From IMG/VR virus record IMGVR_UViG_3300046673_000068, positions 1 to 64,000 of that record: DNA of 64,000 nucleotides; one strand, given 5' to 3'. How positions within the stretch are numbered: the stretch's first letter is position 1; every line of letters starts with the position of its first letter. Source of the stretch: a virus. The notes under the pieces were generated by a model, which saw only the letters and a list, made by a program, of their open reading frames with translations, searched no databases and was not told where the DNA came from. Positions 1 to 64,000 of the stretch are shown piece by piece. The translations under genes and the position numbers were made by a program.

Positions 1-1
1 C

Positions 2-115
2 TCGTGCAAGACGAAAGGCAAGCTCCGCAACCATCCAAAGGGCATTGGACGCGCCGAAACAAGAGAGCCGTCTATGACCATAATCCGGCACGAAGCCGGG
101 CAACTGTCCGGGTAA
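2..115 (+). CDS. 3' end of an unidentified gene (cut by window start)
   Basis: An open frame enters from the left edge and ends at the TAA inside the first copy of the 15-bp dyad repeat. The 37 visible residues are basic and end in EAGQLSG. Several complete genes in this window also take their stop from a repeat copy, which supports this reading. Too little is visible to assign a function. A second open frame also crosses this stretch, so the call is moderate. Confidence 0.45.
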   Translation, partial: SCKTKGKLRNHPKGIGRAETREPSMTIIRHEAGQLSG

Positions 116-120
116 TGGAC
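106..120 (+). repeat. 15-bp dyad repeat GTCCGGGTAATGGAC
   Basis: First copy of the dispersed dyad. It lies between two genes and its TAA ends the upstream partial frame. Confidence 0.9.
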
Positions 121-159
121 TTCTCACTCAGTCTCACGGCGCTCAGGAGGGCGCGAAAC

Positions 160-483
160 ATGGACAAGATCAGGGCGCAGCGGGCAATCGAGGGTGTGCT
201 GGCGCAGTTCGACTTTGAGCCGGTACACGATCACATGTTACGGGTCAACTGGCAGTATTCGTCAGATTCTATGCGGGAACCCTCGGCGGTTCCGGGCATC
301 GACCGGCTCAAGGATATGGCGCGGGAAGTCCTTCAATCGGCGGTTTACGGGAAGTATTGCACCGAGGGCCACGCTTCCGTTAGGTGCGGCGGGTTTGAGG
401 CCCGGATTGACAGATGGCCGAACTCTGACACTTTCACGATGGCCCTTTCTTTCGTTCCGTTCCGCACCGAGGAGAGATTCTAG
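160..483 (+). CDS. Hypothetical phage protein, 107 aa
   Basis: Start chosen at the ATG after AGGAGGG (144-150), giving a protein beginning MDKIRAQRAIEG. The frame is open further upstream, and the ATG of the repeat at 106-120 is in frame (MDFSLS), but it lacks a ribosome binding site. The sequence is mixed charge with no membrane segment or recognised motif. It is the first complete gene of a run of small accessory genes. Function unknown. Confidence 0.7.
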   Translation: MDKIRAQRAIEGVLAQFDFEPVHDHMLRVNWQYSSDSMREPSAVPGIDRLKDMAREVLQSAVYGKYCTEGHASVRCGGFEARIDRWPNSDTFTMALSFVPFRTEERF

Positions 484-484
484 C

Positions 485-498
485 CGGGCGTAAGCCCG
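485..498 (+). other. Short intergenic hairpin with GTAA loop
   Basis: CGGGC and GCCCG pair around a GTAA (GNRA-type) tetraloop directly after the stop of the 107-aa gene. There is no T-run, so it is not a classical terminator. Similar small GC hairpins follow other genes in the left arm (about 3050, 4188, 8337), suggesting mRNA processing or stability elements. Confidence 0.4.
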
Positions 499-557
499 TA
501 ATGCGCCGATGGTCCGTCTCAAGTCGGACAGGTGGAAAGCAGAGAGCGGAGGAAACA

Positions 558-1187
558 ATGGAAACCACGATTCCCTTTACCGGATTTTACGAATCGGACC
601 ACGAGTCACTGATCGAGAACGAATTGGAGCAGATGTTCTCGGACAATAACGGCGACCCTTTGCCCAGTGCGGGCGACTCCTGGGAACACATCGACTGGGC
701 CAAAGTCCATCTGGCCTATGCTCAAGAGTACGCGGGGCAGTTCTTCGCGCTGCTCTCGGACGCGGCGAAGATCAAGATTCCATACAAGTTTGTGGAGTTG
801 ACTTCGCCCGGCTCCTACAACTTCACAACTGATCGAATTTTCTGCACGGTTTCGCAACGCACGGCGCGGGCCTTGTACAAGCTGGCGGACAAAACCGCGC
901 TGGACAAGCTGATCAGAGACAAATTCACGTCCTATGACGGGTTCACGTCCTACTATGACAATTCCCTCACGGCATGGCCGAAAGACGTTTTGAAGTGGGA
1001 CGCAAACCAGATCGGCACCCTGGTGGAGTCTGTTTTCTTCCAGTTCTTCGCCCGGAAGGACTTCCACGCATACGAAATGATGGTAGATGAAAACGGCGAG
1101 ATCGACTCCCTGCTGTATGACGCCTTGGACGCGGAAGGGCGCAAGATTCTCAAAACCGAGAGAGCAACGGCAGACGGCGAAGAGTAG
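558..1187 (+). CDS. Conserved phage hypothetical protein, 209 aa
   Basis: Start at the ATG after GGAGG (550-554); an in-frame ATG 19 codons upstream lacks a good site. The N-terminus METTIPFTGFYESDHESLIE, the block HIDWAKVHLAYAQEYAGQFF and the later SYNFTTDRIFC resemble a family of phage proteins of unknown function that I recognise only by pattern. Acidic, soluble, no membrane segment. Its stop TAG overlaps a degenerate copy of the dyad repeat. Confidence 0.75.
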   Translation: METTIPFTGFYESDHESLIENELEQMFSDNNGDPLPSAGDSWEHIDWAKVHLAYAQEYAGQFFALLSDAAKIKIPYKFVELTSPGSYNFTTDRIFCTVSQRTARALYKLADKTALDKLIRDKFTSYDGFTSYYDNSLTAWPKDVLKWDANQIGTLVESVFFQFFARKDFHAYEMMVDENGEIDSLLYDALDAEGRKILKTERATADGEE

Positions 1188-1201
1188 TTCATTACCCGGA
1201 C
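1187..1201 (-). repeat. 15-bp dyad repeat, reverse orientation (GTTC variant)
   Basis: GTTCATTACCCGGAC, one mismatch in the left arm. It starts at the last base of the upstream stop codon. Confidence 0.75.
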
Positions 1202-1236
1202 GGCGGGCCGGTAGATTCCCGCCACTTTTTACCGGC
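1202..1236 (+). terminator. Terminator-like hairpin with a competing pairing
   Basis: GGCGGG (1202-1207) pairs with CCCGCC (1218-1223), followed by ACTTTTT, the form of an intrinsic terminator. GCCGGTA (1207-1213), mostly in its loop, can instead pair with TACCGGC (1230-1236), which includes the last T of the T-run. The two pairings compete or form a pseudoknot, as in an attenuator. The next gene's RBS begins at 1243. Confidence 0.5.
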
Positions 1237-1252
1237 ATCATTGGAGGACAAC

Positions 1253-1501
1253 ATGGACCACCAAAAACTAGCACGGATTAACAACCTGGGGCGCGAAATT
1301 ATGGCCCTGGAATCACGGCTGGCTTCTGTCCAGTTTCACATTCAGGCCGCACGCGAGCGTTTGAATGAAGACAACCTGACTTTCCGGGATTGGAGCGAAG
1401 CCGCGCACGAGTACGGCGTATCCTCCGCTTCTGCCTTTGCCCTTGACCACCGCTTGACTATCGTCCGGGGCCGGTTTCACTTCGAGGCGGACACGATTTA
1501 G
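1253..1501 (+). CDS. Small coiled-coil hypothetical protein, 82 aa
   Basis: ATG follows GGAGG (1243-1247). Residues 1-45 are helical with heptad-like hydrophobics (LARINNLGREIMALESRL), suggesting a coiled coil. No known family recognised. Its TAG stop shares its G with the first base of the next dyad repeat, an arrangement seen again at 23281, 47284 and 49142. The hairpin just upstream could attenuate its expression. Confidence 0.7.
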   Translation: MDHQKLARINNLGREIMALESRLASVQFHIQAARERLNEDNLTFRDWSEAAHEYGVSSASAFALDHRLTIVRGRFHFEADTI

Positions 1502-1515
1502 TCCATTACCCGGAC
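1501..1515 (-). repeat. 15-bp dyad repeat, reverse orientation
   Basis: GTCCATTACCCGGAC. It overlaps the stop codon of the 82-aa gene and lies 21 bases upstream of a -35 box. Confidence 0.9.
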
Positions 1516-1536
1516 AGAGTTTTCCACGGCCTGGGC

Positions 1537-1565
1537 TTGACAACGATTTTTAACCGTGCTATGCT
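1537..1565 (+). promoter_or_regulatory. Sigma70-type promoter with DnaA-box-like element upstream
   Basis: TTGACA (1537-1542), 17-base spacer, TATGCT (1560-1565). TTTTCCACG (1520-1528), close to a DnaA box, sits 8 bases upstream of the -35. The promoter at 4833 has the related TTTTCCACA 7 bases upstream. Drives the gene at 1594 and probably those following. Confidence 0.8.
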
Positions 1566-1593
1566 AAGCACATCCTCAAGAAAGGGGCGCACA

Positions 1594-2094
1594 ATGAAGG
1601 CAGGAGACATAATTCACATCAACGCCGACACGAAAGATTGGGGGCGGGTTGCCTCAGACGGCCTCGTGGTCGCGGTCTACTCCAACCAGTTCATCCAGGT
1701 CTACGCAAATAGCATCCTGGCAACGGTCACAGTCCGCAAGGCGGAAGTTTCCCCGATTCAAAACCCGGTCGAGGACTTCGCCGAGCGCATCAACCCCACC
1801 AACCTCGGATTCTCGCCGAAAATGACCGCTCTGATCAGGGCCATTATCGGCCATGACTACGGAGTGCGGGACGGGCGCGGCGGAACGCTCACCAGCTTGT
1901 CCATTACCTCCGATGGATTCGTGATCTGCGGCAGCACGGCATCAGACGGGGGCGGCGCTTTCATCGGCTCGGCCTCGGACCTAGACAGGAACCTTGCGGA
2001 TTACCGTTTCCAACTGGCCGCTGAGAATGACGAAGACGCGGAAGAATTCGACCGGCTGTATGTCGCCAACGTCAAGGACTGGCGGAACTACTAG
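1594..2094 (+). CDS. Hypothetical protein, 166 aa
   Basis: Start at the ATG after AAAGGGG, just downstream of a consensus promoter, so this is the first gene of a transcription unit. The N-terminal 50 residues (MKAGDIIHINADTKDWG, then VVAVYSNQFIQVYA) look like a small beta barrel. The remainder contains GHDYGVRDGRGGTLTSLSI and ends in an acidic helix. No catalytic motif recognised. It contains a partial half-site of the dyad repeat near 1908. Confidence 0.75.
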   Translation: MKAGDIIHINADTKDWGRVASDGLVVAVYSNQFIQVYANSILATVTVRKAEVSPIQNPVEDFAERINPTNLGFSPKMTALIRAIIGHDYGVRDGRGGTLTSLSITSDGFVICGSTASDGGGAFIGSASDLDRNLADYRFQLAAENDEDAEEFDRLYVANVKDWRNY

Positions 2095-2119
2095 CCGTTG
2101 TTTCGTACCATACAAAACC

Positions 2120-2134
2120 GTCCAGATAATGGAC
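2120..2134 (+). repeat. 15-bp dyad repeat GTCCAGATAATGGAC
   Basis: Intergenic copy. Its ATG (2129) is in frame with the next gene, whose preferred start lies 21 bases downstream. Confidence 0.9.
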
Positions 2135-2149
2135 AGAAAAGGGGAGCCG

Positions 2150-2329
2150 ATGGCGCACGAGTATAACGAATGGTATGTGGACGTTCCCAAGCAGCCCAAC
2201 CTCGATCCGGGAATGGACAACGAGTGGGAGAACGTCCAGACCTTTGCAACTAGGGAAGAGGCTATTGCCTTTGCCAAAGAGCAGTTTGGTGCGGACGATG
2301 AAGGGCGCGTCTCGCTCGTAACCAGCTAA
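2150..2329 (+). CDS. Small acidic hypothetical protein, 59 aa
   Basis: ATG after GGGGAG; the in-frame ATG inside the dyad repeat (2129) would add MDRKGEP. Sequence MAHEYNEWYVDVPKQPNLD then a helix TREEAIAFAKEQFG. No family recognised. Probably expressed from the promoter at 1537. Confidence 0.65.
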   Translation: MAHEYNEWYVDVPKQPNLDPGMDNEWENVQTFATREEAIAFAKEQFGADDEGRVSLVTS

Positions 2330-2340
2330 TCCAACCCGCG

Positions 2341-2402
2341 CCCGCCCGGTATGGCGGGAAAACGGGAAAGTGACCCAGGCGGCCCAACCGCTGGCGAGGG
2401 TC
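2341..2402 (+). other. Two hairpins in the leader of the zinc-ribbon gene
   Basis: CCCGCC (2341-2346) pairs with GGCGGG (2353-2358). A second element pairs GACCC (2372-2376) with GGGTC (2398-2402) and has an inner GCGG/CCGC stem. The RBS of the next gene (AAAGGG) lies just after. No T-run, so more likely an mRNA leader structure than a terminator. Confidence 0.4.
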
Positions 2403-2415
2403 GAGAAAGGGTAAA

Positions 2416-2742
2416 ATGCTAAGCGGAGAGCAGTTGATAATCGTTGCCTACACGCGGGAAGATGAAGTGATCTGTCGCGCTTGCGGCGAAGCCGGACACG
2501 AGAGTATGGGTCACGCTCTGTCCGCATACGAAGCCGGGGAGTACGCGGGAGCCGATGGTCTGACCTGCGAAGACTGCGGGAAAGAAATCATCGAAGCCTA
2601 CCAGTGGGCCTGCCCGCATTGTGGCCGCTTGTACGAGGGCTTTGAAGCGGAAGACTCGGAGAACGAGGAAAACAAGACGGGGAAGTGCTTCGAGGACTGC
2701 CCCGGCGAAGACACCGAAGACGAAGACGAGGAAACGGACTGA
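2416..2742 (+). CDS. Cys-rich zinc-ribbon-like acidic protein, 108 aa
   Basis: Cysteine pairs CRAC (residues about 20-23), CEDC (about 51-54) and CPHC (about 67-70) suggest one or two zinc knuckles. The C-terminus is a long acidic tail (EDTEDEDEETD) that could mimic nucleic acid. RBS AAAGGG. The partner is unknown. The zinc prediction rests only on cysteine spacing. Confidence 0.7.
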   Translation: MLSGEQLIIVAYTREDEVICRACGEAGHESMGHALSAYEAGEYAGADGLTCEDCGKEIIEAYQWACPHCGRLYEGFEAEDSENEENKTGKCFEDCPGEDTEDEDEETD

Positions 2743-2753
2743 CTCCTCGCGGC

Positions 2754-2768
2754 GTCCAGGTAATGGAC
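2754..2768 (+). repeat. 15-bp dyad repeat GTCCAGGTAATGGAC
   Basis: Perfect consensus copy between the zinc-ribbon gene and the next small gene. Confidence 0.92.
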
Positions 2769-2805
2769 TTTTAACCCGGCCCGGATGGGCGAGAATTGAG
2801 GCGGC

Positions 2806-3039
2806 ATGAAAGTCGAATTTGTAAGAGAGTTGCCCAGGTCTGGAACGGGGGCCAGCCAGTGCCTTGTGAAGAAGGGCGAGGAGTTCTTCGTCGTGTCTTC
2901 GGTAGTCGTCATGTTTAGCGGGTTTGAAACCCTAGTCTTTCCCGCTGATAGCGCCGGGAAGATCACGGACTGGATGGAAGTTGCGGGCGGGCGCGGTGTG
3001 TCCCGCGAAACGGCCATTGAAGACCTGGAACACGTCTAG
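2806..3039 (+). CDS. Hypothetical protein, 77 aa
   Basis: ATG after GAGGCGG. Predicted mostly beta strand (EEFFVVSSVVVMFSGFETLVF), with a C-terminal helix ETAIEDLEHV. No signal peptide and no known motif. Confidence 0.65.
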   Translation: MKVEFVRELPRSGTGASQCLVKKGEEFFVVSSVVVMFSGFETLVFPADSAGKITDWMEVAGGRGVSRETAIEDLEHV

Positions 3040-3138
3040 CCTAACCGTTCGCCGGGAGCGTAACCCGGTATGACCTCAAGAGCAAGCCTTCACGCGGCGG
3101 GGTTGAGCGACTACTAATTGCTCGGAAAGCAGGACACA

Positions 3139-3390
3139 ATGGCAATGCCCAAGAAAGATTTTATCGCCCTGGCTGACAAGGTGCGCGGCCTTCAACCCCT
3201 CAACGGTCAGGGAACAATCCTGGCTCAGCGGGCCGAAGATTGGACCCGCTTGGTTTACGCTCTGGCCGACTTCTGCGCGGAGCAAAACCCGGCCTTCAAC
3301 CGCGCCCGGTGGATTGGCTACATCAAGGGCGAGTGTGGGCCAAACGGCGGCGCTGTCAAGCCGGTAAAGGCCAAGCAGTGGCTCGGATAA
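3139..3390 (+). CDS. Conserved small phage protein, 83 aa
   Basis: Start at the ATG following AGGACACA. The C-terminal half FCAEQNPAFNRARWIGYIKG resembles a motif in small proteins from many phages and bacteria. Function unknown. No membrane segment. The repeat at 3401 follows closely. Confidence 0.65.
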   Translation: MAMPKKDFIALADKVRGLQPLNGQGTILAQRAEDWTRLVYALADFCAEQNPAFNRARWIGYIKGECGPNGGAVKPVKAKQWLG

Positions 3391-3400
3391 CCATCAACCA

Positions 3401-3415
3401 GTCCATTACCTGGAC
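3401..3415 (-). repeat. 15-bp dyad repeat, reverse orientation
   Basis: GTCCATTACCTGGAC, perfect consensus, 16 bases before the start of the hexapeptide-repeat gene. Confidence 0.92.
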
Positions 3416-3431
3416 TAGAAAGGCGGCGCGT

Positions 3432-4175
3432 ATGGCCGTTCCTCAAAACGTACTCGATGCCGTCTACGGCTCAAAACCGGCAGACTGGCGTCAACACAAA
3501 AATGGTGGGGGTTGGGTGTACAAAACCGCCACAGTTGAAGACTCGGCCTATCTTCATCCAACCTCAATCGTGTTCGGCGATGCGCAGGTGTCCGGCGATG
3601 CGGGGGTGTTCGGCGATGCGCGGGTGTTCGGCGATGCGCAGGTGTCCGGCAAGGCGTGGGTGTTCGACGATGCGCGGGTGTCCGGCAAGGCGCAGGTGTC
3701 CGGCAAGGCGCAGGTGTCCGGCGATGCGTGGGTGTTCGGCGATGCGCAGGTGTTCGGCGATGCGCAGGTGTCCGGCAAGGCGTGGGTGTTCGGCGATGCG
3801 CAGGTGTCCGGCAAGGCGTGGGTGTTCGACGATGCGCGGGTGTTCGACGATGCGCGGGTGTTCGGCGATGCGCAGGTGTCCGGCGATGCGGGGGTGTTCG
3901 GCGATGCGCGGGTGTTCGGCGATGCGTGGGAAACAACCCCCCCTCTCCTGTATGGAACCAAGCACCCCCTTTCGCTTTGCTCCCTTACGCAGATCGCCAT
4001 CGGCTGTCGCGTTCACGACTTCGCCTATTGGCTCGAACACGGACCGGCCATAGGCCGCTCCGAAGGCTACACAATCGAGCAGATCGCGGAGTACAGGCGA
4101 CACTTCATGTACCTCAAGGCAATTGCCAAGAGGCTCCAGGCCGCGCAGAAGAAGGCGGCGAAAGCCAAGAAGTAA
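3432..4175 (+). CDS. Hexapeptide-repeat (beta-helix) protein, 247 aa
   Basis: Residues 1-45 are a conserved head (MAVPQNVLDAVYG). Residues 47-166 are twenty tandem six-residue units of the form V(F/S)G(D/K)A(R/Q/W), expected to fold as a left-handed parallel beta helix like the hexapeptide acyltransferases. The C-terminal 80 residues (CSLTQIAIGCRVHDFAYWLE) form a separate domain. The DNA units are nearly identical, which favours slippage and copy-number change. Role unknown; I see no acyltransferase catalytic motif. RBS is weak (AAGGCGG). Confidence 0.85.
   Translation: MAVPQNVLDAVYGSKPADWRQHKNGGGWVYKTATVEDSAYLHPTSIVFGDAQVSGDAGVFGDARVFGDAQVSGKAWVFDDARVSGKAQVSGKAQVSGDAWVFGDAQVFGDAQVSGKAWVFGDAQVSGKAWVFDDARVFDDARVFGDAQVSGDAGVFGDARVFGDAWETTPPLLYGTKHPLSLCSLTQIAIGCRVHDFAYWLEHGPAIGRSEGYTIEQIAEYRRHFMYLKAIAKRLQAAQKKAAKAKK
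3570..3929 (+). repeat. 18-bp tandem repeat, 20 units
   Basis: Unit GTGTTCGGCGATGCGCGG with few substitutions, in frame with the enclosing gene and starting on a codon boundary. Near identity at synonymous sites indicates recent expansion. Confidence 0.9.
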
Positions 4176-4243
4176 AACCCGGCCCAGCGGAACCTGGGAT
4201 GCTCCCTAATCAACCAGCGTCCAAGTCGCGGGGAGCGGGCAAC

Positions 4244-4258
4244 GTCCAGATAACGGAC
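4244..4258 (+). repeat. 15-bp dyad repeat, one mismatch
   Basis: GTCCAGATAACGGAC, intergenic. Confidence 0.8.
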
Positions 4259-4282
4259 GGCTAATGGTGAAAGAGGTTTGAA

Positions 4283-4510
4283 ATGAGTCTATCAGAGCAA
4301 GCGAGGAACTTGCATAATTGCTACGAACTAACCGAAGGGCAGGTCCGCGAGGCGACTGATGAGGCTTTCAACGCCGCACAGGCTGTGCTAAGCGACTACG
4401 GGTATTCGGTCAGCAACACCGACCCCGCCGAGGAACTTGTAGCGGCAATCTACAAGTATTTCGTGGACTCCGCCGAACCAGACGCTCCGGGGGATACGGA
4501 ATCGTGCTAG
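4283..4510 (+). CDS. Hypothetical helical protein, 75 aa
   Basis: ATG after AAAGAGG. Helical and acidic (LTEGQVREATDEAFNAAQAV), ending DAPGDTESC. Overlaps the next frame by 7 bases. No recognised family. Confidence 0.65.
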   Translation: MSLSEQARNLHNCYELTEGQVREATDEAFNAAQAVLSDYGYSVSNTDPAEELVAAIYKYFVDSAEPDAPGDTESC

Positions 4511-4722
4511 TTCGCTCCTTCATCCAACCCCCGGCAAGGCTAAGCCGCCGATCTGTTCACTCCCTGGCGGACGCCGCACACTCCTTGTCCAGCTTTCTCC
4601 GGGCCAAGGCCAAACCCCGCACGGCAAAACCGGAGTGGACGTGTACGGCTTGCTTGGCGGGAAAATGTAGTCTCTGCGTCAGCGCCCGGTGTGTTTGCGG
4701 GCAGAAAGAGGGGCACAAGTGA
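4504..4722 (+). CDS. Small Cys-rich protein, 72 aa
   Basis: GTG start overlaps the end of the previous gene. The last 30 residues hold six cysteines (CTACLAGKCSLC, CVCG), compatible with zinc binding. The N-terminal half is basic and Ser-rich. The coding call is moderate because the start is non-ATG and no separate RBS is clear. Confidence 0.5.
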   Translation: MLVRSFIQPPARLSRRSVHSLADAAHSLSSFLRAKAKPRTAKPEWTCTACLAGKCSLCVSARCVCGQKEGHK

Positions 4723-4832
4723 CCGTCCAGCAAGCCGCATGGCTCGGCGAAGACGACGTGGTAGCCTCCGCTTTTCAGCACGACCGGCTGACCCCGGTCC
4801 TGACACCGCGCCATAGTTTTCCACAGGCGGAC

Positions 4833-4861
4833 TTGACAAGCAGAGCCAGGTGCGCTATTAT
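4833..4861 (+). promoter_or_regulatory. Sigma70-type promoter with DnaA-box-like element
   Basis: TTGACA (4833-4838), 17-base spacer, TATTAT (4856-4861). TTTTCCACA (4817-4825) lies 7 bases upstream. A frame of 58 codons from GTG 4719 crosses this promoter and I do not call it a gene. Confidence 0.8.
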
Positions 4862-4910
4862 GATTTTAGCGGTCGCAGTGCTGATCTGGCTGTAGGCCCC
4901 AAACCGAAAA

Positions 4911-4925
4911 GTCCATTAACCGGAC
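4911..4925 (-). repeat. 15-bp dyad repeat, reverse orientation
   Basis: GTCCATTAACCGGAC, in the leader between the 4833 promoter and the 63-aa gene. The next copy to the right is 3.8 kb away. Confidence 0.9.
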
Positions 4926-4939
4926 AGAAATGAGACCAA

Positions 4940-5131
4940 ATGACCGGCCAGCCCAACAGCACGAGATTCTACCAGGAGGAGATCGAGAACGTCACCCTCC
5001 AACTCACGCAGGACGTGACCCCGAAGCAACGGCACGACCTCGAAACCAGGCTCCGGGTCGCTAAGCAGTATTTGGCTGAACCCACCCCTGTCCCGCACAC
5101 ACATCAGCAGCGTCTAGACGATCACCGGTAA
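4940..5131 (+). CDS. Small helical protein, 63 aa
   Basis: First gene after the promoter at 4833. Charged helix (YQEEIENVTLQLTQ) followed by a Pro/His-rich tail. RBS is weak (ATGAGA). No known family. Last gene before a module without dyad repeats. Confidence 0.55.
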   Translation: MTGQPNSTRFYQEEIENVTLQLTQDVTPKQRHDLETRLRVAKQYLAEPTPVPHTHQQRLDDHR

Positions 5132-5178
5132 AGATTTTCACCCGCGTAAACACTGGAGATAAATGAGATTTGCACAGA

Positions 5179-5187
5179 TTATCCACA
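5179..5187 (+). promoter_or_regulatory. DnaA-box match TTATCCACA
   Basis: Perfect match to the bacterial DnaA box consensus TTWTNCACA, 19 bases upstream of the -35 at 5207. Related boxes occur at 1520, 4817 and 9266, and reversed at 13232-13240. They could bind host DnaA at an origin or near promoters; which is not decidable here. Confidence 0.5.
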
Positions 5188-5192
5188 GTTTA

Positions 5193-5206
5193 GTGCGATA
5201 TTGCAC
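5193..5206 (+). promoter_or_regulatory. Operator-like near-palindrome GTGCGATATTGCAC
   Basis: 14-bp dyad abutting the -35 box at 5207. Its exact reverse complement occurs at 6678-6691 and a degenerate relative at 6237-6250. The position suggests a repressor site controlling the PP-loop operon. Confidence 0.6.
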
Positions 5207-5235
5207 TTGACATACAAAGCAGGTTTGTATACTAT
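5207..5235 (+). promoter_or_regulatory. Promoter of the PP-loop module
   Basis: TTGACA (5207-5212) with TACTAT at 5230-5235 (17-base spacer), or overlapping TATACT at 5228 (15 bases). Lies 36 bases upstream of the 42-aa gene and is flanked by an operator-like palindrome and a DnaA box. Confidence 0.75.
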
Positions 5236-5270
5236 TTAATCATGCATCTGACTTACGAAAGGCTTACAGC

Positions 5271-5399
5271 ATGAAAGAAATACCGCAAGTGTTGAACGTG
5301 ATAACCGATGTTGTCCTGTCGCACAGGCCAAAACCGAAGTCAAAAGCGGCGAAGAAGCGCAAACGGAAAGAGGACAAAAATGCAAAAACTGCTCGTTAG
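5271..5399 (+). CDS. Small basic leader-like protein, 42 aa
   Basis: ATG 36 bases after the -10 at 5207-5235. MKEIPQVLNVITDVVLSHRP is followed by a Lys/Arg-rich tail. It overlaps the start of the PP-loop gene by 20 bases, so translation of the two is probably coupled. It may be a DNA-binding peptide or only a leader for coupling. RBS is poor (AAAGG). Confidence 0.5.
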   Translation: MKEIPQVLNVITDVVLSHRPKPKSKAAKKRKRKEDKNAKTAR

Positions 5400-6192
5400 C
5401 TTTTCAGGGGGGCGATCCTCCGCTTACATGGCGTGGCATATTAAGAATGAATGGTCATCTACCCACGAACTCGCTTTTGTCTTCGCCAACACAGGTAAAG
5501 AACGAGAAGAGACGCTTGTTTTCGTGCAACGGTGCAGCGATGAATGGGGTCTGGGAGTTGTATGGGTTGAGGCTGTGGCTCACGCCGAACGAGGAATTGC
5601 TTCGACTCATCGCATTGTGAATTTTTCCACTGCATCCCGAAATGGAGAGCCGTTCGAGGACGTTATCAAAGTCTACGGTATTCCGAATATGAATTACTTG
5701 CACTGTACCCGCGAACTCAAAGCCAATGCCATTCGTAGCTACATGCGGAGCATCGGATGGGAAGAGTATTTGACCGCCCAAGGAATTCGCATTGATGAGC
5801 CAAAGCGTCTCAAACCGAAGGAAGGGGTCATCCGACCTTTGGCGGAGAATTGGCCCACAACCAAACCTGAAATCGTAGATTGGTGGAAAGATCAGAAGTT
5901 CGACCTGGGTTTGAAGGACCATCAAGGGAACTGCGATTGCTGCCACAAAAAACACATTCCAAAACTTGTTAGGATCGCGCAGGAAACCCCCAACTCCTTT
6001 AATTGGTGGGGCCATATGGAGCATCAATATGGGCTGGCCGGGCATAATGAAGACGGTACCCCTCGCACCTTTTTCCGTGGTCATAGATCAGCATCCGATA
6101 TTGTGGAGATGTCCAAACTTATGACCCTTCCGCCCATTCCAGACGAAGATGAAGACGCTGGATGCAGCGAAAGCTGTGAGGCTTTCGTATGA
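5380..6192 (+). CDS. PP-loop ATPase, PAPS reductase-like, 270 aa
   Basis: The N-terminal motif VSFSGGRSSAYM is the SGGxxS PP-loop that binds the pyrophosphate of ATP or PAPS. Later motifs are VFANTGKEREET, YLHCTRELK (about 108-116) and GNCDCCHKK (about 185-193). The Cys-containing C-terminus of classical PAPS reductase (ECGLHG) is absent, so sulfate reduction is unlikely. Phage relatives are usually annotated as PAPS reductase-like. Possible roles are nucleotide thiolation or a defence/counter-defence reaction (inference). Lower GC than its neighbours and located in a block without dyad repeats, suggesting transfer. Start chosen by the RBS GAGGAC and homology at MQKLLVSFSGG. Confidence 0.85.
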   Translation: MQKLLVSFSGGRSSAYMAWHIKNEWSSTHELAFVFANTGKEREETLVFVQRCSDEWGLGVVWVEAVAHAERGIASTHRIVNFSTASRNGEPFEDVIKVYGIPNMNYLHCTRELKANAIRSYMRSIGWEEYLTAQGIRIDEPKRLKPKEGVIRPLAENWPTTKPEIVDWWKDQKFDLGLKDHQGNCDCCHKKHIPKLVRIAQETPNSFNWWGHMEHQYGLAGHNEDGTPRTFFRGHRSASDIVEMSKLMTLPPIPDEDEDAGCSESCEAFV

Positions 6193-6236
6193 AAGCACAA
6201 AACGGAAGTCAAGTATATAATTCCCAATCGTCCTGA

Positions 6237-6250
6237 GTGCAATAGCGTAT
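6237..6250 (+). promoter_or_regulatory. Degenerate operator-like site
   Basis: GTGCAATAGCGTAT matches the left half of the 6678 palindrome. It lies in the 120-base gap between the PP-loop gene and the next gene, near a TATAAT (6216-6221) that lacks a good -35. Confidence 0.35.
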
Positions 6251-6311
6251 TTTCAACGGTTTACAACAAAAGCGCATAAGAGCATACCTTGTGCGTCAAA
6301 GGAGAAACAAA

Positions 6312-6674
6312 GTGGTAATGAAACGCGAAGTGGACAAGGAAATACCCCGGCCTCCATCAATCAAACTGAGGGATTACTTTGGGGCGCTAGCGATACAGGC
6401 GATCATCAGCCGGGGAGATTTGGACATGGACATGAACGTGATGCCCTATTGCCTGGACGCATACACGATAGCCGACGCGATGCTCGAAGTTCGGCAATTA
6501 AGCTCTACGGAGTCAAAGACCCCAAAGTTGAATGCCGCTGAAGTCCGCCTCATCCTTGCTCTAAGGGGGATTGAAGAGAGTCCCGCCGATGGGAAATGTG
6601 ACGAGATGGACTTGGTTAATGCCGCTGTTGAGGCATACATCGAGGAAACCTCCGCCGCGCGGTCCTTGCCGTAA
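6312..6674 (+). CDS. Conserved phage/prophage hypothetical protein, 120 aa
   Basis: GTG at 6312 has ideal spacing from GGAG (6301-6304); ATG at 6318 is an alternative two codons in. The N-terminus has KLRDYFGALAIQAIISRGD, like small LRDYF-type proteins of proteobacterial prophages. The C-terminal half is helical. Function unknown. Likely co-regulated with the PP-loop gene by the paired operator-like sites. Confidence 0.7.
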   Translation: MVMKREVDKEIPRPPSIKLRDYFGALAIQAIISRGDLDMDMNVMPYCLDAYTIADAMLEVRQLSSTESKTPKLNAAEVRLILALRGIEESPADGKCDEMDLVNAAVEAYIEETSAARSLP

Positions 6675-6677
6675 CAG

Positions 6678-6691
6678 GTGCAATATCGCAC
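6678..6691 (-). promoter_or_regulatory. Operator-like near-palindrome GTGCAATATCGCAC
   Basis: Exact reverse complement of the 5193-5206 element, just after the stop of the 120-aa gene. A pair 1.5 kb apart could allow looping by one regulator. Confidence 0.55.
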
Positions 6692-6702
6692 CAAAACGTA
6701 GT

Positions 6703-6724
6703 ACATCATGCAAGGGAGGAAACA
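6703..6724 (+). repeat. 22-bp leader duplication, copy 1
   Basis: Contains CATCATGCAAGGGAGG, the ribosome binding region of the 100-aa gene. Identical to 6944-6965. Confidence 0.8.
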
Positions 6725-6728
6725 AAAA

Positions 6729-7031
6729 ATGGAGATGCAGATGAAAAGGAAATTCAGGTACGCGGTAATTCTTGGCGCTGAAGATGGCGGGCGAATACTT
6801 TCCCGCCACTACCGCGATGATGATGCAGAAGCCTCGGCGAGGCGCTACCAAAATACTCCAGAGGGATGCTACTCTCATCCTTTCGTTGCGCCCATAGAAA
6901 GAGTTTCAGAAATACTCGGGCGGATCAGTGGCGCATCTGGCACACATCATGCAAGGGAGGAAACACCTATGAACAGCGACGGAAACGATGAACACCAGGA
7001 TGGGTGCGTGTGCCGGGAATGCAGGCCATAA
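6729..7031 (+). CDS. Hypothetical protein, 100 aa, with internal start module
   Basis: ATG after GGGAGG. Residues 1-75 (MKRKFRYAVILGAEDGGR) form one domain. Residue 81 is a Met at 6969 with its own strong RBS, copied from the leader of this same gene, and opens a 20-residue peptide MNSDGNDEHQDGCVCRECRP in the same frame. It may be a fusion of two genes after a stop codon was lost, or the short peptide may be made separately. Function unknown. Confidence 0.6.
   Translation: MEMQMKRKFRYAVILGAEDGGRILSRHYRDDDAEASARRYQNTPEGCYSHPFVAPIERVSEILGRISGASGTHHAREETPMNSDGNDEHQDGCVCRECRP
6944..6965 (+). repeat. 22-bp leader duplication, copy 2
   Basis: Identical to 6703-6724, located inside the preceding gene and followed by an ATG at 6969 with good spacing. 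Confidence 0.8.
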
Positions 7032-7061
7032 CAGCAGTACAGCGCATTGGAGGCGCAGGAA

Positions 7062-7649
7062 ATGATTGAACTCAAAAACATCTACGGCGCTGTGATTTAT
7101 ACAGCTCCGAACATTACGACGGTAAAAGCAACTGTGGAAGAGGCAGTATCAAGCGGTGCCGACCTGAGCGGTGCCTACCTGCGCGGTGCCGACCTGCGCG
7201 ATGCCTACCTGCGCGGTGCCGACCTGCGCGGTGCCTACCTGCGCGGTGCCGACCTGCGCGATGCCTACCTGCGCGGTGCCGACCTGCGCGGTGCCGACCT
7301 GAGCGGTGCCGACCTGAGCGGTGCCGACCTGAGCGGTGCCTACCTGAGCGATGCCTACCTGCGCGGTGCCGACCTGCGCGATGGAAGAATCTCGGCAATG
7401 CGGTGCATGGCGTACTCAGCTTACCCTTACCAGATTCAGGCTGTACTTTTCCAAGACGGCTCCCGGTGGGTGCGTATGGGGTGCCTCTGGAAGTCACTCG
7501 AAGATTGGGAAAAGATAGGTATTCGCAAGAGCAACTTGTCTGAGTTCCCCGACGACGGCTCTGATCGCAGCGAAGAGCGTATTGCGGCATTTGAGTTTGC
7601 CAAAGCAGCCACGCTTCGTATGAAACTTCCAACGGAGATCGCAAAATGA
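7062..7649 (+). CDS. Pentapeptide-repeat protein, 195 aa
   Basis: ATG after GGAGG. Residues 33-107 are fifteen A(D/Y)LxG pentapeptide units, which fold as a right-handed quadrilateral beta helix. The C-terminal 85 residues (YPYQIQAVLFQDGSRWVRMG) are a separate conserved domain. Some pentapeptide proteins (Qnr, MfpA) mimic DNA and protect gyrase; whether this one does is unknown. Units are almost identical at the DNA level. Overlaps the next gene by ATGA. Confidence 0.88.
   Translation: MIELKNIYGAVIYTAPNITTVKATVEEAVSSGADLSGAYLRGADLRDAYLRGADLRGAYLRGADLRDAYLRGADLRGADLSGADLSGADLSGAYLSDAYLRGADLRDGRISAMRCMAYSAYPYQIQAVLFQDGSRWVRMGCLWKSLEDWEKIGIRKSNLSEFPDDGSDRSEERIAAFEFAKAATLRMKLPTEIAK
7158..7382 (+). 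repeat. 15-bp tandem repeat, 15 units
   Basis: Unit GCCGACCTGAGCGGT and close variants, in frame with the pentapeptide-repeat gene. Near identity implies recent slippage expansion. Confidence 0.9.
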
Positions 7650-7744
7650 AAGCACTGCAAGCCGTACTCGACAACCGCGACGCACTAGCGCCGCTCGGAG
7701 CCTACGCAATCTTGGTTTTTGTGCTCTTTGCGCTGGCGTTTTGA
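7646..7744 (+). CDS. Small single-pass membrane protein, 32 aa
   Basis: ATGA overlap with the pentapeptide-repeat gene. A polar N-terminus (MKALQAVLDNRD) is followed by one membrane segment, GAYAILVFVLFALAF. Translational coupling supports a real gene. Function unknown. Confidence 0.6.
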   Translation: MKALQAVLDNRDALAPLGAYAILVFVLFALAF

Positions 7745-7770
7745 ACCACAATCGGCAGACTTGCTCTGCT

Positions 7771-7843
7771 CTGGCCGCTCCGAAGTCGCAAGCAAAGCTA
7801 GGAACTGAGAAGCCTAGACTTTAAGCGGGCCGGGAGCGGCCAG
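7771..7843 (+). ncRNA. Structured RNA candidate between two membrane-protein genes
   Basis: CTGGCCGCTCC (7771-7781) is the exact reverse complement of 7833-7843, an 11-bp closing stem. Inside, AAGT (7783-7786) pairs with ACTT (7818-7821) and CTAGG (7798-7802) with CCTAG (7813-7817), adjacent on the 3' side. No T-run follows, so it is not a simple terminator. No own promoter seen. It may be an mRNA leader element of the gene at 7876. Confidence 0.55.
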
Positions 7844-7875
7844 GAAAGCGCAAGATGCTAACAAGGAGAAAACAA

Positions 7876-7974
7876 ATGCTCTCAAATGAATGGGTTCTCA
7901 GGCACGAAAGATTCATCTATCGTGTAGGCTTCACAGTTATGTTTATAGCTGTGTTTATGCTTGTAGCATGGTAA
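7876..7974 (+). CDS. Small single-pass membrane protein, 32 aa
   Basis: ATG after AAGGAG. MLSNEWVLRHERFIYRV then a membrane segment GFTVMFIAVFMLVAW. Preceded by a structured leader (7771-7843). Holin-like in size only; no lysis gene is next to it. Confidence 0.55.
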   Translation: MLSNEWVLRHERFIYRVGFTVMFIAVFMLVAW

Positions 7975-8003
7975 CATTCTCGCTGTATCAAGAAAGAGGC
8001 AAC

Positions 8004-8162
8004 ATGATAGTCAAGCAAGGGAGTTTAGGCCCGACCTGGGCGGAGATAGTCGCGGCCAGGAACAAGCGGGAAGACGAGGCGGTCGCCCGGAGATTCAAAC
8101 GTGACGAGCGCAGCCAGTGGGACAACCAGTGGGACAACGGGTACGAGAGGGGGCCACGATGA
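8004..8162 (+). CDS. Small charged protein, 52 aa
   Basis: ATG after AAGAGG. Sequence MIVKQGSLGPTWAEIVAARN then a charged tail with the repeat QWDNQWDNG. Overlaps the next gene by ATGA. No known family. Confidence 0.6.
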   Translation: MIVKQGSLGPTWAEIVAARNKREDEAVARRFKRDERSQWDNQWDNGYERGPR

Positions 8163-8326
8163 AGCATCTGTCCTGTCCGAAGTGCAGCCGGGTTGTCGAT
8201 ATTGAAGCGACCTATGTGACCACGGCGATGGTCAACAACGAACTCAAGACCTTCCGCGTGGAACACGGCCACAGTACCACGAAGGGGAGCGAGTTGCAGT
8301 GCGCTTGCGGCCAGTTTCTCAAGTAA
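8159..8326 (+). CDS. Small zinc-ribbon protein, 55 aa
   Basis: Starts in an ATGA overlap. CPKC (residues 6-9) and CAC near the C-terminus form a likely zinc site, with VDIEATYVTTAMVNNELKTF between. Function unknown. Confidence 0.62.
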   Translation: MKHLSCPKCSRVVDIEATYVTTAMVNNELKTFRVEHGHSTTKGSELQCACGQFLK

Positions 8327-8336
8327 CGCAGATGGG

Positions 8337-8354
8337 CCGGACAAACCAGTCCGG
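8337..8354 (+). other. Intergenic hairpin containing a degenerate dyad-repeat arm
   Basis: CCGGAC (8337-8342) pairs with GTCCGG (8349-8354). The right arm begins GTCCGGTTAATGCGG, a copy of the 15-bp repeat with a damaged right end. Confidence 0.45.
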
Positions 8355-8406
8355 TTAATGCGGCAGCGCCCGGTTCCAAATGCCGGGGCAACGCAGAGGA
8401 GGAACA

Positions 8407-8688
8407 ATGCACGATTTAGCAACGATCATCGCCATCAATCGGCAGCCCACACCGCCCAGCATGAAAGACCGCTTCGGCTGCTTCACCGAGCAGGAACAAA
8501 TTATCCTGCAACGGGCTTTGTTGGACTTTTCGATGAAGCAGACCTCGGCCTATAGAACGGCCAATGACTTCACAATTCGGAGTTTGATGGCGGGGGGCAC
8601 TCTTCCCTTGGTCTACTTCGGAATTGAAACCACCAACCGTTTGGTGGATGAGATCAGCCAGACCGGGTCTCGACCGGAGGCCGCTTGA
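8407..8688 (+). CDS. Hypothetical protein, 93 aa
   Basis: ATG after GGAGG. N-terminus MHDLATIIAINRQPTPPS, then an amphipathic helical region with TEQEQIILQRALLDFSMKQ. Possibly has a weak hydrophobic segment (LMAGGTLPLVYFGI). No known family. Confidence 0.65.
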   Translation: MHDLATIIAINRQPTPPSMKDRFGCFTEQEQIILQRALLDFSMKQTSAYRTANDFTIRSLMAGGTLPLVYFGIETTNRLVDEISQTGSRPEAA

Positions 8689-8924
8689 TACTCTCAACCC
8701 CAACGTGTGACACTCTCGGCTGCACGAAGACTCACACAGCCTCGAACGGTTGGTGGGTTGTCCGGGTAGTGGACTTTTACAAAGAACTCTGGAAGTGGGA
8801 GGACGCAGAAGCCGTGGGCGTACTCAAGGGCCCGAAGACCTTCCACTTCTGCGGGCAAACGCACGCTCTACAGTTTCTATCCTCAGAGATGGGGAGCAAG
8901 ACAGATAAACCGGAGGAGAAATGA
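8685..8924 (+). CDS. Hypothetical protein, 79 aa (TTG start)
   Basis: Coupled by a TTGA overlap to the previous gene; GGAGG lies 5 bases upstream, a short spacing. CDTLGC and FCGQTH may bind zinc. The segment VVRVVDF is encoded by an internal dyad-repeat copy. Overlaps the next gene by ATGA. Confidence 0.55.
   Translation: MILSTPTCDTLGCTKTHTASNGWWVVRVVDFYKELWKWEDAEAVGVLKGPKTFHFCGQTHALQFLSSEMGSKTDKPEEK
8760..8774 (+). repeat. 15-bp dyad repeat inside a gene, one mismatch
   Basis: GTCCGGGTAGTGGAC, read as VRVVD in the host gene. Confidence 0.8.
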
Positions 8925-9034
8925 CCAACCACAACGACGGCCTCGGCTGCTTCCGGGGCTTAATGTACGCTCTGCCTTTGGCGCTGCTGTGCTGGGTGCT
9001 GATTATCCTGGCCGTCAGGTGGGGGATGAAATGA
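8921..9034 (+). CDS. Small membrane protein, 37 aa
   Basis: ATGA overlaps at both ends. A polar start (MTNHNDGLGCFRG) is followed by a membrane segment ALPLALLCWVLIILAV and a basic end. Coupled translation supports it. Function unknown. Confidence 0.6.
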   Translation: MTNHNDGLGCFRGLMYALPLALLCWVLIILAVRWGMK

Positions 9035-9264
9035 CCGACTTATCTCTGAGAACCACCCGGCTGAACTTCAAAACCTCGGACGCCGTTTGGGAAAGGGGGA
9101 AGCACCGGGAGGTTGTGATCGAAGCCCGCCCCCGAACCTGCACCGTGCGCCTTGCCGGAATGAGAACTTCCTTCACCATCGAGTGGTCCGCGATTCACAG
9201 CTTGGCGGCGAAGATGGCCGTCGCCGCTGAGAAAGCAGAGAAGAAGAAAGCGAAGAAAAAGTGA
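9031..9264 (+). CDS. Small protein with Lys-rich tail, 77 aa
   Basis: Coupled to the membrane protein by ATGA. Beta-rich core (TCTVRLAGMRTSFTIEW), then a helix and a tail of alternating Ala/Lys/Glu that could bind nucleic acid. No known family. Confidence 0.62.
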   Translation: MTDLSLRTTRLNFKTSDAVWERGKHREVVIEARPRTCTVRLAGMRTSFTIEWSAIHSLAAKMAVAAEKAEKKKAKKK

Positions 9265-9298
9265 GTTTTCCACAGATTTCTTTGCAAAGGTTGCGAGT

Positions 9299-9326
9299 TT
9301 GGCACGGGAATTGCTAGTAGTATAGC
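9299..9326 (+). promoter_or_regulatory. Promoter of the GIY-YIG gene
   Basis: TTGGCA (9299-9304), 16-base spacer, TATAGC (9321-9326). TTTTCCACA (9266-9274) lies 24 bases upstream. The homing endonuclease thus seems to carry its own promoter. Confidence 0.6.
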
Positions 9327-9367
9327 GGGCCAATTCAGACCCCAATTCCCTACAAAGAGGCAACTTA

Positions 9368-10198
9368 ATGCAAATTGAAGATTTTGAACGGTTTATGTCC
9401 GAACAACTGACGTGCAGCATCGACGACGTACCCGCTGGACAGGGGGCAATCTACTTGATTACGAATCTTGTCAATGGAAAAGTGTATGTTGGGCAGACTT
9501 GGGGTTCGGTGTCCGCTCGGTGGACGAGCCATCTGCACGACGCCGAGAATCGTCCGCAGTTTTATTTTCACCGCGCTCTCAACAAGTACGGGAAGGAAAA
9601 TTTTGTAGCGGGGGTTTTGGGGTGGGCCAAAACCGAAGAAGAGTTGAACGATTTGGAAATCCTTTGGATACTGCTTCTCGACTCTGCTGACCGAAAATAT
9701 GGGTACAACTCTACCCACGGCGGAAGAGGAGGAAAGTTCAACAGCGAAGCGAAAGAAAAAATGTCAGAAGCTCATAGACGACGGTATGAAGACCCGGCGG
9801 AGCGCAAGAGGCAGTCTGACTCCATGAAACGAATGTGGTCCGACCCCGACATCAGAAAGAATATACTGGCTGGCCAAACAAAATGGCTTGAAAACCCCCA
9901 AGGGAGGCCGATCCGGTCAAAACGCGCCAAGCAAGTAGCAAACCGCCCGGAGATTAAGCAGAAAATGTCCGAGAACATGACAAAACGGTGGTCTGATCCA
10001 GAAAAACGTCAGAAACAATCCGAAAAATCGAAGGAAGCCTTGGCCGACCCGAAAGTCCGAAAGAAAATCTCAGAAGGAACACGAAAGGGATTGGAAGAAG
10101 CCAAACTCCGGCGAAAAGAGCAAGGAATTGTGAAACCAAAGAGAGTTCAAAGCCGAAACGCCTTGGGAAAGTTTATTAAGGAGGAGGGGAAGAAATGA
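9368..10198 (+). CDS. GIY-YIG homing endonuclease, 276 aa
   Basis: Residues 25-115 carry the GIY-YIG nuclease fold: AIYLITNLVNGKVYVGQT (variant of GIY-10-YIG), an Arg in ARWTSHLHDA, and later NSTHGG. The rest is Lys/Arg-rich with repeated NUMOD3-like blocks (KEKMSEAHRRRYEDP, RKKISEGTRKGLEEA), typical DNA-binding modules of phage homing enzymes. Free-standing, with its own promoter and RBS (AAAGAGG), and lower GC than its neighbours: a mobile gene. Confidence 0.92.
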   Translation: MQIEDFERFMSEQLTCSIDDVPAGQGAIYLITNLVNGKVYVGQTWGSVSARWTSHLHDAENRPQFYFHRALNKYGKENFVAGVLGWAKTEEELNDLEILWILLLDSADRKYGYNSTHGGRGGKFNSEAKEKMSEAHRRRYEDPAERKRQSDSMKRMWSDPDIRKNILAGQTKWLENPQGRPIRSKRAKQVANRPEIKQKMSENMTKRWSDPEKRQKQSEKSKEALADPKVRKKISEGTRKGLEEAKLRRKEQGIVKPKRVQSRNALGKFIKEEGKK

Positions 10199-10428
10199 AA
10201 CACGTCATTGTGATTGAAACCTCGGACGACCGGCCCCTGAATAAGCGGACGCTGTGTCTATTCCGAGCGCAAGCTATCTGCGCCCTTCACGACCTGGCGA
10301 CAAAGTACGTGGGTTTGTCCTTCATTAACACGCGGTTCAACGTATCGTCCGCCACCGTCGCTATTCACGAAATGTACAATCTACCGCCCTGGAACCCGGA
10401 AACGGGAACCAGCGAGTCGTCCAGGTAA
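10195..10428 (+). CDS. Hypothetical protein, 77 aa
   Basis: ATGA overlap with the GIY-YIG gene. Sequence MKHVIVIETSDDRPLNKRT; no known motif. Its stop is the TAA inside the dyad repeat at 10419, so the last codons (TCC AGG) come from the repeat. Confidence 0.6.
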   Translation: MKHVIVIETSDDRPLNKRTLCLFRAQAICALHDLATKYVGLSFINTRFNVSSATVAIHEMYNLPPWNPETGTSESSR

Positions 10429-10433
10429 TGGAC
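10419..10433 (+). repeat. 15-bp dyad repeat GTCCAGGTAATGGAC
   Basis: Perfect copy; supplies the stop codon of the 77-aa gene. Confidence 0.92.
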
Positions 10434-10448
10434 AGAAAGTGAGATGTT

Positions 10449-10739
10449 ATGGCACAGTGGCAGCGACACTTGGACATGAAGGACGTGTGGGACAGCGGAG
10501 ACATTCCTCTTGTTGCCCGCACTGCGGCAGACCGTTTGGAGGTTTTGGCCCCCTTCGGCGGCAACTACCTGGACGACGAAAAGCTGGACCTCGTGGACGA
10601 ACTACGCGCCCTAGCCGAAGACGAAGGAGCAACAACCAGCGACTTCGACAACGTGTGGGGCCGGGTTTACGATTGGGCCGACACGCCACTCGACTCCAGC
10701 TTCGGCGGAAAGAAAGTTTGTTGGGTTGCGACGTTCTAA
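10449..10739 (+). CDS. Conserved phage hypothetical protein, 96 aa
   Basis: Starts MAQWQRHLDMKDVWDSGDIP and ends DWADTPLDSSFGGKKVCWVA, both conserved-looking blocks. RBS is weak. Acidic and soluble; function unknown. Flanked on both sides by dyad repeats. Confidence 0.7.
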   Translation: MAQWQRHLDMKDVWDSGDIPLVARTAADRLEVLAPFGGNYLDDEKLDLVDELRALAEDEGATTSDFDNVWGRVYDWADTPLDSSFGGKKVCWVATF

Positions 10740-10746
10740 ACAACAA

Positions 10747-10761
10747 GTCCAGGTAATGGAC
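10747..10761 (+). repeat. 15-bp dyad repeat GTCCAGGTAATGGAC
   Basis: Perfect copy directly before a duplicated leader (10765-10795). Confidence 0.92.
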
Positions 10762-10764
10762 AAC

Positions 10765-10795
10765 CAACCAAAACCCGAAGGAGGGTTTATGAAGC
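10765..10795 (+). repeat. 31-bp leader duplication, copy 1
   Basis: Includes the RBS GAAGGAGGGTTTATG and the first codons of the 53-aa gene. Identical over 31 bases to 11205-11235. Confidence 0.85.
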
Positions 10796-10950
10796 GATGG
10801 AAGATTGATTTCGGAGGCTCTGTAATCGTAGAGGCCGACGACCAATATGAAGCCGAAGCCTTGGCACGAGAGCGCGTTTCTTCTGACGGCGACTGGGCTG
10901 AACAGAGGCGGTGTCGGCAAATCAGCGGTTTTGACTACGAGGAGAACTAA
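10789..10950 (+). CDS. Small protein, 53 aa
   Basis: ATG after GAAGGAGGG. MKRWKIDFGGSVIVEADDQY resembles short phage proteins with a beta-hairpin followed by a helix (EAEALARERV). The repeat ATG at 10756 is in frame and could add eleven residues. Confidence 0.65.
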   Translation: MKRWKIDFGGSVIVEADDQYEAEALARERVSSDGDWAEQRRCRQISGFDYEEN

Positions 10951-11166
10951 ATGGGCTTGCAAAACCTGATTACCTATTTCTACCCCGACCATTGGCGCAC
11001 GAATGACCTAGCCGTTGAAGTCAGGCTTCTGGGCAAGCGTGTAGGGTATATTCGTCAAGAACGGCTGCGCGATTTCAAGGACGAGATCGAGAATTTGGAA
11101 GATGTGGCCCGCCGCGCCGTCGATGCCCTTGAGTGTGCAATCGAAACCTTGTCCGAACAGGTCTAA
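10951..11166 (+). CDS. Helical hypothetical protein, 71 aa
   Basis: ATG immediately follows the TAA of the previous gene; GAGGAG overlaps that gene's end. Contains VGYIRQERLRDFKDEIENLE and a C-terminal amphipathic helix, a likely coiled coil. Confidence 0.65.
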   Translation: MGLQNLITYFYPDHWRTNDLAVEVRLLGKRVGYIRQERLRDFKDEIENLEDVARRAVDALECAIETLSEQV

Positions 11167-11188
11167 CCAAAGTTGGCGGAATAACCAT

Positions 11189-11203
11189 GTCCATTAGCCG
11201 GAC
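11189..11203 (-). repeat. 15-bp dyad repeat, reverse orientation, one mismatch
   Basis: GTCCATTAGCCGGAC. It precedes the second copy of the 31-bp leader, in the orientation opposite to the repeat before the first copy. Confidence 0.82.
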
Positions 11204-11204
11204 G

Positions 11205-11235
11205 CAACCAAAACCCGAAGGAGGGTTTATGAAGC
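11205..11235 (+). repeat. 31-bp leader duplication, copy 2
   Basis: Identical to 10765-10795; contains the RBS and start of the 88-aa gene. Confidence 0.85.
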
Positions 11236-11495
11236 AAGTTGTAACAGTCACCGAAATAGAAGGCGAGGGTCTCGAAGCCTTGCTCAACGAAAACGTTCTG
11301 ATCTATTGCATGAACTACTTCTACACCGGCAAGCTCGTCGGAGTCAATGACAAGTTTGTCAAGTTGGAAGGGGCAAAGATCGTGTACGAAACCGGGCCAT
11401 CCAGCGAGAAGGACTACAAAGACGCACAGCCTTTGCCGAACAACACCTGGTACGTCCAAACTGCCGCCATCGAGTCCTTTGGCCTCGGAAAGTAG
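11229..11495 (+). CDS. Conserved hypothetical protein, 88 aa
   Basis: ATG after GAAGGAGGG. The blocks NENVLIYCMNYFYTGKL and NTWYVQTAAIESFG resemble a widespread phage/bacterial family of unknown function with a small beta-barrel pattern. It shares its leader with the 53-aa gene. Confidence 0.7.
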   Translation: MKQVVTVTEIEGEGLEALLNENVLIYCMNYFYTGKLVGVNDKFVKLEGAKIVYETGPSSEKDYKDAQPLPNNTWYVQTAAIESFGLGK

Positions 11496-11502
11496 GCCGA
11501 GC

Positions 11503-11736
11503 ATGAGGGCTAGCAAACAGAAATATCGGTCGCGGTCGTGGTCGGGGTCGCGGTCGTGGTCGTGGTCGCGGTCGTGGTCGGGGTCGCGGTCGTGGTCGTG
11601 GTCGCGGTCGTGGTCGGGGTCGCGGTCGTGGTCGGGGTCGCGGTCGTGGTCGGGGTCGCGGTCGTGGTCGGGGTCGGGGTCGCGGTCGTGGTCGTGGTCG
11701 GGGTCGCGGTCGTGGTCGTGGTCGGGGTCGTTTTAG
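11503..11736 (+). CDS. Possible Arg/Ser/Trp-repeat protein, 77 aa
   Basis: MRASKQKYRSRSW is followed by tandem SRSWSG units encoded by a 6-bp DNA repeat. The repeat leaves other frames open too (one reads Val/Ala/Gly), so coding is uncertain; there is no convincing RBS. It may be a true low-complexity protein or a non-coding satellite before the integrase. Confidence 0.35.
   Translation: MRASKQKYRSRSWSGSRSWSWSRSWSGSRSWSWSRSWSGSRSWSGSRSWSGSRSWSGSGSRSWSWSGSRSWSWSGSF
11527..11730 (+). repeat. 6-bp tandem repeat GGTCGN, 34 units
   Basis: GGTCGC, GGTCGT and GGTCGG alternate over 204 bases with no A on the plus strand. Located 34 bases upstream of the integrase start. Confidence 0.92.
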
Positions 11737-11764
11737 TCCTGCCCGCAAAAAACAAAGGAAACCC

Positions 11765-12877
11765 ATGTCCAATTTAATCAAACGCGGAGCCTCTTACCAC
11801 CTGGACCTCACATCCGGGGGGAGAAGGCTTCGCTTCTCTCTGGGCACACGCCTCCCCCAGGCCGCTCGAACCCTGGCGCGTCAGATCGAGTGCGCTATCG
11901 CTGGCGGGCCCAAGGCAGAGGAGTGGGAAGTTTTGAAGCTGGTCCTGCCCCCCAAGAGCTTCGCAATCTTGGCCTCGGGCCGGGGTCTCACGGCGCAGCC
12001 AAACATGGCAGAATTTGAAACCCTCTTTCAAGAAAAACTTGACCGGCGAGTGAAGCTCGGGGAGTTGGCGGAGAGCAGCCGGAACTTGTACCTGTGGGCG
12101 GCGGACAGGTTCTTCTCCCGCATGGCTGAACTCAAAGTCCGGAAAATGGACGCCGTTACCCCGACTCTGGCCGAGGAGTATTTGATATTCAGGAAAGAAG
12201 CCACGTTGGCCAAAGGCGGCTCGGGGCGCGGGCTTGTGACCGAAACCACCGTACTCCAAGCTGTCTTCAACCTAGCCGTGGAAGAAGGACTCATCAAGAG
12301 CAGCCCCTTGCGGAACAAGTACAAACCAGATTCAGACCCCAAAGGCCCAGACCCATTTACACCGGAAGAGATCGCCAAACTCGACGCGGCGGCTACTGGA
12401 CCAGACAGACTGCCCTTCCTTTTGCTGAGATGGACCGGCCTGAGAGGATCAGACGCGGTGACGGTGCGCTGGTCGTCCATTAACTGGACAGACAGAAAGC
12501 TGCACGTTCAAACTAGGAAGAGAAAGACCTGGGTGGTTGTTCCGCTGTACGGCGAACTGTTGGAGACGTTGGAGGCTGTCTATCTTGGCCGCACCGGAAC
12601 TGTATCGGGGGCAGACGACTCTCCCATTCTGTTCGGGCTCTCTCGCGCCAAGCTGTACAAACTCGTCGCTGACTTGGGCATCCGTGCCGGAGTCAAGAAC
12701 TGCCACCCCCACAAATTTCGGGCCTCCCTCGCCTGTACGCTACTCGAACGAGGAGCGACTCTATTCGACGTAGCCAAACTGCTCGGGGACTCACACGCGG
12801 TCGTTGAGAAATTTTACGCAGCAACAACAGACAAGCAGCAGGAACGAATCCGTGGTATAATGGAAAAGTCCGGGTAA
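11765..12877 (+). CDS. int: Tyrosine recombinase / integrase, 370 aa
   Basis: Catalytic residues are visible: R227 in TGLRGSDA, K252/K254 in the RKRK turn, H316-x-x-R319 in CHPHKFR, H344 in GDSH and the nucleophile Y351 in VVEKFYA. Residues 80-170 fit the core-binding (SAM-like) domain and 1-60 an arm-type N-terminal domain, as in phage integrases. It cuts and rejoins DNA through a 3'-phosphotyrosine link. The stop is the TAA of a dyad-repeat copy. Suggests a temperate lifestyle or a resolution function; no attachment site is identifiable here. Confidence 0.93.
   Translation: MSNLIKRGASYHLDLTSGGRRLRFSLGTRLPQAARTLARQIECAIAGGPKAEEWEVLKLVLPPKSFAILASGRGLTAQPNMAEFETLFQEKLDRRVKLGELAESSRNLYLWAADRFFSRMAELKVRKMDAVTPTLAEEYLIFRKEATLAKGGSGRGLVTETTVLQAVFNLAVEEGLIKSSPLRNKYKPDSDPKGPDPFTPEEIAKLDAAATGPDRLPFLLLRWTGLRGSDAVTVRWSSINWTDRKLHVQTRKRKTWVVVPLYGELLETLEAVYLGRTGTVSGADDSPILFGLSRAKLYKLVADLGIRAGVKNCHPHKFRASLACTLLERGATLFDVAKLLGDSHAVVEKFYAATTDKQQERIRGIMEKSG
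12475..12489 (-). repeat. 15-bp dyad repeat inside the integrase gene
   Basis: GTCCATTAACTGGAC, read as SINWTD between the catalytic R and K. Confidence 0.88.
12856..12861 (+). promoter_or_regulatory. Extended -10 element (TGGTATAATGG) at the integrase end
   Basis: CGTGGTATAATGG matches the extended -10 seen at 13257, 18181, 22791 and 35884. The dyad repeat at 12868 begins exactly where transcription would start. No clear -35. Confidence 0.5.
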
Positions 12878-12882
12878 TGGAC
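12868..12882 (+). repeat. 15-bp dyad repeat GTCCGGGTAATGGAC
   Basis: Its TAA ends the integrase gene; placed 7 bases after a -10 element. Confidence 0.92.
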
Positions 12883-12896
12883 GAGGAGGTAGCGAG

Positions 12897-13124
12897 ATGG
12901 TTGACTACAGTTTTTGTGAGGCCGTAACTGCTGGTTCTGCGAGCCGGTGGCACATTCGGCCCTTGTCCAACAAAGGAAGGAAGCCCTCCGGAGGCGCGGA
13001 TACTGCAGCTCTTTGCGGTCGTCAAGTATCTTGGGATGTGAACTGCAACATCCACCCCGCTGCCCTCGCAGGAGCGTGCTTAGTTTGCGCGGAAATTTAC
13101 AAGAACAGAGAAGGGGTAGAATGA
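12897..13124 (+). CDS. Small Cys-containing protein, 75 aa
   Basis: ATG after GAGGAGG. Sequence MVDYSFCEAVTAGSASRWHI; CNIHPAALAGACLVCAEIY may be a metal-binding cluster. Could be read from the promoter at 12856. Ends in an ATGA overlap. Confidence 0.6.
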   Translation: MVDYSFCEAVTAGSASRWHIRPLSNKGRKPSGGADTAALCGRQVSWDVNCNIHPAALAGACLVCAEIYKNREGVE

Positions 13125-13225
13125 CAGAGCAACTTTGTTTACGCTTAGAACGTTTTGCAACACAAAAGGCTCTTGCCCACAACGATTGGCAACCGCTTAC
13201 AAACTTTACGAATCCTTGGTGGTAA
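13121..13225 (+). CDS. Very small protein, 34 aa
   Basis: ATGA-coupled to the 75-aa gene. MTEQLCLRLERFATQKALAH ends NFTNPWW. Coupling is the only support. Confidence 0.45.
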   Translation: MTEQLCLRLERFATQKALAHNDWQPLTNFTNPWW

Positions 13226-13233
13226 CAATCTTG

Positions 13234-13262
13234 TGGACAAAACTAGGAATGTGTGGTATAGT
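13234..13262 (+). promoter_or_regulatory. Promoter with extended -10
   Basis: TGGACA (13234-13239), 17-base spacer, TATAGT (13257-13262) within GTGTGGTATAGTG. TTGTGGACAA around the -35 is the reverse of a DnaA-box-like sequence. Drives the 13.3-15.4 kb block. Confidence 0.72.
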
Positions 13263-13280
13263 GAACTTGAGGATTGAAAA

Positions 13281-13295
13281 GTCCATTACCTGGAC
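13281..13295 (-). repeat. 15-bp dyad repeat, reverse orientation
   Basis: GTCCATTACCTGGAC, perfect, between the 13257 promoter and the first gene of the block. Confidence 0.92.
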
Positions 13296-13324
13296 GGAGG
13301 CACCACATGTCTGAGATGAGCGCA
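13293..13324 (+). repeat. 32-bp leader duplication, copy 1
   Basis: Covers GGAGGCACCACATGTCTGAG, the RBS and first codons of the 126-aa gene, and overlaps the end of the dyad repeat. Identical to 13847-13878. Confidence 0.85.
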
Positions 13325-13687
13325 AATGAGAAGCTGGTACGGGCGGCGTGGAATAAACTGACGTTCTGCAACGACTACTACCCTGGTACAGCCTGCACAC
13401 TTCGTCTCTATGGAGAATTCAATGGTCACAGAGTAGCTCCGATCATAGCTAAACTTGTCGGCGCGACTAAAGCCTCAACATGGAAAGCCGGTGCCGAATG
13501 GATTATCAAACGCCAGCAGGAGATCACGGAGTTGCGGGAACAACTTAATCAACTCGTGAATCTAAGCGCGTGCTATTATTGTCCAGAACCTATGCAAATA
13601 ATGCAGCGCACGATAGCCCTCGTGCAATCCGCGCTCACAGAGGCGCAACGCGGCATGAAGGAGGAACCACATGGCACCACTGAGTGA
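13307..13687 (+). CDS. Hypothetical protein, 126 aa
   Basis: ATG after GGAGG. Begins MSEMSANEKLVRAAW; the helix EWIIKRQQEITELREQLNQL suggests a coiled coil. Looks like small accessory proteins of proteobacterial prophages. First gene of a block of six genes that contains no internal dyad repeats. Confidence 0.65.
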   Translation: MSEMSANEKLVRAAWNKLTFCNDYYPGTACTLRLYGEFNGHRVAPIIAKLVGATKASTWKAGAEWIIKRQQEITELREQLNQLVNLSACYYCPEPMQIMQRTIALVQSALTEAQRGMKEEPHGTTE

Positions 13688-13868
13688 CAAAACAATGACC
13701 GAGCCGGGGCATAGTGTACGAATTCCTTGGAACAGCGATACGGTAGAGCTAGTGAGCTTTGGGTATGTTCTCGTCGATAATCCTCAGCCTTTAGATGAGT
13801 TTCAACGGGAACTGGCTGAAATGGAACTGAGCTTTAGAACCGGCATGACGGAGGCACCACATGTCTGA
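13671..13868 (+). CDS. Hypothetical protein, 65 aa
   Basis: ATG after AAGGAGG, overlapping the previous gene. MAPLSDKTMTEPGHSVRIPW then acidic helix. Its last codons contain the RBS of the next gene. Confidence 0.6.
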   Translation: MAPLSDKTMTEPGHSVRIPWNSDTVELVSFGYVLVDNPQPLDEFQRELAEMELSFRTGMTEAPHV

Positions 13869-13878
13869 GATGAGCGCA
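13847..13878 (+). repeat. 32-bp leader duplication, copy 2
   Basis: Identical to 13293-13324; provides the RBS and first five codons of the ASCH-like gene. Confidence 0.85.
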
Positions 13879-14631
13879 TATCCCTACTACCGCAGAGAGG
13901 CGGAAATCGTGAAGGAAACAGGCATACTTTTTACGTCGGATAACATTCGAGCGATCCGTGAAGGGCGCAAGACTCAGACACGCCGCGTCTGGAATAAGCA
14001 GCCGTATATGTCACGAACCAGCCCTCCCAATTTCAACGATACGAAGGTTGGGAATCTGTTCATCTGCCGTGATCCGTTTCCTACCGGAGGTCCGGTTGGA
14101 CTCGTGATCGAGGAGTGTGAATCGCTAGGTGTGTATCACGGCATGGGATCAGACGCTTTCGTTAGAAAGCATGGACCAAAGAATTACGGAGTGGCGGGCG
14201 ACCGGCTCTACATCAAAGAGGGCGTGATCGTCCAAAGGAAGGGGTGGTCTGCGTTAACAGAGAGACAAGACGGGACACTCATCGGCTATTACATGGATGG
14301 ACGCCGTGTAGAAAATGAGTCAGAGAAGCGCCTGGCGGCTATGTTCATGGCAAAGCGGTACGCTAGGACTTGGCTGGAGATTACGGAAGTTCGCGTAGAG
14401 CGTGTGCAGGACATAAGCGCATACGATTGTTTTGAGGAGGGCATACCGCGTCCACAATCTTTGCTCGATGGAACAAGACTTGGTAGCGAGGTAACTTTGC
14501 GCGATAATGCACGTGGAGATTACCGTAAACTCTGGGACTCCATCAACAGAAATAAGCATCTATGGTCCAGCAATCCGTGGTGCTGGTGCTTGACGTTCAA
14601 GGTATTACTGGAAGAGAGGCGGAAGCCATGA
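13861..14631 (+). CDS. ASCH/PUA-like phage protein, 256 aa
   Basis: GILFTSDNIRAIREGRKTQT with TRR, then GDRLYIKEG and WLEITEVRVERVQDIS followed by a C-terminal LWDSIN...NPWCWCLTF match the pattern of phage proteins of the ASCH (PUA-like RNA-binding) superfamily. Likely binds RNA or a modified nucleotide; the precise role is unknown. The gene lies in a block that looks imported, shares its leader with the gene at 13307, and overlaps the next by ATGA. Confidence 0.75.
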   Translation: MSEMSAYPYYRREAEIVKETGILFTSDNIRAIREGRKTQTRRVWNKQPYMSRTSPPNFNDTKVGNLFICRDPFPTGGPVGLVIEECESLGVYHGMGSDAFVRKHGPKNYGVAGDRLYIKEGVIVQRKGWSALTERQDGTLIGYYMDGRRVENESEKRLAAMFMAKRYARTWLEITEVRVERVQDISAYDCFEEGIPRPQSLLDGTRLGSEVTLRDNARGDYRKLWDSINRNKHLWSSNPWCWCLTFKVLLEERRKP

Positions 14632-15035
14632 GCAAGACAACAGCGAATGGGACGCTGAACAACGAGGAGCTAATCGAAATAATAAACATCTGGCAGCGTT
14701 ACGGTAACACACCACTGGTCGAATACAACCTGAACATGGTAAGAGTAGACATTGCAGCCGTACTCGCCAAGCGCCCCGCGTCGTACACGCTGGAGCAGAT
14801 CAAAGCGGCGGTCACGGATGAGTTTGGCTACTGTCAGATTCCCATGCCACCAGCTTTCCTTGACGATATGATATTCCGCCTCACCGCGCCAAAGCCGAAG
14901 ACAGCGGAGGAGCGGATCAAAGATGTGCTTATAAAGCATGTCTACATCAGCGGGAGCAGGCTACAACCCAGCGATGAACTTGTGAGTGAATTATTGCTCG
15001 CTGCGCTCAAGGAAAGCGAGGCCCACAATGGCTGA
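14628..15035 (+). CDS. Hypothetical protein, 135 aa
   Basis: ATGA-coupled to the ASCH-like gene, RBS GAGGCGG. N-terminus MSKTTANGTLNNEELIEIIN; a C-terminal helix with KTAEERIKDVLIKHVYISGS. No known family. Confidence 0.62.
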   Translation: MSKTTANGTLNNEELIEIINIWQRYGNTPLVEYNLNMVRVDIAAVLAKRPASYTLEQIKAAVTDEFGYCQIPMPPAFLDDMIFRLTAPKPKTAEERIKDVLIKHVYISGSRLQPSDELVSELLLAALKESEAHNG

Positions 15036-15303
15036 GTTGAAGATACCGGAGAAGTGGCGAGATGTTTATCGGCAATGCAGCGAATTCCTTGCGCATCCTG
15101 GCGAGCCCTCTACCAAGCCAATAGAGTGGTGCGTTTCGCTTATCGAAGAACTCGCCCTCCTCGAAGAAAATATCGAGATTGTGGTTGACAATATGCCGTC
15201 GGAGAGTGTGGTACGAATTCAAGAGGGTGGAGGTTTTGAAGACATACACGCCACGCTGGCCGTGTCTGTTGCAAAGCTGTCAGATATGTGGGCGTTTAGA
15301 TGA
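15028..15303 (+). CDS. Hypothetical protein, 91 aa
   Basis: Overlaps the previous gene by 8 bases. MAELKIPEKWRDVYRQCSEF is helical; SLIEELALLEENIEIVVDN is acidic. No motif recognised. Ends in an ATGA overlap. Confidence 0.62.
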   Translation: MAELKIPEKWRDVYRQCSEFLAHPGEPSTKPIEWCVSLIEELALLEENIEIVVDNMPSESVVRIQEGGGFEDIHATLAVSVAKLSDMWAFR

Positions 15304-15410
15304 AGCTCAACATCGCTTTAGCTCTATTCGTGATCCTCGTCTTCGGGGCCGAGTTCTATCACCAGGCGCACACGCCGCCCCAAGCAGAAAATTGTGTTGT
15401 GTCCAGGTAA
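15300..15410 (+). CDS. Small secreted or membrane-anchored protein, 36 aa
   Basis: ATGA-coupled. MKLNIALALFVILVFGAEFY is a signal-anchor-like segment followed by a short polar tail with one Cys. The stop is the TAA of a dyad repeat, and the last two codons (TCC AGG) come from the repeat. Confidence 0.55.
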   Translation: MKLNIALALFVILVFGAEFYHQAHTPPQAENCVVSR

Positions 15411-15415
15411 GGGAC
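15401..15415 (+). repeat. 15-bp dyad repeat, one mismatch
   Basis: GTCCAGGTAAGGGAC; supplies the stop codon of the 36-aa gene. Confidence 0.82.
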
Positions 15416-15424
15416 GGAGGACGT

Positions 15425-15877
15425 ATGCGGATTGTCTTTCTCGATTTCGACGGGCCGATTATCCCCTCACTCTCTTATCCTCCCTCTGGAAAACAAGCTA
15501 GGGCCTGGCCGCCCTGCGTCTCCGCTTTGAACCGGATCACAGAAGAGACAGGAGCCAAGATCGTGGTCAGCAGCGTGTGGCGGACTGACGGATTGATGAA
15601 GTGTCGAGAAAATCTCCACTCTTGGGGCGTAGTGGCTCCTGTGATTGGTGTGACCCCTCGTTTATATGAAGGGTATAATCAGCTTCCTCGGGGATTAGAA
15701 ATCTCAAAGTGGTTGGAGGAATACGACCGAGAAGAGGTCGAGTCCTTTGTGATCCTGGATGATGACCACGACATGGAACATTTGCTGCCTTTCTTGGTTC
15801 ACACGCCTTTTGAAACGGGCCTGACGGAAGAGCACGCCGACCTTGCAATCAAAATTCTAACAGGTGTGTCCAGGTAA
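15425..15877 (+). CDS. HAD-superfamily hydrolase, 150 aa
   Basis: The N-terminal FLDFDGPI (residues 4-11) holds the nucleophile Asp and the acid Asp two residues later. IVVSSVWR (about 43-50) is motif II, and FVILDDDHDM (about 113-122) the acidic motif IV. The pattern is that of the HAD domain found with RNA-repair proteins (Swiss Army Knife type). Probably a small phosphatase on nucleic acid or nucleotide ends. RBS GGAGG. Stop from a dyad repeat. Confidence 0.85.
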   Translation: MRIVFLDFDGPIIPSLSYPPSGKQARAWPPCVSALNRITEETGAKIVVSSVWRTDGLMKCRENLHSWGVVAPVIGVTPRLYEGYNQLPRGLEISKWLEEYDREEVESFVILDDDHDMEHLLPFLVHTPFETGLTEEHADLAIKILTGVSR

Positions 15878-15882
15878 TGGAC
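15868..15882 (+). repeat. 15-bp dyad repeat GTCCAGGTAATGGAC
   Basis: Perfect copy; ends the HAD gene and lies 11 bases before the DNA polymerase start. Confidence 0.92.
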
Positions 15883-15893
15883 GAAAGTAGAGA

Positions 15894-18146
15894 ATGACCG
15901 ACTTCCACCTTGATTGGGAAACACGCGCAGTTCCTCCTCTTGACGAGGTGGGACTCGATGTGTATCTGGCACACCCCTCCGCCGAAATCATCATGGGTCA
16001 GTATGCTAGAGGCGACCGGGCGGTCACGGTATGGGAGCCTCACCTCCATCCACAAATCCCCGCCGAGTTAGAAGACGCGCTGCTCGACCCCTTCTGCATC
16101 ATTCACTCTTGGGGAGCTAACTTCGAAAGACAAGTATCCAAGTCGCTTCTGGGCATAGACAAGCCAGCGACTGAATGGGTTTGTACGATGTCCCATGCCA
16201 GATACGCCGGGGTTCCAGGAAAGCTGCATGAGGCGGGCGAGGTCTTGGGTCTCGGGGCCAAGGCCAAGCTGCGCCTCGGCGGGGGGAAAACCGGAAAGGG
16301 CGCGGCGCTCATTCGGTTGTTCTGCGAACCCGTGGACAAGGGCGGGAAAGAAACGTTGTTCGGCCTCTCCGGGCCTACTTTCAATACCCCCTACACCCAC
16401 CCCAAAGAGTGGGAACAGTTTCGTGAATACGGAAAAATGGACGTGGAGGCAGAGAGAGCGGCGGGGAAGAAACTAGCACAGTTCCCCATGTCCGAAGAAG
16501 AATTGGAAACCTGGAGACTGGATAGCAAGATCAACGAAACCGGGTGGCCCACGGACTCGCTTCTAGTTCAAAATGCCAGGGAGATTGCTCTACGAGCCCG
16601 GGAGCCGTTGCTGGCCCGGCTCAAGGAAATAACCCAACTCGAAAACCCAAGTTCTCGTGACCAACTGATCGGTTGGGTGCAGGAAAACGGAGGGTATCTC
16701 TTCACGTCCTTGGGAAAAGACTTCATAGCCCGGGCCCTGGCCGGAGAGTGTGACCTGACACCAGAAGGCCGCGAAGTCTTGGAACTCCGCCTGCAAACCG
16801 CCAAGTCCTCTATCTCAAAGTACACGGCGCTCGCCGACATGACCGCCGAGGACGGACGCCTTCGCTATCAGTACACCTACTACGGGGCGCACACGGGCCG
16901 CTGGGCCGCGCACGGAGTCAATGTGGGCAACTTGTTGAAGCCCACCAAAGAAGTCGAGAAGAAGTTGGACCGGGCCATCAATCTTGTCCGGGAAATGGAC
17001 TACGAAGGGATCGTCCGCGAGTTCGGAAAACCTTTGAACGTGGCTGCCGGGGTTCAGCGGTCGGCCTTCCGCGCACCCTCCGGATACAAATTCGTCGTGG
17101 CGGATTTGAACGCAATCGAAAATAGAGTGATCGGTTTTCTTGCTAGATGCCCGAGCATTCAGGGGGTGTTCACCAGTACCTTCACCTATCACGGACCCGA
17201 CTACCCTGAAAAAGAAATCTTGGATGGGATGCAGTTTCCCTTAGACCCGTACATCCAATTTGCCACTAGAATGTACAACCAGAGCTACCACGATCTGTGG
17301 GTGGAATGGAAGATCAAGGGAGATTCCAGCAAACGGACTTTCTGCAAACCCCCGGTTTTAGGTGGAGGATACGCCTTGGGCCCCGGGGATGAGTATGTGG
17401 ATAAGGACACTGGCCTGAAATACTGGACCGGCCTACAGGGGTACGCCCGCAACATGGGAATTGAACTCCCCGCTGAAGTGGCTGAGGAGTCCATTGCAGT
17501 TCTCAGAAAAGAGTGGATAGAAGTCACCTGGTTGTGGAAGGATATGGAGAGGGCGGCGGTTTTTGCTATCCGAAACCCGGGACACTTGACGGGGGTAGGG
17601 GTCCCGGAGCTACAGTGGGAAATCCAAAAATTCGAGAAACTCGGGCGCAAAGTTCTGCCCCCGGTGTTGTTCTTTAAGTGTCACTCGGACAAGGTGTTGG
17701 AGATGGTCCTTCCCTCCGGGAGACCTCTGTATTATTGGAGCCCCCGCGTAGAAGTCCAGCATAAAACATGGAATACGGGACAAATTGATCCGAGAACTCT
17801 CAAGCCCATCCTGCGCGAGTACGACCAGGACGTTATCCTCTACAAAGCCAAGAGCCAAAAGACAGGGCAGTGGGTAGAGAAGGACACGTTCGGCGGGCAC
17901 CTGGTTGAAAATGGGACTCAGGGAGAAGCGAGAGACATCCTTGTGGACGGACTGAAAGAAGCCGACCGACTAGGTTTTGAAGTGGTCGGCCACACATACG
18001 ATGAAGCGGTGACACTGGTTCGAATCAACTCAGGACTTGGAGTGAAAGAACTCTGCGCCTGCCTGTCCAAAGAACACCCGAGATACGGAGGACAGCTTCC
18101 CCTCGCTGCCGAAGGATTTGAAGACGAGGTCTACCGCAAGAATTAG
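15894..18146 (+). CDS. polA: DNA polymerase I (family A) with 3'-5' exonuclease, 750 aa
   Basis: Replicative phage polymerase. The N-terminal DWETR (D7, E9) begins a DEDD 3'-5' exonuclease domain, with D in YGKMDVEAE near residue 185. Polymerase motif A is ADLNAIENR (catalytic Asp about 404; usual DYSQIELR), motif B is KRTFCKPPVLGGGYALG (about 480-497), and motif C is HTYDEAV (about 700-706). No 5'-3' exonuclease domain. Works with the clamp (38991) and clamp loader (21401), unusual for simple T7-like phages. Contains one dyad-repeat variant. RBS is weak (AAAGTAGAG). Confidence 0.95.
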   Translation: MTDFHLDWETRAVPPLDEVGLDVYLAHPSAEIIMGQYARGDRAVTVWEPHLHPQIPAELEDALLDPFCIIHSWGANFERQVSKSLLGIDKPATEWVCTMSHARYAGVPGKLHEAGEVLGLGAKAKLRLGGGKTGKGAALIRLFCEPVDKGGKETLFGLSGPTFNTPYTHPKEWEQFREYGKMDVEAERAAGKKLAQFPMSEEELETWRLDSKINETGWPTDSLLVQNAREIALRAREPLLARLKEITQLENPSSRDQLIGWVQENGGYLFTSLGKDFIARALAGECDLTPEGREVLELRLQTAKSSISKYTALADMTAEDGRLRYQYTYYGAHTGRWAAHGVNVGNLLKPTKEVEKKLDRAINLVREMDYEGIVREFGKPLNVAAGVQRSAFRAPSGYKFVVADLNAIENRVIGFLARCPSIQGVFTSTFTYHGPDYPEKEILDGMQFPLDPYIQFATRMYNQSYHDLWVEWKIKGDSSKRTFCKPPVLGGGYALGPGDEYVDKDTGLKYWTGLQGYARNMGIELPAEVAEESIAVLRKEWIEVTWLWKDMERAAVFAIRNPGHLTGVGVPELQWEIQKFEKLGRKVLPPVLFFKCHSDKVLEMVLPSGRPLYYWSPRVEVQHKTWNTGQIDPRTLKPILREYDQDVILYKAKSQKTGQWVEKDTFGGHLVENGTQGEARDILVDGLKEADRLGFEVVGHTYDEAVTLVRINSGLGVKELCACLSKEHPRYGGQLPLAAEGFEDEVYRKN
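16986..17000 (+). repeat. 15-bp dyad repeat in the polymerase gene, one mismatch
   Basis: GTCCGGGAAATGGAC, read as VREMD. Confidence 0.8.
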
Positions 18147-18158
18147 CGAAATTTCTTG

Positions 18159-18186
18159 TTGACAGCCAACGATCCTGTGGTATACT
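18159..18186 (+). promoter_or_regulatory. Sigma70-type promoter with extended -10
   Basis: TTGACA (18159-18164), 16-base spacer, TATACT (18181-18186) within TGTGGTATACTGATTTTG. The bases after the -10 match the 22791 promoter. Lies just after the polymerase stop. Confidence 0.82.
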
Positions 18187-18220
18187 GATTTTGCTAGGAA
18201 AGTTAGGAAAAGGAGAGCAA

Positions 18221-19030
18221 ATGTGCAAAGCATTTAGCGGGCTGGTCGATTTCAACGACAAAGTAACTTGGAAGTTGGGTGTGGATTCGCACGCGGACTT
18301 GGCCGAGCTCGGCGGGTACTTGGATACTCAGCTAGGGGAATTTGCCAAGTTCGAGTACACCCCCAAGAATGGCAACTACCTGAACCCCGATGAATGGGTT
18401 TTCCGCTGGGACGAGGACGTGTTGCCCCCGTGGTGCGGGACGAAGCAAAAGGAACTCGCTTTGGCCGCGCACAAAAACTGGCTCAAGCAGTTGGAGAAGT
18501 TTATCAACCGGCATCCTGTAGTACATCCGTTCAAGCTGCCCCCGCCTTCAATCGAGCGCAAGCACATTCTACTCCTCAAAAAGTGGGGCTCGGTTTGGGG
18601 CTCGGTTTGGGACTCGGTTGGGGACTCGGTTTGGGGCTCGGTTGGGGGCTCGGTTTGGGGCTCGGTTGGGGGCTCGGTTCGGGACTCGGTTGGGGGCTCG
18701 GTTCGGGACTCGGTTCGGGACTCGGTTTGGGGCTCGGTTTGGGACTCGGTTCGGGACTCGGTTTGGGGCTCGGTTCGGGACTCGGTTTGGGACTCGGTTC
18801 GGGACTCGGTTTGGGGCTCGGTTTGGGCGTACACCGGCTCCTTCTTCAAAATCCCGGTCTGGAAGTACGTCAAACACCCCAAGGGCAAGTATCCGTTCCA
18901 GCCCCTTGTTACCCTGTGGAATCAAGGGCTTGTGCCCTCGTTCGACGGCACGACCTGGAGGCTGCACGGCGGACCGAAAGCTGCTGTTTTGTTCTCCATC
19001 TCGAAGGCGGAGTTGGGGAAGTACAAGTAA
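18221..19030 (+). CDS. Tandem (W/R/G)(G/D)SV-repeat protein, 269 aa
   Basis: ATG after AAAGGAGAG; directly promoted from 18159. Residues 1-120 form a head ([20 protein letters not shown]), residues 122-201 are twenty four-residue units with alternating Trp, Gly or Arg, and the C-terminal 68 residues ([19 protein letters not shown]) form a tail domain. Similar SVW/SVR repeats occur in other phage and bacterial proteins of unknown function. Codon-level near identity of units points to slippage-driven length variation. Confidence 0.82.
18584..18823 (+). repeat. 12-bp tandem repeat, 20 units
   Basis: Unit TGGGGCTCGGTT and variants (GGGGAC, CGGGAC), in frame with the enclosing gene. Confidence 0.9.
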
Positions 19031-19031
19031 A

Positions 19032-19046
19032 GTCCGGATAATGGAC
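19032..19046 (+). repeat. 15-bp dyad repeat GTCCGGATAATGGAC
   Basis: Perfect intergenic copy, 18 bases before the next start. Confidence 0.92.
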
Positions 19047-19063
19047 AAATCCTCGGAGGAAGA

Positions 19064-19477
19064 ATGAAAATTGTAATCAACAGATGCTGGGGCGTTTTCG
19101 GCCTGAGCGCCAAAGCTACCAAGAGGTTGGCAGAACTCAACGGAAGAGACTGCTATTTCTTCGTGCAAGATTACTCAAGCAGGAAACTTACGCCCATCTC
19201 CCCGGAAGACGCGGATGCAGAACGAAAATACTGGTCCGCCTACGATATTCCGAACCCCACAGAAAAAGGATCGGACAAACATTTCGTCCACTACTCCGGA
19301 AGTGTCGAGCGTACCGATCCGAAATTGATCCAAGTAGTGGAAGAGCTTGGAGAAGAGGCCGCAAGCGGGTCTTTGTCCAAACTCCGAATTATCGAAATTC
19401 CGGAAGGGACTGCCTGGGAAATCGACGACTACGACGGAATGGAATCGGTCGAAGAAGTCCACCAGAGTTGGAACTAG
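19064..19477 (+). CDS. Conserved phage hypothetical protein, 137 aa
   Basis: ATG after GGAGGAAG. MKIVINRCWGVFGLSAKA, the block DPKLIQVVEELGEEA and the C-terminal IIEIPEGTAWEIDDYDGMES match a well-spread phage family of unknown function. Soluble, mixed alpha/beta. Confidence 0.78.
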   Translation: MKIVINRCWGVFGLSAKATKRLAELNGRDCYFFVQDYSSRKLTPISPEDADAERKYWSAYDIPNPTEKGSDKHFVHYSGSVERTDPKLIQVVEELGEEAASGSLSKLRIIEIPEGTAWEIDDYDGMESVEEVHQSWN

Positions 19478-19485
19478 GAGGAGCC

Positions 19486-19731
19486 ATGTACCAAGAAGAC
19501 CTTGTAGACGAAATCGTTGAGATCGCCTTCCACTCAGAGCCCTCAGACCCAAACCGCTACACCAACGAACGAATGAAGCGTGCGGAAATCTGGGACCTGA
19601 TCCAAACCTACGACAAGGAACGCGAGAAGGAAGAAGGCGAACTCCTGTCCGACCAGCTTGAAGACGCGGAAGACACAATCCAAGCTCAGAAAACCGAACT
19701 CTTGCGGTACCGACCGGAGGCCCCCGAATGA
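19486..19731 (+). CDS. Acidic helical protein, 81 aa
   Basis: ATG after GGAGGAG. Contains NRYTNERMKRAEIWDLIQTY and a long charged helix (EDAEDTIQAQKTEL), a likely coiled coil. ATGA-coupled to the next gene. Confidence 0.68.
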   Translation: MYQEDLVDEIVEIAFHSEPSDPNRYTNERMKRAEIWDLIQTYDKEREKEEGELLSDQLEDAEDTIQAQKTELLRYRPEAPE

Positions 19732-19922
19732 GCAACAGAGAACTAGAAATCTGGGCGTGGAGTTGCCTTGCCTTTGGGTGGGTTTTCGAGCTTGCCGGAA
19801 CTTATTTGGGAGACCCCAACGTCTATTGGGTGGCTGTAATCCTGTTTGGAGTGGCCGCCCTCGCGCTCTTCGCCGTTTTTATTGCACAAGCCTCGGGCGG
19901 GGGGCCTTTGAAACCCGCATAG
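19728..19922 (+). CDS. Two-pass membrane protein, 64 aa
   Basis: ATGA-coupled. Segments IWAWSCLAFGWVFELAGTYL and YWVAVILFGVAALALFAVFI are membrane helices; the tail is Gly/Pro-rich. Holin-like in layout, but it has no lysis neighbours. Confidence 0.65.
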   Translation: MSNRELEIWAWSCLAFGWVFELAGTYLGDPNVYWVAVILFGVAALALFAVFIAQASGGGPLKPA

Positions 19923-19928
19923 GACACC

Positions 19929-20117
19929 ATGACCGACTTAGAGATTATTGAAGGGCAGCACAAAGTAATAGTGCAGCAGGCAAAGCACATCAAGAAACTC
20001 ACACGCCGACTCCTGGAGAAAAAGAAGTACGAGCTTGAGTTCTTGAAGATGGCCGGGGCTTCAACCGAGTACCGGCAAAACATTGATGCAAAAGACAGAA
20101 AGGCTTTGGAGGAGTAA
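19929..20117 (+). CDS. Basic coiled-coil protein, 62 aa
   Basis: MTDLEIIEGQHKVIVQQAKH followed by LTRRLLEKKKYELEFLK is one long charged helix. TAATG overlap with the next gene. Confidence 0.62.
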   Translation: MTDLEIIEGQHKVIVQQAKHIKKLTRRLLEKKKYELEFLKMAGASTEYRQNIDAKDRKALEE

Positions 20118-20308
20118 TGGACAAACCGAGGTATTATCAGCTACTTTCGCCCGACGATATTCCGGAAATATACACCTGCGACGGGTGCGGGGACGAAGAC
20201 GACACGTTTTTATCCACACCCGAAGGACTCTGGCTGTGCCCCGTGTGTTATACTGCATACCGGGAAGTAAAGTTCCCGAGCAACGAGGAGGAAGAGTGCG
20301 AGAACTAA
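20117..20308 (+). CDS. Zinc-ribbon protein, 63 aa
   Basis: Starts within a TAATG overlap after GGAGG. CDGC (residues 21-24) and CPVC (about 41-44) form a four-Cys zinc ribbon; acidic tail. May bind nucleic acid or protein. Confidence 0.68.
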   Translation: MDKPRYYQLLSPDDIPEIYTCDGCGDEDDTFLSTPEGLWLCPVCYTAYREVKFPSNEEEECEN

Positions 20309-21054
20309 ACCCACACGATCTGAATTGGGCGGTGCGTTTGCTGCCCGTCCGGCTTCGCAACCAAATGCTTGAGTACGGGCCGCGCCTGGTCCTGGGCGGA
20401 GGCTACCTTCGGTCCACAGTCTCGGGGGAAAAACCCAACGACCTGGACTTGTTTACGCAGACAGCGGAAGACGCCAAGTTGTTTGCCGAGGCTCTGGCCA
20501 AAGAAGCAAAGAAGAAGACTTATGAAACAGGCAATGCTTTGTCCGTTAAGCTATCGCCCCGGCATTTTGTCCAATATATTCACCGTTGGTCGTTCCCAAC
20601 CCCGGCGTACCTTTTGGAGTCCTTCGACTTCACTATCGCTTGTGCCGCAATTTGGTTCGAGTCCGGGAAATGGACAAGCCTGATCGACGACGAGTTCTAC
20701 TCGGACTTGGCGGCTAAACGATTGGTGTACCGTTCGCCCGACCGAAATGAAGACGCGGGTGGGAGTCTCCTTCGGGTCTTGAAGTTCTATCAGCGCGGAT
20801 TTCGTATACCCTTGGATTCCCTGGGGGCTGTCGTCGCCCGAATGGTTGACAGCGTAGACCTAAAAGGGATCGAGGTTATCGACACTGGAGCCTTCGTGGG
20901 AACATCCAGCATCGGGGACACAACTGAAAAGCGGTGGGCTTCTGTAATCACGGGCCTCCTGCGGGAAGTAGATCCCCAGGTTGATCCTGAACACTTCTCC
21001 CACTTGCCCAGCACGCCCGTCGAAGTCAAACCCGAGGAGGAAACCAATGGCTGA
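20296..21054 (+). CDS. Nucleotidyltransferase-fold protein, 252 aa
   Basis: GTG start after GGAGG, 12 bases inside the zinc-ribbon gene. LVLGGGYLRSTVSGEKPNDLDLF (about 32-54; quoted in two parts: LVLGGGYLRS and NDLDLF) has the GG...DxD signature of polymerase-beta-like nucleotidyltransferases. The C-terminal part (LLRVLKFYQRGFRIPLDSLG) resembles the helical region of CCA-adding and related enzymes. Could be a template-independent nucleotidyltransferase or an inactive relative; the substrate is unknown. Confidence 0.72.
   Translation: MRELNPHDLNWAVRLLPVRLRNQMLEYGPRLVLGGGYLRSTVSGEKPNDLDLFTQTAEDAKLFAEALAKEAKKKTYETGNALSVKLSPRHFVQYIHRWSFPTPAYLLESFDFTIACAAIWFESGKWTSLIDDEFYSDLAAKRLVYRSPDRNEDAGGSLLRVLKFYQRGFRIPLDSLGAVVARMVDSVDLKGIEVIDTGAFVGTSSIGDTTEKRWASVITGLLREVDPQVDPEHFSHLPSTPVEVKPEEETNG
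20661..20675 (+). repeat. 15-bp dyad repeat in a gene, one mismatch
   Basis: GTCCGGGAAATGGAC, read as SGKWT. Confidence 0.8.
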
Positions 21055-21235
21055 CATCAAGCAAGCGGCAAAGTGGATGCAGGGAGGCGAGGTAGTCAAG
21101 CGCACGTCTTGGGGAGGATCACCAGTCCGGCTGCACGTCTGCAATCCGTGGGAGAAGGTCATGGACGATCTGGAACGTGAGGCTGATTTTACAGCACTGG
21201 AACTGCTCGCCGACGATTGGGAGGTAGCTGAATGA
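21047..21235 (+). CDS. Small DUF2829-like protein, 62 aa
   Basis: Overlaps the nucleotidyltransferase gene by 8 bases. MADIKQAAKWMQGGEVVKRT and the following W resemble small phage proteins of the DUF2829 type. ATGA-coupled to the next gene. Confidence 0.62.
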   Translation: MADIKQAAKWMQGGEVVKRTSWGGSPVRLHVCNPWEKVMDDLEREADFTALELLADDWEVAE

Positions 21236-21408
21236 ACATCCTTGAAGCGGCGGAGTTCCTGATCCAAGGGAAGAAAATCTTTAGTGAACGTCCAAACTTT
21301 CCCGTACACCTAGACCCACGGGGGTTGGTGGTTTTCGACAGCGGGGAAGCCCCTCCCGTCCACATTCAAGACCTGTTGTCCGACAAATGGAGCGTGGTAG
21401 ATGAGTAA
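21232..21408 (+). CDS. Small paralogue-like protein, 58 aa
   Basis: ATGA-coupled. MNILEAAEFLIQGKKIFSER has the same pattern (aaxxL/MxxGkxvxR) as the preceding gene, so the two may be a tandem duplication. Overlaps the clamp-loader start by 8 bases. Confidence 0.62.
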   Translation: MNILEAAEFLIQGKKIFSERPNFPVHLDPRGLVVFDSGEAPPVHIQDLLSDKWSVVDE

Positions 21409-22357
21409 CCTGGCCGAAATTTTAGCCCCAACCCGATTGGACCAAGTCCTGGGCCAGGAACACGCCAAGAAAGCAATAGCGTCCTGGATCGAGAAGGACA
21501 ACTTCCCCCGCTGCCAGCTTTACACAGGGCCCGTGGGGACAGGAAAGTCCACTTTGGCCGGGATCGTAGCCCGGGCTTGCCAAGGACCTGGAAGTTGGGA
21601 AGGGTCGGACATCCGGCAGATCAACGCCGGGGTTGTGGGCAAAGTGGACGACATGCGGGCCTTGACGGAGGAAGCGAAAAGCGTTCCTTTCGTCGGGCGA
21701 TACCGCGTCTTTATCTTGGAAGAGGCTCAGCGGGTTACAGAGGCCGCAGCCGACGCCCTCCTAGTTCCAATGGAAACCTGTCTGAGTACCGTGTGGATTC
21801 TGACAAGCTCGGAACCGGCAAAACTACCGGCAGCAATCAGGTCCCGGTGCGCGGCAGCTACGTTCGATTTGAAGCCTTTGAACCGGGGGCAGTTAAGTTC
21901 TTTGGTACGCGACGTTCTTCTCCGAGAATCAATAGACACGGAGAGGGGCGAACCGGGTTTGACCGATTTCTTGTGGAAGCATGGGATCACAGCCCCGCGT
22001 GAAATCCTAGGTGTCCTCGACCAGTACCTGGCGGGCGTCCCCCTCGAAGAAGCAATCCACGGCTCTGAGCACGAGCCTCTGTACCCGGAAATTGCTACCA
22101 CTGTTCTGTCCGGGAACTGGACAAAAACCTCAGCTTTGCTCAAGAAGGTCCCGACCGGGGACTATCGGGCGATGGTGGCCGTGGTTTCTGCTAAACTGAG
22201 TTGGGCTCTGCTTGACTCCGACTTTGGACCAAGGGCCGACGCTCTGGCAACGTGCCTGGTCGGCCTCGGGAACTCCGGATTTGCTGACGGGGTTGCGTAT
22301 TCGAGTTTGAAAGGTTTGCTGTATAAGGCTTGCAAGGCGTTGGGGGCGAAACAATGA
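21401..22357 (+). CDS. AAA+ clamp loader ATPase, 318 aa
   Basis: Loads the sliding clamp on primed DNA. Residues 15-25 (LGQEHAKKAI) match the RFC/DnaX N-terminal box, Walker A is GPVGTGKST (43-51), Walker B VFILEEAQ (about 104-111), and SRC (about 148-150) carries the arginine finger. The C-terminal 130 residues form a helical collar-like domain. A single large-subunit gene with no small subunit visible. Contains a dyad-repeat variant near residue 237. Confidence 0.92.
   Translation: MSNLAEILAPTRLDQVLGQEHAKKAIASWIEKDNFPRCQLYTGPVGTGKSTLAGIVARACQGPGSWEGSDIRQINAGVVGKVDDMRALTEEAKSVPFVGRYRVFILEEAQRVTEAAADALLVPMETCLSTVWILTSSEPAKLPAAIRSRCAAATFDLKPLNRGQLSSLVRDVLLRESIDTERGEPGLTDFLWKHGITAPREILGVLDQYLAGVPLEEAIHGSEHEPLYPEIATTVLSGNWTKTSALLKKVPTGDYRAMVAVVSAKLSWALLDSDFGPRADALATCLVGLGNSGFADGVAYSSLKGLLYKACKALGAKQ
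22108..22122 (+). repeat. 15-bp dyad repeat, two mismatches
   Basis: GTCCGGGAACTGGAC inside the clamp loader gene, read as SGNWT. Confidence 0.65.
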
Positions 22358-22557
22358 TGTCCGTTTATAAGACCATCCACCATTGCCTGGATAAGCCCGC
22401 CTACTCCTCGCACGGGGAAGCTGTCCGGGCGATGTATCGGGCGGTCTTGCGCAAGAACTGCATCAACCCCCGAATCCACCCTTATGAATGTGCCTTCGCT
22501 CCACATTTTCACCTTGGAAAAACCAGACAAGAAAGACAGGAAAGGAAAGCAGCATGA
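22354..22557 (+). CDS. Hypothetical protein, 67 aa
   Basis: ATGATG start overlaps the clamp-loader stop. MSVYKTIHHCLDKPAYSSHG then a helical basic segment. No family recognised; ATGA-coupled to the next gene. Confidence 0.6.
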   Translation: MMSVYKTIHHCLDKPAYSSHGEAVRAMYRAVLRKNCINPRIHPYECAFAPHFHLGKTRQERQERKAA

Positions 22558-22760
22558 CCAGATTCATCGAAATTGAGCAGGATGGGAAAAAGGGGTATGT
22601 GAACGTGGACCACGTGGCCCTCGTGCTCCCGACTCAGATAATAGGAACCTCGGCGGTCGTCATTGACGCGCAACCCGCTTTGTCCCTTACCATCAAAGGC
22701 TCGGTCGAACAAGCGGTCACCCGGCTGGAAGGAAAAGATACTCTCCTCCTGGAAGCGTAA
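22554..22760 (+). CDS. Hypothetical protein, 68 aa
   Basis: ATGA-coupled, RBS AGGAAAG. MTRFIEIEQDGKKGYVNVDH begins a small beta-barrel-like fold; the C-terminus is a helix. No known family. Confidence 0.62.
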   Translation: MTRFIEIEQDGKKGYVNVDHVALVLPTQIIGTSAVVIDAQPALSLTIKGSVEQAVTRLEGKDTLLLEA

Positions 22761-22768
22761 AAAAGATG

Positions 22769-22796
22769 TTGCGCCGGGGCAGAAGTGTGGTATAAT
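22769..22796 (+). promoter_or_regulatory. Promoter of the structured RNA
   Basis: TTGCGC (22769-22774), 16-base spacer, TATAAT (22791-22796) in the extended form GTGTGGTATAATG. Transcription would start within a few bases of the first stem base (22799). Confidence 0.72.
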
Positions 22797-22798
22797 GA

Positions 22799-22970
22799 TT
22801 TTGGTGGTGATGATTGCGGGCGAGACTCCTTCGGGGTCTGATTGACAACGCAACAGCGGGACGCCCCGTGTACCGATTCAAGTCGGGCCACCACCAAAAA
22901 GTTTGTGGGGAAGCGCCGGAAGCCCCAAGCGGGCCGTAGCAGCGCCGGATTTCCCAAGCGGGCCCCACAA
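22799..22970 (+). ncRNA. Two-domain structured RNA upstream of the 96-aa gene
   Basis: Domain 1: TTTTGGTGGTG (22799-22809) is the exact complement of 22889-22899. Inside are AGAC-CC closed on a TTCG tetraloop with GG-GTCT (22823-22839) and CCGA/TCGG (22873-22886). Domain 2: TTGTGGGG (22903-22910) pairs with CCCCACAA (22963-22970) and encloses two 24-base direct repeats (22912-22935, 22941-22964), each able to form a small CCC/GGG hairpin. A promoter ends two bases upstream and the next gene's RBS AGGAGG follows at 22981. It could be a riboswitch-like leader or a free ncRNA. I cannot match it to a known RNA class. Confidence 0.72.
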
Positions 22971-22990
22971 TTCAAGTTTTAGGAGGAAAA

Positions 22991-23281
22991 ATGGTAACCG
23001 ATTTGCATGAGTTCTATGAGGAGCACAACGACGAGTTCCTCAAGTTCGACCGAGTCGAGAACAAGCTGTCTCTCCGGCCAGACCTTCACGCCTTTCTGCT
23101 GTTGGACAAGCTCCTGCCCGGGAAGGAGGACATCGTTGCCTCAGCAGAGCATGACGAAATCTATTTGGACGTGGATGTCGAAAAGCTGCTCGAAGCAGCA
23201 AACAAGGCGGAGTTGATTGATCTCCATCGTTGCGGAGTTCTTGTCTTCTCAGAATATGACAGCCTGGGAATGTTTGTTTAG
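22991..23281 (+). CDS. Conserved phage hypothetical protein, 96 aa
   Basis: ATG after AGGAGG, downstream of the structured RNA, which probably controls it. RPDLHAFLLLDKLLPG and the block SAEHDEIYLDVDVEKL resemble a widespread phage family of unknown function. Its TAG overlaps the next dyad repeat. Confidence 0.75.
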   Translation: MVTDLHEFYEEHNDEFLKFDRVENKLSLRPDLHAFLLLDKLLPGKEDIVASAEHDEIYLDVDVEKLLEAANKAELIDLHRCGVLVFSEYDSLGMFV

Positions 23282-23295
23282 TCCATTAACCGGAC
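23281..23295 (-). repeat. 15-bp dyad repeat, reverse orientation
   Basis: GTCCATTAACCGGAC, sharing its first base with the upstream stop codon; 11 bases before the RecT start. Confidence 0.92.
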
Positions 23296-23306
23296 AAGGA
23301 GAAGTA

Positions 23307-24599
23307 ATGAGCATGGATTTTACGGAAGCAGAATTAGTGGCCATCCGAGCGGAATACTGCAAGGGGGCGACCGATACGCAGTTCGAGCTTTTCATCAGCG
23401 AATGCAAAGCGCGAGCCCTGAGACCGGGACCCCATGTCGTTTTCCAACTCAGGAACGCCAAGGAGTGGGACGCAGACACAGGGGCTTCCCGGTTTGTGAA
23501 AAAGCCCTATTGGATTACCACCATTGGAGCTTTGCGGCTTATCGCTCTGCGCACGGGGCAATATGGGGGGTCTACCCCGGCGGAATACATCTACCTCGAC
23601 GACAACGGAGACCCCACTGTTATCTCTCAAATTCCTCTGCCGAGCAAGACCAACAAGTCTCTCCCCCGGGAACCTTGGGCCGTCCGGATTTCTGTCAAGC
23701 GCAAGGACTTCGACGAGCCAATCACCAGCATTGTCCGGTTTGACTCCGTCGCCGCCACCCAAAAGAGGGATAACATCCTTGTTTTGACAGATATGTGGCA
23801 AAAGCGAGGCGATGCCCAGACCGCCAAATGTTCTGAGGCAGACGCTCTGCGCAAGGCTTTTCCAGAGGAACTCGGGTCGCTCTACCTGTCCGAAGAAATC
23901 AAGAACGAGGAAGAGCCGCACCAAGCAGCTACCGCCCCGGCCTCCGTCGTCCCCCTTCCTCCCCCTGTGCCAAAAGTGAATCAGGAGCCAGCCAAACCCG
24001 TCGAGGCTCCGAGGCCGAACGAGCCTTGGAGGGGAAACGCTTCAAAACTTCAAGAGGCTGAAATGATTCCCGGGGTAAAAGACCGAGAAAAGCCTGCCGT
24101 TCCCCCCGTCAACCCCGAGTTGGAGAAAGCCCTAGCCGCCCTTCCCCCGGGGACTGTTAAGCCCGCCGCCGAACTTCCTCCTCCAGCAAAGAAGAAAGGT
24201 GGTCGTCCCAAGAAGGTAGAAAGTCCGGATAATGGACAACCGGCCCCGGTCGATCAGGGTATCACCCAGGCGGACATCGAGAATGCGGGGAAACCGGCCC
24301 CGGCGGTAGACGAAGCAGCAAACAAGGCGGCTGCCGAAGAGTTCGTGGAGGCCCTAGACCCAACCCCAACCAAAGAAGAGCAAGCAGGGTTCTCCTCCAG
24401 AGTTAGGGCGCTGGCGGCTGCGGGAGCCAACACCCAGGACTTGAGAAACTACATCCTGGCCGTGGGGCACAAGGACGAGCCCAAGCAACTGACGGTCGCA
24501 AACTGGAATGATGCTTTGACCCGGCTCGAAACCGCCTTGGGAGAAGGCAAAGACAAGCTGTTGGAGGCCACCAAGAATGCGCCATTACCGGCTTTCTAA
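23307..24599 (+). CDS. recT: RecT/Bet-family single-strand annealing protein, 430 aa
   Basis: Promotes annealing of complementary ssDNA in phage recombination. Residues 1-200 match the family: TQFELFISECKARALRPGP, TTIGALRLIALRTGQYGG, AVRISVKRKDFDEPI and CSEADALRKAFPEE. Residues 205-335 are a Pro/Ala-rich disordered linker, and the C-terminal 90 residues are an extra helical domain (VRALAAAGANTQDLRNYILA), so it is longer than typical RecT (about 270). Partner nuclease is probably the Cas4-like gene (31931). The linker holds a dyad repeat (SPDNGQ). RBS AAGGAG. Confidence 0.9.
   Translation: MSMDFTEAELVAIRAEYCKGATDTQFELFISECKARALRPGPHVVFQLRNAKEWDADTGASRFVKKPYWITTIGALRLIALRTGQYGGSTPAEYIYLDDNGDPTVISQIPLPSKTNKSLPREPWAVRISVKRKDFDEPITSIVRFDSVAATQKRDNILVLTDMWQKRGDAQTAKCSEADALRKAFPEELGSLYLSEEIKNEEEPHQAATAPASVVPLPPPVPKVNQEPAKPVEAPRPNEPWRGNASKLQEAEMIPGVKDREKPAVPPVNPELEKALAALPPGTVKPAAELPPPAKKKGGRPKKVESPDNGQPAPVDQGITQADIENAGKPAPAVDEAANKAAAEEFVEALDPTPTKEEQAGFSSRVRALAAAGANTQDLRNYILAVGHKDEPKQLTVANWNDALTRLETALGEGKDKLLEATKNAPLPAF
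24223..24237 (+). repeat. 15-bp dyad repeat in recT
   Basis: GTCCGGATAATGGAC, read as SPDNGQ in the disordered linker. Confidence 0.92.
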
Positions 24600-25110
24600 A
24601 AGGAAGGGTTGGATTGAAGACGGCATAGGACACATTCCCTTAACCCAAGGACAGGTCGTTTTCGTAGACGCCGAAGATGTAGAATCCCTCAGCCAATGGA
24701 AATGGTATGCCGCTTGGAATAAAACCACCCAAAGCTACTATGCACAACGTAGCCGTTGGGTGCCCGAAACAGACACTCTCGAAACCATTTTGATGCACCG
24801 TTTTATCCTTGGTTTAGAGGCAAATGATCTCAGAACAGGAGACCACCACGATGTCAATTCTCTCAACAACCAAAAACACAACCTTCGGATAGCTACTGAC
24901 GCGGAGCAAGCGCGAAACCAAAAACTTCGAAAAACCAATAAAAGCGGATTCAAAGGAGTGTGTAAAATCAACGAGAACCGATACGTCGCTCATATAACCT
25001 TCAACAGAAAAACCATTTATTTGGGGGTTCGCAACACTGCCGAAGAAGCCTCCGAGCTTTATTCCGTAGCAGCCGAAAAATATCACGGGGCTTTTGCGAG
25101 GCTTGTATGA
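24577..25110 (+). CDS. HNH homing endonuclease with AP2-like domain, 177 aa
   Basis: Starts 23 bases inside recT. An N-terminal WKWYAAWNKTTQSYYAQR segment is followed by the HNH core MHRFILGLEANDLRTGDHHD with NSLNNQKHNLRIAT, and a C-terminal KTNKSGFKGVCKINENRYVA typical of AP2 DNA-binding domains in phage homing enzymes. Lower GC than its neighbours. A mobile gene that has landed on the recT stop without disrupting it. Confidence 0.9.
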   Translation: MRHYRLSKRKGWIEDGIGHIPLTQGQVVFVDAEDVESLSQWKWYAAWNKTTQSYYAQRSRWVPETDTLETILMHRFILGLEANDLRTGDHHDVNSLNNQKHNLRIATDAEQARNQKLRKTNKSGFKGVCKINENRYVAHITFNRKTIYLGVRNTAEEASELYSVAAEKYHGAFARLV

Positions 25111-25289
25111 TTCAACACTATGAAGTTTACCTGAAAGACAACCCGATACCACTCCCGATAGACGCGGACAAAATGTGCTGCGACGAGCTTGGGTATGTGG
25201 TATTTTACTCGCGGCCTGCCCCCGGAGAGAAATTCGGAGAGGTTGCACGAATCAAATCTCCCAACATGAAAGGAATCAAGGAGACCTGA
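25107..25289 (+). CDS. Hypothetical protein, 60 aa
   Basis: ATGA-coupled to the HNH gene. MIQHYEVYLKDNPIPLPIDA and two adjacent Cys; beta-rich. No known family. Confidence 0.6.
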   Translation: MIQHYEVYLKDNPIPLPIDADKMCCDELGYVVFYSRPAPGEKFGEVARIKSPNMKGIKET

Positions 25290-25790
25290 ATGTTACCCAT
25301 TATCCGAAACATCCTCTGGGAAAAGAAGCCCTATTTCATCGTGGTGTCGGACGAAGGCCCGGCCTCAAGCCCAAAACAGCACCCGGACTTTGCCTCGGCC
25401 TACAACGAGAGTCTGCGTCTGGCCAAACTCCACCCCAACATCAAATTCGGGGTGTTCGAATACAAGGGGCACGCTGACAGCGCCCGGTTGAAGACGAAGG
25501 TAACCAAGTGGTTTGCCGTGTACAACAACAACGGTTCCGGAAATTTCAGGGTGTGCAAGGAAGACCTTTGGGACCAAAGCGATAGCCCCAAGAGCAAGCT
25601 ATTTGACACCAAACAAGAAGCCCTAGAAAGCATTGAAGGATTCCCCGCGCCTATTGGGGCCTTCCCCATCGAAACCGAAGTTCCCGCTGAAACCCCCGTT
25701 CGGTTCAACACGTACACCGATCCGTATCCAATCCGGCGAATCTGGCAAAACGGCGAGTTGTGGCCCATCTACACCGGCCCACAGAACTAA
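25290..25790 (+). CDS. Hypothetical protein, 166 aa
   Basis: ATG directly after the previous TGA, RBS AAGGAGA. MLPIIRNILWEKKPYFIVVS; several Trp/Tyr-rich beta segments and a Pro-rich C-terminus. Function unknown. Confidence 0.68.
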   Translation: MLPIIRNILWEKKPYFIVVSDEGPASSPKQHPDFASAYNESLRLAKLHPNIKFGVFEYKGHADSARLKTKVTKWFAVYNNNGSGNFRVCKEDLWDQSDSPKSKLFDTKQEALESIEGFPAPIGAFPIETEVPAETPVRFNTYTDPYPIRRIWQNGELWPIYTGPQN

Positions 25791-25800
25791 AGTTCTAACC

Positions 25801-25815
25801 GTCCATTACCTGGAC
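25801..25815 (-). repeat. 15-bp dyad repeat, reverse orientation
   Basis: GTCCATTACCTGGAC, perfect, 11 bases before the next start. Confidence 0.92.
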
Positions 25816-25826
25816 AAAGGAGAAGT

Positions 25827-26387
25827 ATGCCAACGTTCGTTATCAAAACCGACGATCCTTCCGTTGACTTCGCAATCGAAGCCGAAGAATTTAACCTGAC
25901 CCGGGACAACACCTACGCCTTCTACGACGAAGAATGTGACCTCGTGGCCGAGCTTAACGCTGTGCAGGTCCGGGCCATCATCCGGGAAGACCACCTGCTC
26001 ACGTCCGACTACGGGGACGAGGACGACGTGTGCGACGACTGCCGGACCGGTGAACTCCTGGACGACCCGGCCTTCTGCAACGCTGTTTTTGACCTCAGCG
26101 AGGGGTATCACGCCACGATTGCCGAGGACGAAGCACCAGCGGCCCCCCAAGTTTCCCCGGCGGACCCAAACTCGCCCCCAGTCTCCTACCCGGTCGAGTA
26201 CAGAAAGACACCAGTTGGCCCTTGTTGGGGGATCGTGAATGTGGAGCGAAATCACTTCGTCCCCTTCGGCTCCGAAGCAGGCGCGAGGGTCATGGTGGAA
26301 AGATACGCCGACCCTCAGAGCCCAGACGGATGGGCGGTTGAATCTCTCTCCAACTGCCCGTTAGTGGAGGTTCCGTCCAATGGCTAA
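25827..26387 (+). CDS. Acidic hypothetical protein, 186 aa
   Basis: ATG after AAAGGAG. MPTFVIKTDDPSVDFAIEAE, then CDDCRTG, a Pro-rich linker (about 105-125) and a C-terminal domain with GPCWGIVNVERNHFVPFGS. Overlaps ssb by 8 bases, suggesting co-expression with replication genes. Confidence 0.68.
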   Translation: MPTFVIKTDDPSVDFAIEAEEFNLTRDNTYAFYDEECDLVAELNAVQVRAIIREDHLLTSDYGDEDDVCDDCRTGELLDDPAFCNAVFDLSEGYHATIAEDEAPAAPQVSPADPNSPPVSYPVEYRKTPVGPCWGIVNVERNHFVPFGSEAGARVMVERYADPQSPDGWAVESLSNCPLVEVPSNG

Positions 26388-26832
26388 AGGATTCTCTTTT
26401 GCGCAAGTAGGCGGGGGTTTGGGGCGTGATCCTGATATTCGCTCTACCCCCAACGGAGTCAAAGTGGCCAATTTCAGCGTGGCCGTGGACAAGGGTTTCG
26501 GAGACAAGAAATCTACCCATTGGTTTAATGTGGTGGCTTTCAAGGACCTCGCAGAGTTCGCCCAAAAGTACCTCAAGAAGGGATCGACCGTGAATGTGAC
26601 GGGAGACCTCCAAACCAAGTCCTGGGTGGACAAGCAAACGGGGGCTAACCGAACAGCAACCGAAATCGTTGCCTTGCGGATTGACTTTGCCGACGGAGGC
26701 TCCAAGTCCGACTCCGGCCAACCGGCTCGAACGTTGGCTCCGGCGCAAACCAGGCAGCAAGCAGCCCCGGCCCCACGAGCAACAACCCCCGCAGCCGACG
26801 ACGATCCTTTCGGGGATAACGAACCGTTCTAG
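26380..26832 (+). CDS. ssb: Single-stranded DNA-binding protein, 150 aa
   Basis: OB-fold SSB: GGGLGRDPDIRSTPNGVKVA, STHWFNVVAFKDLAEFAQKY and GSTVNVTGDLQTKSW within residues 10-90. Disordered linker, then the acidic tip DDDPFGDNEPF that recruits partners in bacterial SSBs. Coats ssDNA for replication and RecT-mediated annealing. Confidence 0.95.
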   Translation: MAKGFSFAQVGGGLGRDPDIRSTPNGVKVANFSVAVDKGFGDKKSTHWFNVVAFKDLAEFAQKYLKKGSTVNVTGDLQTKSWVDKQTGANRTATEIVALRIDFADGGSKSDSGQPARTLAPAQTRQQAAPAPRATTPAADDDPFGDNEPF

Positions 26833-26840
26833 GAGGAACC

Positions 26841-27077
26841 ATGCAAACGAAATTCTGGTACGTGTTCAAACGCGGGGGAGGGGCTCCTTCGTATAGGCAC
26901 CCCACTTACAACTCAGCGGTCGAGGAAGCACAGAGACTGGTAGATGACCTCGGGGGTGAGTACGAAATCCTCGAATGTCAATCTATCGTCAAGGCTGCCC
27001 CGAGGTGGATCGTCGAACCGACGCAGGACGCGGGCTTAATCTCGAAAGAGCAAGACCCCCAAGACTGCCCGTTTTAG
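26841..27077 (+). CDS. Hypothetical protein, 78 aa
   Basis: ATG after AGGAGG. MQTKFWYVFKRGGGAPSYRH, helix SAVEEAQRLVDDLGGEYEIL, resembling short phage proteins with a beta-alpha-beta pattern. Ends QDCPF. Confidence 0.65.
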   Translation: MQTKFWYVFKRGGGAPSYRHPTYNSAVEEAQRLVDDLGGEYEILECQSIVKAAPRWIVEPTQDAGLISKEQDPQDCPF

Positions 27078-27086
27078 GAGGCCACC

Positions 27087-27347
27087 ATGAAAATCCAGGT
27101 CACACAACAGCACATCAATTCGGGGTCTATGGGTTCGTGTACAAACGACCCCATCGCTCTTGCCCTAAAAGACTCCGGGTTTTGCGAGGCGTGGGTATCT
27201 CCGGCCCAGATTCGGGCCAGAACGGCAAGGGGGGAACCCATGATCGACCACCCCATGCCGGAAGAGGTTCTGGCTTTTATGTACAACTTTGACAACGGGC
27301 GTCCGCAATGCGCGGCACCGTTTGAGTTTGAATTGGAGGAAGTATGA
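27087..27347 (+). CDS. Hypothetical protein, 86 aa
   Basis: ATG after AGGAGG. MKIQVTQQHINSGSMGSCTN and ALKDSGFCEAWVSPAQIRAR resemble a phage family of unknown role. ATGA-coupled to the next gene. Confidence 0.66.
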   Translation: MKIQVTQQHINSGSMGSCTNDPIALALKDSGFCEAWVSPAQIRARTARGEPMIDHPMPEEVLAFMYNFDNGRPQCAAPFEFELEEV

Positions 27348-27529
27348 CACCAGACGAAATTCGCAATATCAACATCCCGACCTATGTCTGCGGCAATCCC
27401 GCCGACGAGCAGAACACTGCTTTGCTGCTCCTAGCCCGAGAGTTCGTGGCCCAATACGCAGAGGCCGTCGAAATTTCCAGGAAGGCAATCGGCCCGGCCC
27501 TAGCCGTAACGGCTTCAGGAGGCCCATAG
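27344..27529 (+). CDS. Hypothetical protein, 61 aa
   Basis: ATGA-coupled. MTPDEIRNINIPTYVCGNPA then a helix LLLLAREFVAQYAEAVEISR. No known family. Confidence 0.62.
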   Translation: MTPDEIRNINIPTYVCGNPADEQNTALLLLAREFVAQYAEAVEISRKAIGPALAVTASGGP

Positions 27530-27548
27530 AAGAAGCTTTGAATGGCTA

Positions 27549-27563
27549 GTCCGGATAATGGAC
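27549..27563 (+). repeat. 15-bp dyad repeat GTCCGGATAATGGAC
   Basis: Perfect intergenic copy, 13 bases before the next start. Confidence 0.92.
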
Positions 27564-27576
27564 GAAAGGAGGGGTG

Positions 27577-27789
27577 ATGGCTTTATTTTGTTTGATCGTC
27601 GGATTGCTTCTGGTAACGTGGGGTATTTGGAAAGGACCCATTTTTAATATCAAGCACTATCTGATCGAAGACGGAGAGGACACCGGAAGAATACTGTTCT
27701 TTGGGTCAGTAATGGCGTTCAGCTTCGGTGTTGTGGTTGTTGGCATTTCCATTATGTTCTTGACCGGACTTTTGCCCAAGGCCCACTAA
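27577..27789 (+). CDS. Two-pass membrane protein, 70 aa
   Basis: ATG after AAAGGAGG; a GTG one codon earlier is possible. Membrane helices MALFCLIVGLLLVTWGIW and SVMAFSFGVVVVGISIMFLT with a charged loop between. Function unknown. Confidence 0.68.
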   Translation: MALFCLIVGLLLVTWGIWKGPIFNIKHYLIEDGEDTGRILFFGSVMAFSFGVVVVGISIMFLTGLLPKAH

Positions 27790-27810
27790 GAAACCAGTCC
27801 CGAGGAGCGT

Positions 27811-28842
27811 ATGGATACTGTCCGCACGAAAAAGAACGAGAAGAAAGACTCTCCTCCCCCCAATGAAGAGCAACTAGACGCGATCAACTTTGGCGAAGGG
27901 TACGCTTGTGTGGAAGCCGGACCAGGCTCTGGAAAAAGTTTCGTCCTGGTTCAACGCTTTGCCCGGTTGATCCGGGACGGAGTTTCTCCGGACGATACTT
28001 TGAGTTTGAGCTTCACCCGGACGGCAGCGAAGAACCTCCGGGACCGGGTCGAAGCCCAAGTAGGAAAACTAACCACAACACGCACAGCAGGCGCACAGAC
28101 CTTTCATGCTCTGGGGCTCGCTTTTGCTATGGAGGAACGAGATGCTTTTCCCTACGAGTTGGCCGAATTCCCCTTGGCGGGGGAGCCTGTCTCCGCAAAA
28201 TTGTCCGGAGACGCTGCCAGACGATACGAACTTGATCCCCGCGCTTTTCGGCCCTTGGTCAGCCTTTGGAAACGGAAACGGCTTCGTGCTCCTTCGCTCA
28301 TCCGAGATTTTGAAGATAAGGTGGACGCAAAGAGTCTGAGGATGGCCCTGGCCTACAAGGACTATGACAAGCGCATGAAAGCCGCTGGCGTTCTCGATTT
28401 TGATAGCTTGATTTTGGAAATGGTCGAAATCCTGGACAAGAATCCCGAAGTGAGAAAACGGTGGGTTCGAGACTGGCTTCAACTAGACGAGGCCCAGGAT
28501 ATGTCCAGAATCGAATGGGATTTAGCCAAGCTGATCTCTGGTAAGTCGGTGTGTGCGGTGGGCGACGTTTCGCAGGGTATCTACGGATTTCGAGGATCAG
28601 ATTCTCGCCTGTTCCTAGAAATGGAAAGTATGTTCCCGGGAACCGAAACCCTCTTCTTATCCGCTAATTTTCGCAGCAGCCCTGAAATCGTGAACTTTAT
28701 CCGGCCCATTGCAGCAACGCAAGACCTGGCCTCGAAGTTCCACACACAAAACCCCTCGGGGCCGGAGGTTTCTATACGGGGTTTCAACTCGACTGGGGAC
28801 GAAGCGGCTTGGGTTATTTCAGAGATAAAAGGAGAAGTATAA
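27811..28842 (+). CDS. UvrD/Rep-like helicase, N-terminal half, 343 aa
   Basis: Superfamily 1A helicase motifs I-IV: GPGSGKS (37-43), TLSLSFTRTAAKNLRDRV (Ia), LDEAQD (about 226-230), GDVSQGIYGFRG (about 251-262) and SANFRSSPEIV. It stops after EAAWVISEIKGEV, exactly where intact relatives continue toward DIAILxRTN. Motifs V and VI are encoded separately at 29387-30238, after an HNH insertion. The halves may assemble into an active enzyme or the function may be impaired. Confidence 0.9.
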   Translation: MDTVRTKKNEKKDSPPPNEEQLDAINFGEGYACVEAGPGSGKSFVLVQRFARLIRDGVSPDDTLSLSFTRTAAKNLRDRVEAQVGKLTTTRTAGAQTFHALGLAFAMEERDAFPYELAEFPLAGEPVSAKLSGDAARRYELDPRAFRPLVSLWKRKRLRAPSLIRDFEDKVDAKSLRMALAYKDYDKRMKAAGVLDFDSLILEMVEILDKNPEVRKRWVRDWLQLDEAQDMSRIEWDLAKLISGKSVCAVGDVSQGIYGFRGSDSRLFLEMESMFPGTETLFLSANFRSSPEIVNFIRPIAATQDLASKFHTQNPSGPEVSIRGFNSTGDEAAWVISEIKGEV

Positions 28843-29161
28843 GTGGCCCCAAAACGAATGGAAATGATAGGAAAGAAGTTTGGAAAACTTAACTTTCGAC
28901 ATCGAGCCGGAGGACATAAACATACCCGAACTATGCCCAATTTTAGGTGTCAGGCTAAAATCTAATGTTGGTGGCCACATGAAAACGAACAGTCCGTCAT
29001 TAGATAGAATTATTCCGGAATTGGGATATGTTCGAGGAAATATAGAGGTGATAAGCCGCCGAGCGAACACCATAAAAAATGACGGAACTGCTGAAGAGCA
29101 TCGGAAAATAGCAGACCATATCGACTCGTTCGTGGTAAAATGTATCAAGGAGGGGTTATGA
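28843..29161 (+). pseudogene. HNH endonuclease with a probable frameshift
   Basis: GTG at 28843, right after the helicase stop and with GGAG at 28831, opens MIGKKFGKLNF in one frame. From base 28898 the next frame reads DIEPEDINIPELCPILG, SPSLDRIIPELGYVRGN and VISRRANTIKND, the typical end of a small phage HNH nuclease. One extra base at 28897 would explain the break. Translation of the second part alone could start at TTG 28880. It sits between the two halves of a helicase gene. Confidence 0.62.
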
Positions 29162-29259
29162 ACACGGACACGATAATAGACCTGGCTCTGTGCGCTCTGA
29201 GCCTAGCCGTGCTTATCTGGTATTGGAAGCGCGGCGACTGGGAGGGCTGGGGGTGGTGA
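29158..29259 (+). CDS. Small membrane protein, 33 aa
   Basis: ATGA-coupled to the HNH frame, RBS AAGGAGG. MNTDTIIDLALCALSLAVLI is one membrane helix, followed by a Trp-rich tail. Confidence 0.52.
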   Translation: MNTDTIIDLALCALSLAVLIWYWKRGDWEGWGW

Positions 29260-29387
29260 TGAGAAAACTCTGGTACGTCCTTAAAAAACTGATAGATGGG
29301 GGATACGACCGACCCCAGCACCAGCCAGGCACCGACCCAAACTGCCCGTTTTGTCAAGAAATGAAGCGCACTAAGGAGTCCAGATAA
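29259..29387 (+). CDS. Small zinc-knuckle-like protein, 42 aa
   Basis: TGATG overlap with the previous gene. MRKLWYVLKKLIDGGYDRPQ then CPFC. Its TAA comes from a dyad repeat and overlaps the ATG of the helicase C-terminal half. Confidence 0.55.
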   Translation: MRKLWYVLKKLIDGGYDRPQHQPGTDPNCPFCQEMKRTKESR

Positions 29388-29392
29388 TGGAC
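29378..29392 (+). repeat. 15-bp dyad repeat GTCCAGATAATGGAC
   Basis: Supplies both the stop (TAA) of the 42-aa gene and the start (ATG) of the helicase C-terminal half. Confidence 0.92.
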
Positions 29393-30238
29393 AGTACGGC
29401 CATACTTTCGAGGACCAATCTCGGCCTCCGCCCCTTCGAGCAGGCGCTGACCGAGGCGGGGGTGCCCTATCACCTAGTTGGGAAGTCCGGTTTCTGGAGT
29501 CAGCCGGAGGTCCGCGTCGGCCTGGCCTTTCTCCAGGCCGCCGTCTACCCCTCGGACTACGCTCTCGGAACCTGCATAAGAAGTCCGTTTTGGATCGCCA
29601 AGTTTCTGCCCAAAGCTAGACTTATGGAGGCCCTGAAAAAGGAAAAGGACCTCAACAACGTTTCGTATTGGAACTCCTTGGTTGCCGCCCGAGGATTTTT
29701 AGTTGACGCAAAGAATCAAGAAGCACTGACCAACTTTACGTCCTTCATCCACTCGCTGAGTCGATACAAAAGCCTGGCCGCCGCTGATGCCTTCAAGCAA
29801 ATCCTGGGGGCCCTCCGAGCCGGGGACTACTATTCCGAAGAAGAGGCAAGCCCAGACAATGATCCTCTAGGAAATTTGGCAGAATTGAGCAAGCTCGCCT
29901 CCCGGTTTCAGACTATCAAGGAGTTTTTGGACTACTGCCGGAAAGTGACCGCCGCTTCTAAGAGCCGCAAGGGCGTTGCCTTGTCTACGGTGCACAGCTT
30001 CAAGGGGTCCGAGGCGGACGTAATTTATGTCGTTGGGGTGTCTGACGGAGTGCTCCCGCATTCCAAGGCGACTGATCTTCAAGAAGAGCGGAATATCTGG
30101 TTCACGGCTTGCTCGCGCCCCCGTCACCGGCTCGTGATAACGTACAGCGGGCCCCCCTCCCCCTTCCTAAAAGGGATGAAGTGTGTTATAATGGAACCTG
30201 AGAAGGAGCAAAAGGATGCAAACCAAACCCATGTTTAA
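29387..30238 (+). CDS. UvrD/Rep-like helicase, C-terminal half, 283 aa
   Basis: Begins MDSTAILSRTNLGLRPFEQA, the sequence that normally follows the point where the 27811 gene stops. Motif V is TVHSFKGSEADVIYVVGV and motif VI is EERNIWFTACSRPRHRL. The start codon is that of the dyad repeat, with AAGGAG just upstream. Only about 10 residues of the usual linker seem missing between the halves. Best read as one helicase split by a homing-gene insertion. Confidence 0.88.
   Translation: MDSTAILSRTNLGLRPFEQALTEAGVPYHLVGKSGFWSQPEVRVGLAFLQAAVYPSDYALGTCIRSPFWIAKFLPKARLMEALKKEKDLNNVSYWNSLVAARGFLVDAKNQEALTNFTSFIHSLSRYKSLAAADAFKQILGALRAGDYYSEEEASPDNDPLGNLAELSKLASRFQTIKEFLDYCRKVTAASKSRKGVALSTVHSFKGSEADVIYVVGVSDGVLPHSKATDLQEERNIWFTACSRPRHRLVITYSGPPSPFLKGMKCVIMEPEKEQKDANQTHV
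30164..30192 (+). promoter_or_regulatory. Weak promoter candidate
   Basis: TATAAT (30187-30192) within GTGTGTTATAATGG, with TTCCTA 17 bases upstream. Lies in the end of the helicase gene, 23 bases before the next start. Confidence 0.4.
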
Positions 30239-30770
30239 CTTTGGAGACTATGTCTACCACGCTTATCTTGAGGCCAGTACAAAGTGGGTTCCCTGTGTGA
30301 GTTGCTCTGGCTCGGGGTATTTGACCATCATTCTCAACGGAGAAACCTTTACCATCGACTGCGAGGACTGCAAACGAGGGTATGAAGGCTCGAACGGAAG
30401 CAGAAGCGGTTACACCTTTGAACCAGCCACCAGAGAGGGGCGCATCTGCGGAGTAGAAAAACAAACCTATGAACCCTTCGACTTCGAGTATCGAATCTCC
30501 GCCGGAAGTAACAGTTCTTGGGTCCTGAAAGAGCCCGATGTCTTCGCTACCGAGGAAGAAGCTCTGGCACGAGCCGAAGAGTTGAAGACGAAAAGCGAAG
30601 CAGAAGAAGCCAAACGCCTTCTCTCCAAGACTAAACCGGACAAAACATGGGCTTGGCATGTCCGCTACTATCAGGGACAGATCAGGGAGGCGCAAAAGAC
30701 AATCGAGCGAGCAACTATCCAACTCGACTCCGCCAAGCGGCACGCCAAGGAGAAGACCGATGTTTCCTGA
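30216..30770 (+). CDS. DnaJ-type zinc-finger-like protein, 184 aa
   Basis: ATG after AAGGAG. CVSCSGSG and CEDCKRG (about 27-60) mimic the CxxCxGxG motif of DnaJ zinc fingers, with no J domain. The C-terminal half is a charged helix. Overlaps the helicase end by 23 bases. Could bind nucleic acid or protein; function unknown. Confidence 0.7.
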   Translation: MQTKPMFNFGDYVYHAYLEASTKWVPCVSCSGSGYLTIILNGETFTIDCEDCKRGYEGSNGSRSGYTFEPATREGRICGVEKQTYEPFDFEYRISAGSNSSWVLKEPDVFATEEEALARAEELKTKSEAEEAKRLLSKTKPDKTWAWHVRYYQGQIREAQKTIERATIQLDSAKRHAKEKTDVS

Positions 30771-31092
30771 ACCTGACAGCATCTGGCACAAGTATCCTTT
30801 GATGGCCAAGCTGGAAAAGATTATGCCCAAGAAACCGAAGGAGGGGCCCGACGACCCGTGGATGTTCAGAGTCCAATATGAGCCCATCCGGATCAGCGCC
30901 GAAGCATTTGTCCATTACCTGGACAGCGACCTACCTACGAACGAAAAAGAGCTTCGAGATGTCTTGTGGGTTTTCGGAGAACTCCTCTGCGGGTATATGG
31001 AAAAAATGCTCAACCAGTCCTTCAAAATCGCAGATGATTTAGCCGCTTGCACAATCAACCCCGTCCGGATAATGGACAAGGAGTCTCAATGA
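30760..31092 (+). CDS. Hypothetical protein, 110 aa
   Basis: Overlaps the previous gene by 11 bases. MFPEPDSIWHKYPLMAKLEK; contains two dyad-repeat copies, read as VHYLD and VRIMD. Helical; no known family. Confidence 0.66.
   Translation: MFPEPDSIWHKYPLMAKLEKIMPKKPKEGPDDPWMFRVQYEPIRISAEAFVHYLDSDLPTNEKELRDVLWVFGELLCGYMEKMLNQSFKIADDLAACTINPVRIMDKESQ
30910..30924 (-). repeat. 15-bp dyad repeat in a gene, reverse orientation
   Basis: GTCCATTACCTGGAC, read as VHYLD. Confidence 0.92.
31063..31077 (+). repeat. 15-bp dyad repeat in a gene end
   Basis: GTCCGGATAATGGAC, read as VRIMD, 12 bases before the next start. Confidence 0.92.
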
Positions 31093-31304
31093 AACGCTTA
31101 GTCATCGACGGCACCAAACCCGGACCCCTCGACCTGCGGATAGAGGACAACAACTCTCCCTGGGGCTGGTTTCTGAGGAGACACATGCTGATGCAACCCG
31201 ACGAGTTCCACGAACTGATCCTGCAAGGGAGCGACAAGTTTGTGGACTTCTTGAAAGAAGTAGTAGACTACGGATGTGGAGGAAAACATGACCTGGTGGA
31301 ATAA
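31089..31304 (+). CDS. Hypothetical protein, 71 aa
   Basis: ATGA-coupled, RBS AAGGAG. MKRLVIDGTKPGPLDLRIED then helix PDEFHELILQGSDKFVDFLK. No known family. Confidence 0.64.
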   Translation: MKRLVIDGTKPGPLDLRIEDNNSPWGWFLRRHMLMQPDEFHELILQGSDKFVDFLKEVVDYGCGGKHDLVE

Positions 31305-31731
31305 AAAGCCGAAGAAAGAACCCGAGACAGAAGAATCATTTCAGTCGGGATATGCTTGTTTGACAAATCACCACGTTCTTAGGACGGCCTGGGCGGTTTC
31401 CCCAACACCCAAAAACCCTTGGATAGTTTGCCCGGACTGCGGAGATTGTATGAAACCGGCAGTCCTCCGAATAGTCGAACACGCACAGAAAGGAGGGTGG
31501 TTGCGGGAGGTGCCTTTGAGTGTAGAATTTGTCCGTTACCTGGACGAACCCAAACCCGAAAAGAAACCCAAAAGTGTGGCTCAGTACGAGTTGTGGCTGA
31601 TCGAAGTTGAAAAGTACCTTCGTCGTTCCTTGTACCGGACAGAGATGTGCTTGGCCGCCGGGCTCTACACACAACCATCTACTGCGAAAGATGCGGCGGC
31701 GGAGATTCGGAGATTGAGAGGGAAAAAATGA
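31288..31731 (+). CDS. Cys-containing hypothetical protein, 147 aa
   Basis: ATG after GGAGG, inside the end of the previous gene. CPDCGDC (about 49-55) may be a zinc site. The segment FVRYLDE is a dyad-repeat copy. The helical C-terminus (KDAAAEIRRLRGKK) is basic. Confidence 0.66.
   Translation: MTWWNKKPKKEPETEESFQSGYACLTNHHVLRTAWAVSPTPKNPWIVCPDCGDCMKPAVLRIVEHAQKGGWLREVPLSVEFVRYLDEPKPEKKPKSVAQYELWLIEVEKYLRRSLYRTEMCLAAGLYTQPSTAKDAAAEIRRLRGKK
31531..31545 (-). repeat. 15-bp dyad repeat in a gene, one mismatch
   Basis: GTCCGTTACCTGGAC, read as VRYLD. Confidence 0.8.
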
Positions 31732-31934
31732 GCCTGTGCGCCTCGCATTGGAAACCAACCGGGGAATGCGATTGCCCTTTTACGGGCTTTTGTTGTGAAT
31801 GCGGGTCCCCTTGTAAGGACCACGATCTTGTTGGGAACGCTACAGAGCAGGACGGCCTGGGCGAGTGGCCAAAACATTGGTGTAACAACTGTATTAACAC
31901 GCACCTAGAAGAAGATGCAAGGAGTAACGCATGA
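31728..31934 (+). CDS. Cys-rich protein, 68 aa
   Basis: ATGA-coupled. Nine cysteines (CDCPFTGFCCECGSPC, CNNC) imply one or two zinc sites. ATGA-coupled to the nuclease gene. Role unknown. Confidence 0.65.
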   Translation: MSLCASHWKPTGECDCPFTGFCCECGSPCKDHDLVGNATEQDGLGEWPKHWCNNCINTHLEEDARSNA

Positions 31935-33118
31935 GTTTTCTGTACACCAGCGCCTCGGGGCGGGAAGTCGCCCACGGGTCTTCGTCGTCATTGGATCAGT
32001 TCCGGTTCTGCCGCCGCAAGTTCCGGCTGTCCCGCGTAGACGGGTGGAAGGAAAAGGCTAAGAAAGCCAGTTTGGAATTTGGAAAGTGCATCGAGGCCGC
32101 GATCCAGTTCTACTGCGACAACGGGAAGAAACCAGGAGAAGCTACTTCGGAATTCGAGCGCCTGTGGCTCAAGTGGTCCGATAACAAGGAACTGGTCTAC
32201 ACCGCCCAGGAGAACAACTGGTTCGATCTCTACACGATGGGCAAGGAGATGACTAAGCTCTTCGAGATTCTGCTCCCGACCCTGCCCATCAGGAATCCGA
32301 AGTGGCAGCTACAATTCTTGAAGAAGCTGTGGCCCGGGACCGACCTGGACGACCTGGAATTCATGGCATACATCGACTTGCTGTCTACCCTGGAAGACGG
32401 ATCACGCTTGGTGCTCGACATCAAAACCGCAAAATCTGCTTTGGAAGCAGACCCTAAGTTGTTGACTATGGACGGACAACTTCGAAAATATGCGTGGGTT
32501 ACAGGATGCCGGGACGTGGGATTCCTCAATTTCGTGAAGGCCGGGAATCCAAACGAGTTCCGCAAAGGAACGGTAGTAACTCTGCTTTCGGACGTTCGAG
32601 AACTTGGGTGGGACGCCGGACGACCTTTGGTAGTAGTAAAAACCGAGGAGATAACCGACCCCCTTGTCAACAGCAAGCTCGCTCTCGTCGTTGGGGTCGC
32701 CGAAGATGTCCGGATAATGGACGAAGCCTTGGAGCAGATAAAAGGAAAGGGAAGCACCGAAGCCAAATCCCAAGTGTTGGCGGACTACCTGTTGGAAGGA
32801 AAGTTGTGTAAAGTAACCCGCGAATCCGTGACCCGCGTAAAAATCCAACTGGTGAAAGGCACAATACCCGAAGAAGAAATGGCCGAGATCGGGCAGCAGA
32901 TTGGTACGGACATGATGGCAATCCGAGAAGCCTCTAAGTCCAATGCTTTCTTTATGGATGGCGGTACGAGATTTCCGAACGCAATCTGTGTATGGTGTTC
33001 CTTCAATTCTATCTGCCTTCGAGACAACAAGAGGCGCGATGAAACTTTAGTCAAGATCGGTCCCGCAGCAAAAGAGGATGACTGGCTTACCGAATTAGAA
33101 GCCGGGGAGGAAGAATAA
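31931..33118 (+). CDS. Cas4/RecB-type PD-(D/E)xK nuclease, 395 aa
   Basis: SSLDQFRFCRRKFRLS at the N-terminus, the catalytic LVLDIKTAKS (about 159-168), and Q in MDGQLRKYAW fit the Cas4/AddB nuclease fold. C27 with C352, C355 and C361 (CVWCSFNSIC) would hold a 4Fe-4S cluster. Probably the exonuclease that makes ssDNA for RecT. ATGA-coupled at its start; a TAATG overlap leads to the next gene. Contains a dyad repeat (VRIMD). Confidence 0.85.
   Translation: MSFLYTSASGREVAHGSSSSLDQFRFCRRKFRLSRVDGWKEKAKKASLEFGKCIEAAIQFYCDNGKKPGEATSEFERLWLKWSDNKELVYTAQENNWFDLYTMGKEMTKLFEILLPTLPIRNPKWQLQFLKKLWPGTDLDDLEFMAYIDLLSTLEDGSRLVLDIKTAKSALEADPKLLTMDGQLRKYAWVTGCRDVGFLNFVKAGNPNEFRKGTVVTLLSDVRELGWDAGRPLVVVKTEEITDPLVNSKLALVVGVAEDVRIMDEALEQIKGKGSTEAKSQVLADYLLEGKLCKVTRESVTRVKIQLVKGTIPEEEMAEIGQQIGTDMMAIREASKSNAFFMDGGTRFPNAICVWCSFNSICLRDNKRRDETLVKIGPAAKEDDWLTELEAGEEE
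32708..32722 (+). repeat. 15-bp dyad repeat in the nuclease gene
   Basis: GTCCGGATAATGGAC, read as VRIMD. Confidence 0.92.
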
Positions 33119-33438
33119 TGTTCACACGACTCAGAAACGCTTGGGCAGTTCTCCGGAGCAAAACGGTTATGCCACAAAGCATCTATGTCTACCCCGCCGA
33201 GCATAACCCGAACAACCCCTTTCTGCCCGACCCAGAGTTCGACAAACGCTTTTGGGCGGCCTGGCCGCGCTGGCATTTTATCAACTGTTGGAAAAGCTAC
33301 CAAGGACTCCGTAGCTTTAGCTTATTGGGGGTGTGGCGGGCTAAAGGAGGTTCTTTCGGCCTGAACCTGTTTAATTTTGCGGTCGAGTTTAACCCTCACC
33401 ACAAGGAGAACCGAAAGGATTTCAAAACATGCGCGTAG
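33118..33438 (+). CDS. Hypothetical protein, 106 aa
   Basis: TAATG overlap with the nuclease. Aromatic-rich (FDKRFWAAWPRWHFINCWKS) and beta-rich C-terminus. No known family. Confidence 0.64.
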   Translation: MFTRLRNAWAVLRSKTVMPQSIYVYPAEHNPNNPFLPDPEFDKRFWAAWPRWHFINCWKSYQGLRSFSLLGVWRAKGGSFGLNLFNFAVEFNPHHKENRKDFKTCA

Positions 33439-34196
33439 TTCTCATAAGCGACACGCACGGCCAGCACCGGAAATTTGCAATCCCGGAGGGAGACGTTTTG
33501 ATCCACGCAGGGGACTTCATGTACTCCGGACGATACATGATGGAGATCAGTGACTTCAACGATTGGCTGGGCTCCCTCCCACACAAGCATAAAGTTGTGG
33601 TGGCAGGAAATCACGACATCCTGTTTGAAACGCAGCACGGTTCTCGGGCTCTGTTGACCAACGCAACCTACTTGGAAAACTCCGGGGCGGTGATTGAGGG
33701 GCTCAAATTTTGGGGTTCCCCCGTCCAACCGGAGTTTAACGACTGGGCATTCAACGTAAAAAGAGGGCAGGACATTAAGAAATACTGGGATATGATCCCC
33801 GACGACACCGACGTTCTGATTACGCACGGTCCTCCGTGGGGACTGCTAGATCAGATTCGTCCGGGACGGGAAGTTGAGCATCTGGGTTGCGGGGAGTTGC
33901 TCAAAGCTGTCCGCCGAATCAAACCAAAGCTGCATGTCTTCGGGCACATCCACGGGGGGTATGGGACGTTCAAAGAAGGACCCACCCAATTTGTAAATGC
34001 TTCTCTCTTGAATGAAGCATACAAGCCGGTGAATGCTCCAATTGTAGTAGACTTTCAAAGCGAGAAAGACTTGGTAGCCAAACTCCCCGCGTTTCCCCTC
34101 CCCCGGCAGAAAGAACTTACGGATCGGGAGCTTGCGCTGTTGGTTGACATGCTGACCGAAGAACCGAAAATTGTGGGCGGGAAGTTGTCCGAATAG
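33429..34196 (+). CDS. Calcineurin-like metallophosphoesterase, 255 aa
   Basis: All five metal-binding motifs are visible: DTHGQH (8-13), HAGDF (about 26-30), GNHD (about 60-63), THGPP and GHIHGG. The fold hydrolyses phosphodiesters with two metals. Extra C-terminal 60 residues. Adjacent to a second member of the superfamily and to the Cas4-like nuclease, so a DNA-end processing role is plausible. Confidence 0.88.
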   Translation: MRVVLISDTHGQHRKFAIPEGDVLIHAGDFMYSGRYMMEISDFNDWLGSLPHKHKVVVAGNHDILFETQHGSRALLTNATYLENSGAVIEGLKFWGSPVQPEFNDWAFNVKRGQDIKKYWDMIPDDTDVLITHGPPWGLLDQIRPGREVEHLGCGELLKAVRRIKPKLHVFGHIHGGYGTFKEGPTQFVNASLLNEAYKPVNAPIVVDFQSEKDLVAKLPAFPLPRQKELTDRELALLVDMLTEEPKIVGGKLSE

Positions 34197-34702
34197 TGGC
34201 AAACATATTCTTCATCTCGGATACCCATTTCGGACATGCGGGGATTCTTTCCTTCAAGAAAGAGGATGGTTCTCCCCTTCGGCACTTTGCTTCTGTCCAG
34301 GAAATGGACCAACACACCATCGACCGATGGAACTCCGTCGTGCGCCCGCAGGACCATGTCTACCATTTGGGCGATGTGGCAATGAAGAAGTCATGTTTGG
34401 AGACGATCTCCCGCTGCAACGGACATCTACGCCTGGTGAGGGGAAACCACGACATATTCCCTACCAAAGAATATCTGAAGTTCTTCGACGAAATCTACGG
34501 GGTGCGCGTGCTCGACGGCATGATTTTCACCCACATACCGATCCATCCCGAGAGCCTGGGACGGTTCAAGGCCAACGTACACGGCCATACCCACGGATCG
34601 CCTTACGGAAAGTTCGGGCCCCGGTACATCCATGTCAGCGTCGAGGCCGTGGACTACGTTCCGGTTTCGCTGGAAGATTTGAAACTGAGGTTGTCCGAAT
34701 AA
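34196..34702 (+). CDS. Second metallophosphoesterase, 168 aa
   Basis: GTG start overlaps the TAG of the previous gene. Motifs DTHFGH (8-13), LGDVAM, RGNHD and GHTHG. Compact single-domain form, common in phages. Its stop is the TAA of a dyad repeat, and it contains another repeat (VQEMD). Confidence 0.88.
   Translation: MANIFFISDTHFGHAGILSFKKEDGSPLRHFASVQEMDQHTIDRWNSVVRPQDHVYHLGDVAMKKSCLETISRCNGHLRLVRGNHDIFPTKEYLKFFDEIYGVRVLDGMIFTHIPIHPESLGRFKANVHGHTHGSPYGKFGPRYIHVSVEAVDYVPVSLEDLKLRLSE
34295..34309 (+). repeat. 15-bp dyad repeat in a gene, one mismatch
   Basis: GTCCAGGAAATGGAC, read as VQEMD. A further degenerate copy, GTCCGAATAGTGGCA, spans the junction at 34188-34202. Confidence 0.8.
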
Positions 34703-34707
34703 TGGAC
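34693..34707 (+). repeat. 15-bp dyad repeat, one mismatch
   Basis: GTCCGAATAATGGAC; its TAA ends the phosphoesterase gene. Confidence 0.85.
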
Positions 34708-34717
34708 AGGAGAACAG

Positions 34718-35119
34718 ATGCCAGCCAGAGTAGTTGATGGAGACGCAATCTACCTCTCCGGAAAAGTCAAAGCCTTGAAGCCAGAACACCGGGCAGAGTA
34801 TTCGTACCTGATCCCCCTGGCCGAGGCTAATGGTGTGTTCGAAGCAGACCCTAACAGAATCTGGGCCAAGGCTTACGCATACCTGCGGGATGGGATTGAT
34901 CCGGGATGGGTCCGGGACTTGCTTGAAGACTTTAAGAGTGTTGATTTGCTCCGCACATGGGAAGAAAATGGAAAGATTTGGGGGTGGTGGACCGGGATTG
35001 ACAAGACAGGGAGGCTCCCTTCCAAGAAACATTTGGACCGATACAAGAACCTACCGCCAAGTGCCCCCCTTTCAGTAACTTCCGACTGTCCGGGAGAGTC
35101 CGGGACTGGTCCGGAGTAG
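34718..35119 (+). CDS. Possible replication accessory protein, 133 aa
   Basis: ATG after AGGAGA. ADPNRIWAKAYAYLRDGIDP, then IWGWWTGIDKTGRLPSKKHL and a RYKNLPP tail, a pattern seen in phage replisome-organiser-like proteins. The C-terminus is disordered. Assignment is tentative. Confidence 0.6.
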   Translation: MPARVVDGDAIYLSGKVKALKPEHRAEYSYLIPLAEANGVFEADPNRIWAKAYAYLRDGIDPGWVRDLLEDFKSVDLLRTWEENGKIWGWWTGIDKTGRLPSKKHLDRYKNLPPSAPLSVTSDCPGESGTGPE

Positions 35120-35125
35120 TCCCGC

Positions 35126-35158
35126 TAGGATTGGTATTGGTTTGGTATAGGATTGGTA
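35126..35158 (+). repeat. Direct repeat TAGGATTGGTA, two copies
   Basis: Copies at 35126-35136 and 35148-35158 in a 100-base gap otherwise without genes; TTGGTAT-like variants lie between. Could be a protein-binding site or replication element. Confidence 0.4.
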
Positions 35159-35169
35159 AGGATAGGAAC

Positions 35170-35190
35170 GGAGCCTGCGGCGCTCTTTTT
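35170..35190 (+). terminator. Weak terminator candidate
   Basis: GAGC (35171-35174) pairs with GCTC (35182-35185), followed by TTTTT. The stem is short; treat as low confidence. Confidence 0.35.
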
Positions 35191-35222
35191 CAAAAACTTT
35201 TTAAGACGGACAAGGAGAAGAA

Positions 35223-35852
35223 ATGAAAATCAAGAAAGAACTTCAAGCAGTGTGTGCAGGATTTGGGGTTAAGGCCGGGGGCTACCAATCGACCTGGGAG
35301 GAGATTCAAACGCTGGCGACCGTCCACTCGGTCGGGGCTGTTGTCAGAGACTTCGAGGATTGGATGCAGGAGTACCGGGGTGACGATTTCCCGCAGGGGG
35401 CCGTCTCGAAGTACCTCCACGTCGCTGCGGAGCGCCTGGGGGCCGATTCTTCCCCCGCAGCAGCCTCTCTGAAGTCCCCAGAGGTAGTTTCCCTTGTCCG
35501 GGAGCTTGTCTACGCAGCAGACGGCCAACTGAGCTTCATAGACAAGCAAAAGATTCGACTAGCGGAAGTCCTGAAAGAGTTCTCGCAGGAAGAAGTGGTC
35601 TCCGTCTTCAAGACCTGGCTCAAGGACCAAGACCTGACCGACGCCAAAAACCTATCGTTTGCCCCGGGGAAGTTCGTCCAGGTAGTGGACAGCTTCGCCT
35701 ACTGTGCCCGAAGGCGGAGGGAAGAAGCCAAGCGGACGGCGGTTCTTCGAGAAGCGGCAGTTGCCCAACTCCAGGCCCAGGCCGAAGAAGAGAGAGCGGA
35801 GTCCGAGAAGAAGAAAATGGCGGAAGACTCTCAGTTTGACCCTTTGGCTTGA
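35223..35852 (+). CDS. Hypothetical protein with charged coiled-coil tail, 209 aa
   Basis: ATG after AAGGAG. Three helical repeats are suggested by alternating FEDWMQEYRG and FKTWLKDQDL blocks; the C-terminal 50 residues are Arg/Glu-rich coiled coil. It precedes the primase operon, so a helicase-loader-like role is possible but unproven. Confidence 0.62.
   Translation: MKIKKELQAVCAGFGVKAGGYQSTWEEIQTLATVHSVGAVVRDFEDWMQEYRGDDFPQGAVSKYLHVAAERLGADSSPAAASLKSPEVVSLVRELVYAADGQLSFIDKQKIRLAEVLKEFSQEEVVSVFKTWLKDQDLTDAKNLSFAPGKFVQVVDSFAYCARRRREEAKRTAVLREAAVAQLQAQAEEERAESEKKKMAEDSQFDPLA
35676..35690 (+). repeat. 15-bp dyad repeat in a gene, one mismatch
   Basis: GTCCAGGTAGTGGAC, read as VQVVD. Confidence 0.8.
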
Positions 35853-35860
35853 AAATAGTT

Positions 35861-35875
35861 GTCCGGGTAATGGAT
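35861..35875 (+). repeat. 15-bp dyad repeat overlapping a -35 position
   Basis: GTCCGGGTAATGGAT, one mismatch, 8 bases upstream of the TATAAT at 35884, so it covers the -35 region. Confidence 0.85.
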
Positions 35876-35883
35876 TTCTGTGG

Positions 35884-35889
35884 TATAAT
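35884..35889 (+). promoter_or_regulatory. Extended -10 promoter (TGTGGTATAATG)
   Basis: TATAAT preceded by CTGTGG and followed by GAGTTTTG, as at 18181 and 22791. No consensus -35; the dyad repeat occupies that place. Drives the 35910 to primase operon. Confidence 0.65.
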
Positions 35890-35909
35890 GAGTTTTGTAG
35901 GAGGTAACC

Positions 35910-36125
35910 ATGAAATACGAAAACGTGAAACAAGCGATCATCGAGGCACACACCTTCATAGACAAGGCCACCGACCTTCTTATCTTGACGGACAAAGAGG
36001 GCCTGAACAACCTTGACACCGTGGTCCAGGGGTCCGGCGCGGCCTCAACCCGAAGGGCCTCCCTCGAACTTACTAAAGCTCTCGCACGGATGCGAGCTTC
36101 GGACTGGGTGGAGGTGGGGGCATGA
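35910..36125 (+). CDS. Hypothetical helical protein, 71 aa
   Basis: ATG after AGGAGG, 20 bases after the -10 at 35884. MKYENVKQAIIEAHTFIDKA; helical throughout. ATGA-coupled to the next gene. Confidence 0.64.
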   Translation: MKYENVKQAIIEAHTFIDKATDLLILTDKEGLNNLDTVVQGSGAASTRRASLELTKALARMRASDWVEVGA

Positions 36126-36295
36126 GCGGATTCGACAAGAAGTCCAACGCAAATTTCATCAACGACGTTGTGAACCAGGACCTCCTGGACACAGCCGTTG
36201 TCTGGATCGGGGACAACCTCCAACCGGAAGATGTGTTTTCCCAGAGAGAGCTTGAAGACTGGGCGTTCGCCGACGGATTTAGGAAATTCGAGTAG
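36122..36295 (+). CDS. Small acidic protein, 57 aa
   Basis: ATGA-coupled. MSGFDKKSNANFINDVVNQD then a C-terminal QRELEDWAFADGFRKFE, which resembles short phage proteins. Function unknown. Confidence 0.62.
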   Translation: MSGFDKKSNANFINDVVNQDLLDTAVVWIGDNLQPEDVFSQRELEDWAFADGFRKFE

Positions 36296-36304
36296 GAGGA
36301 AGAG

Positions 36305-36616
36305 ATGAATCAGCAAGATTGGGTCGAAAAGTTCAAAGCAATTCGCGCTCTCAGCCCCCTCGATACGGGATTGTTTATGCGGAACGACGGAAGTTGGTAT
36401 TTTCTCCAACACGGTGTCGAACGCAAAGAAGGCGGGTGCTCAAGCAGTGGATATGAGGCCGGGAGTTGCCCAGAACAAGCGACACACCAACGGTGGGCCT
36501 GGCTTACCAATCCGAAGTATTACCTTGTCCTTAATTCCTCTCGGGAAAACCGCAGGGCCGTCCGGTGGAACAGTTTCATGTGGGAAGATGTTGTAGAGGA
36601 GAAGCGGGTTGACTGA
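36305..36616 (+). CDS. Hypothetical protein, 103 aa
   Basis: ATG after AGGAGGAAG. MNQQDWVEKFKAIRALSPLD then a beta-rich middle with SWYFLQHGVERKEGG. Overlaps the primase start by 8 bases. Confidence 0.64.
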   Translation: MNQQDWVEKFKAIRALSPLDTGLFMRNDGSWYFLQHGVERKEGGCSSSGYEAGSCPEQATHQRWAWLTNPKYYLVLNSSRENRRAVRWNSFMWEDVVEEKRVD

Positions 36617-38483
36617 GGACCTCGATGCCCTAAAATCCGACCCCGGAGTTCTCCGGATATACGGGCAACTTGTTCCCGGTCTGAAGAAGGCAGGGAACAA
36701 GTACGTCGGCTGCTGTCCATTACCCGGACACAACGACAAAACACCCAGTTTCACGATCTTCCAGGACATGCGGTGCTCCTGCTTCGGTTGCGGGGAAAAC
36801 CTCAACATTTTCCAACTCATCCAAAAAGTGGAAAACTGCGATTTTGCAACGGCGGTCGAGCGCGTGAAGAAAGAACTGGGACAGTCCGATTGGGAAGCTA
36901 CTAAGCAGAAAGTGGAGTCTACTTTCAAGCCCGTTGCCGAGCCTAAGACCTACCGGACACTACCCCTATCTTCCTGGACCAAGCTGGAAACTGCTCTGGC
37001 CAACTCCAAGGATGCTGTCCATTATCTGGACAAAGAGCGCGGAATAACACTTGCGACTGCGCAGCAGCTTAGACTTGGGTTTGTGCAGAACATTGGTAAC
37101 CTGACAGGAGAGCAGGGAGCCGACATCGCCGACCAAGGCTGGTTGGCCTTCCCTTGCATAGAGGGCAACCAGATCGTCTCTGTCAAATACCGCAGCCTGC
37201 AAAGGAAAAAGCCTGGTGGGTTTGCCCGGCAGCCAGGAATGGCGACTGCTCTGTGGAACACGGAAGCCATCGACTGTTTTGAACCTGTCTACCTCGTAGA
37301 AGGAGAATTTGATTGTGCTATCTTAGCGCAGGCCGGGTACAACGCTGTTTCTGTTCCAAGCGCCGGGACAAAACTAACCCCAGCCCAGAAAGACCAACTG
37401 ATGCAAGCCTCGATGGTTATCCTATCCGGGGACACCGACCAGACGGGCTCTTCTTATATGTCGAAACTTTGGCAAGAGCTTGGGACGAAATGCTATCTGC
37501 TTTCCTGGCCTTCGCCAATGAAAGACGCGAACCAGACGTTTCTTGAGCACTGCGGACGAGACTTAGACAAGTTCCGGGCCCTGGTCGAGGAACTGACGAG
37601 CAAGGCTAAGTCACAGCCGATGCCCGACATCTATTCCATTCAGGAAGTCATGCAACACGGAGAAGACACTAGCCTCGTGGACCGAGCCGACCGGCTGCGA
37701 TTTCCTTGGAAAGCGGTGGACGAAATGGCGGTGCTGCTTCCGGGCTCCGTACTGGGTTTGATGAGCACCAGCACCGGCCAAGGCAAGACTTGCTATTCTT
37801 TGCAATTTAGTTTATTTGGGTCTAGGAAATACAACGAAGTTGTGATAAATTGGCAATGCGAATTGTCCCCGTCTGAACTCGCCGTAATGGTAGCGGCTCA
37901 GGTTCTACATAAGAACAGGAATTTCCTATCCAAAGCAGATTTGAAACAGGCGGCGGATCAACTCAGTGACGCTCAATACTACGTGGGCAATAATTCAACC
38001 ATCAACAACATCATGGACGTTCTGGATTTGATGGAGGCTGCTGTTCGGCGCACCGGGGCTACAGTTTGTGTACTGGATAACTTGACCTTTTACACAACGG
38101 GAGTGGATGACGAGGTTCGAGTTCAAGCAGCAGCAATGAAGCGCATCAAGCAAATGGCCATTCAATATGGATTGAAATTTATTGTCGTAAGTCAGCCAAG
38201 GAAGGCTTCGGCTCAGTCCAAAGGAAAGAAAACACATATCTCTGACGCAAAAGGATCAGCCAGTCTTGGAGACACGTGCGACAGCTTCATGGCCCTTCAT
38301 CGGGAATTGTCCAAGGATACGGACGGGACTGGTGTCAATGATCCGTATGAAGAGAAAACGCTAATCGAGATGCTGAAGACGAGGTCTAAAGGTTTGGGAA
38401 AGTCCAGCACGACTCTCCAGTTCTTCGGAGAGTTCGCAGAATTTCAAGCCATCGAGAATAATTACGAAGGAGCACCAGAATGA
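36609..38483 (+). CDS. Bifunctional primase-helicase, 624 aa
   Basis: TTG start after GGAGAAG, overlapping the previous gene. N-terminal CHC2-type zinc motif: C36, H41, C58, C61 in CCPLPGH and CSCFGCG. Toprim catalytic core VYLVEGEFDCAIL (about 225-237) with VILSGDTDQTG. C-terminal DnaB-like helicase with Walker A STGQGKT (about 387-393) and Walker B CVLDNL. Makes primers and unwinds the fork, like T7 gp4. The zinc motif itself is encoded by a dyad-repeat copy (CPLPGH). Confidence 0.93.
   Translation: MTEDLDALKSDPGVLRIYGQLVPGLKKAGNKYVGCCPLPGHNDKTPSFTIFQDMRCSCFGCGENLNIFQLIQKVENCDFATAVERVKKELGQSDWEATKQKVESTFKPVAEPKTYRTLPLSSWTKLETALANSKDAVHYLDKERGITLATAQQLRLGFVQNIGNLTGEQGADIADQGWLAFPCIEGNQIVSVKYRSLQRKKPGGFARQPGMATALWNTEAIDCFEPVYLVEGEFDCAILAQAGYNAVSVPSAGTKLTPAQKDQLMQASMVILSGDTDQTGSSYMSKLWQELGTKCYLLSWPSPMKDANQTFLEHCGRDLDKFRALVEELTSKAKSQPMPDIYSIQEVMQHGEDTSLVDRADRLRFPWKAVDEMAVLLPGSVLGLMSTSTGQGKTCYSLQFSLFGSRKYNEVVINWQCELSPSELAVMVAAQVLHKNRNFLSKADLKQAADQLSDAQYYVGNNSTINNIMDVLDLMEAAVRRTGATVCVLDNLTFYTTGVDDEVRVQAAAMKRIKQMAIQYGLKFIVVSQPRKASAQSKGKKTHISDAKGSASLGDTCDSFMALHRELSKDTDGTGVNDPYEEKTLIEMLKTRSKGLGKSSTTLQFFGEFAEFQAIENNYEGAPE
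36715..36729 (-). repeat. 15-bp dyad repeat in the primase zinc motif
   Basis: GTCCATTACCCGGAC, read as (C)PLPG within CCPLPGH. Confidence 0.92.
37017..37031 (-). repeat. 15-bp dyad repeat in the primase gene
   Basis: GTCCATTATCTGGAC, read as VHYLD. Confidence 0.9.
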
Positions 38484-38493
38484 GTGACACTTG

Positions 38494-38994
38494 GTGAAAC
38501 CCGGGGAGTTGCCCGCCAATTGGGGTTTGTACGTCGCGCAGAAGACCAAACTGAAGTGCGTAGCTCCCTGCCCGAAGATGGAACCCTTACCGATGGACCG
38601 AGGAATGCTGACAGCCCTGCTTTACGCCGTGCAGACGAAGCACTTAAAATTGGACGCTTCTGTCCTCACCAAAGCTCGGAACGACGGCTACGCAGAAGGA
38701 GTTGCTCGGACTCAAGAGGGAACCTACGAGAAAGCATATCGAGAACTTCAGGAGAGAGTCGAAGCCTTTGATAAAGCGTCGGGGATTGATGTTCAATATG
38801 GTTGGAAAGTAGAAAAAATAGGAGAGGCTGTTCGTGTTATAATGAGTGGAGACTCGGAGATAAAGAGACTTTTATCCCAAGCCAAGTACGGGGTGCAGTC
38901 GGCGGAGAGACTAAAGACGGAACTACAGAACCACGCCGACATTTTGGAATCTGTGCTCTCTAAGCTACCCCAAGAAAAGGATGAAGAAGAATGA
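38494..38994 (+). CDS. Hypothetical protein with disrupted start, about 166 aa
   Basis: The primase stop overlaps an ATG (38480, RBS AAGGAG) that reads only MSDTW and stops. One extra T at 38490 would join it in frame to VKPGELPANWGLYVAQKTKL. As it stands, translation must begin at TTG 38491 or GTG 38494. N-terminal half has CVAPCPKMEPLP; the rest is helical coiled coil ending at the clamp gene (ATGA overlap). Function unknown. Confidence 0.6.
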   Translation: MKPGELPANWGLYVAQKTKLKCVAPCPKMEPLPMDRGMLTALLYAVQTKHLKLDASVLTKARNDGYAEGVARTQEGTYEKAYRELQERVEAFDKASGIDVQYGWKVEKIGEAVRVIMSGDSEIKRLLSQAKYGVQSAERLKTELQNHADILESVLSKLPQEKDEEE

Positions 38995-40061
38995 ACATCG
39001 CCGCCACCGACCTCAAACATGCCCTCAAGCGCCTATCCGGCGTGAAGACGGAGACCTACCAAGTCAGCGAGACCTCGGTCTCCGCACAAGACAGTGATGC
39101 CTGGGTTGTCGTCGATTGTCCATTATCCGGACTTGGTTCGGCCTTCAACATCGCGGGCAAGAAGTTATCGTCCGTGGTCAACAGGATGTCGGGCCAAATC
39201 GAGATTCTACGCGAAGACAAGAAGCTGACACTCCGTTCTGCCAAGGCGAGGATCGAGCTTGAAATCCAACCGGCAAAAACACCGGCAACCCCGAGCCAAC
39301 CGGACAAGGTGCTGTCCCTGCCTGCCGCAGAATTCAAACAGGCTCTGGCCCTCGCTTTTGCCTCCGCATCTCCCGCCAAATCAGCGCCGTTCGGGGGCTG
39401 TGTCCAGCTTCAAAGCTTGGGTTTGGGTCTTGAGGAGGAAGGACCGAAGGGCTACCGGATCACCGGCACAGATGGTATCATTCTGACCACGGTCAACGCC
39501 AAAGTGGAACTTCCCTTCGAGTTCCGGATGCTCCTGAACCTGACTGCGGCATCCATTGTCCAACTAATGGATGGGGCCCAAATCGAAGTGGGTGAAACCA
39601 ATACCCACCTGAAGATAACCTCCGGCGGCACAACGGTCTACGCCTCGAAGCCAATCCAGACGTACCCAAATTATGACAGCTTGCTGTCCGCCGTTCCTCA
39701 CACAAAACTGAGCTTTCTCGCGGAAGACCTGCTGTCCGTCCTGCGCACGGTCGAGCCTATGGTTGATGAATCAGTAGACCAAGGGGCTGTCGCTTTACAT
39801 TTCAAAGACGGTGTGGTACAATGTCTTAGTGGGGGAGTGGGGAGCGCGGCCCAGGACGAAACGGTTTACGAGCAGATTGACCCCGACCCGATCTTCGAAC
39901 CCCGAGAAGTCCGCTTGAAGCTGAACGTCAAGTACCTGTCCAGTTTCCTTTCCAAGACTAAAGGACCGGCGGTTTTGAGCATTACGAACAAGCCCGTCTT
40001 TCTGGAGTCCGGAAACATGCTGGTACTGACCATGCCGATGCTTACCAAGGAGAAGAAATGA
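38991..40061 (+). CDS. dnaN: DNA polymerase sliding clamp (DnaN-like), 356 aa
   Basis: Length and three-domain layout fit the bacterial beta clamp: MNIAATDLKHALKRLSGV, VVVDCPLSGLGSAFNIAGKK, LSLPAAEFKQALALAFASAS and the C-terminal VKYLSSFLSKTKGPAVLSI with VLTMPML. Forms a ring that tethers the polymerase; loaded by the AAA+ gene at 21401. Coupled by ATGA on both sides. Contains a dyad repeat (CPLSGL). Confidence 0.88.
   Translation: MNIAATDLKHALKRLSGVKTETYQVSETSVSAQDSDAWVVVDCPLSGLGSAFNIAGKKLSSVVNRMSGQIEILREDKKLTLRSAKARIELEIQPAKTPATPSQPDKVLSLPAAEFKQALALAFASASPAKSAPFGGCVQLQSLGLGLEEEGPKGYRITGTDGIILTTVNAKVELPFEFRMLLNLTAASIVQLMDGAQIEVGETNTHLKITSGGTTVYASKPIQTYPNYDSLLSAVPHTKLSFLAEDLLSVLRTVEPMVDESVDQGAVALHFKDGVVQCLSGGVGSAAQDETVYEQIDPDPIFEPREVRLKLNVKYLSSFLSKTKGPAVLSITNKPVFLESGNMLVLTMPMLTKEKK
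39118..39132 (-). repeat. 15-bp dyad repeat in the clamp gene
   Basis: GTCCATTATCCGGAC, read as PLSGL. Confidence 0.92.
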
Positions 40062-40417
40062 AGCGCATAATCCTGTTTCTCACTTTACTGTTGGCTCCTG
40101 CGCTGTACGCGCAGACGGTTAAGCCTGCACTACCAACCACGGCGACGGACAATGCTGCTATCAAGCCAGCACTACCGACTATTACAGTACCTCCGGCAAG
40201 TTTGCTGCATTCTGACAACCTCGTCGATTTTTCTACTATTGCGTCGTTTGTTGTTCCGTTGTGCGGGTGGCAGGGTCGCGAGCGAGACGATGGCCAGTGC
40301 GAGATTACAATAACTGCTCCACCTGATTACGAAAACTTCAAATGCACAGTCCATCAACATAAGCAGGGTGAACTGTACGTCATCACCTGCACATGGAAAC
40401 CGAAGGCCAAGCCATGA
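40058..40417 (+). CDS. Secreted protein with signal peptide, 119 aa
   Basis: ATGA-coupled to the clamp gene. MKRIILFLTLLLAPALYAQ is a Sec signal peptide with likely cleavage after AYA-type residues (LYA-Q). The mature part has a Pro/Thr linker with two KPALPT repeats and four cysteines, suitable for disulfides. Periplasmic or surface exposed. Unexpected inside a replication operon; possibly superinfection exclusion or a morons-type gene (inference). Confidence 0.7.
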   Translation: MKRIILFLTLLLAPALYAQTVKPALPTTATDNAAIKPALPTITVPPASLLHSDNLVDFSTIASFVVPLCGWQGRERDDGQCEITITAPPDYENFKCTVHQHKQGELYVITCTWKPKAKP

Positions 40418-41121
40418 CCGATCTTGAAATTCTTCCCCCGGTCAACTCAGAAGCGGCGCAGCAGAAACAGACAGAGATCGACGGGCTTCTCGAACAAATC
40501 TCTGCCCACGAGCTACGCCTGGCCAAACACTTCGCTCGCCTCTCCCGCTTGGTCCGGGAAGTGAAGGTCGAGCAGTATTGGATTCCCTTGGGGTATGACC
40601 GCTTCACCTCCTACTTGGAAGTAATCCGAAAGAAGATAGGGAGGGAACGCAGCCAGATGTACGCCGTGCTCTCCGTGTCAGAAGTTTTACACCCTTTTCT
40701 GACAGACGAGGAGCTTGAGACCGTCGGAATCACAAAGGCGCACGAACTCAAGCGCCTGGTCAAACAAGGAGGCAGGGTAGACGCGGAGGTTCCCGGGCTT
40801 TTGAGCCCCGTCCGGATAATGGACTTTGCTGCTGATCCAAAGACAACAGCTTTAATGCTCCGCGCCAAAGTCAGCGAGTTGCTACACGTCCACGAAGCTC
40901 CGAAGGGGTTGTGGTACGAGTTTGACCCTCCCGGGTTCTACGCCACCGCAGACGAACGGAAAGAGATCGCGGAGTTTTGGGAACTCGGAAAACTGATTTT
41001 GCAGGATACGTTCGAGTCCGAGCACGAAGAAAAGAAGCAGGTGTTCTTGGCCGCAGCCCGGGAATCCACATCAACTTGGAGAGGGGAGTTGGCGAATGCC
41101 GAGCAAACTCGTCCGCGTTGA
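40414..41121 (+). CDS. Hypothetical helical protein, 235 aa
   Basis: ATGA-coupled. Long helical N-terminus with EQISAHELRLAKHFARLSRL and YWIPLGYDRFTSYLEVIRKK; resembles phage or plasmid DNA-binding proteins of unknown role. Contains a dyad repeat (VRIMD). Overlaps the next gene by 26 bases. Confidence 0.64.
   Translation: MTDLEILPPVNSEAAQQKQTEIDGLLEQISAHELRLAKHFARLSRLVREVKVEQYWIPLGYDRFTSYLEVIRKKIGRERSQMYAVLSVSEVLHPFLTDEELETVGITKAHELKRLVKQGGRVDAEVPGLLSPVRIMDFAADPKTTALMLRAKVSELLHVHEAPKGLWYEFDPPGFYATADERKEIAEFWELGKLILQDTFESEHEEKKQVFLAAARESTSTWRGELANAEQTRPR
40810..40824 (+). repeat. 15-bp dyad repeat in a gene
   Basis: GTCCGGATAATGGAC, read as VRIMD. Confidence 0.92.
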
Positions 41122-41506
41122 ACTCGGGGATGAAGGACGCCCAATCCGAATTTTCAGGGACAAGTCCTGGCTGACGTGCGAGAACCCCGTCCAGTTAATG
41201 GACAGAGCTAGGGCTGTTCTCTCGATTAGAGAGCAGGTGTTTTGGCGGGCGAGAGACTTCAAGAATATGCGCCCCGTATTTTGTATCGAAGCCTACGCCT
41301 GTGAACGCTGCGGACGACGAATAACCTGGGAGACCTTTGAAATGAACGAAATCCGGCCCAAGGGGGCCGGGGGAGGTAAGACCGGCGGAGAAGTTTCCCT
41401 CGAAAATTGTGAGGCATTGTGCCACCAATGCCACCAGGGTAGTCCAGATTCCGCTCACGGGAATCGGCGGTGGCAAACAGCAAAACTCGATCCCGAAGGA
41501 TCATAA
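41096..41506 (+). CDS. HNH endonuclease-like protein, 136 aa
   Basis: CERCGRRITWETFEMNEIRP, then SLENCEALCHQCH and a final H in SAHGNR form the Cys-rich HNH fold with two CxxC zinc pairs. Compact, phage type; may be a homing or packaging-associated nuclease. Contains a dyad repeat (VQLMD). RBS AGAGGGGAG. Confidence 0.8.
   Translation: MPSKLVRVELGDEGRPIRIFRDKSWLTCENPVQLMDRARAVLSIREQVFWRARDFKNMRPVFCIEAYACERCGRRITWETFEMNEIRPKGAGGGKTGGEVSLENCEALCHQCHQGSPDSAHGNRRWQTAKLDPEGS
41189..41203 (+). repeat. 15-bp dyad repeat in the HNH gene
   Basis: GTCCAGTTAATGGAC, read as VQLMD. Confidence 0.88.
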
Positions 41507-42025
41507 ATGGACGCTCTCAAATACCAACCCGTAATCAAAGATGTCATGGCCAAACTGAAGGTGCGTAAAAACCAGCAGGAGGATATGACACAAGAATGCT
41601 ACTTGGCTCTGCTTGCCGGAGAAGATAAGCTGAAAGCAGCAGACGACGACATGGGGTACGCAGCTACAATCTGCCGGAACAGAATTCGACAGTGTTGGTC
41701 GAAGGAGCGATTCGGGATTCCAAATTTCAACCAGATAAAAGACGACCCGCCCCAGATCAGATTCGATTCCTTGTCTGAGCCTAAGATACAGAGGAAGGCG
41801 GCCAAGGTTGCTTCTCTTTCTCCGGCCCCGGACGCTGGGCTTTTATTCATGGACCTGCGGGCGGCTGTTTCCAAGCTCTCGGAGGAGGAACAAGACGTGG
41901 TTCAAAGGATTCTTGGGGGCGAGTCCCGGGAGCAGATAGCAGCCGCTTTGGGGCTTAGTCGGAGAGCAGTGGGCAGGCGGTACAAAGCCGCTGTCGAGAA
42001 ACTGAAGAAAGTGCTGGGGGTTTGA
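41507..42025 (+). CDS. Phage RNA polymerase sigma factor (sigma70/ECF-like), 172 aa
   Basis: Region 2-like segment QQEDMTQECYLALLAGEDKL through YAATICRNRIRQCWSKERFG, a 40-residue linker, then region 4-like LSEEEQDVVQRILGGESREQ with the helix-turn-helix AAALGLSRRAVGRRYK. Short two-region layout like ECF sigma factors. It could redirect host RNA polymerase to phage promoters, for example the TGTGGTATAATG set. ATG directly follows the HNH stop, RBS AAGGAT. Confidence 0.82.
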   Translation: MDALKYQPVIKDVMAKLKVRKNQQEDMTQECYLALLAGEDKLKAADDDMGYAATICRNRIRQCWSKERFGIPNFNQIKDDPPQIRFDSLSEPKIQRKAAKVASLSPAPDAGLLFMDLRAAVSKLSEEEQDVVQRILGGESREQIAAALGLSRRAVGRRYKAAVEKLKKVLGV

Positions 42026-42026
42026 A

Positions 42027-42425
42027 ATGGGCGTATCGAAAACAGTAACGGTTATTTGCGATTATTCCAAATGTTTGGGCAACAAAACCGGCCCGGCTGT
42101 GGTACAATGGAATGAGACGGATGTCTCGTCTGGAAAAGCCGAACTTCCGGAAGAAGCAAAGTACCTGGTCCTCATCACGCACAACAACATTCAAAAAGCC
42201 TTTTGCTGTCAACTACACGCGGCGGAATACTTCCTTCCCCCCGGGTACGAAGCGAAGCAGAAACAAGTGATTGAGTTTCCAACCCCGAAGGAAGAGCCGG
42301 GACCTTGCCCGCCGATGCGTGCTTGGGTGGATGAACCGCTTCGGTCAGAAGAAAGTCCGGATAATGGACAATCCGGTTTTGTCTACGGCGAGAAGAACAA
42401 CGGACCGGGAGGAATCAACGAATGA
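42027..42425 (+). CDS. Cys-containing hypothetical protein, 132 aa
   Basis: Starts just after the sigma gene. MGVSKTVTVICDYSKCLGNK with a later AFCCQLHAAEYFLPP suggests a small metal-binding domain; the C-terminus is disordered and includes the dyad-repeat peptide SPDNGQ. ATGA-coupled to the next gene. Confidence 0.64.
   Translation: MGVSKTVTVICDYSKCLGNKTGPAVVQWNETDVSSGKAELPEEAKYLVLITHNNIQKAFCCQLHAAEYFLPPGYEAKQKQVIEFPTPKEEPGPCPPMRAWVDEPLRSEESPDNGQSGFVYGEKNNGPGGINE
42355..42369 (+). repeat. 15-bp dyad repeat in a gene
   Basis: GTCCGGATAATGGAC, read as SPDNGQ. Confidence 0.92.
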
Positions 42426-42787
42426 TTACTACTTCCGACTACTCCAATGCCACCATAGCCACCGCTTGCTGGCGGGCGGCCCGGGGGGAGCTACACTCGG
42501 TCATGCTGTCTGTCTGCATGGTCTTCAAGAACCGGGCGGACGCTGGGTGGTTCGAACACGACCTTTATCAGAACTGCGTTCAGTGGCTGATCGAAAACCC
42601 CGGGGAGTTTCCGGACACACGCGACCCAGAGTTCCGACAAATGCTGGCCAGGCTTGACTCCGTAACCTCGGGGTTGGTGCCTGACCGAACAGGTGGGGCT
42701 ATGTACTTCTGCCCCAAGTCTCAACTGCCCGAAAAGATCGAGGGGCAAATAACCACAACGATTGGTGGTGTTGTGTTCATCCGGTGA
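42422..42787 (+). CDS. Cell wall hydrolase candidate (SleB-like), 121 aa
   Basis: ACWRAARGELHSVMLSVCMV followed by FKNRA and, near the end, DRTGGAMYFCPKSQLP follows the SleB pattern (EARGE...NR...TxGAxyF). SleB enzymes cleave peptidoglycan; a phage version could be the endolysin or a virion lysin. No signal peptide. The small membrane protein at 42793 could be a partner. Assignment rests on motif spacing only. Confidence 0.55.
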   Translation: MITTSDYSNATIATACWRAARGELHSVMLSVCMVFKNRADAGWFEHDLYQNCVQWLIENPGEFPDTRDPEFRQMLARLDSVTSGLVPDRTGGAMYFCPKSQLPEKIEGQITTTIGGVVFIR

Positions 42788-42792
42788 GGGAT

Positions 42793-42891
42793 ATGGACGA
42801 GAAATTTCAGTGGTGGGAGTTCCTGGCCGGGGTCTGCATTGGGGCCTGCCTCATGTTCCTTGGCCTGTTCCTCGCTGCCTTTTTCGAATAG
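42793..42891 (+). CDS. Small membrane protein, possible holin, 32 aa
   Basis: MDEKFQWWEFLAGVCIGACL continues into one membrane helix LMFLGLFLAAFFE. Directly follows the hydrolase candidate, the usual neighbour of a holin. No other support. Confidence 0.5.
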   Translation: MDEKFQWWEFLAGVCIGACLMFLGLFLAAFFE

Positions 42892-42897
42892 GAGATT

Positions 42898-43062
42898 ATG
42901 CCGATTCAAACGTTTACTTGTACGAACTGCGGGCACAAGTTCGAGGAAATCGTCAGGCAGGGTGCGCCGCCTCTTCCCTGCCCGAAGTGCGGAGAGCCCA
43001 CTGTTCAGGTGTGGAGTGTACCAGCCGTCGCTTTTTGGAAATGTTCGAGAGGGAGCTTGTGA
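42898..43062 (+). CDS. FmdB-type zinc-ribbon protein, 54 aa
   Basis: ATG after GGAG. MPIQTFTCTNCGHKFEEIVR and CPKCGEP form the zinc ribbon typical of small FmdB-family proteins, which bind DNA or protein. TGATG overlap with the next gene. Confidence 0.78.
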   Translation: MPIQTFTCTNCGHKFEEIVRQGAPPLPCPKCGEPTVQVWSVPAVAFWKCSRGSL

Positions 43063-43565
43063 TGGGAATATCAAAGCACGGCGGAAACCCGAACTATAAA
43101 CCGCCAACGAAGAAAGCCAAGACGCAAGCGCAACTCGACCGCGCCACAGACCTTCGGCTGCAAAAAGCGTACAACATCACCTTAGCCGACTATGAAAAAA
43201 TGGAGAAGACCCACGGGGGCAAGTGTTGGATAAGCGGAAGACCTCCAGGTTCAAGGCGGTTGCACGTCGATCACGACCATAGCTGGAAGAAGGTAAAAAT
43301 CACCACCAGCAAACTTTCCGAAACGGGCAATTGGGTGGCAACAGCGAATTACCTTCACACGGACTACACGGGGTACGGAGCCAAGAAGTCTTTGGCTGTT
43401 CGAGAAGTCAAACGTAAACTGCTTCGTGCTTCGGTTCGGGGGCTGCTCACATACTCCATCAATGCGGGGTTGCAGAAATTTTCAGACGACCCAAAACTTC
43501 TTAGAGTGGCGGCGGACTACCTTGAGAAACACCAAGGTCCATTAACTGGACAGGAGACAACATGA
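43062..43565 (+). CDS. Recombination endonuclease VII-like protein, 167 aa
   Basis: LRLQKAYNITLADYEKMEKT, then GGKCWISGRPPGSRRLHVDH with DH match the endonuclease VII/HNH core, although the usual second Cys of the first CxxC knuckle is missing (C-W-I-S). T4 endonuclease VII resolves branched DNA before packaging. The C-terminal half is unlike T4. Ends with a dyad-repeat peptide GPLTGQE. ATGA-coupled to the next frame. Confidence 0.72.
   Translation: MGISKHGGNPNYKPPTKKAKTQAQLDRATDLRLQKAYNITLADYEKMEKTHGGKCWISGRPPGSRRLHVDHDHSWKKVKITTSKLSETGNWVATANYLHTDYTGYGAKKSLAVREVKRKLLRASVRGLLTYSINAGLQKFSDDPKLLRVAADYLEKHQGPLTGQETT
43537..43551 (-). repeat. 15-bp dyad repeat at a gene end
   Basis: GTCCATTAACTGGAC, read as GPLTGQ; 10 bases before the next start. 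Confidence 0.9.
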
Positions 43566-44046
43566 CCGAACCCATTCCAGATTTCGCAACACCTCGCAAG
43601 TGTGGTATCTGCCAAGAGCCCGCTAACTGCTGGCACTTCCGTCCAAACAGATCGCGGCGGAATCTCCCGTCGCATCCGTCCGCGAAGAAGCTCGCCGTTT
43701 GGTGCGGGTTACGGGTGAGCGCGTGGAGTTTGTCGATCACATGGTCGCCTGCCCACGGTGCGACGGAATGAATCTCTCTTGCGAGTTCTGTGATGGAAGA
43801 GGACATGTATTATCCTCGCAGGCGCGGGAGTACCGGCGGCAGTTCAACGTTGACGAGCTGATCCGCCACGATGAATCACGCACTGACGAAAAGCTCTTAC
43901 ATGCAATTGCAGCGGCGGACGCGGAGGCGGACCGTGATGACGGCAGAGAGCCTGGCGACACTAGAGACGAGGAATCTCTGGAAGATCACAACATTCAAGG
44001 ACTCGGAGCCTTTCGGGACGTGTTCGATGCGGGCGGTGAGCAATGA
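43562..44046 (+). pseudogene. Zinc-finger gene with probable frameshift
   Basis: ATG 43562 (RBS AGGAGAC) reads MTEPIPDFATPRKCGICQEP then ANCWHF. Near 43641 the natural-looking sequence moves to another frame: SKQIAAESPVASVREEARRL, VACPRCDGMNLSCEFCDGRG and so on to 44046. The first frame runs on to 43771 with unnatural sequence. Loss of one base near 43641 is the simplest explanation. If intact, the protein would have about 160 residues and a DnaJ-like zinc finger. GTG 43702 or ATG 43744 could still express the second part. Confidence 0.58.
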
Positions 44047-44351
44047 GCGATGACGAAATGGTTGTCAAGTCGGTTTGGAAGAGCGCCCATGCTGTGCGGG
44101 ATTGGCCGGGAATGGTAACGATCCGCCGCTTTAGCCCGTTCAAGAATGAACAAGTTGAGGGCCAAGGCGCAACGGAAGCGGATGCTTGGAAGAACGTGGC
44201 CGACAAAATTCGCGCTATTGGGAAGCCTGAGTGGACTGTCGATGTTATTACGTCAGAGCAACAGGCGATTGCCGATGAAGCCGACTGGCAGGCAATGGTT
44301 GACGAAAAGGAAAAAGAAAGACGACGTGCGAATCGAAAGGCGGACCGATAA
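44043..44351 (+). CDS. Hypothetical protein, 102 aa
   Basis: ATGA-coupled. MSDDEMVVKSVWKSAHAVRD and a basic helical tail (EKEKERRRANRKADR). Part of a short block without dyad repeats; resembles accessory genes of other phages. TAATG overlap with the next gene. Confidence 0.64.
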   Translation: MSDDEMVVKSVWKSAHAVRDWPGMVTIRRFSPFKNEQVEGQGATEADAWKNVADKIRAIGKPEWTVDVITSEQQAIADEADWQAMVDEKEKERRRANRKADR

Positions 44352-44734
44352 TGAAGCCCATCGACAGAATGTGCCCAGCTTGCAAGGTTCCTCCTGGCGT
44401 TGGTTGCCTACCGTTTGGCGTTAAACCTGGCTGTGGGTATCCGATGAAAGGGTTCCACTGGGAACGGCGCACGCGGACGGAAAGCATTAGCGCCGGTCCT
44501 ATTGAGGGCCCAGGGCGGTGCGACATCGAGATTCGCTGGAATGCGCAGGCTAGAGCGTTCTTTGTGGACTATGGCAATGTGCACTTTTCGGTGACGCGGT
44601 TAGGCGCGATTCTCCTCGGAGACGCTTTGCGCGAAGCTGTAAGGACTCTAACGGTTGCTCAGTATACCGGACATGACGACGACGATCTTATGACGAAACG
44701 GTGGTACGCGGCAGGTTGCCGCAAGGAGGATTGA
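44351..44734 (+). CDS. Zinc-finger hypothetical protein, 127 aa
   Basis: CPACKVPPGVGC (8-19) and a following FHWERR match small CxxC...C...H phage zinc fingers. The remainder is beta-rich. Function unknown. Confidence 0.66.
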   Translation: MKPIDRMCPACKVPPGVGCLPFGVKPGCGYPMKGFHWERRTRTESISAGPIEGPGRCDIEIRWNAQARAFFVDYGNVHFSVTRLGAILLGDALREAVRTLTVAQYTGHDDDDLMTKRWYAAGCRKED

Positions 44735-44795
44735 CAATCGCACCAAACCACAGTACAAATCAACACAGCGGTAATCAACCGCACAAGGAGCAGCA

Positions 44796-44969
44796 ATGAA
44801 ACTGCCTGACTCAGTGGTTGAAGGTTTGAGAAAGATAGCGGGCCGCCCCCTGTTGGACTACACCTTCGCCTTCGGGGAAGACCGCGACATCTACGAAGCG
44901 GGAGTCCTGGACGGGGGAGCAAGCTTGGCGCAGTATGTTCTGGACGGTCTTGAAAAGGAGTCCGAATAA
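44796..44969 (+). CDS. Small acidic protein, 57 aa
   Basis: ATG after AAGGAG. MKLPDSVVEGLRKIAGRPLL; the stop TAA lies in a dyad repeat and overlaps the next gene's ATG. Confidence 0.64.
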   Translation: MKLPDSVVEGLRKIAGRPLLDYTFAFGEDRDIYEAGVLDGGASLAQYVLDGLEKESE

Positions 44970-44974
44970 TGGAC
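44960..44974 (+). repeat. 15-bp dyad repeat acting as stop/start junction
   Basis: GTCCGAATAATGGAC; TAA ends one gene and ATG starts the next. Confidence 0.88.
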
Positions 44975-45154
44975 AAAACTGATGAAGAATTGGTGGAGTT
45001 GACCCTGGCGGGGATGACTCCCGAGGAAGCAAAAGAAGTAGTCAAGGAGATAAGCTATCGGGCGGCCCTCCTTCTCGGTTTGCCTGTTCAATACCCTTGG
45101 TTAACAGATATGTTTAAGAAAACTCTCAAGAAAGAGGAGGTCTCGAATGCCTAA
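44969..45154 (+). CDS. Hypothetical helical protein, 61 aa
   Basis: Start codon supplied by the dyad repeat, with AAGGAG at its upstream edge. MDKTDEELVELTLAGMTPEE is helical. Overlaps the next gene by 8 bases. Confidence 0.66.
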   Translation: MDKTDEELVELTLAGMTPEEAKEVVKEISYRAALLLGLPVQYPWLTDMFKKTLKKEEVSNA

Positions 45155-46625
45155 GACAACCCCCGTACCCGAATACCTGAAGAAGTCAGTCCACCAGATT
45201 CATTCCTTGCATCCCGAAACATCGGCGCGGACGATTGCCAAGCAAATAGGTCTTCATCACAAGACCGTTTCGAGAATACTCAAACAGCAGGAAGTGGACG
45301 AGATTGTGCAGGGGATTCAAGCGGACGATCAGGAGCCCGTCCAGTTACTGGACGAGACAGCGAATGAAGTTCCCAACGGACAGTGGGTGGAGGGGAAGTC
45401 CTACGTCTACAACGGAACAAGTGACAGCTATGTTACAGTCCTCAAGTGCCGCCCGAAACCCCTGGTAATGACGGGAACCAAATTCCGAGCCATGAAAAAG
45501 GCGTACAGCAACTGGGACGGAAACCCGGCGACGATCAACGAAATATGCCGTAGATTTGCTGTTCCCCGGGATCAGTTCATCGAACTAAAAGCCATTCATG
45601 GTTGGACCCACGAGCAGGAGCCATATACCCGGGAAGAGGTGATGTCTCGTGAAGTTGACGACCTCGCCGACGACGCTTTCCAGCAACGCAGGCAGTCTAT
45701 CTGGGAAGGGTTTGAGAAGAAAAAGTGGCACCAGACCAAGGAGGACGCTCAGAAGTGGAACAACTTGGAGCAGAACTTCATGCTCCCCTTGCAAGATCAA
45801 CTGTCCACTTTGATTCCTTCTTATGAGCCTCCTCGCTTGAACTTAAAGACTTCTCGTAATCCTTTTGCGGTTGTGACCAGCGCGGGAGAACTTCACTACG
45901 GGGGGAGCGGCTGGGTTCTGGAAACTGGGGAAGAGTTTAACCGAGCAGATGCGGAAGAGCGTCTGATTTATGCCCGAACCAGGATGCTAGAAGAAGTGGC
46001 GGACAAGGGGAGGCCCGAGAAGTTCTTCTATTGTGTGGGCCATGACTTCTTAACAGTTGACACCGATTTCGGAACCACGACCAAGGGAACTCCGCAGGAA
46101 ATGGACGGAACCGCCGCTCAGATTCTGGCGGAAGGCTTCGATCTGGCTGTTCGAGACATTGACGCTCTCCGAAGCGTATCTCGAATTCAGATTCTGTCAA
46201 TTCCCGGGAACCACGACAGACTTTTGACTGTGGCCTTGCTCAAATTCCTCCAAGCCTGGTACAGAAACCAGGACGACGTGGAAATCGAATTCAGCGCCAA
46301 GTCTCGGTCGTATGCTGCCTATGGAGACACGCTGCTTGGGTTTGCACACGGGGATGGGGCCTTAAAACCCAAGGACTACATGGCGACAATGGCCAAGGAG
46401 GCTCCTGGGTTGTGGGCAAACACGATCTATCGGGCCTTCTTTACAGGGCACCTGCATTCGGAAGTTGTCCGCGAGTTGGTGGGGGGCACCCACTATCAGA
46501 TGCCGTCTCTCAGAGGACGCGACCGATTCCACGAACGTCAAGCCTACCTGTCTGAAGCAGCTTTGGCGAGTTATGTAGTAGACCGAGCAAAAGGGATCAC
46601 TAGCACGATCTACACGCGAGTCTGA
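45147..46625 (+). CDS. HTH plus metallophosphoesterase protein, 492 aa
   Basis: N-terminal helix-turn-helix SARTIAKQIGLHHKTVSRIL (about 26-45) and a second HTH-like region NPATINEICRRFAVPRDQF. The C-terminal half is a calcineurin-like phosphoesterase: VGHDFLTVDTDF, IPGNHDR, FAHGDG and FTGHLHSE. Phages often carry this two-domain protein; a site-specific nuclease or regulator role is plausible. As the clearest phage DNA-binding protein here it is one candidate reader of the dyad repeats. Contains a repeat (VQLLD). Confidence 0.78.
   Translation: MPKTTPVPEYLKKSVHQIHSLHPETSARTIAKQIGLHHKTVSRILKQQEVDEIVQGIQADDQEPVQLLDETANEVPNGQWVEGKSYVYNGTSDSYVTVLKCRPKPLVMTGTKFRAMKKAYSNWDGNPATINEICRRFAVPRDQFIELKAIHGWTHEQEPYTREEVMSREVDDLADDAFQQRRQSIWEGFEKKKWHQTKEDAQKWNNLEQNFMLPLQDQLSTLIPSYEPPRLNLKTSRNPFAVVTSAGELHYGGSGWVLETGEEFNRADAEERLIYARTRMLEEVADKGRPEKFFYCVGHDFLTVDTDFGTTTKGTPQEMDGTAAQILAEGFDLAVRDIDALRSVSRIQILSIPGNHDRLLTVALLKFLQAWYRNQDDVEIEFSAKSRSYAAYGDTLLGFAHGDGALKPKDYMATMAKEAPGLWANTIYRAFFTGHLHSEVVRELVGGTHYQMPSLRGRDRFHERQAYLSEAALASYVVDRAKGITSTIYTRV
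45339..45353 (+). repeat. 15-bp dyad repeat in a gene, one mismatch
   Basis: GTCCAGTTACTGGAC, read as VQLLD; the outer arms here are a perfect dyad. Confidence 0.82.
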
Positions 46626-46627
46626 CA

Positions 46628-47284
46628 ATGATCGAGTCCATAAAAACTAAGATTTGTGCGGGTTGTCGATCTTTACTGGAGGCCGACAACTTTCACAAAA
46701 ACCAAAACTCTCCAGACGGGCTTTGCCGACTGTGTAAGGGCTGCACGAGAGAGTATCAAAAAAGATGGAGAGCAGACAACAAGGAGTCTATAAAAACTCG
46801 TTTTCAAAACAGACCGAAGGCTCGGAAAGAGAGGGACAACGCCCGAACAAGGGCCTGGACGGCGGAGCATCCCGAAGAAAAGAAAGCAATGGATGCCCAA
46901 TATCGAAGTCTCCACAAGGACGAGAAGAAGAAACGACACGACCTCCGGATGGGAAATGATGTTCAGTACAAGTTAGCGTGCGACTTGCGTTGGAGAATGA
47001 ATCGGGCTATTCGTCTCTGTTCTAAGTCTGGATCGGCTGTCAAGGATTTGGGGTGCTCAATTGAAGAACTCAAGAAGCACCTCGAATCAAAATTTCAACC
47101 GGGAATGACTTGGGACAATTGGGGGTTTGGGGAAGGTTGTTGGCATATCGACCATGTTCGTCCTCTAATATCCTTCAACTTGGAAGATCGAACGCAGTTT
47201 CTAATCGCTTGTAACTTTCGTAATCTTCAACCCTTATGGGCGAAAGAAAACATTTCAAAGGGCGGAAAATTTACGCGAGTTTAG
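46628..47284 (+). CDS. HNH homing endonuclease with zinc finger, 218 aa
   Basis: CAGCRSLLEADNFHKN with CRLCKGCTREY form an N-terminal zinc finger, then a basic linker, and the HNH core WHIDHVRPLISFNLEDRTQF with ACNFRNLQPLW and KENISKGGK. Typical free-standing phage homing enzyme, lower GC than neighbours. Its TAG shares a base with the next dyad repeat. Confidence 0.9.
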   Translation: MIESIKTKICAGCRSLLEADNFHKNQNSPDGLCRLCKGCTREYQKRWRADNKESIKTRFQNRPKARKERDNARTRAWTAEHPEEKKAMDAQYRSLHKDEKKKRHDLRMGNDVQYKLACDLRWRMNRAIRLCSKSGSAVKDLGCSIEELKKHLESKFQPGMTWDNWGFGEGCWHIDHVRPLISFNLEDRTQFLIACNFRNLQPLWAKENISKGGKFTRV

Positions 47285-47298
47285 TCCGGATAATGGAC
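47284..47298 (+). repeat. 15-bp dyad repeat GTCCGGATAATGGAC
   Basis: Perfect copy overlapping the HNH stop codon. Confidence 0.92.
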
Positions 47299-47308
47299 AG
47301 GAGGAATC

Positions 47309-47521
47309 ATGTCAGACGGTTTGAAGATGAAGTATTTCGTGCTGAAACCCGAGGGGACGGACGACTACGCTCGGGCTTCGAGAGCCGCGATGATGACGTA
47401 TGCGGATTTTATCGTCACAAAGAACCCGGAGCTTACAGAAGAACTTCGGGCCTGGGCTGGCCGAGAATTCATCAATGCTCTTGAAACTGGGGAGAAGGAA
47501 CGAGAGGCGGCAAGACAGTAA
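47309..47521 (+). CDS. Hypothetical protein, 70 aa
   Basis: ATG after AGGAGG. KMKYFVLKPEGTDDYARASR and a helical end resemble a small phage family of unknown role. TAATG overlap with the HAD gene. Confidence 0.68.
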   Translation: MSDGLKMKYFVLKPEGTDDYARASRAAMMTYADFIVTKNPELTEELRAWAGREFINALETGEKEREAARQ

Positions 47522-47907
47522 TGGCCTACCAGAAAACCATTTGTGTCGATTTCGATGGCACCATAGTAGACCACGAGTTCCCAAAGATCGGTGCGCTCAA
47601 ACCCGGGGCCCGGTCTGCGCTCCAGGCTTTCCGTCGGATGGGATTCCGCATCATTGTTTGGTCCTGCCGAACTTGTAAGTGGCAGGAAGACACCTTCGGG
47701 AGTTGGGACTGCCCGACTTTGGAACGGCCTCTAGTCCGGGAGATGATTGAGTTCTTGGACAAAGAAGGTGTTCCCTACGACGAGATTGACGACGGGGAAA
47801 AGGGTAAACCCTTGGCTGATCTTTACCTCGACGACAAAGCTCTCCGGGTCGAGGATAACTGGGGAGACGTAGCGCAATGGGTGCGTGAGAACGGGGGGCG
47901 GCTTTGA
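47521..47907 (+). CDS. HAD-like hydrolase, 128 aa
   Basis: CVDFDGTIVDHEFP (8-21) has the nucleophile and acid Asp, IIVWSCRT (about 43-50) motif II, and LADLYLDDKA the acidic motif. A compact phosphatase, probably on nucleotides, next to the nucleotide diphosphohydrolase-like gene. Confidence 0.85.
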   Translation: MAYQKTICVDFDGTIVDHEFPKIGALKPGARSALQAFRRMGFRIIVWSCRTCKWQEDTFGSWDCPTLERPLVREMIEFLDKEGVPYDEIDDGEKGKPLADLYLDDKALRVEDNWGDVAQWVRENGGRL

Positions 47908-48224
47908 GCTTACTGCCGAGCGGAGCAAAAAAGCGGAAGGAAACCCCAATAGCCACAGGAGTCCTCGACTACTTCCCCAAGTCTATGGCCGAGATTTCAC
48001 GTGTGTCTCTGGCGGGCAACAGGCAGCATTTTCCTCCTGGGACTCCTTTGCACTGGGACCGGGATAAGTCCGTGGACGACGCGGATGCCCTTATTCGACA
48101 TTTCATCGAGAGAGGGACAGTAGACGAGAACGGAATCAGGGCCACCGCCCGCATGGCTTGGAGAGCTTTGGCTGTTTTGGAGCGGGAACTGGACGCCGTC
48201 GAAGTTACCGTTCAGGAATCTTAA
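47904..48224 (+). CDS. dATP/dGTP diphosphohydrolase-like protein (DUF5664), 106 aa
   Basis: TTGA-coupled to the HAD gene. GVLDYFPKSMAEISRVSLAG, then HWDRDKSVDDADALIRHFIE and MAWRALAVLERELD match the DUF5664 all-helical MazG-like family. Members remove dATP or dGTP pools, and one branch (MazZ) serves 2-aminoadenine genomes. No PurZ is visible in this window, so a general dNTP-pool role is safer. Confidence 0.8.
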   Translation: MSLLPSGAKKRKETPIATGVLDYFPKSMAEISRVSLAGNRQHFPPGTPLHWDRDKSVDDADALIRHFIERGTVDENGIRATARMAWRALAVLERELDAVEVTVQES

Positions 48225-48267
48225 CGCAATACCGGCTTAGGACCAGAATAATGTTCCCGAGCGGGAA

Positions 48268-48282
48268 GTCCATTAACCGGAC
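48268..48282 (-). repeat. 15-bp dyad repeat, reverse orientation
   Basis: GTCCATTAACCGGAC, 5 bases before the DUF1643 gene. Confidence 0.9.
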
Positions 48283-48287
48283 AGACT

Positions 48288-48794
48288 ATGTACAAAGAAG
48301 CAGTTATTAGCGACGACGAGGTTTATCGCTATTCTCTTTACCGAGAGTGGTCGGAGGACCTGTTTGATGTTCGGATTCTAAACTTCGTTATGTTGAACCC
48401 CAGTACCGCCGACGCCGACAAGGACGATCCGACTATACGAAAATGCGTGGGGTTAGCAAAACTTGGGAACTTTAATGCAATCCGGGTAGTCAATTTATTT
48501 GCCTTCAGAGCAACTAAGCCCGGAGACATGCAGTGGTCACATATCAATGGTGGGGACATAGTAGGGCCAAACAACGATTCCTATGTCCAGGAAATTCCTC
48601 CCAAAGAGACTGTAGTAGCTGCCTGGGGAGCAACCTTCAAGAACGAATACTTCTGGAAAAGACGAGTTAGTAAAACCATAGAACTTCTTAATCGGAGTTT
48701 GTGGTGCCTGAAGAAAACCAAAGATGGAAATCCGTGGCATCCTTTGTATGTGCCCTACGGACCGCTGATTGAGTTTCAAAACGTCAACACTTAA
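48288..48794 (+). CDS. DUF1643 family protein, 168 aa
   Basis: FVMLNPSTADADKDDPTIRK with AIRVVNLFAFRATKPGDMQW is the DUF1643 signature. Members occur in phages and bacteria, function unknown. No clear RBS: the dyad repeat occupies that position, leaving only GGACAG. Confidence 0.85.
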   Translation: MYKEAVISDDEVYRYSLYREWSEDLFDVRILNFVMLNPSTADADKDDPTIRKCVGLAKLGNFNAIRVVNLFAFRATKPGDMQWSHINGGDIVGPNNDSYVQEIPPKETVVAAWGATFKNEYFWKRRVSKTIELLNRSLWCLKKTKDGNPWHPLYVPYGPLIEFQNVNT

Positions 48795-48815
48795 CCACAA
48801 GTAATGAGGAGAAAC

Positions 48816-49142
48816 ATGGAGCACACTCGGGAATTTATAGCCGGATACCGGCAAGCGGTTGGAGAGGCGACAGAGCCTTTTCCACTGCTTGAAGTTCCGG
48901 GGAAGACCGTCAACAATTTGATGGAAGACCGGCGAAAGAAACTGCTCACCAAGAAGGTAACCCGGTGGCTGATCGTAATACCGGCTACCGAACAAGGGTG
49001 CGTGTCTGACCCGGCCAGGCAGTATGAATACTACTCGTCGGATCGACTTCTTTACGACTCCAAAGAATCCGCAGAGGCCGCTTCAGTCCGTTATGAAGAA
49101 ACCTTTGGCATATTCCCCGTCGAAATCGAAGTACCACTTTAG
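48816..49142 (+). CDS. Hypothetical protein, 108 aa
   Basis: ATG after AGGAG; an upstream ATG at 48804 is less well placed. MEHTREFIAGYRQAVGEATE, then KKVTRWLIVIPATEQGC. Last plus-strand gene; its TAG overlaps a dyad repeat. Confidence 0.66.
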   Translation: MEHTREFIAGYRQAVGEATEPFPLLEVPGKTVNNLMEDRRKKLLTKKVTRWLIVIPATEQGCVSDPARQYEYYSSDRLLYDSKESAEAASVRYEETFGIFPVEIEVPL

Positions 49143-49156
49143 TCCGGGTAATGGAC
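49142..49156 (+). repeat. 15-bp dyad repeat GTCCGGGTAATGGAC
   Basis: Perfect copy at the end of the plus-strand gene block, overlapping the stop codon. Confidence 0.92.
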
Positions 49157-49251
49157 AAGGTTCTCGAAGGCCGGTGTCGCATCCGCCATCAGTCGGAGCC
49201 GGTCTCATAAAGCAAGCCGCCTGTCTTGTGAGAAAAACAGGCACACAAAAA

Positions 49252-49272
49252 GGCCCTCCGTTTTGGAGGGCC
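49252..49272. terminator. Bidirectional terminator between convergent blocks
   Basis: GGCCCTCC (49252-49259) and GGAGGGCC (49265-49272) form an 8-bp stem with a 5-base loop. On the minus strand a TTTTTGTG tail follows, a good intrinsic terminator for the virion genes; on the plus strand the tail (TTAGTGTTT) is weaker. Confidence 0.85.
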
Positions 49273-49296
49273 TTAGTGTTTGTAGCGGGTTGTTAG

Positions 49297-49938
49297 TTAT
49301 TCTTCTAGTCTGAGCTTCTTCATTTCTTTCGGGTCCTTGTCTGGCATGTTTCCCTCCCCCTTGTATGAGGGAGTATACACCCTGTCCGGTGTTCCGGTAT
49401 TGGTCCAGGCGTGTGTTTGTCCCGCGTATTTATCTGCCGCATCTCCGCTAGAAAAGACTCCAAGATGTTCTTTGGTTTTGACGTAGTGTTTCTTGGCCTC
49501 CTCGTACAAAGCGTCGTTAGCCTCCTTGTCTTTTTCGTCCGGTTTCTTTCCGGAGGAGGTCAAGAACTTACCGTCGGCTATCTGCGGGATCAGGGCGTAC
49601 CTCGGGGCGTGGTCGTAATCTTCTTCCGGCCACAGTTCTCCCTTTTCATCGAGGGGGATGGTTGCTGAATAAATACTGCTATAGGAGCCATCCTCGTTCC
49701 GAATTCCAGGACGGTGGTTGACATCAATATTTCCGGACTGAACCATGCCGGGAACAGGCGTTCCTTGAAGCGGCCCCACGTCGTAAACAGGAGGGGGAAC
49801 CGGCTGCGGGTTTGGTTTGGTTGTTCCGGGGGTCGGGACTCCGGAGTCCATCACATACCCAGCCGGAAGAGCCGCGTCTAATACATACCCCGGGGGAGGG
49901 GTTGGTTGTCCGGATAATGGACTTGCTGGGCTACCCAT
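49297..49938 (-). CDS. Virion-associated protein, 213 aa
   Basis: Pro-rich N-terminus (about 1-70), then SGNIDVNHRPGIRNEDGSYS and KTKEHLGVFSSGDAADKYAG, a segment often seen in phage structural proteins and virion lysin fusions. Overlaps the end of the 3043-residue gene by 8 bases. Last gene of the minus-strand operon, followed by the terminator. Confidence 0.75.
   Translation of the reverse strand: MGSPASPLSGQPTPPPGYVLDAALPAGYVMDSGVPTPGTTKPNPQPVPPPVYDVGPLQGTPVPGMVQSGNIDVNHRPGIRNEDGSYSSIYSATIPLDEKGELWPEEDYDHAPRYALIPQIADGKFLTSSGKKPDEKDKEANDALYEEAKKHYVKTKEHLGVFSSGDAADKYAGQTHAWTNTGTPDRVYTPSYKGEGNMPDKDPKEMKKLRLEE
49908..49922 (+). repeat. 15-bp dyad repeat in a minus-strand gene
   Basis: GTCCGGATAATGGAC, read on the minus strand as SPLSGQ. 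Confidence 0.92.
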
Positions 49939-52900
49939 TTATAGGTTCTCCCGTTTGGCGATCAACCCAATTGTGCCCGTCATTCGAAGCGACCTGGTGT
50001 CCTGTTATCGGATGAGTTGCCGTGTGAAGATACTGTTGGACGCCCGCGTTAAGATGTGCTGCTTCTTGCTGAACCGCAGGAGGAATAACAGGAGCGGGTG
50101 CCGCCGATGCTTGCGGGATTCCCCCTGGGTGCATCATGTTCAGAATCCTCTGGAGCACCGGGTCCTTGGCTCTTTCAGAGGGAGTCATGTCCTTCATGGC
50201 CTTGGCTGTGTACCGTTTCATCACCGACTGAGTTAAGGGGATGAGCGCGGTTTTCTCGCTGTTGTTCATTGTATCGAACAGCTTGAAAAACTCAGCAGCG
50301 GGCAGCCTAGATGCTCTCGTGTACAACGAGGCCATCGTGGAGTCCATGCCTTTTGTCTTGGTCAGGTTGAGTTGGATTTTCTTCAGTTCGGACTCTTTGA
50401 GTTGGTCTGTGTTATAAGCCAACTTGACCAACTCCGGCCACGAAGTTTCCCCGGACCTTACCTGATCTTCCAGGTCCATGATTCTCCGGTGCCTGTCCAT
50501 TTGAGCCTTGTCTATCGGGCCGTCTTCGTTGTGATTTGCGGCAAGCTCGGCTGCCATCTTCTGTGCAGGAGTAGCGTACACTTGGGCGGTTCCGCCCCCC
50601 GCTTTCCAAACCTGGCCCACGGTTCCAACTTGGGGCCCGGTTCCGGTGACAGCCTGTCCGATAGCCTGTCCAGGGATAGGCATCATGTTGTGGAACACGT
50701 CAGCCCACAGGTCTTCCGGACCTAGCTTACGCCCGAAGGAGTCGCGCTGCGTCAGTAGTTCTTGTCCGGCATGAATTGTGGGCGACAACCGGCCCTTGAT
50801 GAAGCCCACAGGGTCTGTAGCAGCGTGAAGAAGGTCAGTCGGCAACGTCCTCATCCCGAAGATGATTTCCTTGCCTTCCTTGTTCTTGACAGCCAAGCCG
50901 AAGGGGGCTTCCAAGTGCGGACTTCCCGTGGACAAGGTGTTGAGGACTCTTGCGATTCCCCACATTCCCAGGGTCATCATCACGACCTGTTTGCGGCCTA
51001 TGTTACCTTCTTCTCGGTTGAAGAGTCGGGCCCCACTTCTCATTTCCGATTCTAACCAGTCCGGGGCCAGAAGCATTAAGCGGCCCCAGTCCTGCGTAGT
51101 TGTGGAGCGCCCCATCGCTCTCCAATTGATACCGCCAAAACTTTCGTTTGCGTGCAGAGCCGCAGCTTTGGCCACGCGGTCATTGGACCACTCTGGGTGA
51201 GACGCTCGGTACTGGTCAAACAAGTGCTCGCCCGCCGTCGCTTTCATGGCAGGAATGTAACGTTTGAACAAGAAGTCCTGATACCAGTTCATGGAGTTGG
51301 CAATTGTGTTTCCAATTCCTGGAATCCTGCGCAAGGCATCACCCCCCGTGGACAAGCCTTCGGACATCTGTTGTTGGCCCCGGAAGTCCGTTCCAGTGGT
51401 GTAGCCCTGGCGAACCATTGCCAGGAGCTTCGTTTCTGAATGTGGATTAGATGGGTCGATCTTAGCCCCATCCAAAAGGTCAGGTCCGTGGAGAGTAAAC
51501 GGGTTGATCCCAGTCATCACACCACGGAGCCCAATCTGGACCATGTGGAATGGAGACAGAGACAGCAGGACATGCTTAGCCGCAGACCCCGCGCCCAACA
51601 ACGCTTTGCCTATGGGGTTTTTGGCGATTCCAGACTCTTCCAAGCCCAGCCTGTTCTTCAGGTACTGAGCAAATTCGGGGTGGGCCTTGATGTCGGCATC
51701 AACTAGGATACCGTGCCCGGCGGAGTCGTTGGTCACAAAGTTCCAGCCGCGCATAGCGTTGTGATCCAGCGTGACGTAGTCCTGCGGGTCCCAGGCATAG
51801 ACGGGCTTCTGTGCGCCGTTGAACTCGCGCAGGCCCGAGTAGTCTTTGTTCGCCAGCATGGACTTCAGGTACATGAGGTCGGTCCGAAGTTTATTGTTTC
51901 CCATTTCGTCGTACTGTGCGTTCTTACTCAGAGCCTGCTTTTCCAGACGATCAATTGCCATCCCGATGTTGTCCGGATGAACGTGGGGCGTTATGTCCTT
52001 GATGGTGCCGTCGGCCAGGAAGCGGTCGAAGTACCCCGTCTTCTTCATTTCGTCAATGTTGCTCTGCGCGATGTTGATTTTCTGCACGCGGTCCGGGGAG
52101 ATGAATGTCTTGGGGTCTTCCCCGTCTTGACCAGTTACAACTCTGCCCGATCCCGCGAGAACCACCGCCGGTCGGCCATCGCTTCCCCGGGAGAAATCGT
52201 CTCTCAGGCTACGAATGAACTGCCGGTTGGCTGCGGCCTTGATGATTTCGGCTCTGCCCCTGGCCATGTTGTTCACTATGTCGAACTTCAACTGCTTGGG
52301 GGATTTCAACAGCCCGGTCAAGGTTGAGTCATATACGCGGCGGCGTGCCATCGTTACGTTGGTGGCAAACTTTCCGTTCTTGGCATCAGAGGATATAACT
52401 CGACCTTCCGGGTTGGAGTTATCCCATGTCCGCTGGAAGTAGTCGTCGATGTAGTGTTGCAATATGTCGTTTGTCGAGCCTATTTCGAAGCTGCGGTCGT
52501 GCTCGTTCCTGATGAAGTCCATTGCGGATTTCATCTGGGGGTCAGGCGCGGTGGTTGCCGCTTTCCTATGCACACTCATCACCAAGTCCCGGTATTCCTT
52601 GGGCTTGTCTTTGAAGACGTTATTCTGGATCATGTCGTCGATGTTCGGCGGGAGATGTCCATTATCCGGACTTTCTCTTGAGAACAGCGGCTGACCTTGA
52701 TGCAGGACAGACTCACGCATGGAATCTGTGATGGGGAAGTAGGGAACAGCAGAAGTTTTGACTTCCTTTTGGATATTTAACTTTCCGCCGATTTTTTCTG
52801 CGTAGGCTTCCGATCCAAAATCCCGTACAGCTTCTGCAAAAGGAATCCGGCTATAACGCACTTCATAAGCAACAGCCCGGGCTTGCCCCTCAAGTTGAGT

Positions 52901-55900
52901 TCCTTCTGCTTCCGAAGCTATTTTGTCTAGGTCCGCTGTCGATAGGGTCGGTCCCTCATATATTCTTGTTTTAGACCCGTCAGATACCTTGATCTTCGTC
53001 TCCCCAACCTTAGCCCCAAACTGTTTTCCAAGTTTGTTGGCAACCTGCGGGGTGATCTGATCGTAGTAGCTTTCGAATCCTTCCTTCCGGGGCATGCTCG
53101 CTCCGGTTGGCTCTGTCTGCATCCGATCCCAGAGTTTCTTGGTGACAGCGTCTACCTTCTCACGACCAGCAATATGCAGGACCCGGTGTACAATTGCTCT
53201 CAGGTCGGCTTGGGACTTTACTTGTCCTCCACTTTTGTTGAGCAATCCCCGGCGCGTAGCTTCGCCTTCTAGATCAACCCCTCCGGCATTTCCGCCGTGC
53301 TGATATGTTCCAGCAACCGTCCATTTTCCGTCTTCGGTCTTTTCCCAATCGAAGCGTTCCGACCCCCACCGGTTGAAGTGTTCAACTCCCGGGGTCCACG
53401 AGATTCCATCATATCCGTTTTCGGCGGCGTATCGGATCATTCTCTTGAAGAATAATCCGGTCCATTCGTCTGTCTTCTTGAAGGGGGCGTCGGGGACTCC
53501 AGAATGGACAGTCTCTTTGCTGATTTCGTTCAGACGAGCCTGTAGCTCCGGATGAACGTCTCCGGCGTCCGGTCTTGTTGAGTGGGTCCGGTCGTATTCT
53601 CGGGGGTCTAGTTCTCCCGTTTCCGGGTCTATCGCATGAACCTTGACACTCCAAACACGATCCCATCCCTTTCCGTTGGGGTCTGCGGGATGGAAAGAGA
53701 TTACCTTGTCTTTTCCTCCGTAGCTGTTTACAATATTTCCTGGCTTGAAGTAGTTCGCAAGTTCTTCGTCGGTTACCGGGTCCTTCAGTCTTTCGCGGAG
53801 ATCGGACGCTTCCTTACGGAGACTCTCAATTCTTGCTGGGTCGAGATTGTACCCCTGTGTCCTTCCTTTCTGGTGCCAATCAGATTGCAGTTCTTCCAGG
53901 TGCAGCAGCTTCTCGCCGTTGGGGCCTGTGCGGTCGTTGAAGCGGACATGGCCTACTACGTTGGGTTCGTCCCAGTGAGCGGAGCGGAAGTCCTCGTTAT
54001 AATCGAATACATTCTTCGATTGCCCGTAGTTTGGAAGCGTCATCAACAACTCTCGGTACGAACCTGGTTCTGCTCCGGGGAGGGTGTATGTGCCGAATTT
54101 GGCGGGGTCAAATTTTTCTCCGGCATCCCACCTGTTTACCGCACTATCAACGACCTCTCTTTGGTCTTCAGAAAGACCACCATAATCTCTTCCATAAAGC
54201 TGTCTGGAAATCCTATCCGGCGGGGGAGTGTTTTCCTGTTTCGTAACCTCTTGTACCTGCAAGTTATTCGCCGCCAGGTAGTCCTTGACTTCTTCCGGAC
54301 GCACGGGGGCGCTTCCCTTCTCGCGGAGGAAGTCAGAGAGACCTGTGTATTTTAGCTCGTCCGGTTTTACGCCGTTGTTCTCCAGCATTTTGAGAACGGT
54401 GTCGGCGGGCATGGGTCCTTGCATCCGGCTATCAACTAGCTGGTTGGACTTCAAGTACCAGACGGGAGCGCGGTTATCCTTCTCTTTGGAAAACAGTCCA
54501 TTATCCGGACCGAATTCTGTGTCAAATAATGAAGCTCCTGATTTCCGAGCAAGGTGTGAGGCTATCCGCGAGTCTCTGCGGGCGGCTTCGAGTCTACCAG
54601 CCGCGTTAAGAAGTTCAGGACTAGAGCCCGCAGCTTCTCCGGTGGAAGGTTTTCTTGGGACGTAGGTTTCGAGTTTTGTGTCGAGGGCATTGAGGTCTCC
54701 TCCAAGTTTCTTGATTACGCCCCTGATTTCGGGGTTGGTTTTGAGCATGTCCGCAAAGTCAGCAGAGTGTTGGGCCACAAGTTCGGGTGTTAGCAGTCCT
54801 TGCTTGATAATTTCTTGCGGGGGTATCCAGCGGTCGTTCCCCCAACCAGACAGTTCGGCCAGAGATTTGATGAAGCACCAGATTGCGGCCTGCGCCTGGC
54901 GAGGCTCGACGCCCTCCGCCTTGGCCGCTTCGCGGACCTTGGCAGACATGGCGTCATAAACTGCTGGTTTGTTAATCCGATTCGGGTCGTGATCTCCGAA
55001 GACCGCCATCCAGGTGTCGTTTGTGACCCGGCTTGAATCCTTGCCCAGGTTCTTTGTGAAAGAAGATACCTTGGGGCCGGATAGAGGCTCTCCCTGTAAG
55101 GCGTGAATAGCGTTGCCCATTCTTGCAGGCAGGTCTACGCCTTGTGTTTCTCCACGACCGGCGAGAACTCTGTAGAGAGAAGCGTTCTTGCTGGCGACCT
55201 TCCCGTCTTTCCAGGTTACGTCCTGGGGGCGGCCCGCCTTGTCCCACTTGGCCCAGAGGTTGAGGGCCATGCGCAGGTTGGCTTGAACCGGCTGAACCGG
55301 GGATAGAGCGGCGGTAAAGTTCAGGAACTTGTCTTTGTCCGCTTTCCCCAGCCACGGAATTCCAGAGTCGATCAGAGCGTCGAAGGCCCGGGTCGATCTT
55401 TCATACCACAACTGTCCGGCTTTGCCCGCACGAATAGCAGCCGTCCACTCTTCGTGGTCGGGCATGGAGTTGAAGGCGGCGGTGAGCAGGTTCTGCTTTT
55501 CGGGTGTGTCGTGCTTCTGAACTTCCTCTGGGGTAAGGTGGGACTTGATGTCTTCCCACTCTGCGGGTTTTTCTCGGGAAGCCAGTCCGGATAATGGACT
55601 GATTGGTTCTCCGCGAAGAGCAGCTTTTTGAACGGCTTCCCCGCCTTGGTATGAGTCTACCCGTACCCCTTGTCCGGGTTCGTAAGGTCCTTTGTACGTT
55701 GGGTCATACGCCATGAACACAACGTCGGGATGGCCACCGTTGTACTGCTTCATTTTGTCGTAGTTCCAACCTTCGGGGGCATATGCGTCATTCCACGGAA
55801 GACGAGCCACGACCTTCATTCCCTCCCGAGCGTTTATTGCCGGAAGGTAGGTATCGAATCCGTCGGACCGACGCCCTCCATTTTCAATAGCAACGCGCAT

Positions 55901-58900
55901 CAAATTGGCATTAGCTCTTGGGGTATCAGTAGGATGAGAGAACTTCGACACAATAAGGTCTCCATCCAGAGCGATTCCGGTCTTTCCGTCCGGGCTCATA
56001 AAGGTTTTCATTCCTTTATACTCTTCTGGAGAGTAGACAGAAAGCTGCTGATCCGCTCCGGAGGACTCGTGCGCTTTCTTGACTTGGGAAATAGCAGAGT
56101 GGAACTTCTCCGCCGACGTTGGCACTATGCCATAGTCACGGAAAACTTTGACAGGTTCGAAGGATTTGACTACGTTTTGGGCTCTGTACCCGGAGAAGCC
56201 TTTTTGCTGAAGCAGCTTTTCGAGGTTATATTCAATCGGATCGCCATTTTTGCGAGTTAATTTGCGGGCCTGGTCTACAAGACTGAGCGGGTCTTTCGCC
56301 CTGTCGTAGATTTTGTTGTAGTCAAGGTTCGCAAAATACTTCTTGGAGTTTCCCTGGACAGCGGGTTCTCTGTAGGATTCTTCTCCGAAGTACGTTCCTG
56401 GAACCTGTAAACGATCCCGTTCGGCCCCGCGCACACCTGTTCCTGCCAACTCCGGGTTGGTTTCCGTGAAGTCTGGTTTTCTGCTCCAATGGTAGACGCG
56501 GCGAAGGTCCTTGTTTTCGTCCAGTTCCCGGACGCGGGAAGCTAGACCTTGCTGTTTTCCTTTAGTAGGCTCAAATCGAACTTCAGCCTGAGTGCCCTCA
56601 GATTCTGCTGCTTTGGTAGCTTCTTCGTGGGTTGGGAAAGAATCTAGGAGATGGCCTTCCCCGTCGTAGACGTACCATTCTCCTTCAGCACCTTGGCCAG
56701 CCCCGCCTTCCCCTCCTTCTTCCAGGCGTCGTACACTTCCAGCGCCCGTTCCTTGCTCGGCCAACCCACTTGCTCTTGCTTCTGCTGCTTGTCTTTCGGC
56801 ATAAATGTCCTCCACGTGTTGTCTTGCAATTTCGTTGATGCGGGCAAATTTCTCCCGCGCTTGGGGTCCGTGCTTGGCTTCAAGTTCCTTGAAATACTCA
56901 TCTAGGAAATTGATTCTCTCTGTTTTTGATGCGCCCGTGTCCACGCCCGCCTGATATTTAGCAGCGGTCTCGGCCACACGAACAACCGGGTTTTGGTCAT
57001 AATCCAGCGAATCAAAATATGAATGAGTCACTGTTGGTATTATACCATGTAAACGGTCCCAGGGGGAACCCGGTTCCACTTTAATTTCTCCGCTTGGAAG
57101 CCTTGTGGCCCCGTCTAGGAGGTTGTATACCTCCCCGTTTTGGGAGAGCCATCTTTGCTCGGCGTGTTGAGCTTCTTCTTGTGCAACTAGAATTGAAAAC
57201 TCAGGATTCTCCCCCGGGGTTTTGAGGACAGATGTAGGTCCGGCGAGTTGACGGGCCTTGGAAATCAACTGTCCGATTGAACTCTCTGGATTGAAACGAC
57301 TTAGGAGGATGTCCGCTTCCCTCGGAGAGTAGTTTACGCCCGTGCCCGGAGCTTGAGCAATCGTTTGAAAGTCGCCGTAATCTTCTGGACTGAGCCAAAC
57401 AACAGGCCGACCATCTGAGCCTACACGCACTTCTCCCGAAGAGGTAGTAGCAACGGACTTGGTTCCTGCTCTCGGCGGGGCTTCGTTGTCGGCTAGAGGG
57501 GTTCCCAGCGGGGCCGGTATGGGCTGGTACTCTCCACCACCTTGGGCTTCAACCAAAACGTTATGTAGTACCCGCGCCTTTTCCGGGTCGGTTTCTGTCG
57601 CTATACGGGTTTGGCATTCGGCGAGGCGCTCGGTATTGAAGGCTTTATCCTCTTTGGACAAACCGAGAACTGGGTGTGCTTTTCGGAGACCTAGCAGGTC
57701 GAAGGCTGTGTTGTACTTGTTGACAGCGTCCTGCTCAGCGACCGCGTGGGCGGCCTCCCTGTCCTTGTTGACTCTCTCTATTGCCAACCAGCGGTCGGAC
57801 AGCCTGGGAACGTCTGTGGAGCCTAGCAGGGGGTTAAACAACTCGCCCGCCGAGCGCAAAGCGTGCGGGGCCCCCAAAGCTCCCATAGCCCCGGAGGCGA
57901 ACATTTCTGTTCCATATTCCCAAGCGTGATCGGCGTCCCCTTCTTTCAGGGCGTCGAAGAACCGGGGCGACATCTGAGCCGCTGTTTCCAACTGTTGGTA
58001 GGTGAATCCCCAGTTCATCACAGTGTTCGCCGTGTCGGCGGCCTTGGTCAGGGCCCCAAAAGACACATCGGGCGCTGCTTTGTGCAGAATCTGGAAGGCT
58101 CCTCTTTGGAGAAGGTTTCCTCCCAGAAGGTCCTTGGTCACGTCCAGTTTTTTATCGGACAGTATGGCAGTTGCTTTTTTCCAATTGTCTACGTTGTACC
58201 CGGCGTCACGAACCGCGTCAGCCAGGGGGAGGAAACCGGACTTGGCTTTGGCTACCGTATCGCCCGTATCCGACAGAGCCTTCAGTTCGTCGGTGGAAAA
58301 CCCGGGCATCTTTGTGTTCGCCGTGGCGATAGCAGACCTTTCCGCTTCGGAAAGTGTTCCTTCCTTTAGGGCAGTCCTCTGTGCTTCGCTCAAGCCTACT
58401 TCAGACAGGTTCTTCTGAAGTTCTTCCGAGGCTAGTTCTGCGTCCCTGTTGATGGGGAAGGTTAGAGCCCGGGCTCGTTCCAACAAACCCAGGTCGTGTC
58501 CGCCCGCTTTCAGGGCACCAGAGATGACCGGCTCAATATCGGGCATACTCTTGGCGGTCTTCAGCGCGATTTTTGACGCACTTATGGCGTCGGCGATCTG
58601 AGCGGCGGTAAATTCCCCAGACTCTTTGAGCGCAGTTTCGCCCGCTCCGGCGATAAATCCTCCGGAGCCGAAAGTTGCGGCAGCTAGAGCCAGCGAAAGT
58701 GGACTCGTGAGACCCGCCGCGATGTGCTCCACACCGCGCCCAAACCCGCCCATTCCCAAATCTTCGGGAAGACCAAAGACAGAGGAGTCGAGCAGGGGGG
58801 TGTTCGCCCAATCCCAAGCGCGAGAGTACCAGCTTTGACTTGGGTCTTGGTACAAGTGCTGAGGAGGAGTGGCGGGGCCAACAGATTGTTGTCCATTACC

Positions 58901-59062
58901 CGGACTAGAAGCGGAAGAACCCCCAAATAATAGGCCAAACGCAGAAGACCCAGAACCCCCAACAGCCGGGGCCGCTGCGCCAACGGCGGCCTCTCCTGTC
59001 GAAGGAGTCTGGGTTTCTTTGTTTTCCGAAGAGAAAAGCAGGGAGTAAGCTGAATCGGGCAT
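49931..59062 (-). CDS. Giant polyvalent internal virion protein, 3043 aa
   Basis: Very long protein with features of phage large polyvalent proteins, which are thought to be injected with the DNA. The N-terminal 140 residues are Gly/Ser-rich with a hydrophobic stretch. ILVAQEEAQHAEQRW (about 630) resembles a zincin site lacking its first His. VYHWSRKPDF to YFGEESY (about 857-890) resembles an ADP-ribosyltransferase-like module. LHLEELQSDWHQKGRTQGY (about 1720) and RMIRYAAENGYDGISWTPG (about 1875) are hallmarks of LPD domains. WGRLMLLAPDWLESEMRSGA (about 2660) marks a C-terminal LPD. Order in the operon parallels T7 gp16. RBS AGGACA. Confidence 0.88.
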   Translation of the reverse strand: MPDSAYSLLFSSENKETQTPSTGEAAVGAAAPAVGGSGSSAFGLLFGGSSASSPGNGQQSVGPATPPQHLYQDPSQSWYSRAWDWANTPLLDSSVFGLPEDLGMGGFGRGVEHIAAGLTSPLSLALAAATFGSGGFIAGAGETALKESGEFTAAQIADAISASKIALKTAKSMPDIEPVISGALKAGGHDLGLLERARALTFPINRDAELASEELQKNLSEVGLSEAQRTALKEGTLSEAERSAIATANTKMPGFSTDELKALSDTGDTVAKAKSGFLPLADAVRDAGYNVDNWKKATAILSDKKLDVTKDLLGGNLLQRGAFQILHKAAPDVSFGALTKAADTANTVMNWGFTYQQLETAAQMSPRFFDALKEGDADHAWEYGTEMFASGAMGALGAPHALRSAGELFNPLLGSTDVPRLSDRWLAIERVNKDREAAHAVAEQDAVNKYNTAFDLLGLRKAHPVLGLSKEDKAFNTERLAECQTRIATETDPEKARVLHNVLVEAQGGGEYQPIPAPLGTPLADNEAPPRAGTKSVATTSSGEVRVGSDGRPVVWLSPEDYGDFQTIAQAPGTGVNYSPREADILLSRFNPESSIGQLISKARQLAGPTSVLKTPGENPEFSILVAQEEAQHAEQRWLSQNGEVYNLLDGATRLPSGEIKVEPGSPWDRLHGIIPTVTHSYFDSLDYDQNPVVRVAETAAKYQAGVDTGASKTERINFLDEYFKELEAKHGPQAREKFARINEIARQHVEDIYAERQAAEARASGLAEQGTGAGSVRRLEEGGEGGAGQGAEGEWYVYDGEGHLLDSFPTHEEATKAAESEGTQAEVRFEPTKGKQQGLASRVRELDENKDLRRVYHWSRKPDFTETNPELAGTGVRGAERDRLQVPGTYFGEESYREPAVQGNSKKYFANLDYNKIYDRAKDPLSLVDQARKLTRKNGDPIEYNLEKLLQQKGFSGYRAQNVVKSFEPVKVFRDYGIVPTSAEKFHSAISQVKKAHESSGADQQLSVYSPEEYKGMKTFMSPDGKTGIALDGDLIVSKFSHPTDTPRANANLMRVAIENGGRRSDGFDTYLPAINAREGMKVVARLPWNDAYAPEGWNYDKMKQYNGGHPDVVFMAYDPTYKGPYEPGQGVRVDSYQGGEAVQKAALRGEPISPLSGLASREKPAEWEDIKSHLTPEEVQKHDTPEKQNLLTAAFNSMPDHEEWTAAIRAGKAGQLWYERSTRAFDALIDSGIPWLGKADKDKFLNFTAALSPVQPVQANLRMALNLWAKWDKAGRPQDVTWKDGKVASKNASLYRVLAGRGETQGVDLPARMGNAIHALQGEPLSGPKVSSFTKNLGKDSSRVTNDTWMAVFGDHDPNRINKPAVYDAMSAKVREAAKAEGVEPRQAQAAIWCFIKSLAELSGWGNDRWIPPQEIIKQGLLTPELVAQHSADFADMLKTNPEIRGVIKKLGGDLNALDTKLETYVPRKPSTGEAAGSSPELLNAAGRLEAARRDSRIASHLARKSGASLFDTEFGPDNGLFSKEKDNRAPVWYLKSNQLVDSRMQGPMPADTVLKMLENNGVKPDELKYTGLSDFLREKGSAPVRPEEVKDYLAANNLQVQEVTKQENTPPPDRISRQLYGRDYGGLSEDQREVVDSAVNRWDAGEKFDPAKFGTYTLPGAEPGSYRELLMTLPNYGQSKNVFDYNEDFRSAHWDEPNVVGHVRFNDRTGPNGEKLLHLEELQSDWHQKGRTQGYNLDPARIESLRKEASDLRERLKDPVTDEELANYFKPGNIVNSYGGKDKVISFHPADPNGKGWDRVWSVKVHAIDPETGELDPREYDRTHSTRPDAGDVHPELQARLNEISKETVHSGVPDAPFKKTDEWTGLFFKRMIRYAAENGYDGISWTPGVEHFNRWGSERFDWEKTEDGKWTVAGTYQHGGNAGGVDLEGEATRRGLLNKSGGQVKSQADLRAIVHRVLHIAGREKVDAVTKKLWDRMQTEPTGASMPRKEGFESYYDQITPQVANKLGKQFGAKVGETKIKVSDGSKTRIYEGPTLSTADLDKIASEAEGTQLEGQARAVAYEVRYSRIPFAEAVRDFGSEAYAEKIGGKLNIQKEVKTSAVPYFPITDSMRESVLHQGQPLFSRESPDNGHLPPNIDDMIQNNVFKDKPKEYRDLVMSVHRKAATTAPDPQMKSAMDFIRNEHDRSFEIGSTNDILQHYIDDYFQRTWDNSNPEGRVISSDAKNGKFATNVTMARRRVYDSTLTGLLKSPKQLKFDIVNNMARGRAEIIKAAANRQFIRSLRDDFSRGSDGRPAVVLAGSGRVVTGQDGEDPKTFISPDRVQKINIAQSNIDEMKKTGYFDRFLADGTIKDITPHVHPDNIGMAIDRLEKQALSKNAQYDEMGNNKLRTDLMYLKSMLANKDYSGLREFNGAQKPVYAWDPQDYVTLDHNAMRGWNFVTNDSAGHGILVDADIKAHPEFAQYLKNRLGLEESGIAKNPIGKALLGAGSAAKHVLLSLSPFHMVQIGLRGVMTGINPFTLHGPDLLDGAKIDPSNPHSETKLLAMVRQGYTTGTDFRGQQQMSEGLSTGGDALRRIPGIGNTIANSMNWYQDFLFKRYIPAMKATAGEHLFDQYRASHPEWSNDRVAKAAALHANESFGGINWRAMGRSTTTQDWGRLMLLAPDWLESEMRSGARLFNREEGNIGRKQVVMMTLGMWGIARVLNTLSTGSPHLEAPFGLAVKNKEGKEIIFGMRTLPTDLLHAATDPVGFIKGRLSPTIHAGQELLTQRDSFGRKLGPEDLWADVFHNMMPIPGQAIGQAVTGTGPQVGTVGQVWKAGGGTAQVYATPAQKMAAELAANHNEDGPIDKAQMDRHRRIMDLEDQVRSGETSWPELVKLAYNTDQLKESELKKIQLNLTKTKGMDSTMASLYTRASRLPAAEFFKLFDTMNNSEKTALIPLTQSVMKRYTAKAMKDMTPSERAKDPVLQRILNMMHPGGIPQASAAPAPVIPPAVQQEAAHLNAGVQQYLHTATHPITGHQVASNDGHNWVDRQTGEPING
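52657..52671 (-). repeat. 15-bp dyad repeat in the giant gene
   Basis: GTCCATTATCCGGAC; on the minus strand it reads SPDNGH. Confidence 0.92.
54496..54510 (-). repeat. 15-bp dyad repeat in the giant gene
   Basis: GTCCATTATCCGGAC; on the minus strand it reads GPDNGL. Confidence 0.92.
55585..55599 (+). repeat. 15-bp dyad repeat in the giant gene
   Basis: GTCCGGATAATGGAC; on the minus strand it reads SPLSGL, so this copy is inverted relative to the other three in the gene. Confidence 0.92.
58891..58905 (-). repeat. 15-bp dyad repeat in the giant gene
   Basis: GTCCATTACCCGGAC; on the minus strand it reads SPGNGQ. Confidence 0.92.
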
Positions 59063-59074
59063 GTTGTCCTATAT

Positions 59075-60895
59075 TTACCGAGAGGCGCTGGTTGTTACGT
59101 TCGAAGAATTCAAATTGGGATAGGGAGACATTACGCGGCCATCGGTTGGGCGGGGGGCAACAGTGATCCCCTTCTCCTGCGCCTGTTGAATTACTTTCCG
59201 AAGAGCAGCTTCTCGGGACATGGGGGTCTTAGCTATCAATTGATCGGCGGCTTCCGTGGCTCTTATCCAAGGCATCGGAGTTTTGGAATCCCGCAGCGCG
59301 GCTTGTTGGTCCTCTGGTTTGAGATTAGAAGACGTGATATACCTGTAAGCGTCCGGGGTTCCTGGCTGAATTTTATCATCCTGTTGCATCTTACCCAAGA
59401 GCAGGGATGAAGGCGCATCGGGCGGAGGTGGCGGGTTAACTATGTCTTCTTTCTTCTTCTTGGTTCCGGGATGTAGCTCGTGGTACTTGTCCACGACAGC
59501 TTTCCAACCGTCGTCCATTTGCGTCTGAAGAGCTTTGTAATTTGGGTCTGTTGGTTGCAATTCTTTCTGTTGCTTCAAAAGCTCGTCGTTCTGTGCCTTA
59601 GTTAGGTCGAACAAGTCCTTGTATTCCCTCTCCCCCTGCTCTCTGCTTGCGTTAGTATTCGCACGGTTCATATTTTGTTGCGCTCTAAATTGATTTCCCA
59701 ACCCAATAACTCGGTCAAGAGACATGTTGACAGTGCCTTCGGGATTCGGGAACACCGTTTCTCCCGCGAGTTTGTTTACCTGCGCCTTGTCCATAGGGAA
59801 CAACTTAGTCATAGAATCTACCGGAACGTCGTAAATTCGAACGTTGGTATTCGCGGTCTTGTCCATTGGCTTGCCCGTGGTTTGATCCGTCCAAGCGTTT
59901 TGGTCTGGGTCCCATTTCTCTTGGTCCCCAGTAATCGTGTCCACGAAAATGCGATGTGAGTTTTGTTCTGTCGGATCATTATCCGGGTGTAGCGCAGCCC
60001 CTTTAGTCTCCACGACTTTGTCTCGAAGAGCATAGAAATTCATAATCGGGGGCAAGTCTTTAGGGTCTTGGGCCCCCCGCGCCTCTAGCGTGTCCATTAT
60101 GACTCTTGTCGAATCATTGATCTTGTCAATACGACCCTGATCCTCAAAGTCCATTGTGTGCTGGGACTCTATGATGTTGTGCTGATACATTTTTATTTGG
60201 GCTTGTGACACCAGCTTTTGTTGGTAAGCAGTATCAGCCTTCTGTGCATCTTCAGTCGCCTGCCGCTGGTTCTGCCATTGTTCTTGTGCTTGGTCGTGGG
60301 CCCGCGCTCTTGCTTTGTCTTGCATTTCGGTTGCGGCGTTCCAGCCCATACCAGCACCAGCAACACCGTGCCCCGCTCCGGAGGCGGCCCCGGCCAAAAC
60401 CCCGGCCAGGAGATTGCGGAAGAAGAAGCCAGGAGAGTTTTGTTTTGGCTGATTGACCGGAGCCCCTGTAGGATTTCCATCCGCGTCTACCGGCTGAACA
60501 TATTGGTCGCTCTTGCCTTCGATGGCTTGCATGATCTTTGAATGAAGAAAACCGTGCTGCACGACGGGGTCCGATAGAGTGGTATGAAACGGCTTTCCAA
60601 CATCGGACATCGGCACAAACCCGACGGTCTTCCGAACAGCAGGAGCCGCCCCCTCAGCAGGGGTTCCGCCTGCCCTCGAAGCGGGGGCCGTCGTGGTTTG
60701 AGCCGGAGCTTGAGTAGGCGCAGGAGTTCCCGGGGTCGTGTTCGCCGCCGCAGCGGGGGGAACAGAAGACACGGTAGGCGGCACCTGGGCTGCTGCGGCG
60801 TCCCCGTTAGGCGACGGGGAAAAGCCCGACATATTGGAAGTTGCTGCGGGGGAGGGGGTTGCCATTGCGTTTGGGGAGTCGGTTGGTCCTGGCAT
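59075..60895 (-). CDS. Internal virion protein candidate, 606 aa
   Basis: N-terminal 90 residues Pro/Ala/Thr-rich and disordered. A Gly/Ala-rich hydrophobic stretch (LLAGVLAGAASGAGHGVAGA, about 160-180) is followed by long helical, Gln-rich coiled coil. Position between gp14-like and giant gp16-like genes suggests a gp15-like injection protein (inference from order only). TAATG overlap with the upstream gene; RBS GGAGAAC. Confidence 0.68.
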   Translation of the reverse strand: MPGPTDSPNAMATPSPAATSNMSGFSPSPNGDAAAAQVPPTVSSVPPAAAANTTPGTPAPTQAPAQTTTAPASRAGGTPAEGAAPAVRKTVGFVPMSDVGKPFHTTLSDPVVQHGFLHSKIMQAIEGKSDQYVQPVDADGNPTGAPVNQPKQNSPGFFFRNLLAGVLAGAASGAGHGVAGAGMGWNAATEMQDKARARAHDQAQEQWQNQRQATEDAQKADTAYQQKLVSQAQIKMYQHNIIESQHTMDFEDQGRIDKINDSTRVIMDTLEARGAQDPKDLPPIMNFYALRDKVVETKGAALHPDNDPTEQNSHRIFVDTITGDQEKWDPDQNAWTDQTTGKPMDKTANTNVRIYDVPVDSMTKLFPMDKAQVNKLAGETVFPNPEGTVNMSLDRVIGLGNQFRAQQNMNRANTNASREQGEREYKDLFDLTKAQNDELLKQQKELQPTDPNYKALQTQMDDGWKAVVDKYHELHPGTKKKKEDIVNPPPPPDAPSSLLLGKMQQDDKIQPGTPDAYRYITSSNLKPEDQQAALRDSKTPMPWIRATEAADQLIAKTPMSREAALRKVIQQAQEKGITVAPRPTDGRVMSPYPNLNSSNVTTSASR

Positions 60896-61290
60896 TATTT
60901 GTTCTCCAAGAAGTAGCTAAGTGGTGTGGTCCGGGAAATGGACGTGTCTTTCAGGGCCCTCTTCAGGAACTTCAAAATCTGATCTTGTCCAAGTTTTTCA
61001 TTGAATCCCAAGACCCTCATAAGGTTTTCGAGTTTGTCGTCCTTTTTAATACCGGCGCGAGACTCCCCTTTGATCTTGATCTCCAGGTCAAAGCAAGAAG
61101 CACGATACCCGGCGAGCCACGACGTAAACAACCTCATGCCTTTTTCATCTATCGAGTTTTTGCCCGGGCGACTGAAGTTCAAGACTCCAATTGGATTACG
61201 AGCCTGGTAGAGGTCTCCATCGGGGTTTGTGGTTGCCCCTTTGAGGTGCGCCAAAGCATCAACTAGGGCTTCTACGCGATTAACGGACAT
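60895..61290 (-). CDS. Hypothetical virion-operon protein, 131 aa
   Basis: MSVNRVEALVDALAHLKGAT and GMRLFTSWLAGYRASCFDLE; helical. Contains a dyad-repeat variant near its end (TSISRTT). RBS AGAAGG. No known family. Confidence 0.66.
   Translation of the reverse strand: MSVNRVEALVDALAHLKGATTNPDGDLYQARNPIGVLNFSRPGKNSIDEKGMRLFTSWLAGYRASCFDLEIKIKGESRAGIKKDDKLENLMRVLGFNEKLGQDQILKFLKRALKDTSISRTTPLSYFLENK
60929..60943 (+). repeat. 15-bp dyad repeat in a minus-strand gene, one mismatch
   Basis: GTCCGGGAAATGGAC; on the minus strand it reads SISRT. Confidence 0.8.
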
Positions 61291-61344
61291 GGCGTACCTT
61301 CTCTCTGTGCTTTTGCTTTTGCGAGTAAGTATTCAAACATCAGG

Positions 61345-62058
61345 CTATCCTCCCGACATCACTTTAGCGGCCCCGCCCATAGCTCCGGTAGCCAGACCCA
61401 TGATGTTGTTCATCTCTTCTTGGTTGGCAGCCTGAACGGCGTTGGCCTCGGAGTTGGCGGAGTTGCTCATGCCCGTGGCGGCGTTGGCCATACCCGTAGC
61501 GTTTTGCTGACCGGCCACACTTAGTTCTCCGGATAAGGCGTTGTTGTAGTTCTGATAGCCTTGGTTGTAGCTGGCTTGCAGGTTTTGGGTCAGGCCGGAT
61601 TGGGTTTCGTTTGCGGCGGCGGTTGCGAGGGTGGCCGCTTGCTGCGAAGCTACGCCGGAGGGCAGCATGGAGTTTCCTCCACCTTGGGCGGCTTGGTTTT
61701 CTTGCAGAGTCTTTTTCGCCGAGGCGTACTGCTGTCCAGTATTCTGAATCACCGAGGAGTTCAGGGTGTTCATTTCCTGCGTGTTGTAGCCCTGCTGGTT
61801 CGAACCCGCAGCGATTACAGAAGCGAACGTCGTGTTCAAAGACCCCAGGATGCTTTGGTTCGCCGCAAACTGTGTGTTTACGTCGTCAAGATAAGTCTTT
61901 TGCGCGGCAAGCTCGGCGTCCTGAGCTTGTGTTTGGGCTGCCGAAGCACCTTTCAGGAGAGCAAAGGGGCCCGTCCGGGTAATGGACTTTTCATAGAGCA
62001 GGATATAGCGGGATTGGCGCTCGCTCCAAACATAGACTGCTTTTGTAGTGACCTTCAT
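61345..62058 (-). CDS. Internal virion protein candidate (gp14-like), 237 aa
   Basis: Ala/Gln/Asn-rich helical protein (AAQTQAQDAELAAQKTYLDD, QAATLATAAANETQSG) with a Gly/Met-rich hydrophobic C-terminus (NNIMGLATGAMGGAAKVM). Composition, size and operon position resemble podophage internal virion proteins. ATG follows the upstream TAA directly. Contains a dyad repeat (SITRT). Confidence 0.65.
   Translation of the reverse strand: MKVTTKAVYVWSERQSRYILLYEKSITRTGPFALLKGASAAQTQAQDAELAAQKTYLDDVNTQFAANQSILGSLNTTFASVIAAGSNQQGYNTQEMNTLNSSVIQNTGQQYASAKKTLQENQAAQGGGNSMLPSGVASQQAATLATAAANETQSGLTQNLQASYNQGYQNYNNALSGELSVAGQQNATGMANAATGMSNSANSEANAVQAANQEEMNNIMGLATGAMGGAAKVMSGG
61973..61987 (+). repeat. 15-bp dyad repeat in a minus-strand gene
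   Basis: GTCCGGGTAATGGAC; on the minus strand it reads SITRT. Confidence 0.92.
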
Positions 62059-62469
62059 TTAGCCCTCTAATTCTCTGATCTTAACGCGGTAAACGGACCA
62101 AGGCAGCTTCTCAAAGACTTCCTGGTTCGTTGTCATGTGGTTCGTTCCGTCCTGTGTCCCCAGGAAATAAATCTCACCCACGCCCTTGAGGTGGGCTTGC
62201 GTAACCGTCTCCTGAAATAATTCTTTCATCGCGGTTGCAATTTGAAGCTTGGTGGCTCCCGGGCGGGCGGCGAAGCTGTCCATTATGAACGCTTGCTGAA
62301 TCGGTTGGTAGGCCAAGGCCCCGTCTTTGTCGTAGGCGCAGAGCACGAACGTAGACGGGTATTTGACAACCTCCGGGTCGAACTCGTTGTCCGGGGTCTC
62401 CAGGGACCAGTCTACAAATTTCTTCGTATCGTCAGGTTTTGCAGGCCGCACGAAAACAAGATTGTGCAT
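62059..62469 (-). CDS. GNAT-like / internal virion protein candidate, 136 aa
   Basis: Start chosen at MHNLVFVRPAKPDDTKKFVD after GGAGAAAC; a longer frame begins upstream without an RBS. The N-terminal RPAKPDD and the ATKLQIATAMKELFQETVTQ helix resemble GNAT-fold phage proteins found before internal virion genes. No acetyl-CoA loop is convincing. Confidence 0.66.
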   Translation of the reverse strand: MHNLVFVRPAKPDDTKKFVDWSLETPDNEFDPEVVKYPSTFVLCAYDKDGALAYQPIQQAFIMDSFAARPGATKLQIATAMKELFQETVTQAHLKGVGEIYFLGTQDGTNHMTTNQEVFEKLPWSVYRVKIRELEG

Positions 62470-62483
62470 TGTTTCTCCTTTAA

Positions 62484-62870
62484 CTATTTCCAAAAATGCC
62501 CTACGGCGTACATTATGGCGGCTAAGAACAAGGGCCAAAACTTTTCCAGCAAGCTCTTCTCACCGGACGAAGAGTCACGACTTGCCCGCAGGTCGTCTAT
62601 CTCCTCGCAAAGCCGCTGATGCTCCCGGTCGTACACCTCTCGCTTGACAAAGTCCGCCCGGTCTTCGGCGAGTTGTTCCTTTGTCCTGTTTAGGTGTACC
62701 AAGTGAATATCAGTTGCTGCCTTCGCCAAATCAAGAGCTTTGGCTTCCAGCCGATGGGTCTCCGGGTGCTGATCCTGCCACTTCTCAACCACCGCCAGGC
62801 GAACAAAGATCGACGGAAGAGCGGCGTGAACCTTCTCGAATTCTTTTGAAAGGTGATCTATGTCGGTCAT
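62484..62870 (-). CDS. Coiled-coil protein with C-terminal membrane anchor, 128 aa
   Basis: MTDIDHLSKEFEKVHAALPS and a long charged coiled coil end in a membrane segment FWPLFLAAIMYAVGHFW. ATG directly follows the previous TAG. Layout resembles small phage membrane proteins sometimes annotated as holin or spanin parts; unproven. Confidence 0.64.
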   Translation of the reverse strand: MTDIDHLSKEFEKVHAALPSIFVRLAVVEKWQDQHPETHRLEAKALDLAKAATDIHLVHLNRTKEQLAEDRADFVKREVYDREHQRLCEEIDDLRASRDSSSGEKSLLEKFWPLFLAAIMYAVGHFWK

Positions 62871-63239
62871 CTACGGCATCCTTGAGAGTAAGATGTTGAT
62901 GCTGTCGCTTAAACGAGAAAACCCGTCTCGTAGGTCTTCTCGCAAGCCGTATAAAGCGTCGTTGGTCTTGTCCAGCTTATCGTTGGTCTTTTCCTGCTCG
63001 GCTTGAATGTGCGCTAAATGGTTGTCTTTGATTTGGACAAGGTCGCCGCTGGCGGTATCAAGCTTATCCCCGTATTTTTCAAACTTACGGGCGACAGAAT
63101 ACAGCCGCTGAAGAAATAGCAGGAGCGCAGCCCAGCCCGCAACATACTGCCAGTTTTGAGAGAGCCACACACCGGGGTTCCAAGGAGAATTAAACATTTG
63201 TCGGCCTAAAGCAAGGGATGAGTCTCTAACGTAGTCCAT
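62871..63239 (-). CDS. Membrane plus coiled-coil protein, 122 aa
   Basis: Start codon is the ATG of a dyad repeat (minus-strand reading GGATAATGGAC). One membrane helix near residues 30-45 (YVAGWAALLLFLQRLY) and a coiled coil (DKLDKTNDALYGLREDLRDG). Pairs with the next gene, mirror-like in topology. Confidence 0.64.
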   Translation of the reverse strand: MDYVRDSSLALGRQMFNSPWNPGVWLSQNWQYVAGWAALLLFLQRLYSVARKFEKYGDKLDTASGDLVQIKDNHLAHIQAEQEKTNDKLDKTNDALYGLREDLRDGFSRLSDSINILLSRMP

Positions 63240-63248
63240 TATCCGGAC
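63234..63248 (-). repeat. 15-bp dyad repeat at a minus-strand gene start
   Basis: GTCCATTATCCGGAC; on the minus strand its ATG starts the 122-aa gene. Confidence 0.92.
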
Positions 63249-63751
63249 TAATTTACTGCAATAATGCTGAAAGTCCCCCCGGCGGTTGCGGGGTGTGTCA
63301 CGGTAATCTGCCCGTTGTTGGACTTCCCCGAAATATATACACCCGTCATGGCAGCGGCTGTCGCGTTGGTCGGGGTGAGCGTTACCGAACTGTTGGAAGT
63401 CACCCCCACGATTGTGACTATGTCCGAAGTTGAAGCTGTAGTAGTTAGCGTGCCAGTTAAAGACTTAGCCGGAGCGAGTGCCGGGGCTAACGTCGGAACA
63501 ACAGCAGCGGGACTAGCAGTTAAAGCAGCGGCGGGGGTAAGCCTGTACTGCGGAATTTGCCCTCCGGTCTGATATTGACGAAGGCCATCAGGCGTTGAAG
63601 CCGTGGGCATGATCGGCAAGGGGCAGCGCAGAATCGGGCTCACTCCCGAGGTGGGCAAAGGAGGATGTGGTAGACTCCGGGGGGGAATTGGTCCTGCCCC
63701 CACAGCACCGGAGCGTGGTTCGGAATCGAGTCTGGAGGCTATGCTTGGCAT
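63248..63751 (-). CDS. Tail-associated or surface beta-sheet protein, 167 aa
   Basis: Pro-rich N-terminus, Ala/Thr/Pro linker, and a C-terminal beta domain (IVGVTSNSSVTLTPTNATAA, VYISGKSNNGQITVTHPATA) of the kind used in phage fibre or decoration domains. TAATG overlap with the upstream gene. Confidence 0.6.
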   Translation of the reverse strand: MPSIASRLDSEPRSGAVGAGPIPPRSLPHPPLPTSGVSPILRCPLPIMPTASTPDGLRQYQTGGQIPQYRLTPAAALTASPAAVVPTLAPALAPAKSLTGTLTTTASTSDIVTIVGVTSNSSVTLTPTNATAAAMTGVYISGKSNNGQITVTHPATAGGTFSIIAVN

Positions 63752-64000
63752 TACAATTCCTGTTCCCAGTCCCCGAACAAGGACAAGCTAAGTAGCTCAT
63801 TCTTAACCACATCAGACCCAAAATTGACTTGTACCTGAAGGTGACGGCAGAGCGCGGGTTCTTCAGTTTGAGACAGCCAGAATCTTTGTGCTTCTACCGA
63901 GAGACTGGGAGACAACTGCGGGGGGTCTGTTGTGTAGACCGTCAGGGGTTCGAAATACCCGGAGGACACAGGAGCTATCTCGTCCAACTGTACAGCCAGA
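63751..64000 (-). CDS. 3' end of a structural gene cut by the window
   Basis: The frame is open to the right edge; the only start inside is a TTG at 63987, so the gene probably continues. Visible 82 residues include SVEAQRFWLSQTEEPALCRH and VVKNELLSLSLFGDWEQEL. Upstream in the virion operon; no family named. Confidence 0.6.
   Translation of the reverse strand, partial: LAVQLDEIAPVSSGYFEPLTVYTTDPPQLSPSLSVEAQRFWLSQTEEPALCRHLQVQVNFGSDVVKNELLSLSLFGDWEQEL

Follow-up and report, generated by a model that had tools for sequence, protein, structure and literature searches.

The locus examined here raises the question of whether two neighbouring reading frames, each holding part of a UvrD-type helicase, encode one enzyme made as two chains, a gene in decay or a gene interrupted by an element that is spliced out, and of how the division came about. 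The window, as the whole analysed stretch of DNA is called here, comprises 64,000 nucleotides, positions 1 to 64,000 of the uncultured virus record IMGVR_UViG_3300046673_000068 (68 kb). The answer reached, which is very likely correct, is that one UvrD/PcrA-type helicase is encoded as two polypeptides expected to assemble without splicing, with a split that most likely arose once and a permissive gap between the two genes.

Two parts of one helicase

The features of the locus are given in Table 1. Sequence identical to it was carried by three other contigs, one of 97 kb, which argues against an assembly error. The flanking genes for a single-strand DNA binding protein and a PD-(D/E)XK nuclease suggest that the helicase may act in phage DNA replication or recombination. 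The flank 3' of the C-terminal part also varies in content, with an endonuclease VII-type gene directly after it in L007 (5821-6630; PF02945, 5e-23) and an unrelated gene there in the window. Elsewhere in the window, approximately 230 bases (7152-7380) have an isolated similarity of 87-89% identity to a pentapeptide-repeat gene of Rheinheimera Barba phages, and the AT skew changes sign near 49 kb, suggesting a switch of gene orientation there (about 49000-64000).

Table 1. Coordinates of the helicase parts, the genes between them and the flanking genes in the window.
Feature	Position	Strand	Evidence
Single-strand DNA binding protein gene, upstream of helicase	26380..26832	+	PF00436 1.3e-26
Helicase N-terminal part, 343 aa	27811..28842	+	Pfam/PHROG, AlphaFold2
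3' end of N-terminal part, with AAAGGAG in the codons following IK as a Shine-Dalgarno-like site of the next gene	28824..28842	+	sequence, relatives
HNH 5' remnant with GTG as start codon (APKRMEMIGKKFGKL), in a different frame from the remainder	28843..28896	+	tblastn with intact L012 HNH, from residue 8 on
HNH 3' remnant (homing-type endonuclease)	28880..29161	+	residues 164-245 of intact 252-aa protein
Small gene, 33 aa, family common to L018 and L022 gaps	29158..29259	+	ORF, gap comparison
Small gene, 42 aa, MRKLWYVLKK...KESR, also in L007 gap (91% DNA identity)	29259..29387	+	
Linker AAGGAGTCCAGATAATGGAC: last small-gene codons, Shine-Dalgarno site, stop overlapping start of C-terminal part	29373..29392	+	enriched in gaps; 14 gap junctions
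Helicase C-terminal part, 283 aa	29387..30238	+	Pfam UvrD_C, AlphaFold2
RecB/Cas4-like PD-(D/E)XK nuclease gene, downstream of helicase	31931..33118	+	PF12705 9.6e-11

The N part matched the UvrD-helicase family of Pfam (E 1.8e-46) and the C part matched profile positions 72-348 of UvrD_C (E 3.7e-20), while both matched a single PHROG helicase family over complementary ranges (143-448 and 481-671 respectively). Motif alignment located motifs Q, I, Ia, II, III and IV in the N part and motifs IVa (ILSRTN), V and VI in the C part, and both the reading frames and the division of motifs I-IV and V-VI between them were as given in a preliminary description made from the letters alone. The UvrD and UvrD_C domains and motifs I-VI typical of SF1A helicases of the UvrD/PcrA/Rep type are present in the two parts jointly and in neither singly.

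Structures were predicted with AlphaFold2 for each part singly, using alignments of 21 (N) and 23 (C) relatives. The N part model (mean pLDDT 92) aligned to PcrA 10-344 (1qhg) with a Z score of 31.0 and an rmsd of 2.3 over 316 residues, and the C part model (mean pLDDT 90) aligned to PcrA 351-651 with a Z score of 18.3 and an rmsd of 2.9 over 247 residues. The predicted models tile PcrA end to end and jointly give the 1A-1B-2A-2B fold, domains 1A, 1B and the start of 2A lying in the N part and the rest of 2A together with 2B in the C part. The two reading frames are two parts of one UvrD/PcrA-type helicase. PcrA is itself present in the PDB as several separate chains that keep the fold (1qhh chains A-D, 2pjr chains A/B), although those cuts lie at other positions than the phage break and are not genetic.

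The break falls in a loop of domain 2A, where the N part model ends in a helix and the C part begins just ahead of the ILSRTN strand. The N part of the window stops 3 residues past the conserved IK and the C part begins 3 residues before the conserved strand, giving K-GEV-stop / M-DSTAILSRTN where uncut relatives have K-VTVS-DTAILARTN; with the preceding residues, EAKDVASK-VTVS-DTAILARTN of the uncut L060 aligns with EAAWVISEIK-GEV-stop / M-DSTAILSRTN. The preliminary description had correctly placed the break just before the AILxRTN block, but the approximately 10 residues it considered missing are absent from the uncut phage relatives as well, in which the loop is equally short; they are absent only in comparison with cellular PcrA/UvrD, because the PcrA loop is longer. 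Aligned with the phage family, with the uncut 594-aa L060 as reference, no residues are missing at the break. The C part does start at the ATG noted earlier, but the dyad repeat described there consists of no more than ATGG..CCAT, which relatives do not retain. What is conserved at this start is AAGGAGTCC..TAATGGAC, where the ATG shares bases with the stop codon of the gene before it.

Split and uncut relatives

Alignment with intact phage relatives, the comparison called for in the preliminary description, placed the same break in 14 phage lineages and left eight relatives uncut. Besides the window, the split lineages were 13 found by viral contig scans (L007, L010, L012 (=L011), L018, L019, L020, L022, L025, L026, L027, L028, L050 and L051), to which L016 is additional, its contig carrying the C part only. 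The uncut related helicases were L060, L029, L040, L064, L132, L133, L135 and L137. Identities across the split lineages were 49-78% for the N parts and 41-89% for the C parts, and both parts were open in each of the 14. A gene that is uncut in relatives is thus present here as two open parts, as in split genes of the Aeh1 nrdA type. Relatives in an annotated phage collection were only about 24-32% identical, and a genome contig scan returned only distant uncut helicases and no split ones. The closest uncut relative, L060 (4498-6279), has a degenerate Walker A motif, AGPGGSKS vs GPGSGKS. A further uncut UvrD relative of 345 aa in L041 (3941-4978) has N and C motifs, apparently without most of domains 1B and 2B, and resembles a miniature helicase.

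The split proteins formed one clade against the uncut relatives in maximum-likelihood trees, with support of 95/96 for the N parts and 77/72 for the C parts. The split most likely goes back to one event in the ancestor of the phage group and has since been retained, a single origin being well supported in the N tree only. No split lineage has lost any SF1 motif on either side of the break. The dN/dS was 0.08-0.21 for the N parts in the least saturated pairs, and 0.11 (L026/L027) and 0.30 (L010/L016) for the C parts in the two closest pairs; these values are rough, since synonymous sites were nearly saturated (pS about 0.8), with nonsynonymous differences of about 0.3 per site. The retained motifs and low dN/dS indicate that both parts were maintained long after the split, and sequence comparison shows purifying selection on each of them.

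These results bear on the proposal that the halves no longer work together, either because one or both are decaying or because they have taken on separate functions, which is improbable. Decay is at odds with the motifs kept on both sides, the open frames in every lineage and the purifying selection, and no compensating helicase was found in the records searched. Each of 12 split records searched (up to 110 kb and possibly incomplete genomes) contained just one locus of each kind, UvrD N and UvrD C, and no second UvrD helicase; a second intact helicase elsewhere, which the preliminary description had named as grounds for abandoning the split, was likewise absent from the available sequence of the window's phage (97-kb contig). 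Separate functions would be compatible with the different histories of the N and C parts of L026, and assembly of the halves is an inference, but the ATPase site is divided, with motifs I and II in the N part and the motif VI arginine in the C part, and is complete in neither.

Removal of the insert at the RNA or protein level, as an intron or intein that leaves the helicase as one chain, was also considered. Group I introns and inteins often host HNH genes, and an intein is annotated in a UvrD-like helicase of SPO1-like phages. A permissive Rfam search of positions 28400-29800 of the window gave no intron match, and no intron match reached the gathering score in 11 relatives. Group I and group II introns were rejected as candidates on the absence from the insert of the conserved catalytic RNA by Rfam. 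The HNH reading frame of L012 abuts both helicase parts, leaving no room for an intron core, and there the halves and the HNH gene occupy three reading frames. Inteins and split inteins were rejected on these differing frames and on the lack of intein extensions at either end of the break. The content of the gap is not conserved, and the C part is provided with a ribosome site and start of its own. Taken with the points in its favour, splicing of either kind is extremely unlikely. Dassa et al. (2009), a study cited in PMC3653736, reportedly described fractured genes with split inteins in environmental phages, broken around a homing nuclease gene; unlike those genes, the helicase has no intein sequence at either end, and hence no protein splicing would occur.

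The preferred reading remains that of a helicase in two subunits, as the preliminary description had suggested, in which two separate and closely linked genes would give two chains and one working motor without splicing. With the break before the ILSRTN strand, neither part alone has the full set of ATPase and DNA-binding motifs. The supply of the two chains may be kept balanced by translation restarting along the linked genes, and the two-part state may persist through gap genes that each bring or recreate a ribosome site and a stop/start for the next gene.

Genes and linkers in the gap

The 544 bases between the N and C parts of the window hold an HNH relic and two small genes, in agreement with the preliminary account of the insert, the HNH gene being frameshifted and internally deleted and the small reading frames having ribosome sites. 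The 3' remnant matched phrog_3322 over positions 66-149 of 162 (E 2.5e-25) and was 65% identical to the L012 HNH protein. A full-length gene of this type, with N-terminal zinc-ribbon-like repeats and an HNH domain, is intact in L012 and not in the window, where about residues 21-163 (approximately 140 codons) have been lost between the two pieces by an internal deletion. The intact 252-aa gene of L012 fills the break exactly and overlaps the helicase parts at both ends by GTGA. The L007 gap retains the HNH start and about residues 219-250. By sequence, the window and L007 show one kind of HNH gene, in one place, in two different states of decay; in the window a once-intact gene has decayed, with the two small genes following it.

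Other lineages carry other genes at this position. The L022 gap contains a GIY-YIG nuclease gene and that of L027 an HNH gene unrelated to the L012 type, while L019 is split without any insert and eight gaps (L010, L018, L020, L025, L026, L028, L050 and L051) hold small genes only. A homing nuclease gene is accordingly intact in L012, L022 and L027, a relic in the window and L007, and absent in nine lineages. A rough gene call over the 14 gaps gave 55 reading frames in 33 families, 11 of them common to several lineages, with a few calls being wrong-frame pieces of nuclease genes. Compared across lineages, the gap is a permissive site that has gained and lost homing endonuclease genes and small genes, and it behaves like a landing site for the latter. 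One gap gene of L028 (3610-4026), whose 3' end overlaps the C part, has by eye a CSAGLLRSP motif like that of low-molecular-weight protein tyrosine phosphatases.

The small genes are joined by the recurring linker AAGGAGTCC..TAATGGAC, which provides a ribosome site and stop/start, and many of them end with it as K-E-S-(R/E/S). The density of AAGGAGTCC was 0.88 per kb in the gaps vs 0.018 per kb in the flanks, an enrichment of about 50-fold (p = 3e-12, overstated as the loci are related). Similar linkers were present at a few other gene junctions, for example at 44956 in the window, where two small genes a long way from the helicase (44901-44973) are connected by this linker (AAGGAGTCCGAATAATGGAC). 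From its sequence the linker appears to be a general gene-joining element in the window's phage, though rare outside the helicase gap.

The halves of the helicase have also been exchanged. L026 combines an N part of the L019 type with a C part that shares 89% identity with the L027 one. The N tree and the C tree reject one another's groupings (AU p 3e-5 and 2e-4), and the breakpoint falls within the last approximately 20 codons of the N part; L026 is the sole solid chimera among the lineages compared. Identities of N and C parts were not significantly correlated across 13 lineages (r = 0.14, p = 0.20). Correlations within the halves were also weak (N1-N2 0.36, C1-C2 0.51), with -0.08 across the gap (N2-C1), which points to recombination in general and to no proven hot spot at the gap.

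The cassette pattern, an array of small genes with the start ATGGA(C) and the end codons AAG-GAG-TCC-(AGA/GAA/AGT)-TAA, may be read further. Tentatively, the break would be a fixed landing site at which cassettes come and go, homing nucleases invade, halves are swapped between phages and a neutral ratchet locks in the two-subunit helicase, the approximately 20-bp linker serving at once as C-terminal coding sequence, Shine-Dalgarno site, stop/start and recombination homology; this proposal is speculative as a whole.

Origin of the split and known split genes

The split had initially been ascribed to insertion of an HNH gene. A decayed HNH gene does lie in the break, but the lineages that are split without an insert, with other nucleases or with small genes only leave this cause only partly supported. 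Creation of the split by an HNH homing endonuclease in an ancestor, followed by its loss, decay or replacement, is possible but rather doubtful. The exact fit of the L012 gene with its GTGA overlaps, the different internal deletions in the window and L007, where the two ends of one kind of HNH gene survive, and precedents such as mobE in nrdA of Aeh1 favour such an origin. Against it, L019 has no insert, although by its N part it falls in the sister lineage of the remaining split ones, most gaps have no HNH gene or an unrelated nuclease, and a homing gene may invade a gene that is already split, as discussed for gene 43 (PMC2988022).

A stop/start like that of L019 may instead have come first, giving a tolerated two-gene operon whose junction then became a landing site for homing and small genes, and this order has about an even chance of being correct. 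In L019 the junction consists of an entire linker, ATCAAGGAGTCCATTTAATGGAC, and nothing is inserted; the stop codon of the N part overlaps the C start (AAGGAGTCCATTTAATGGAC). The N parts of L019 and L026 are sister to the rest of the split clade, and AAGGAG in the IKE codons is absent from the uncut L060, L029 and L040. The junction may however be derived, by linker-linker recombination that deleted an array, and it fits both origins because recombination between two linkers would also yield it. The tree fits either order, homing gene first or simple stop/start first, and cannot tell between them. A review of T4-like phages describes the same ambiguity of order for split gene 43 (PMC2988022).

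The closest precedent is nrdA of the Aeromonas phage Aeh1, which is split by insertion of the HNH gene mobE into NrdA-a and NrdA-b and gives an active enzyme (PMC2988022, PMC3653736). Both are phage DNA-metabolism genes in two open genes around an HNH homing gene with no intron. The Aeh1 parts reassemble, and by this analogy and the conservation of their sequences the helicase pieces very probably reassemble into a working enzyme too. The present gene differs from Aeh1 nrdA in encoding an SF1A helicase, whose activity is predicted; most lineages have a decayed homing gene or none, and the gap also takes small genes and other kinds of nuclease. The DNA polymerase parts 43A and 43B of phage 25 co-purify and are active (PMC2988022). 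As in 43A/43B of Aeromonas phages 25 and 44RR, the split is found in related phages whether or not the gap contains a homing gene, and there too the homing gene may have invaded an already split gene; the enzyme differs, and the 44RR gap is an untranslated spacer whereas the helicase gap holds a changing set of genes (PMC2988022).

The open-access literature searched yielded no previous description of a phage UvrD helicase in split form, which does not exclude one. Split phage enzymes that reassemble were already known; what this locus adds is a helicase as the split enzyme, a split that persists across a clade whether or not a homing gene is present, and a gap whose genes can be exchanged. 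Split phage enzymes have mostly been described as isolated cases around one homing gene, while this split can be traced through a clade as a series of uncut outgroups and of split genes whose gap is empty or holds an intact homing gene, a decaying one or other genes. With such a series, the way in which gene fission becomes permanent can be tested directly. It also offers a natural place to divide a PcrA-type motor, together with 14 matching pairs of subunits.
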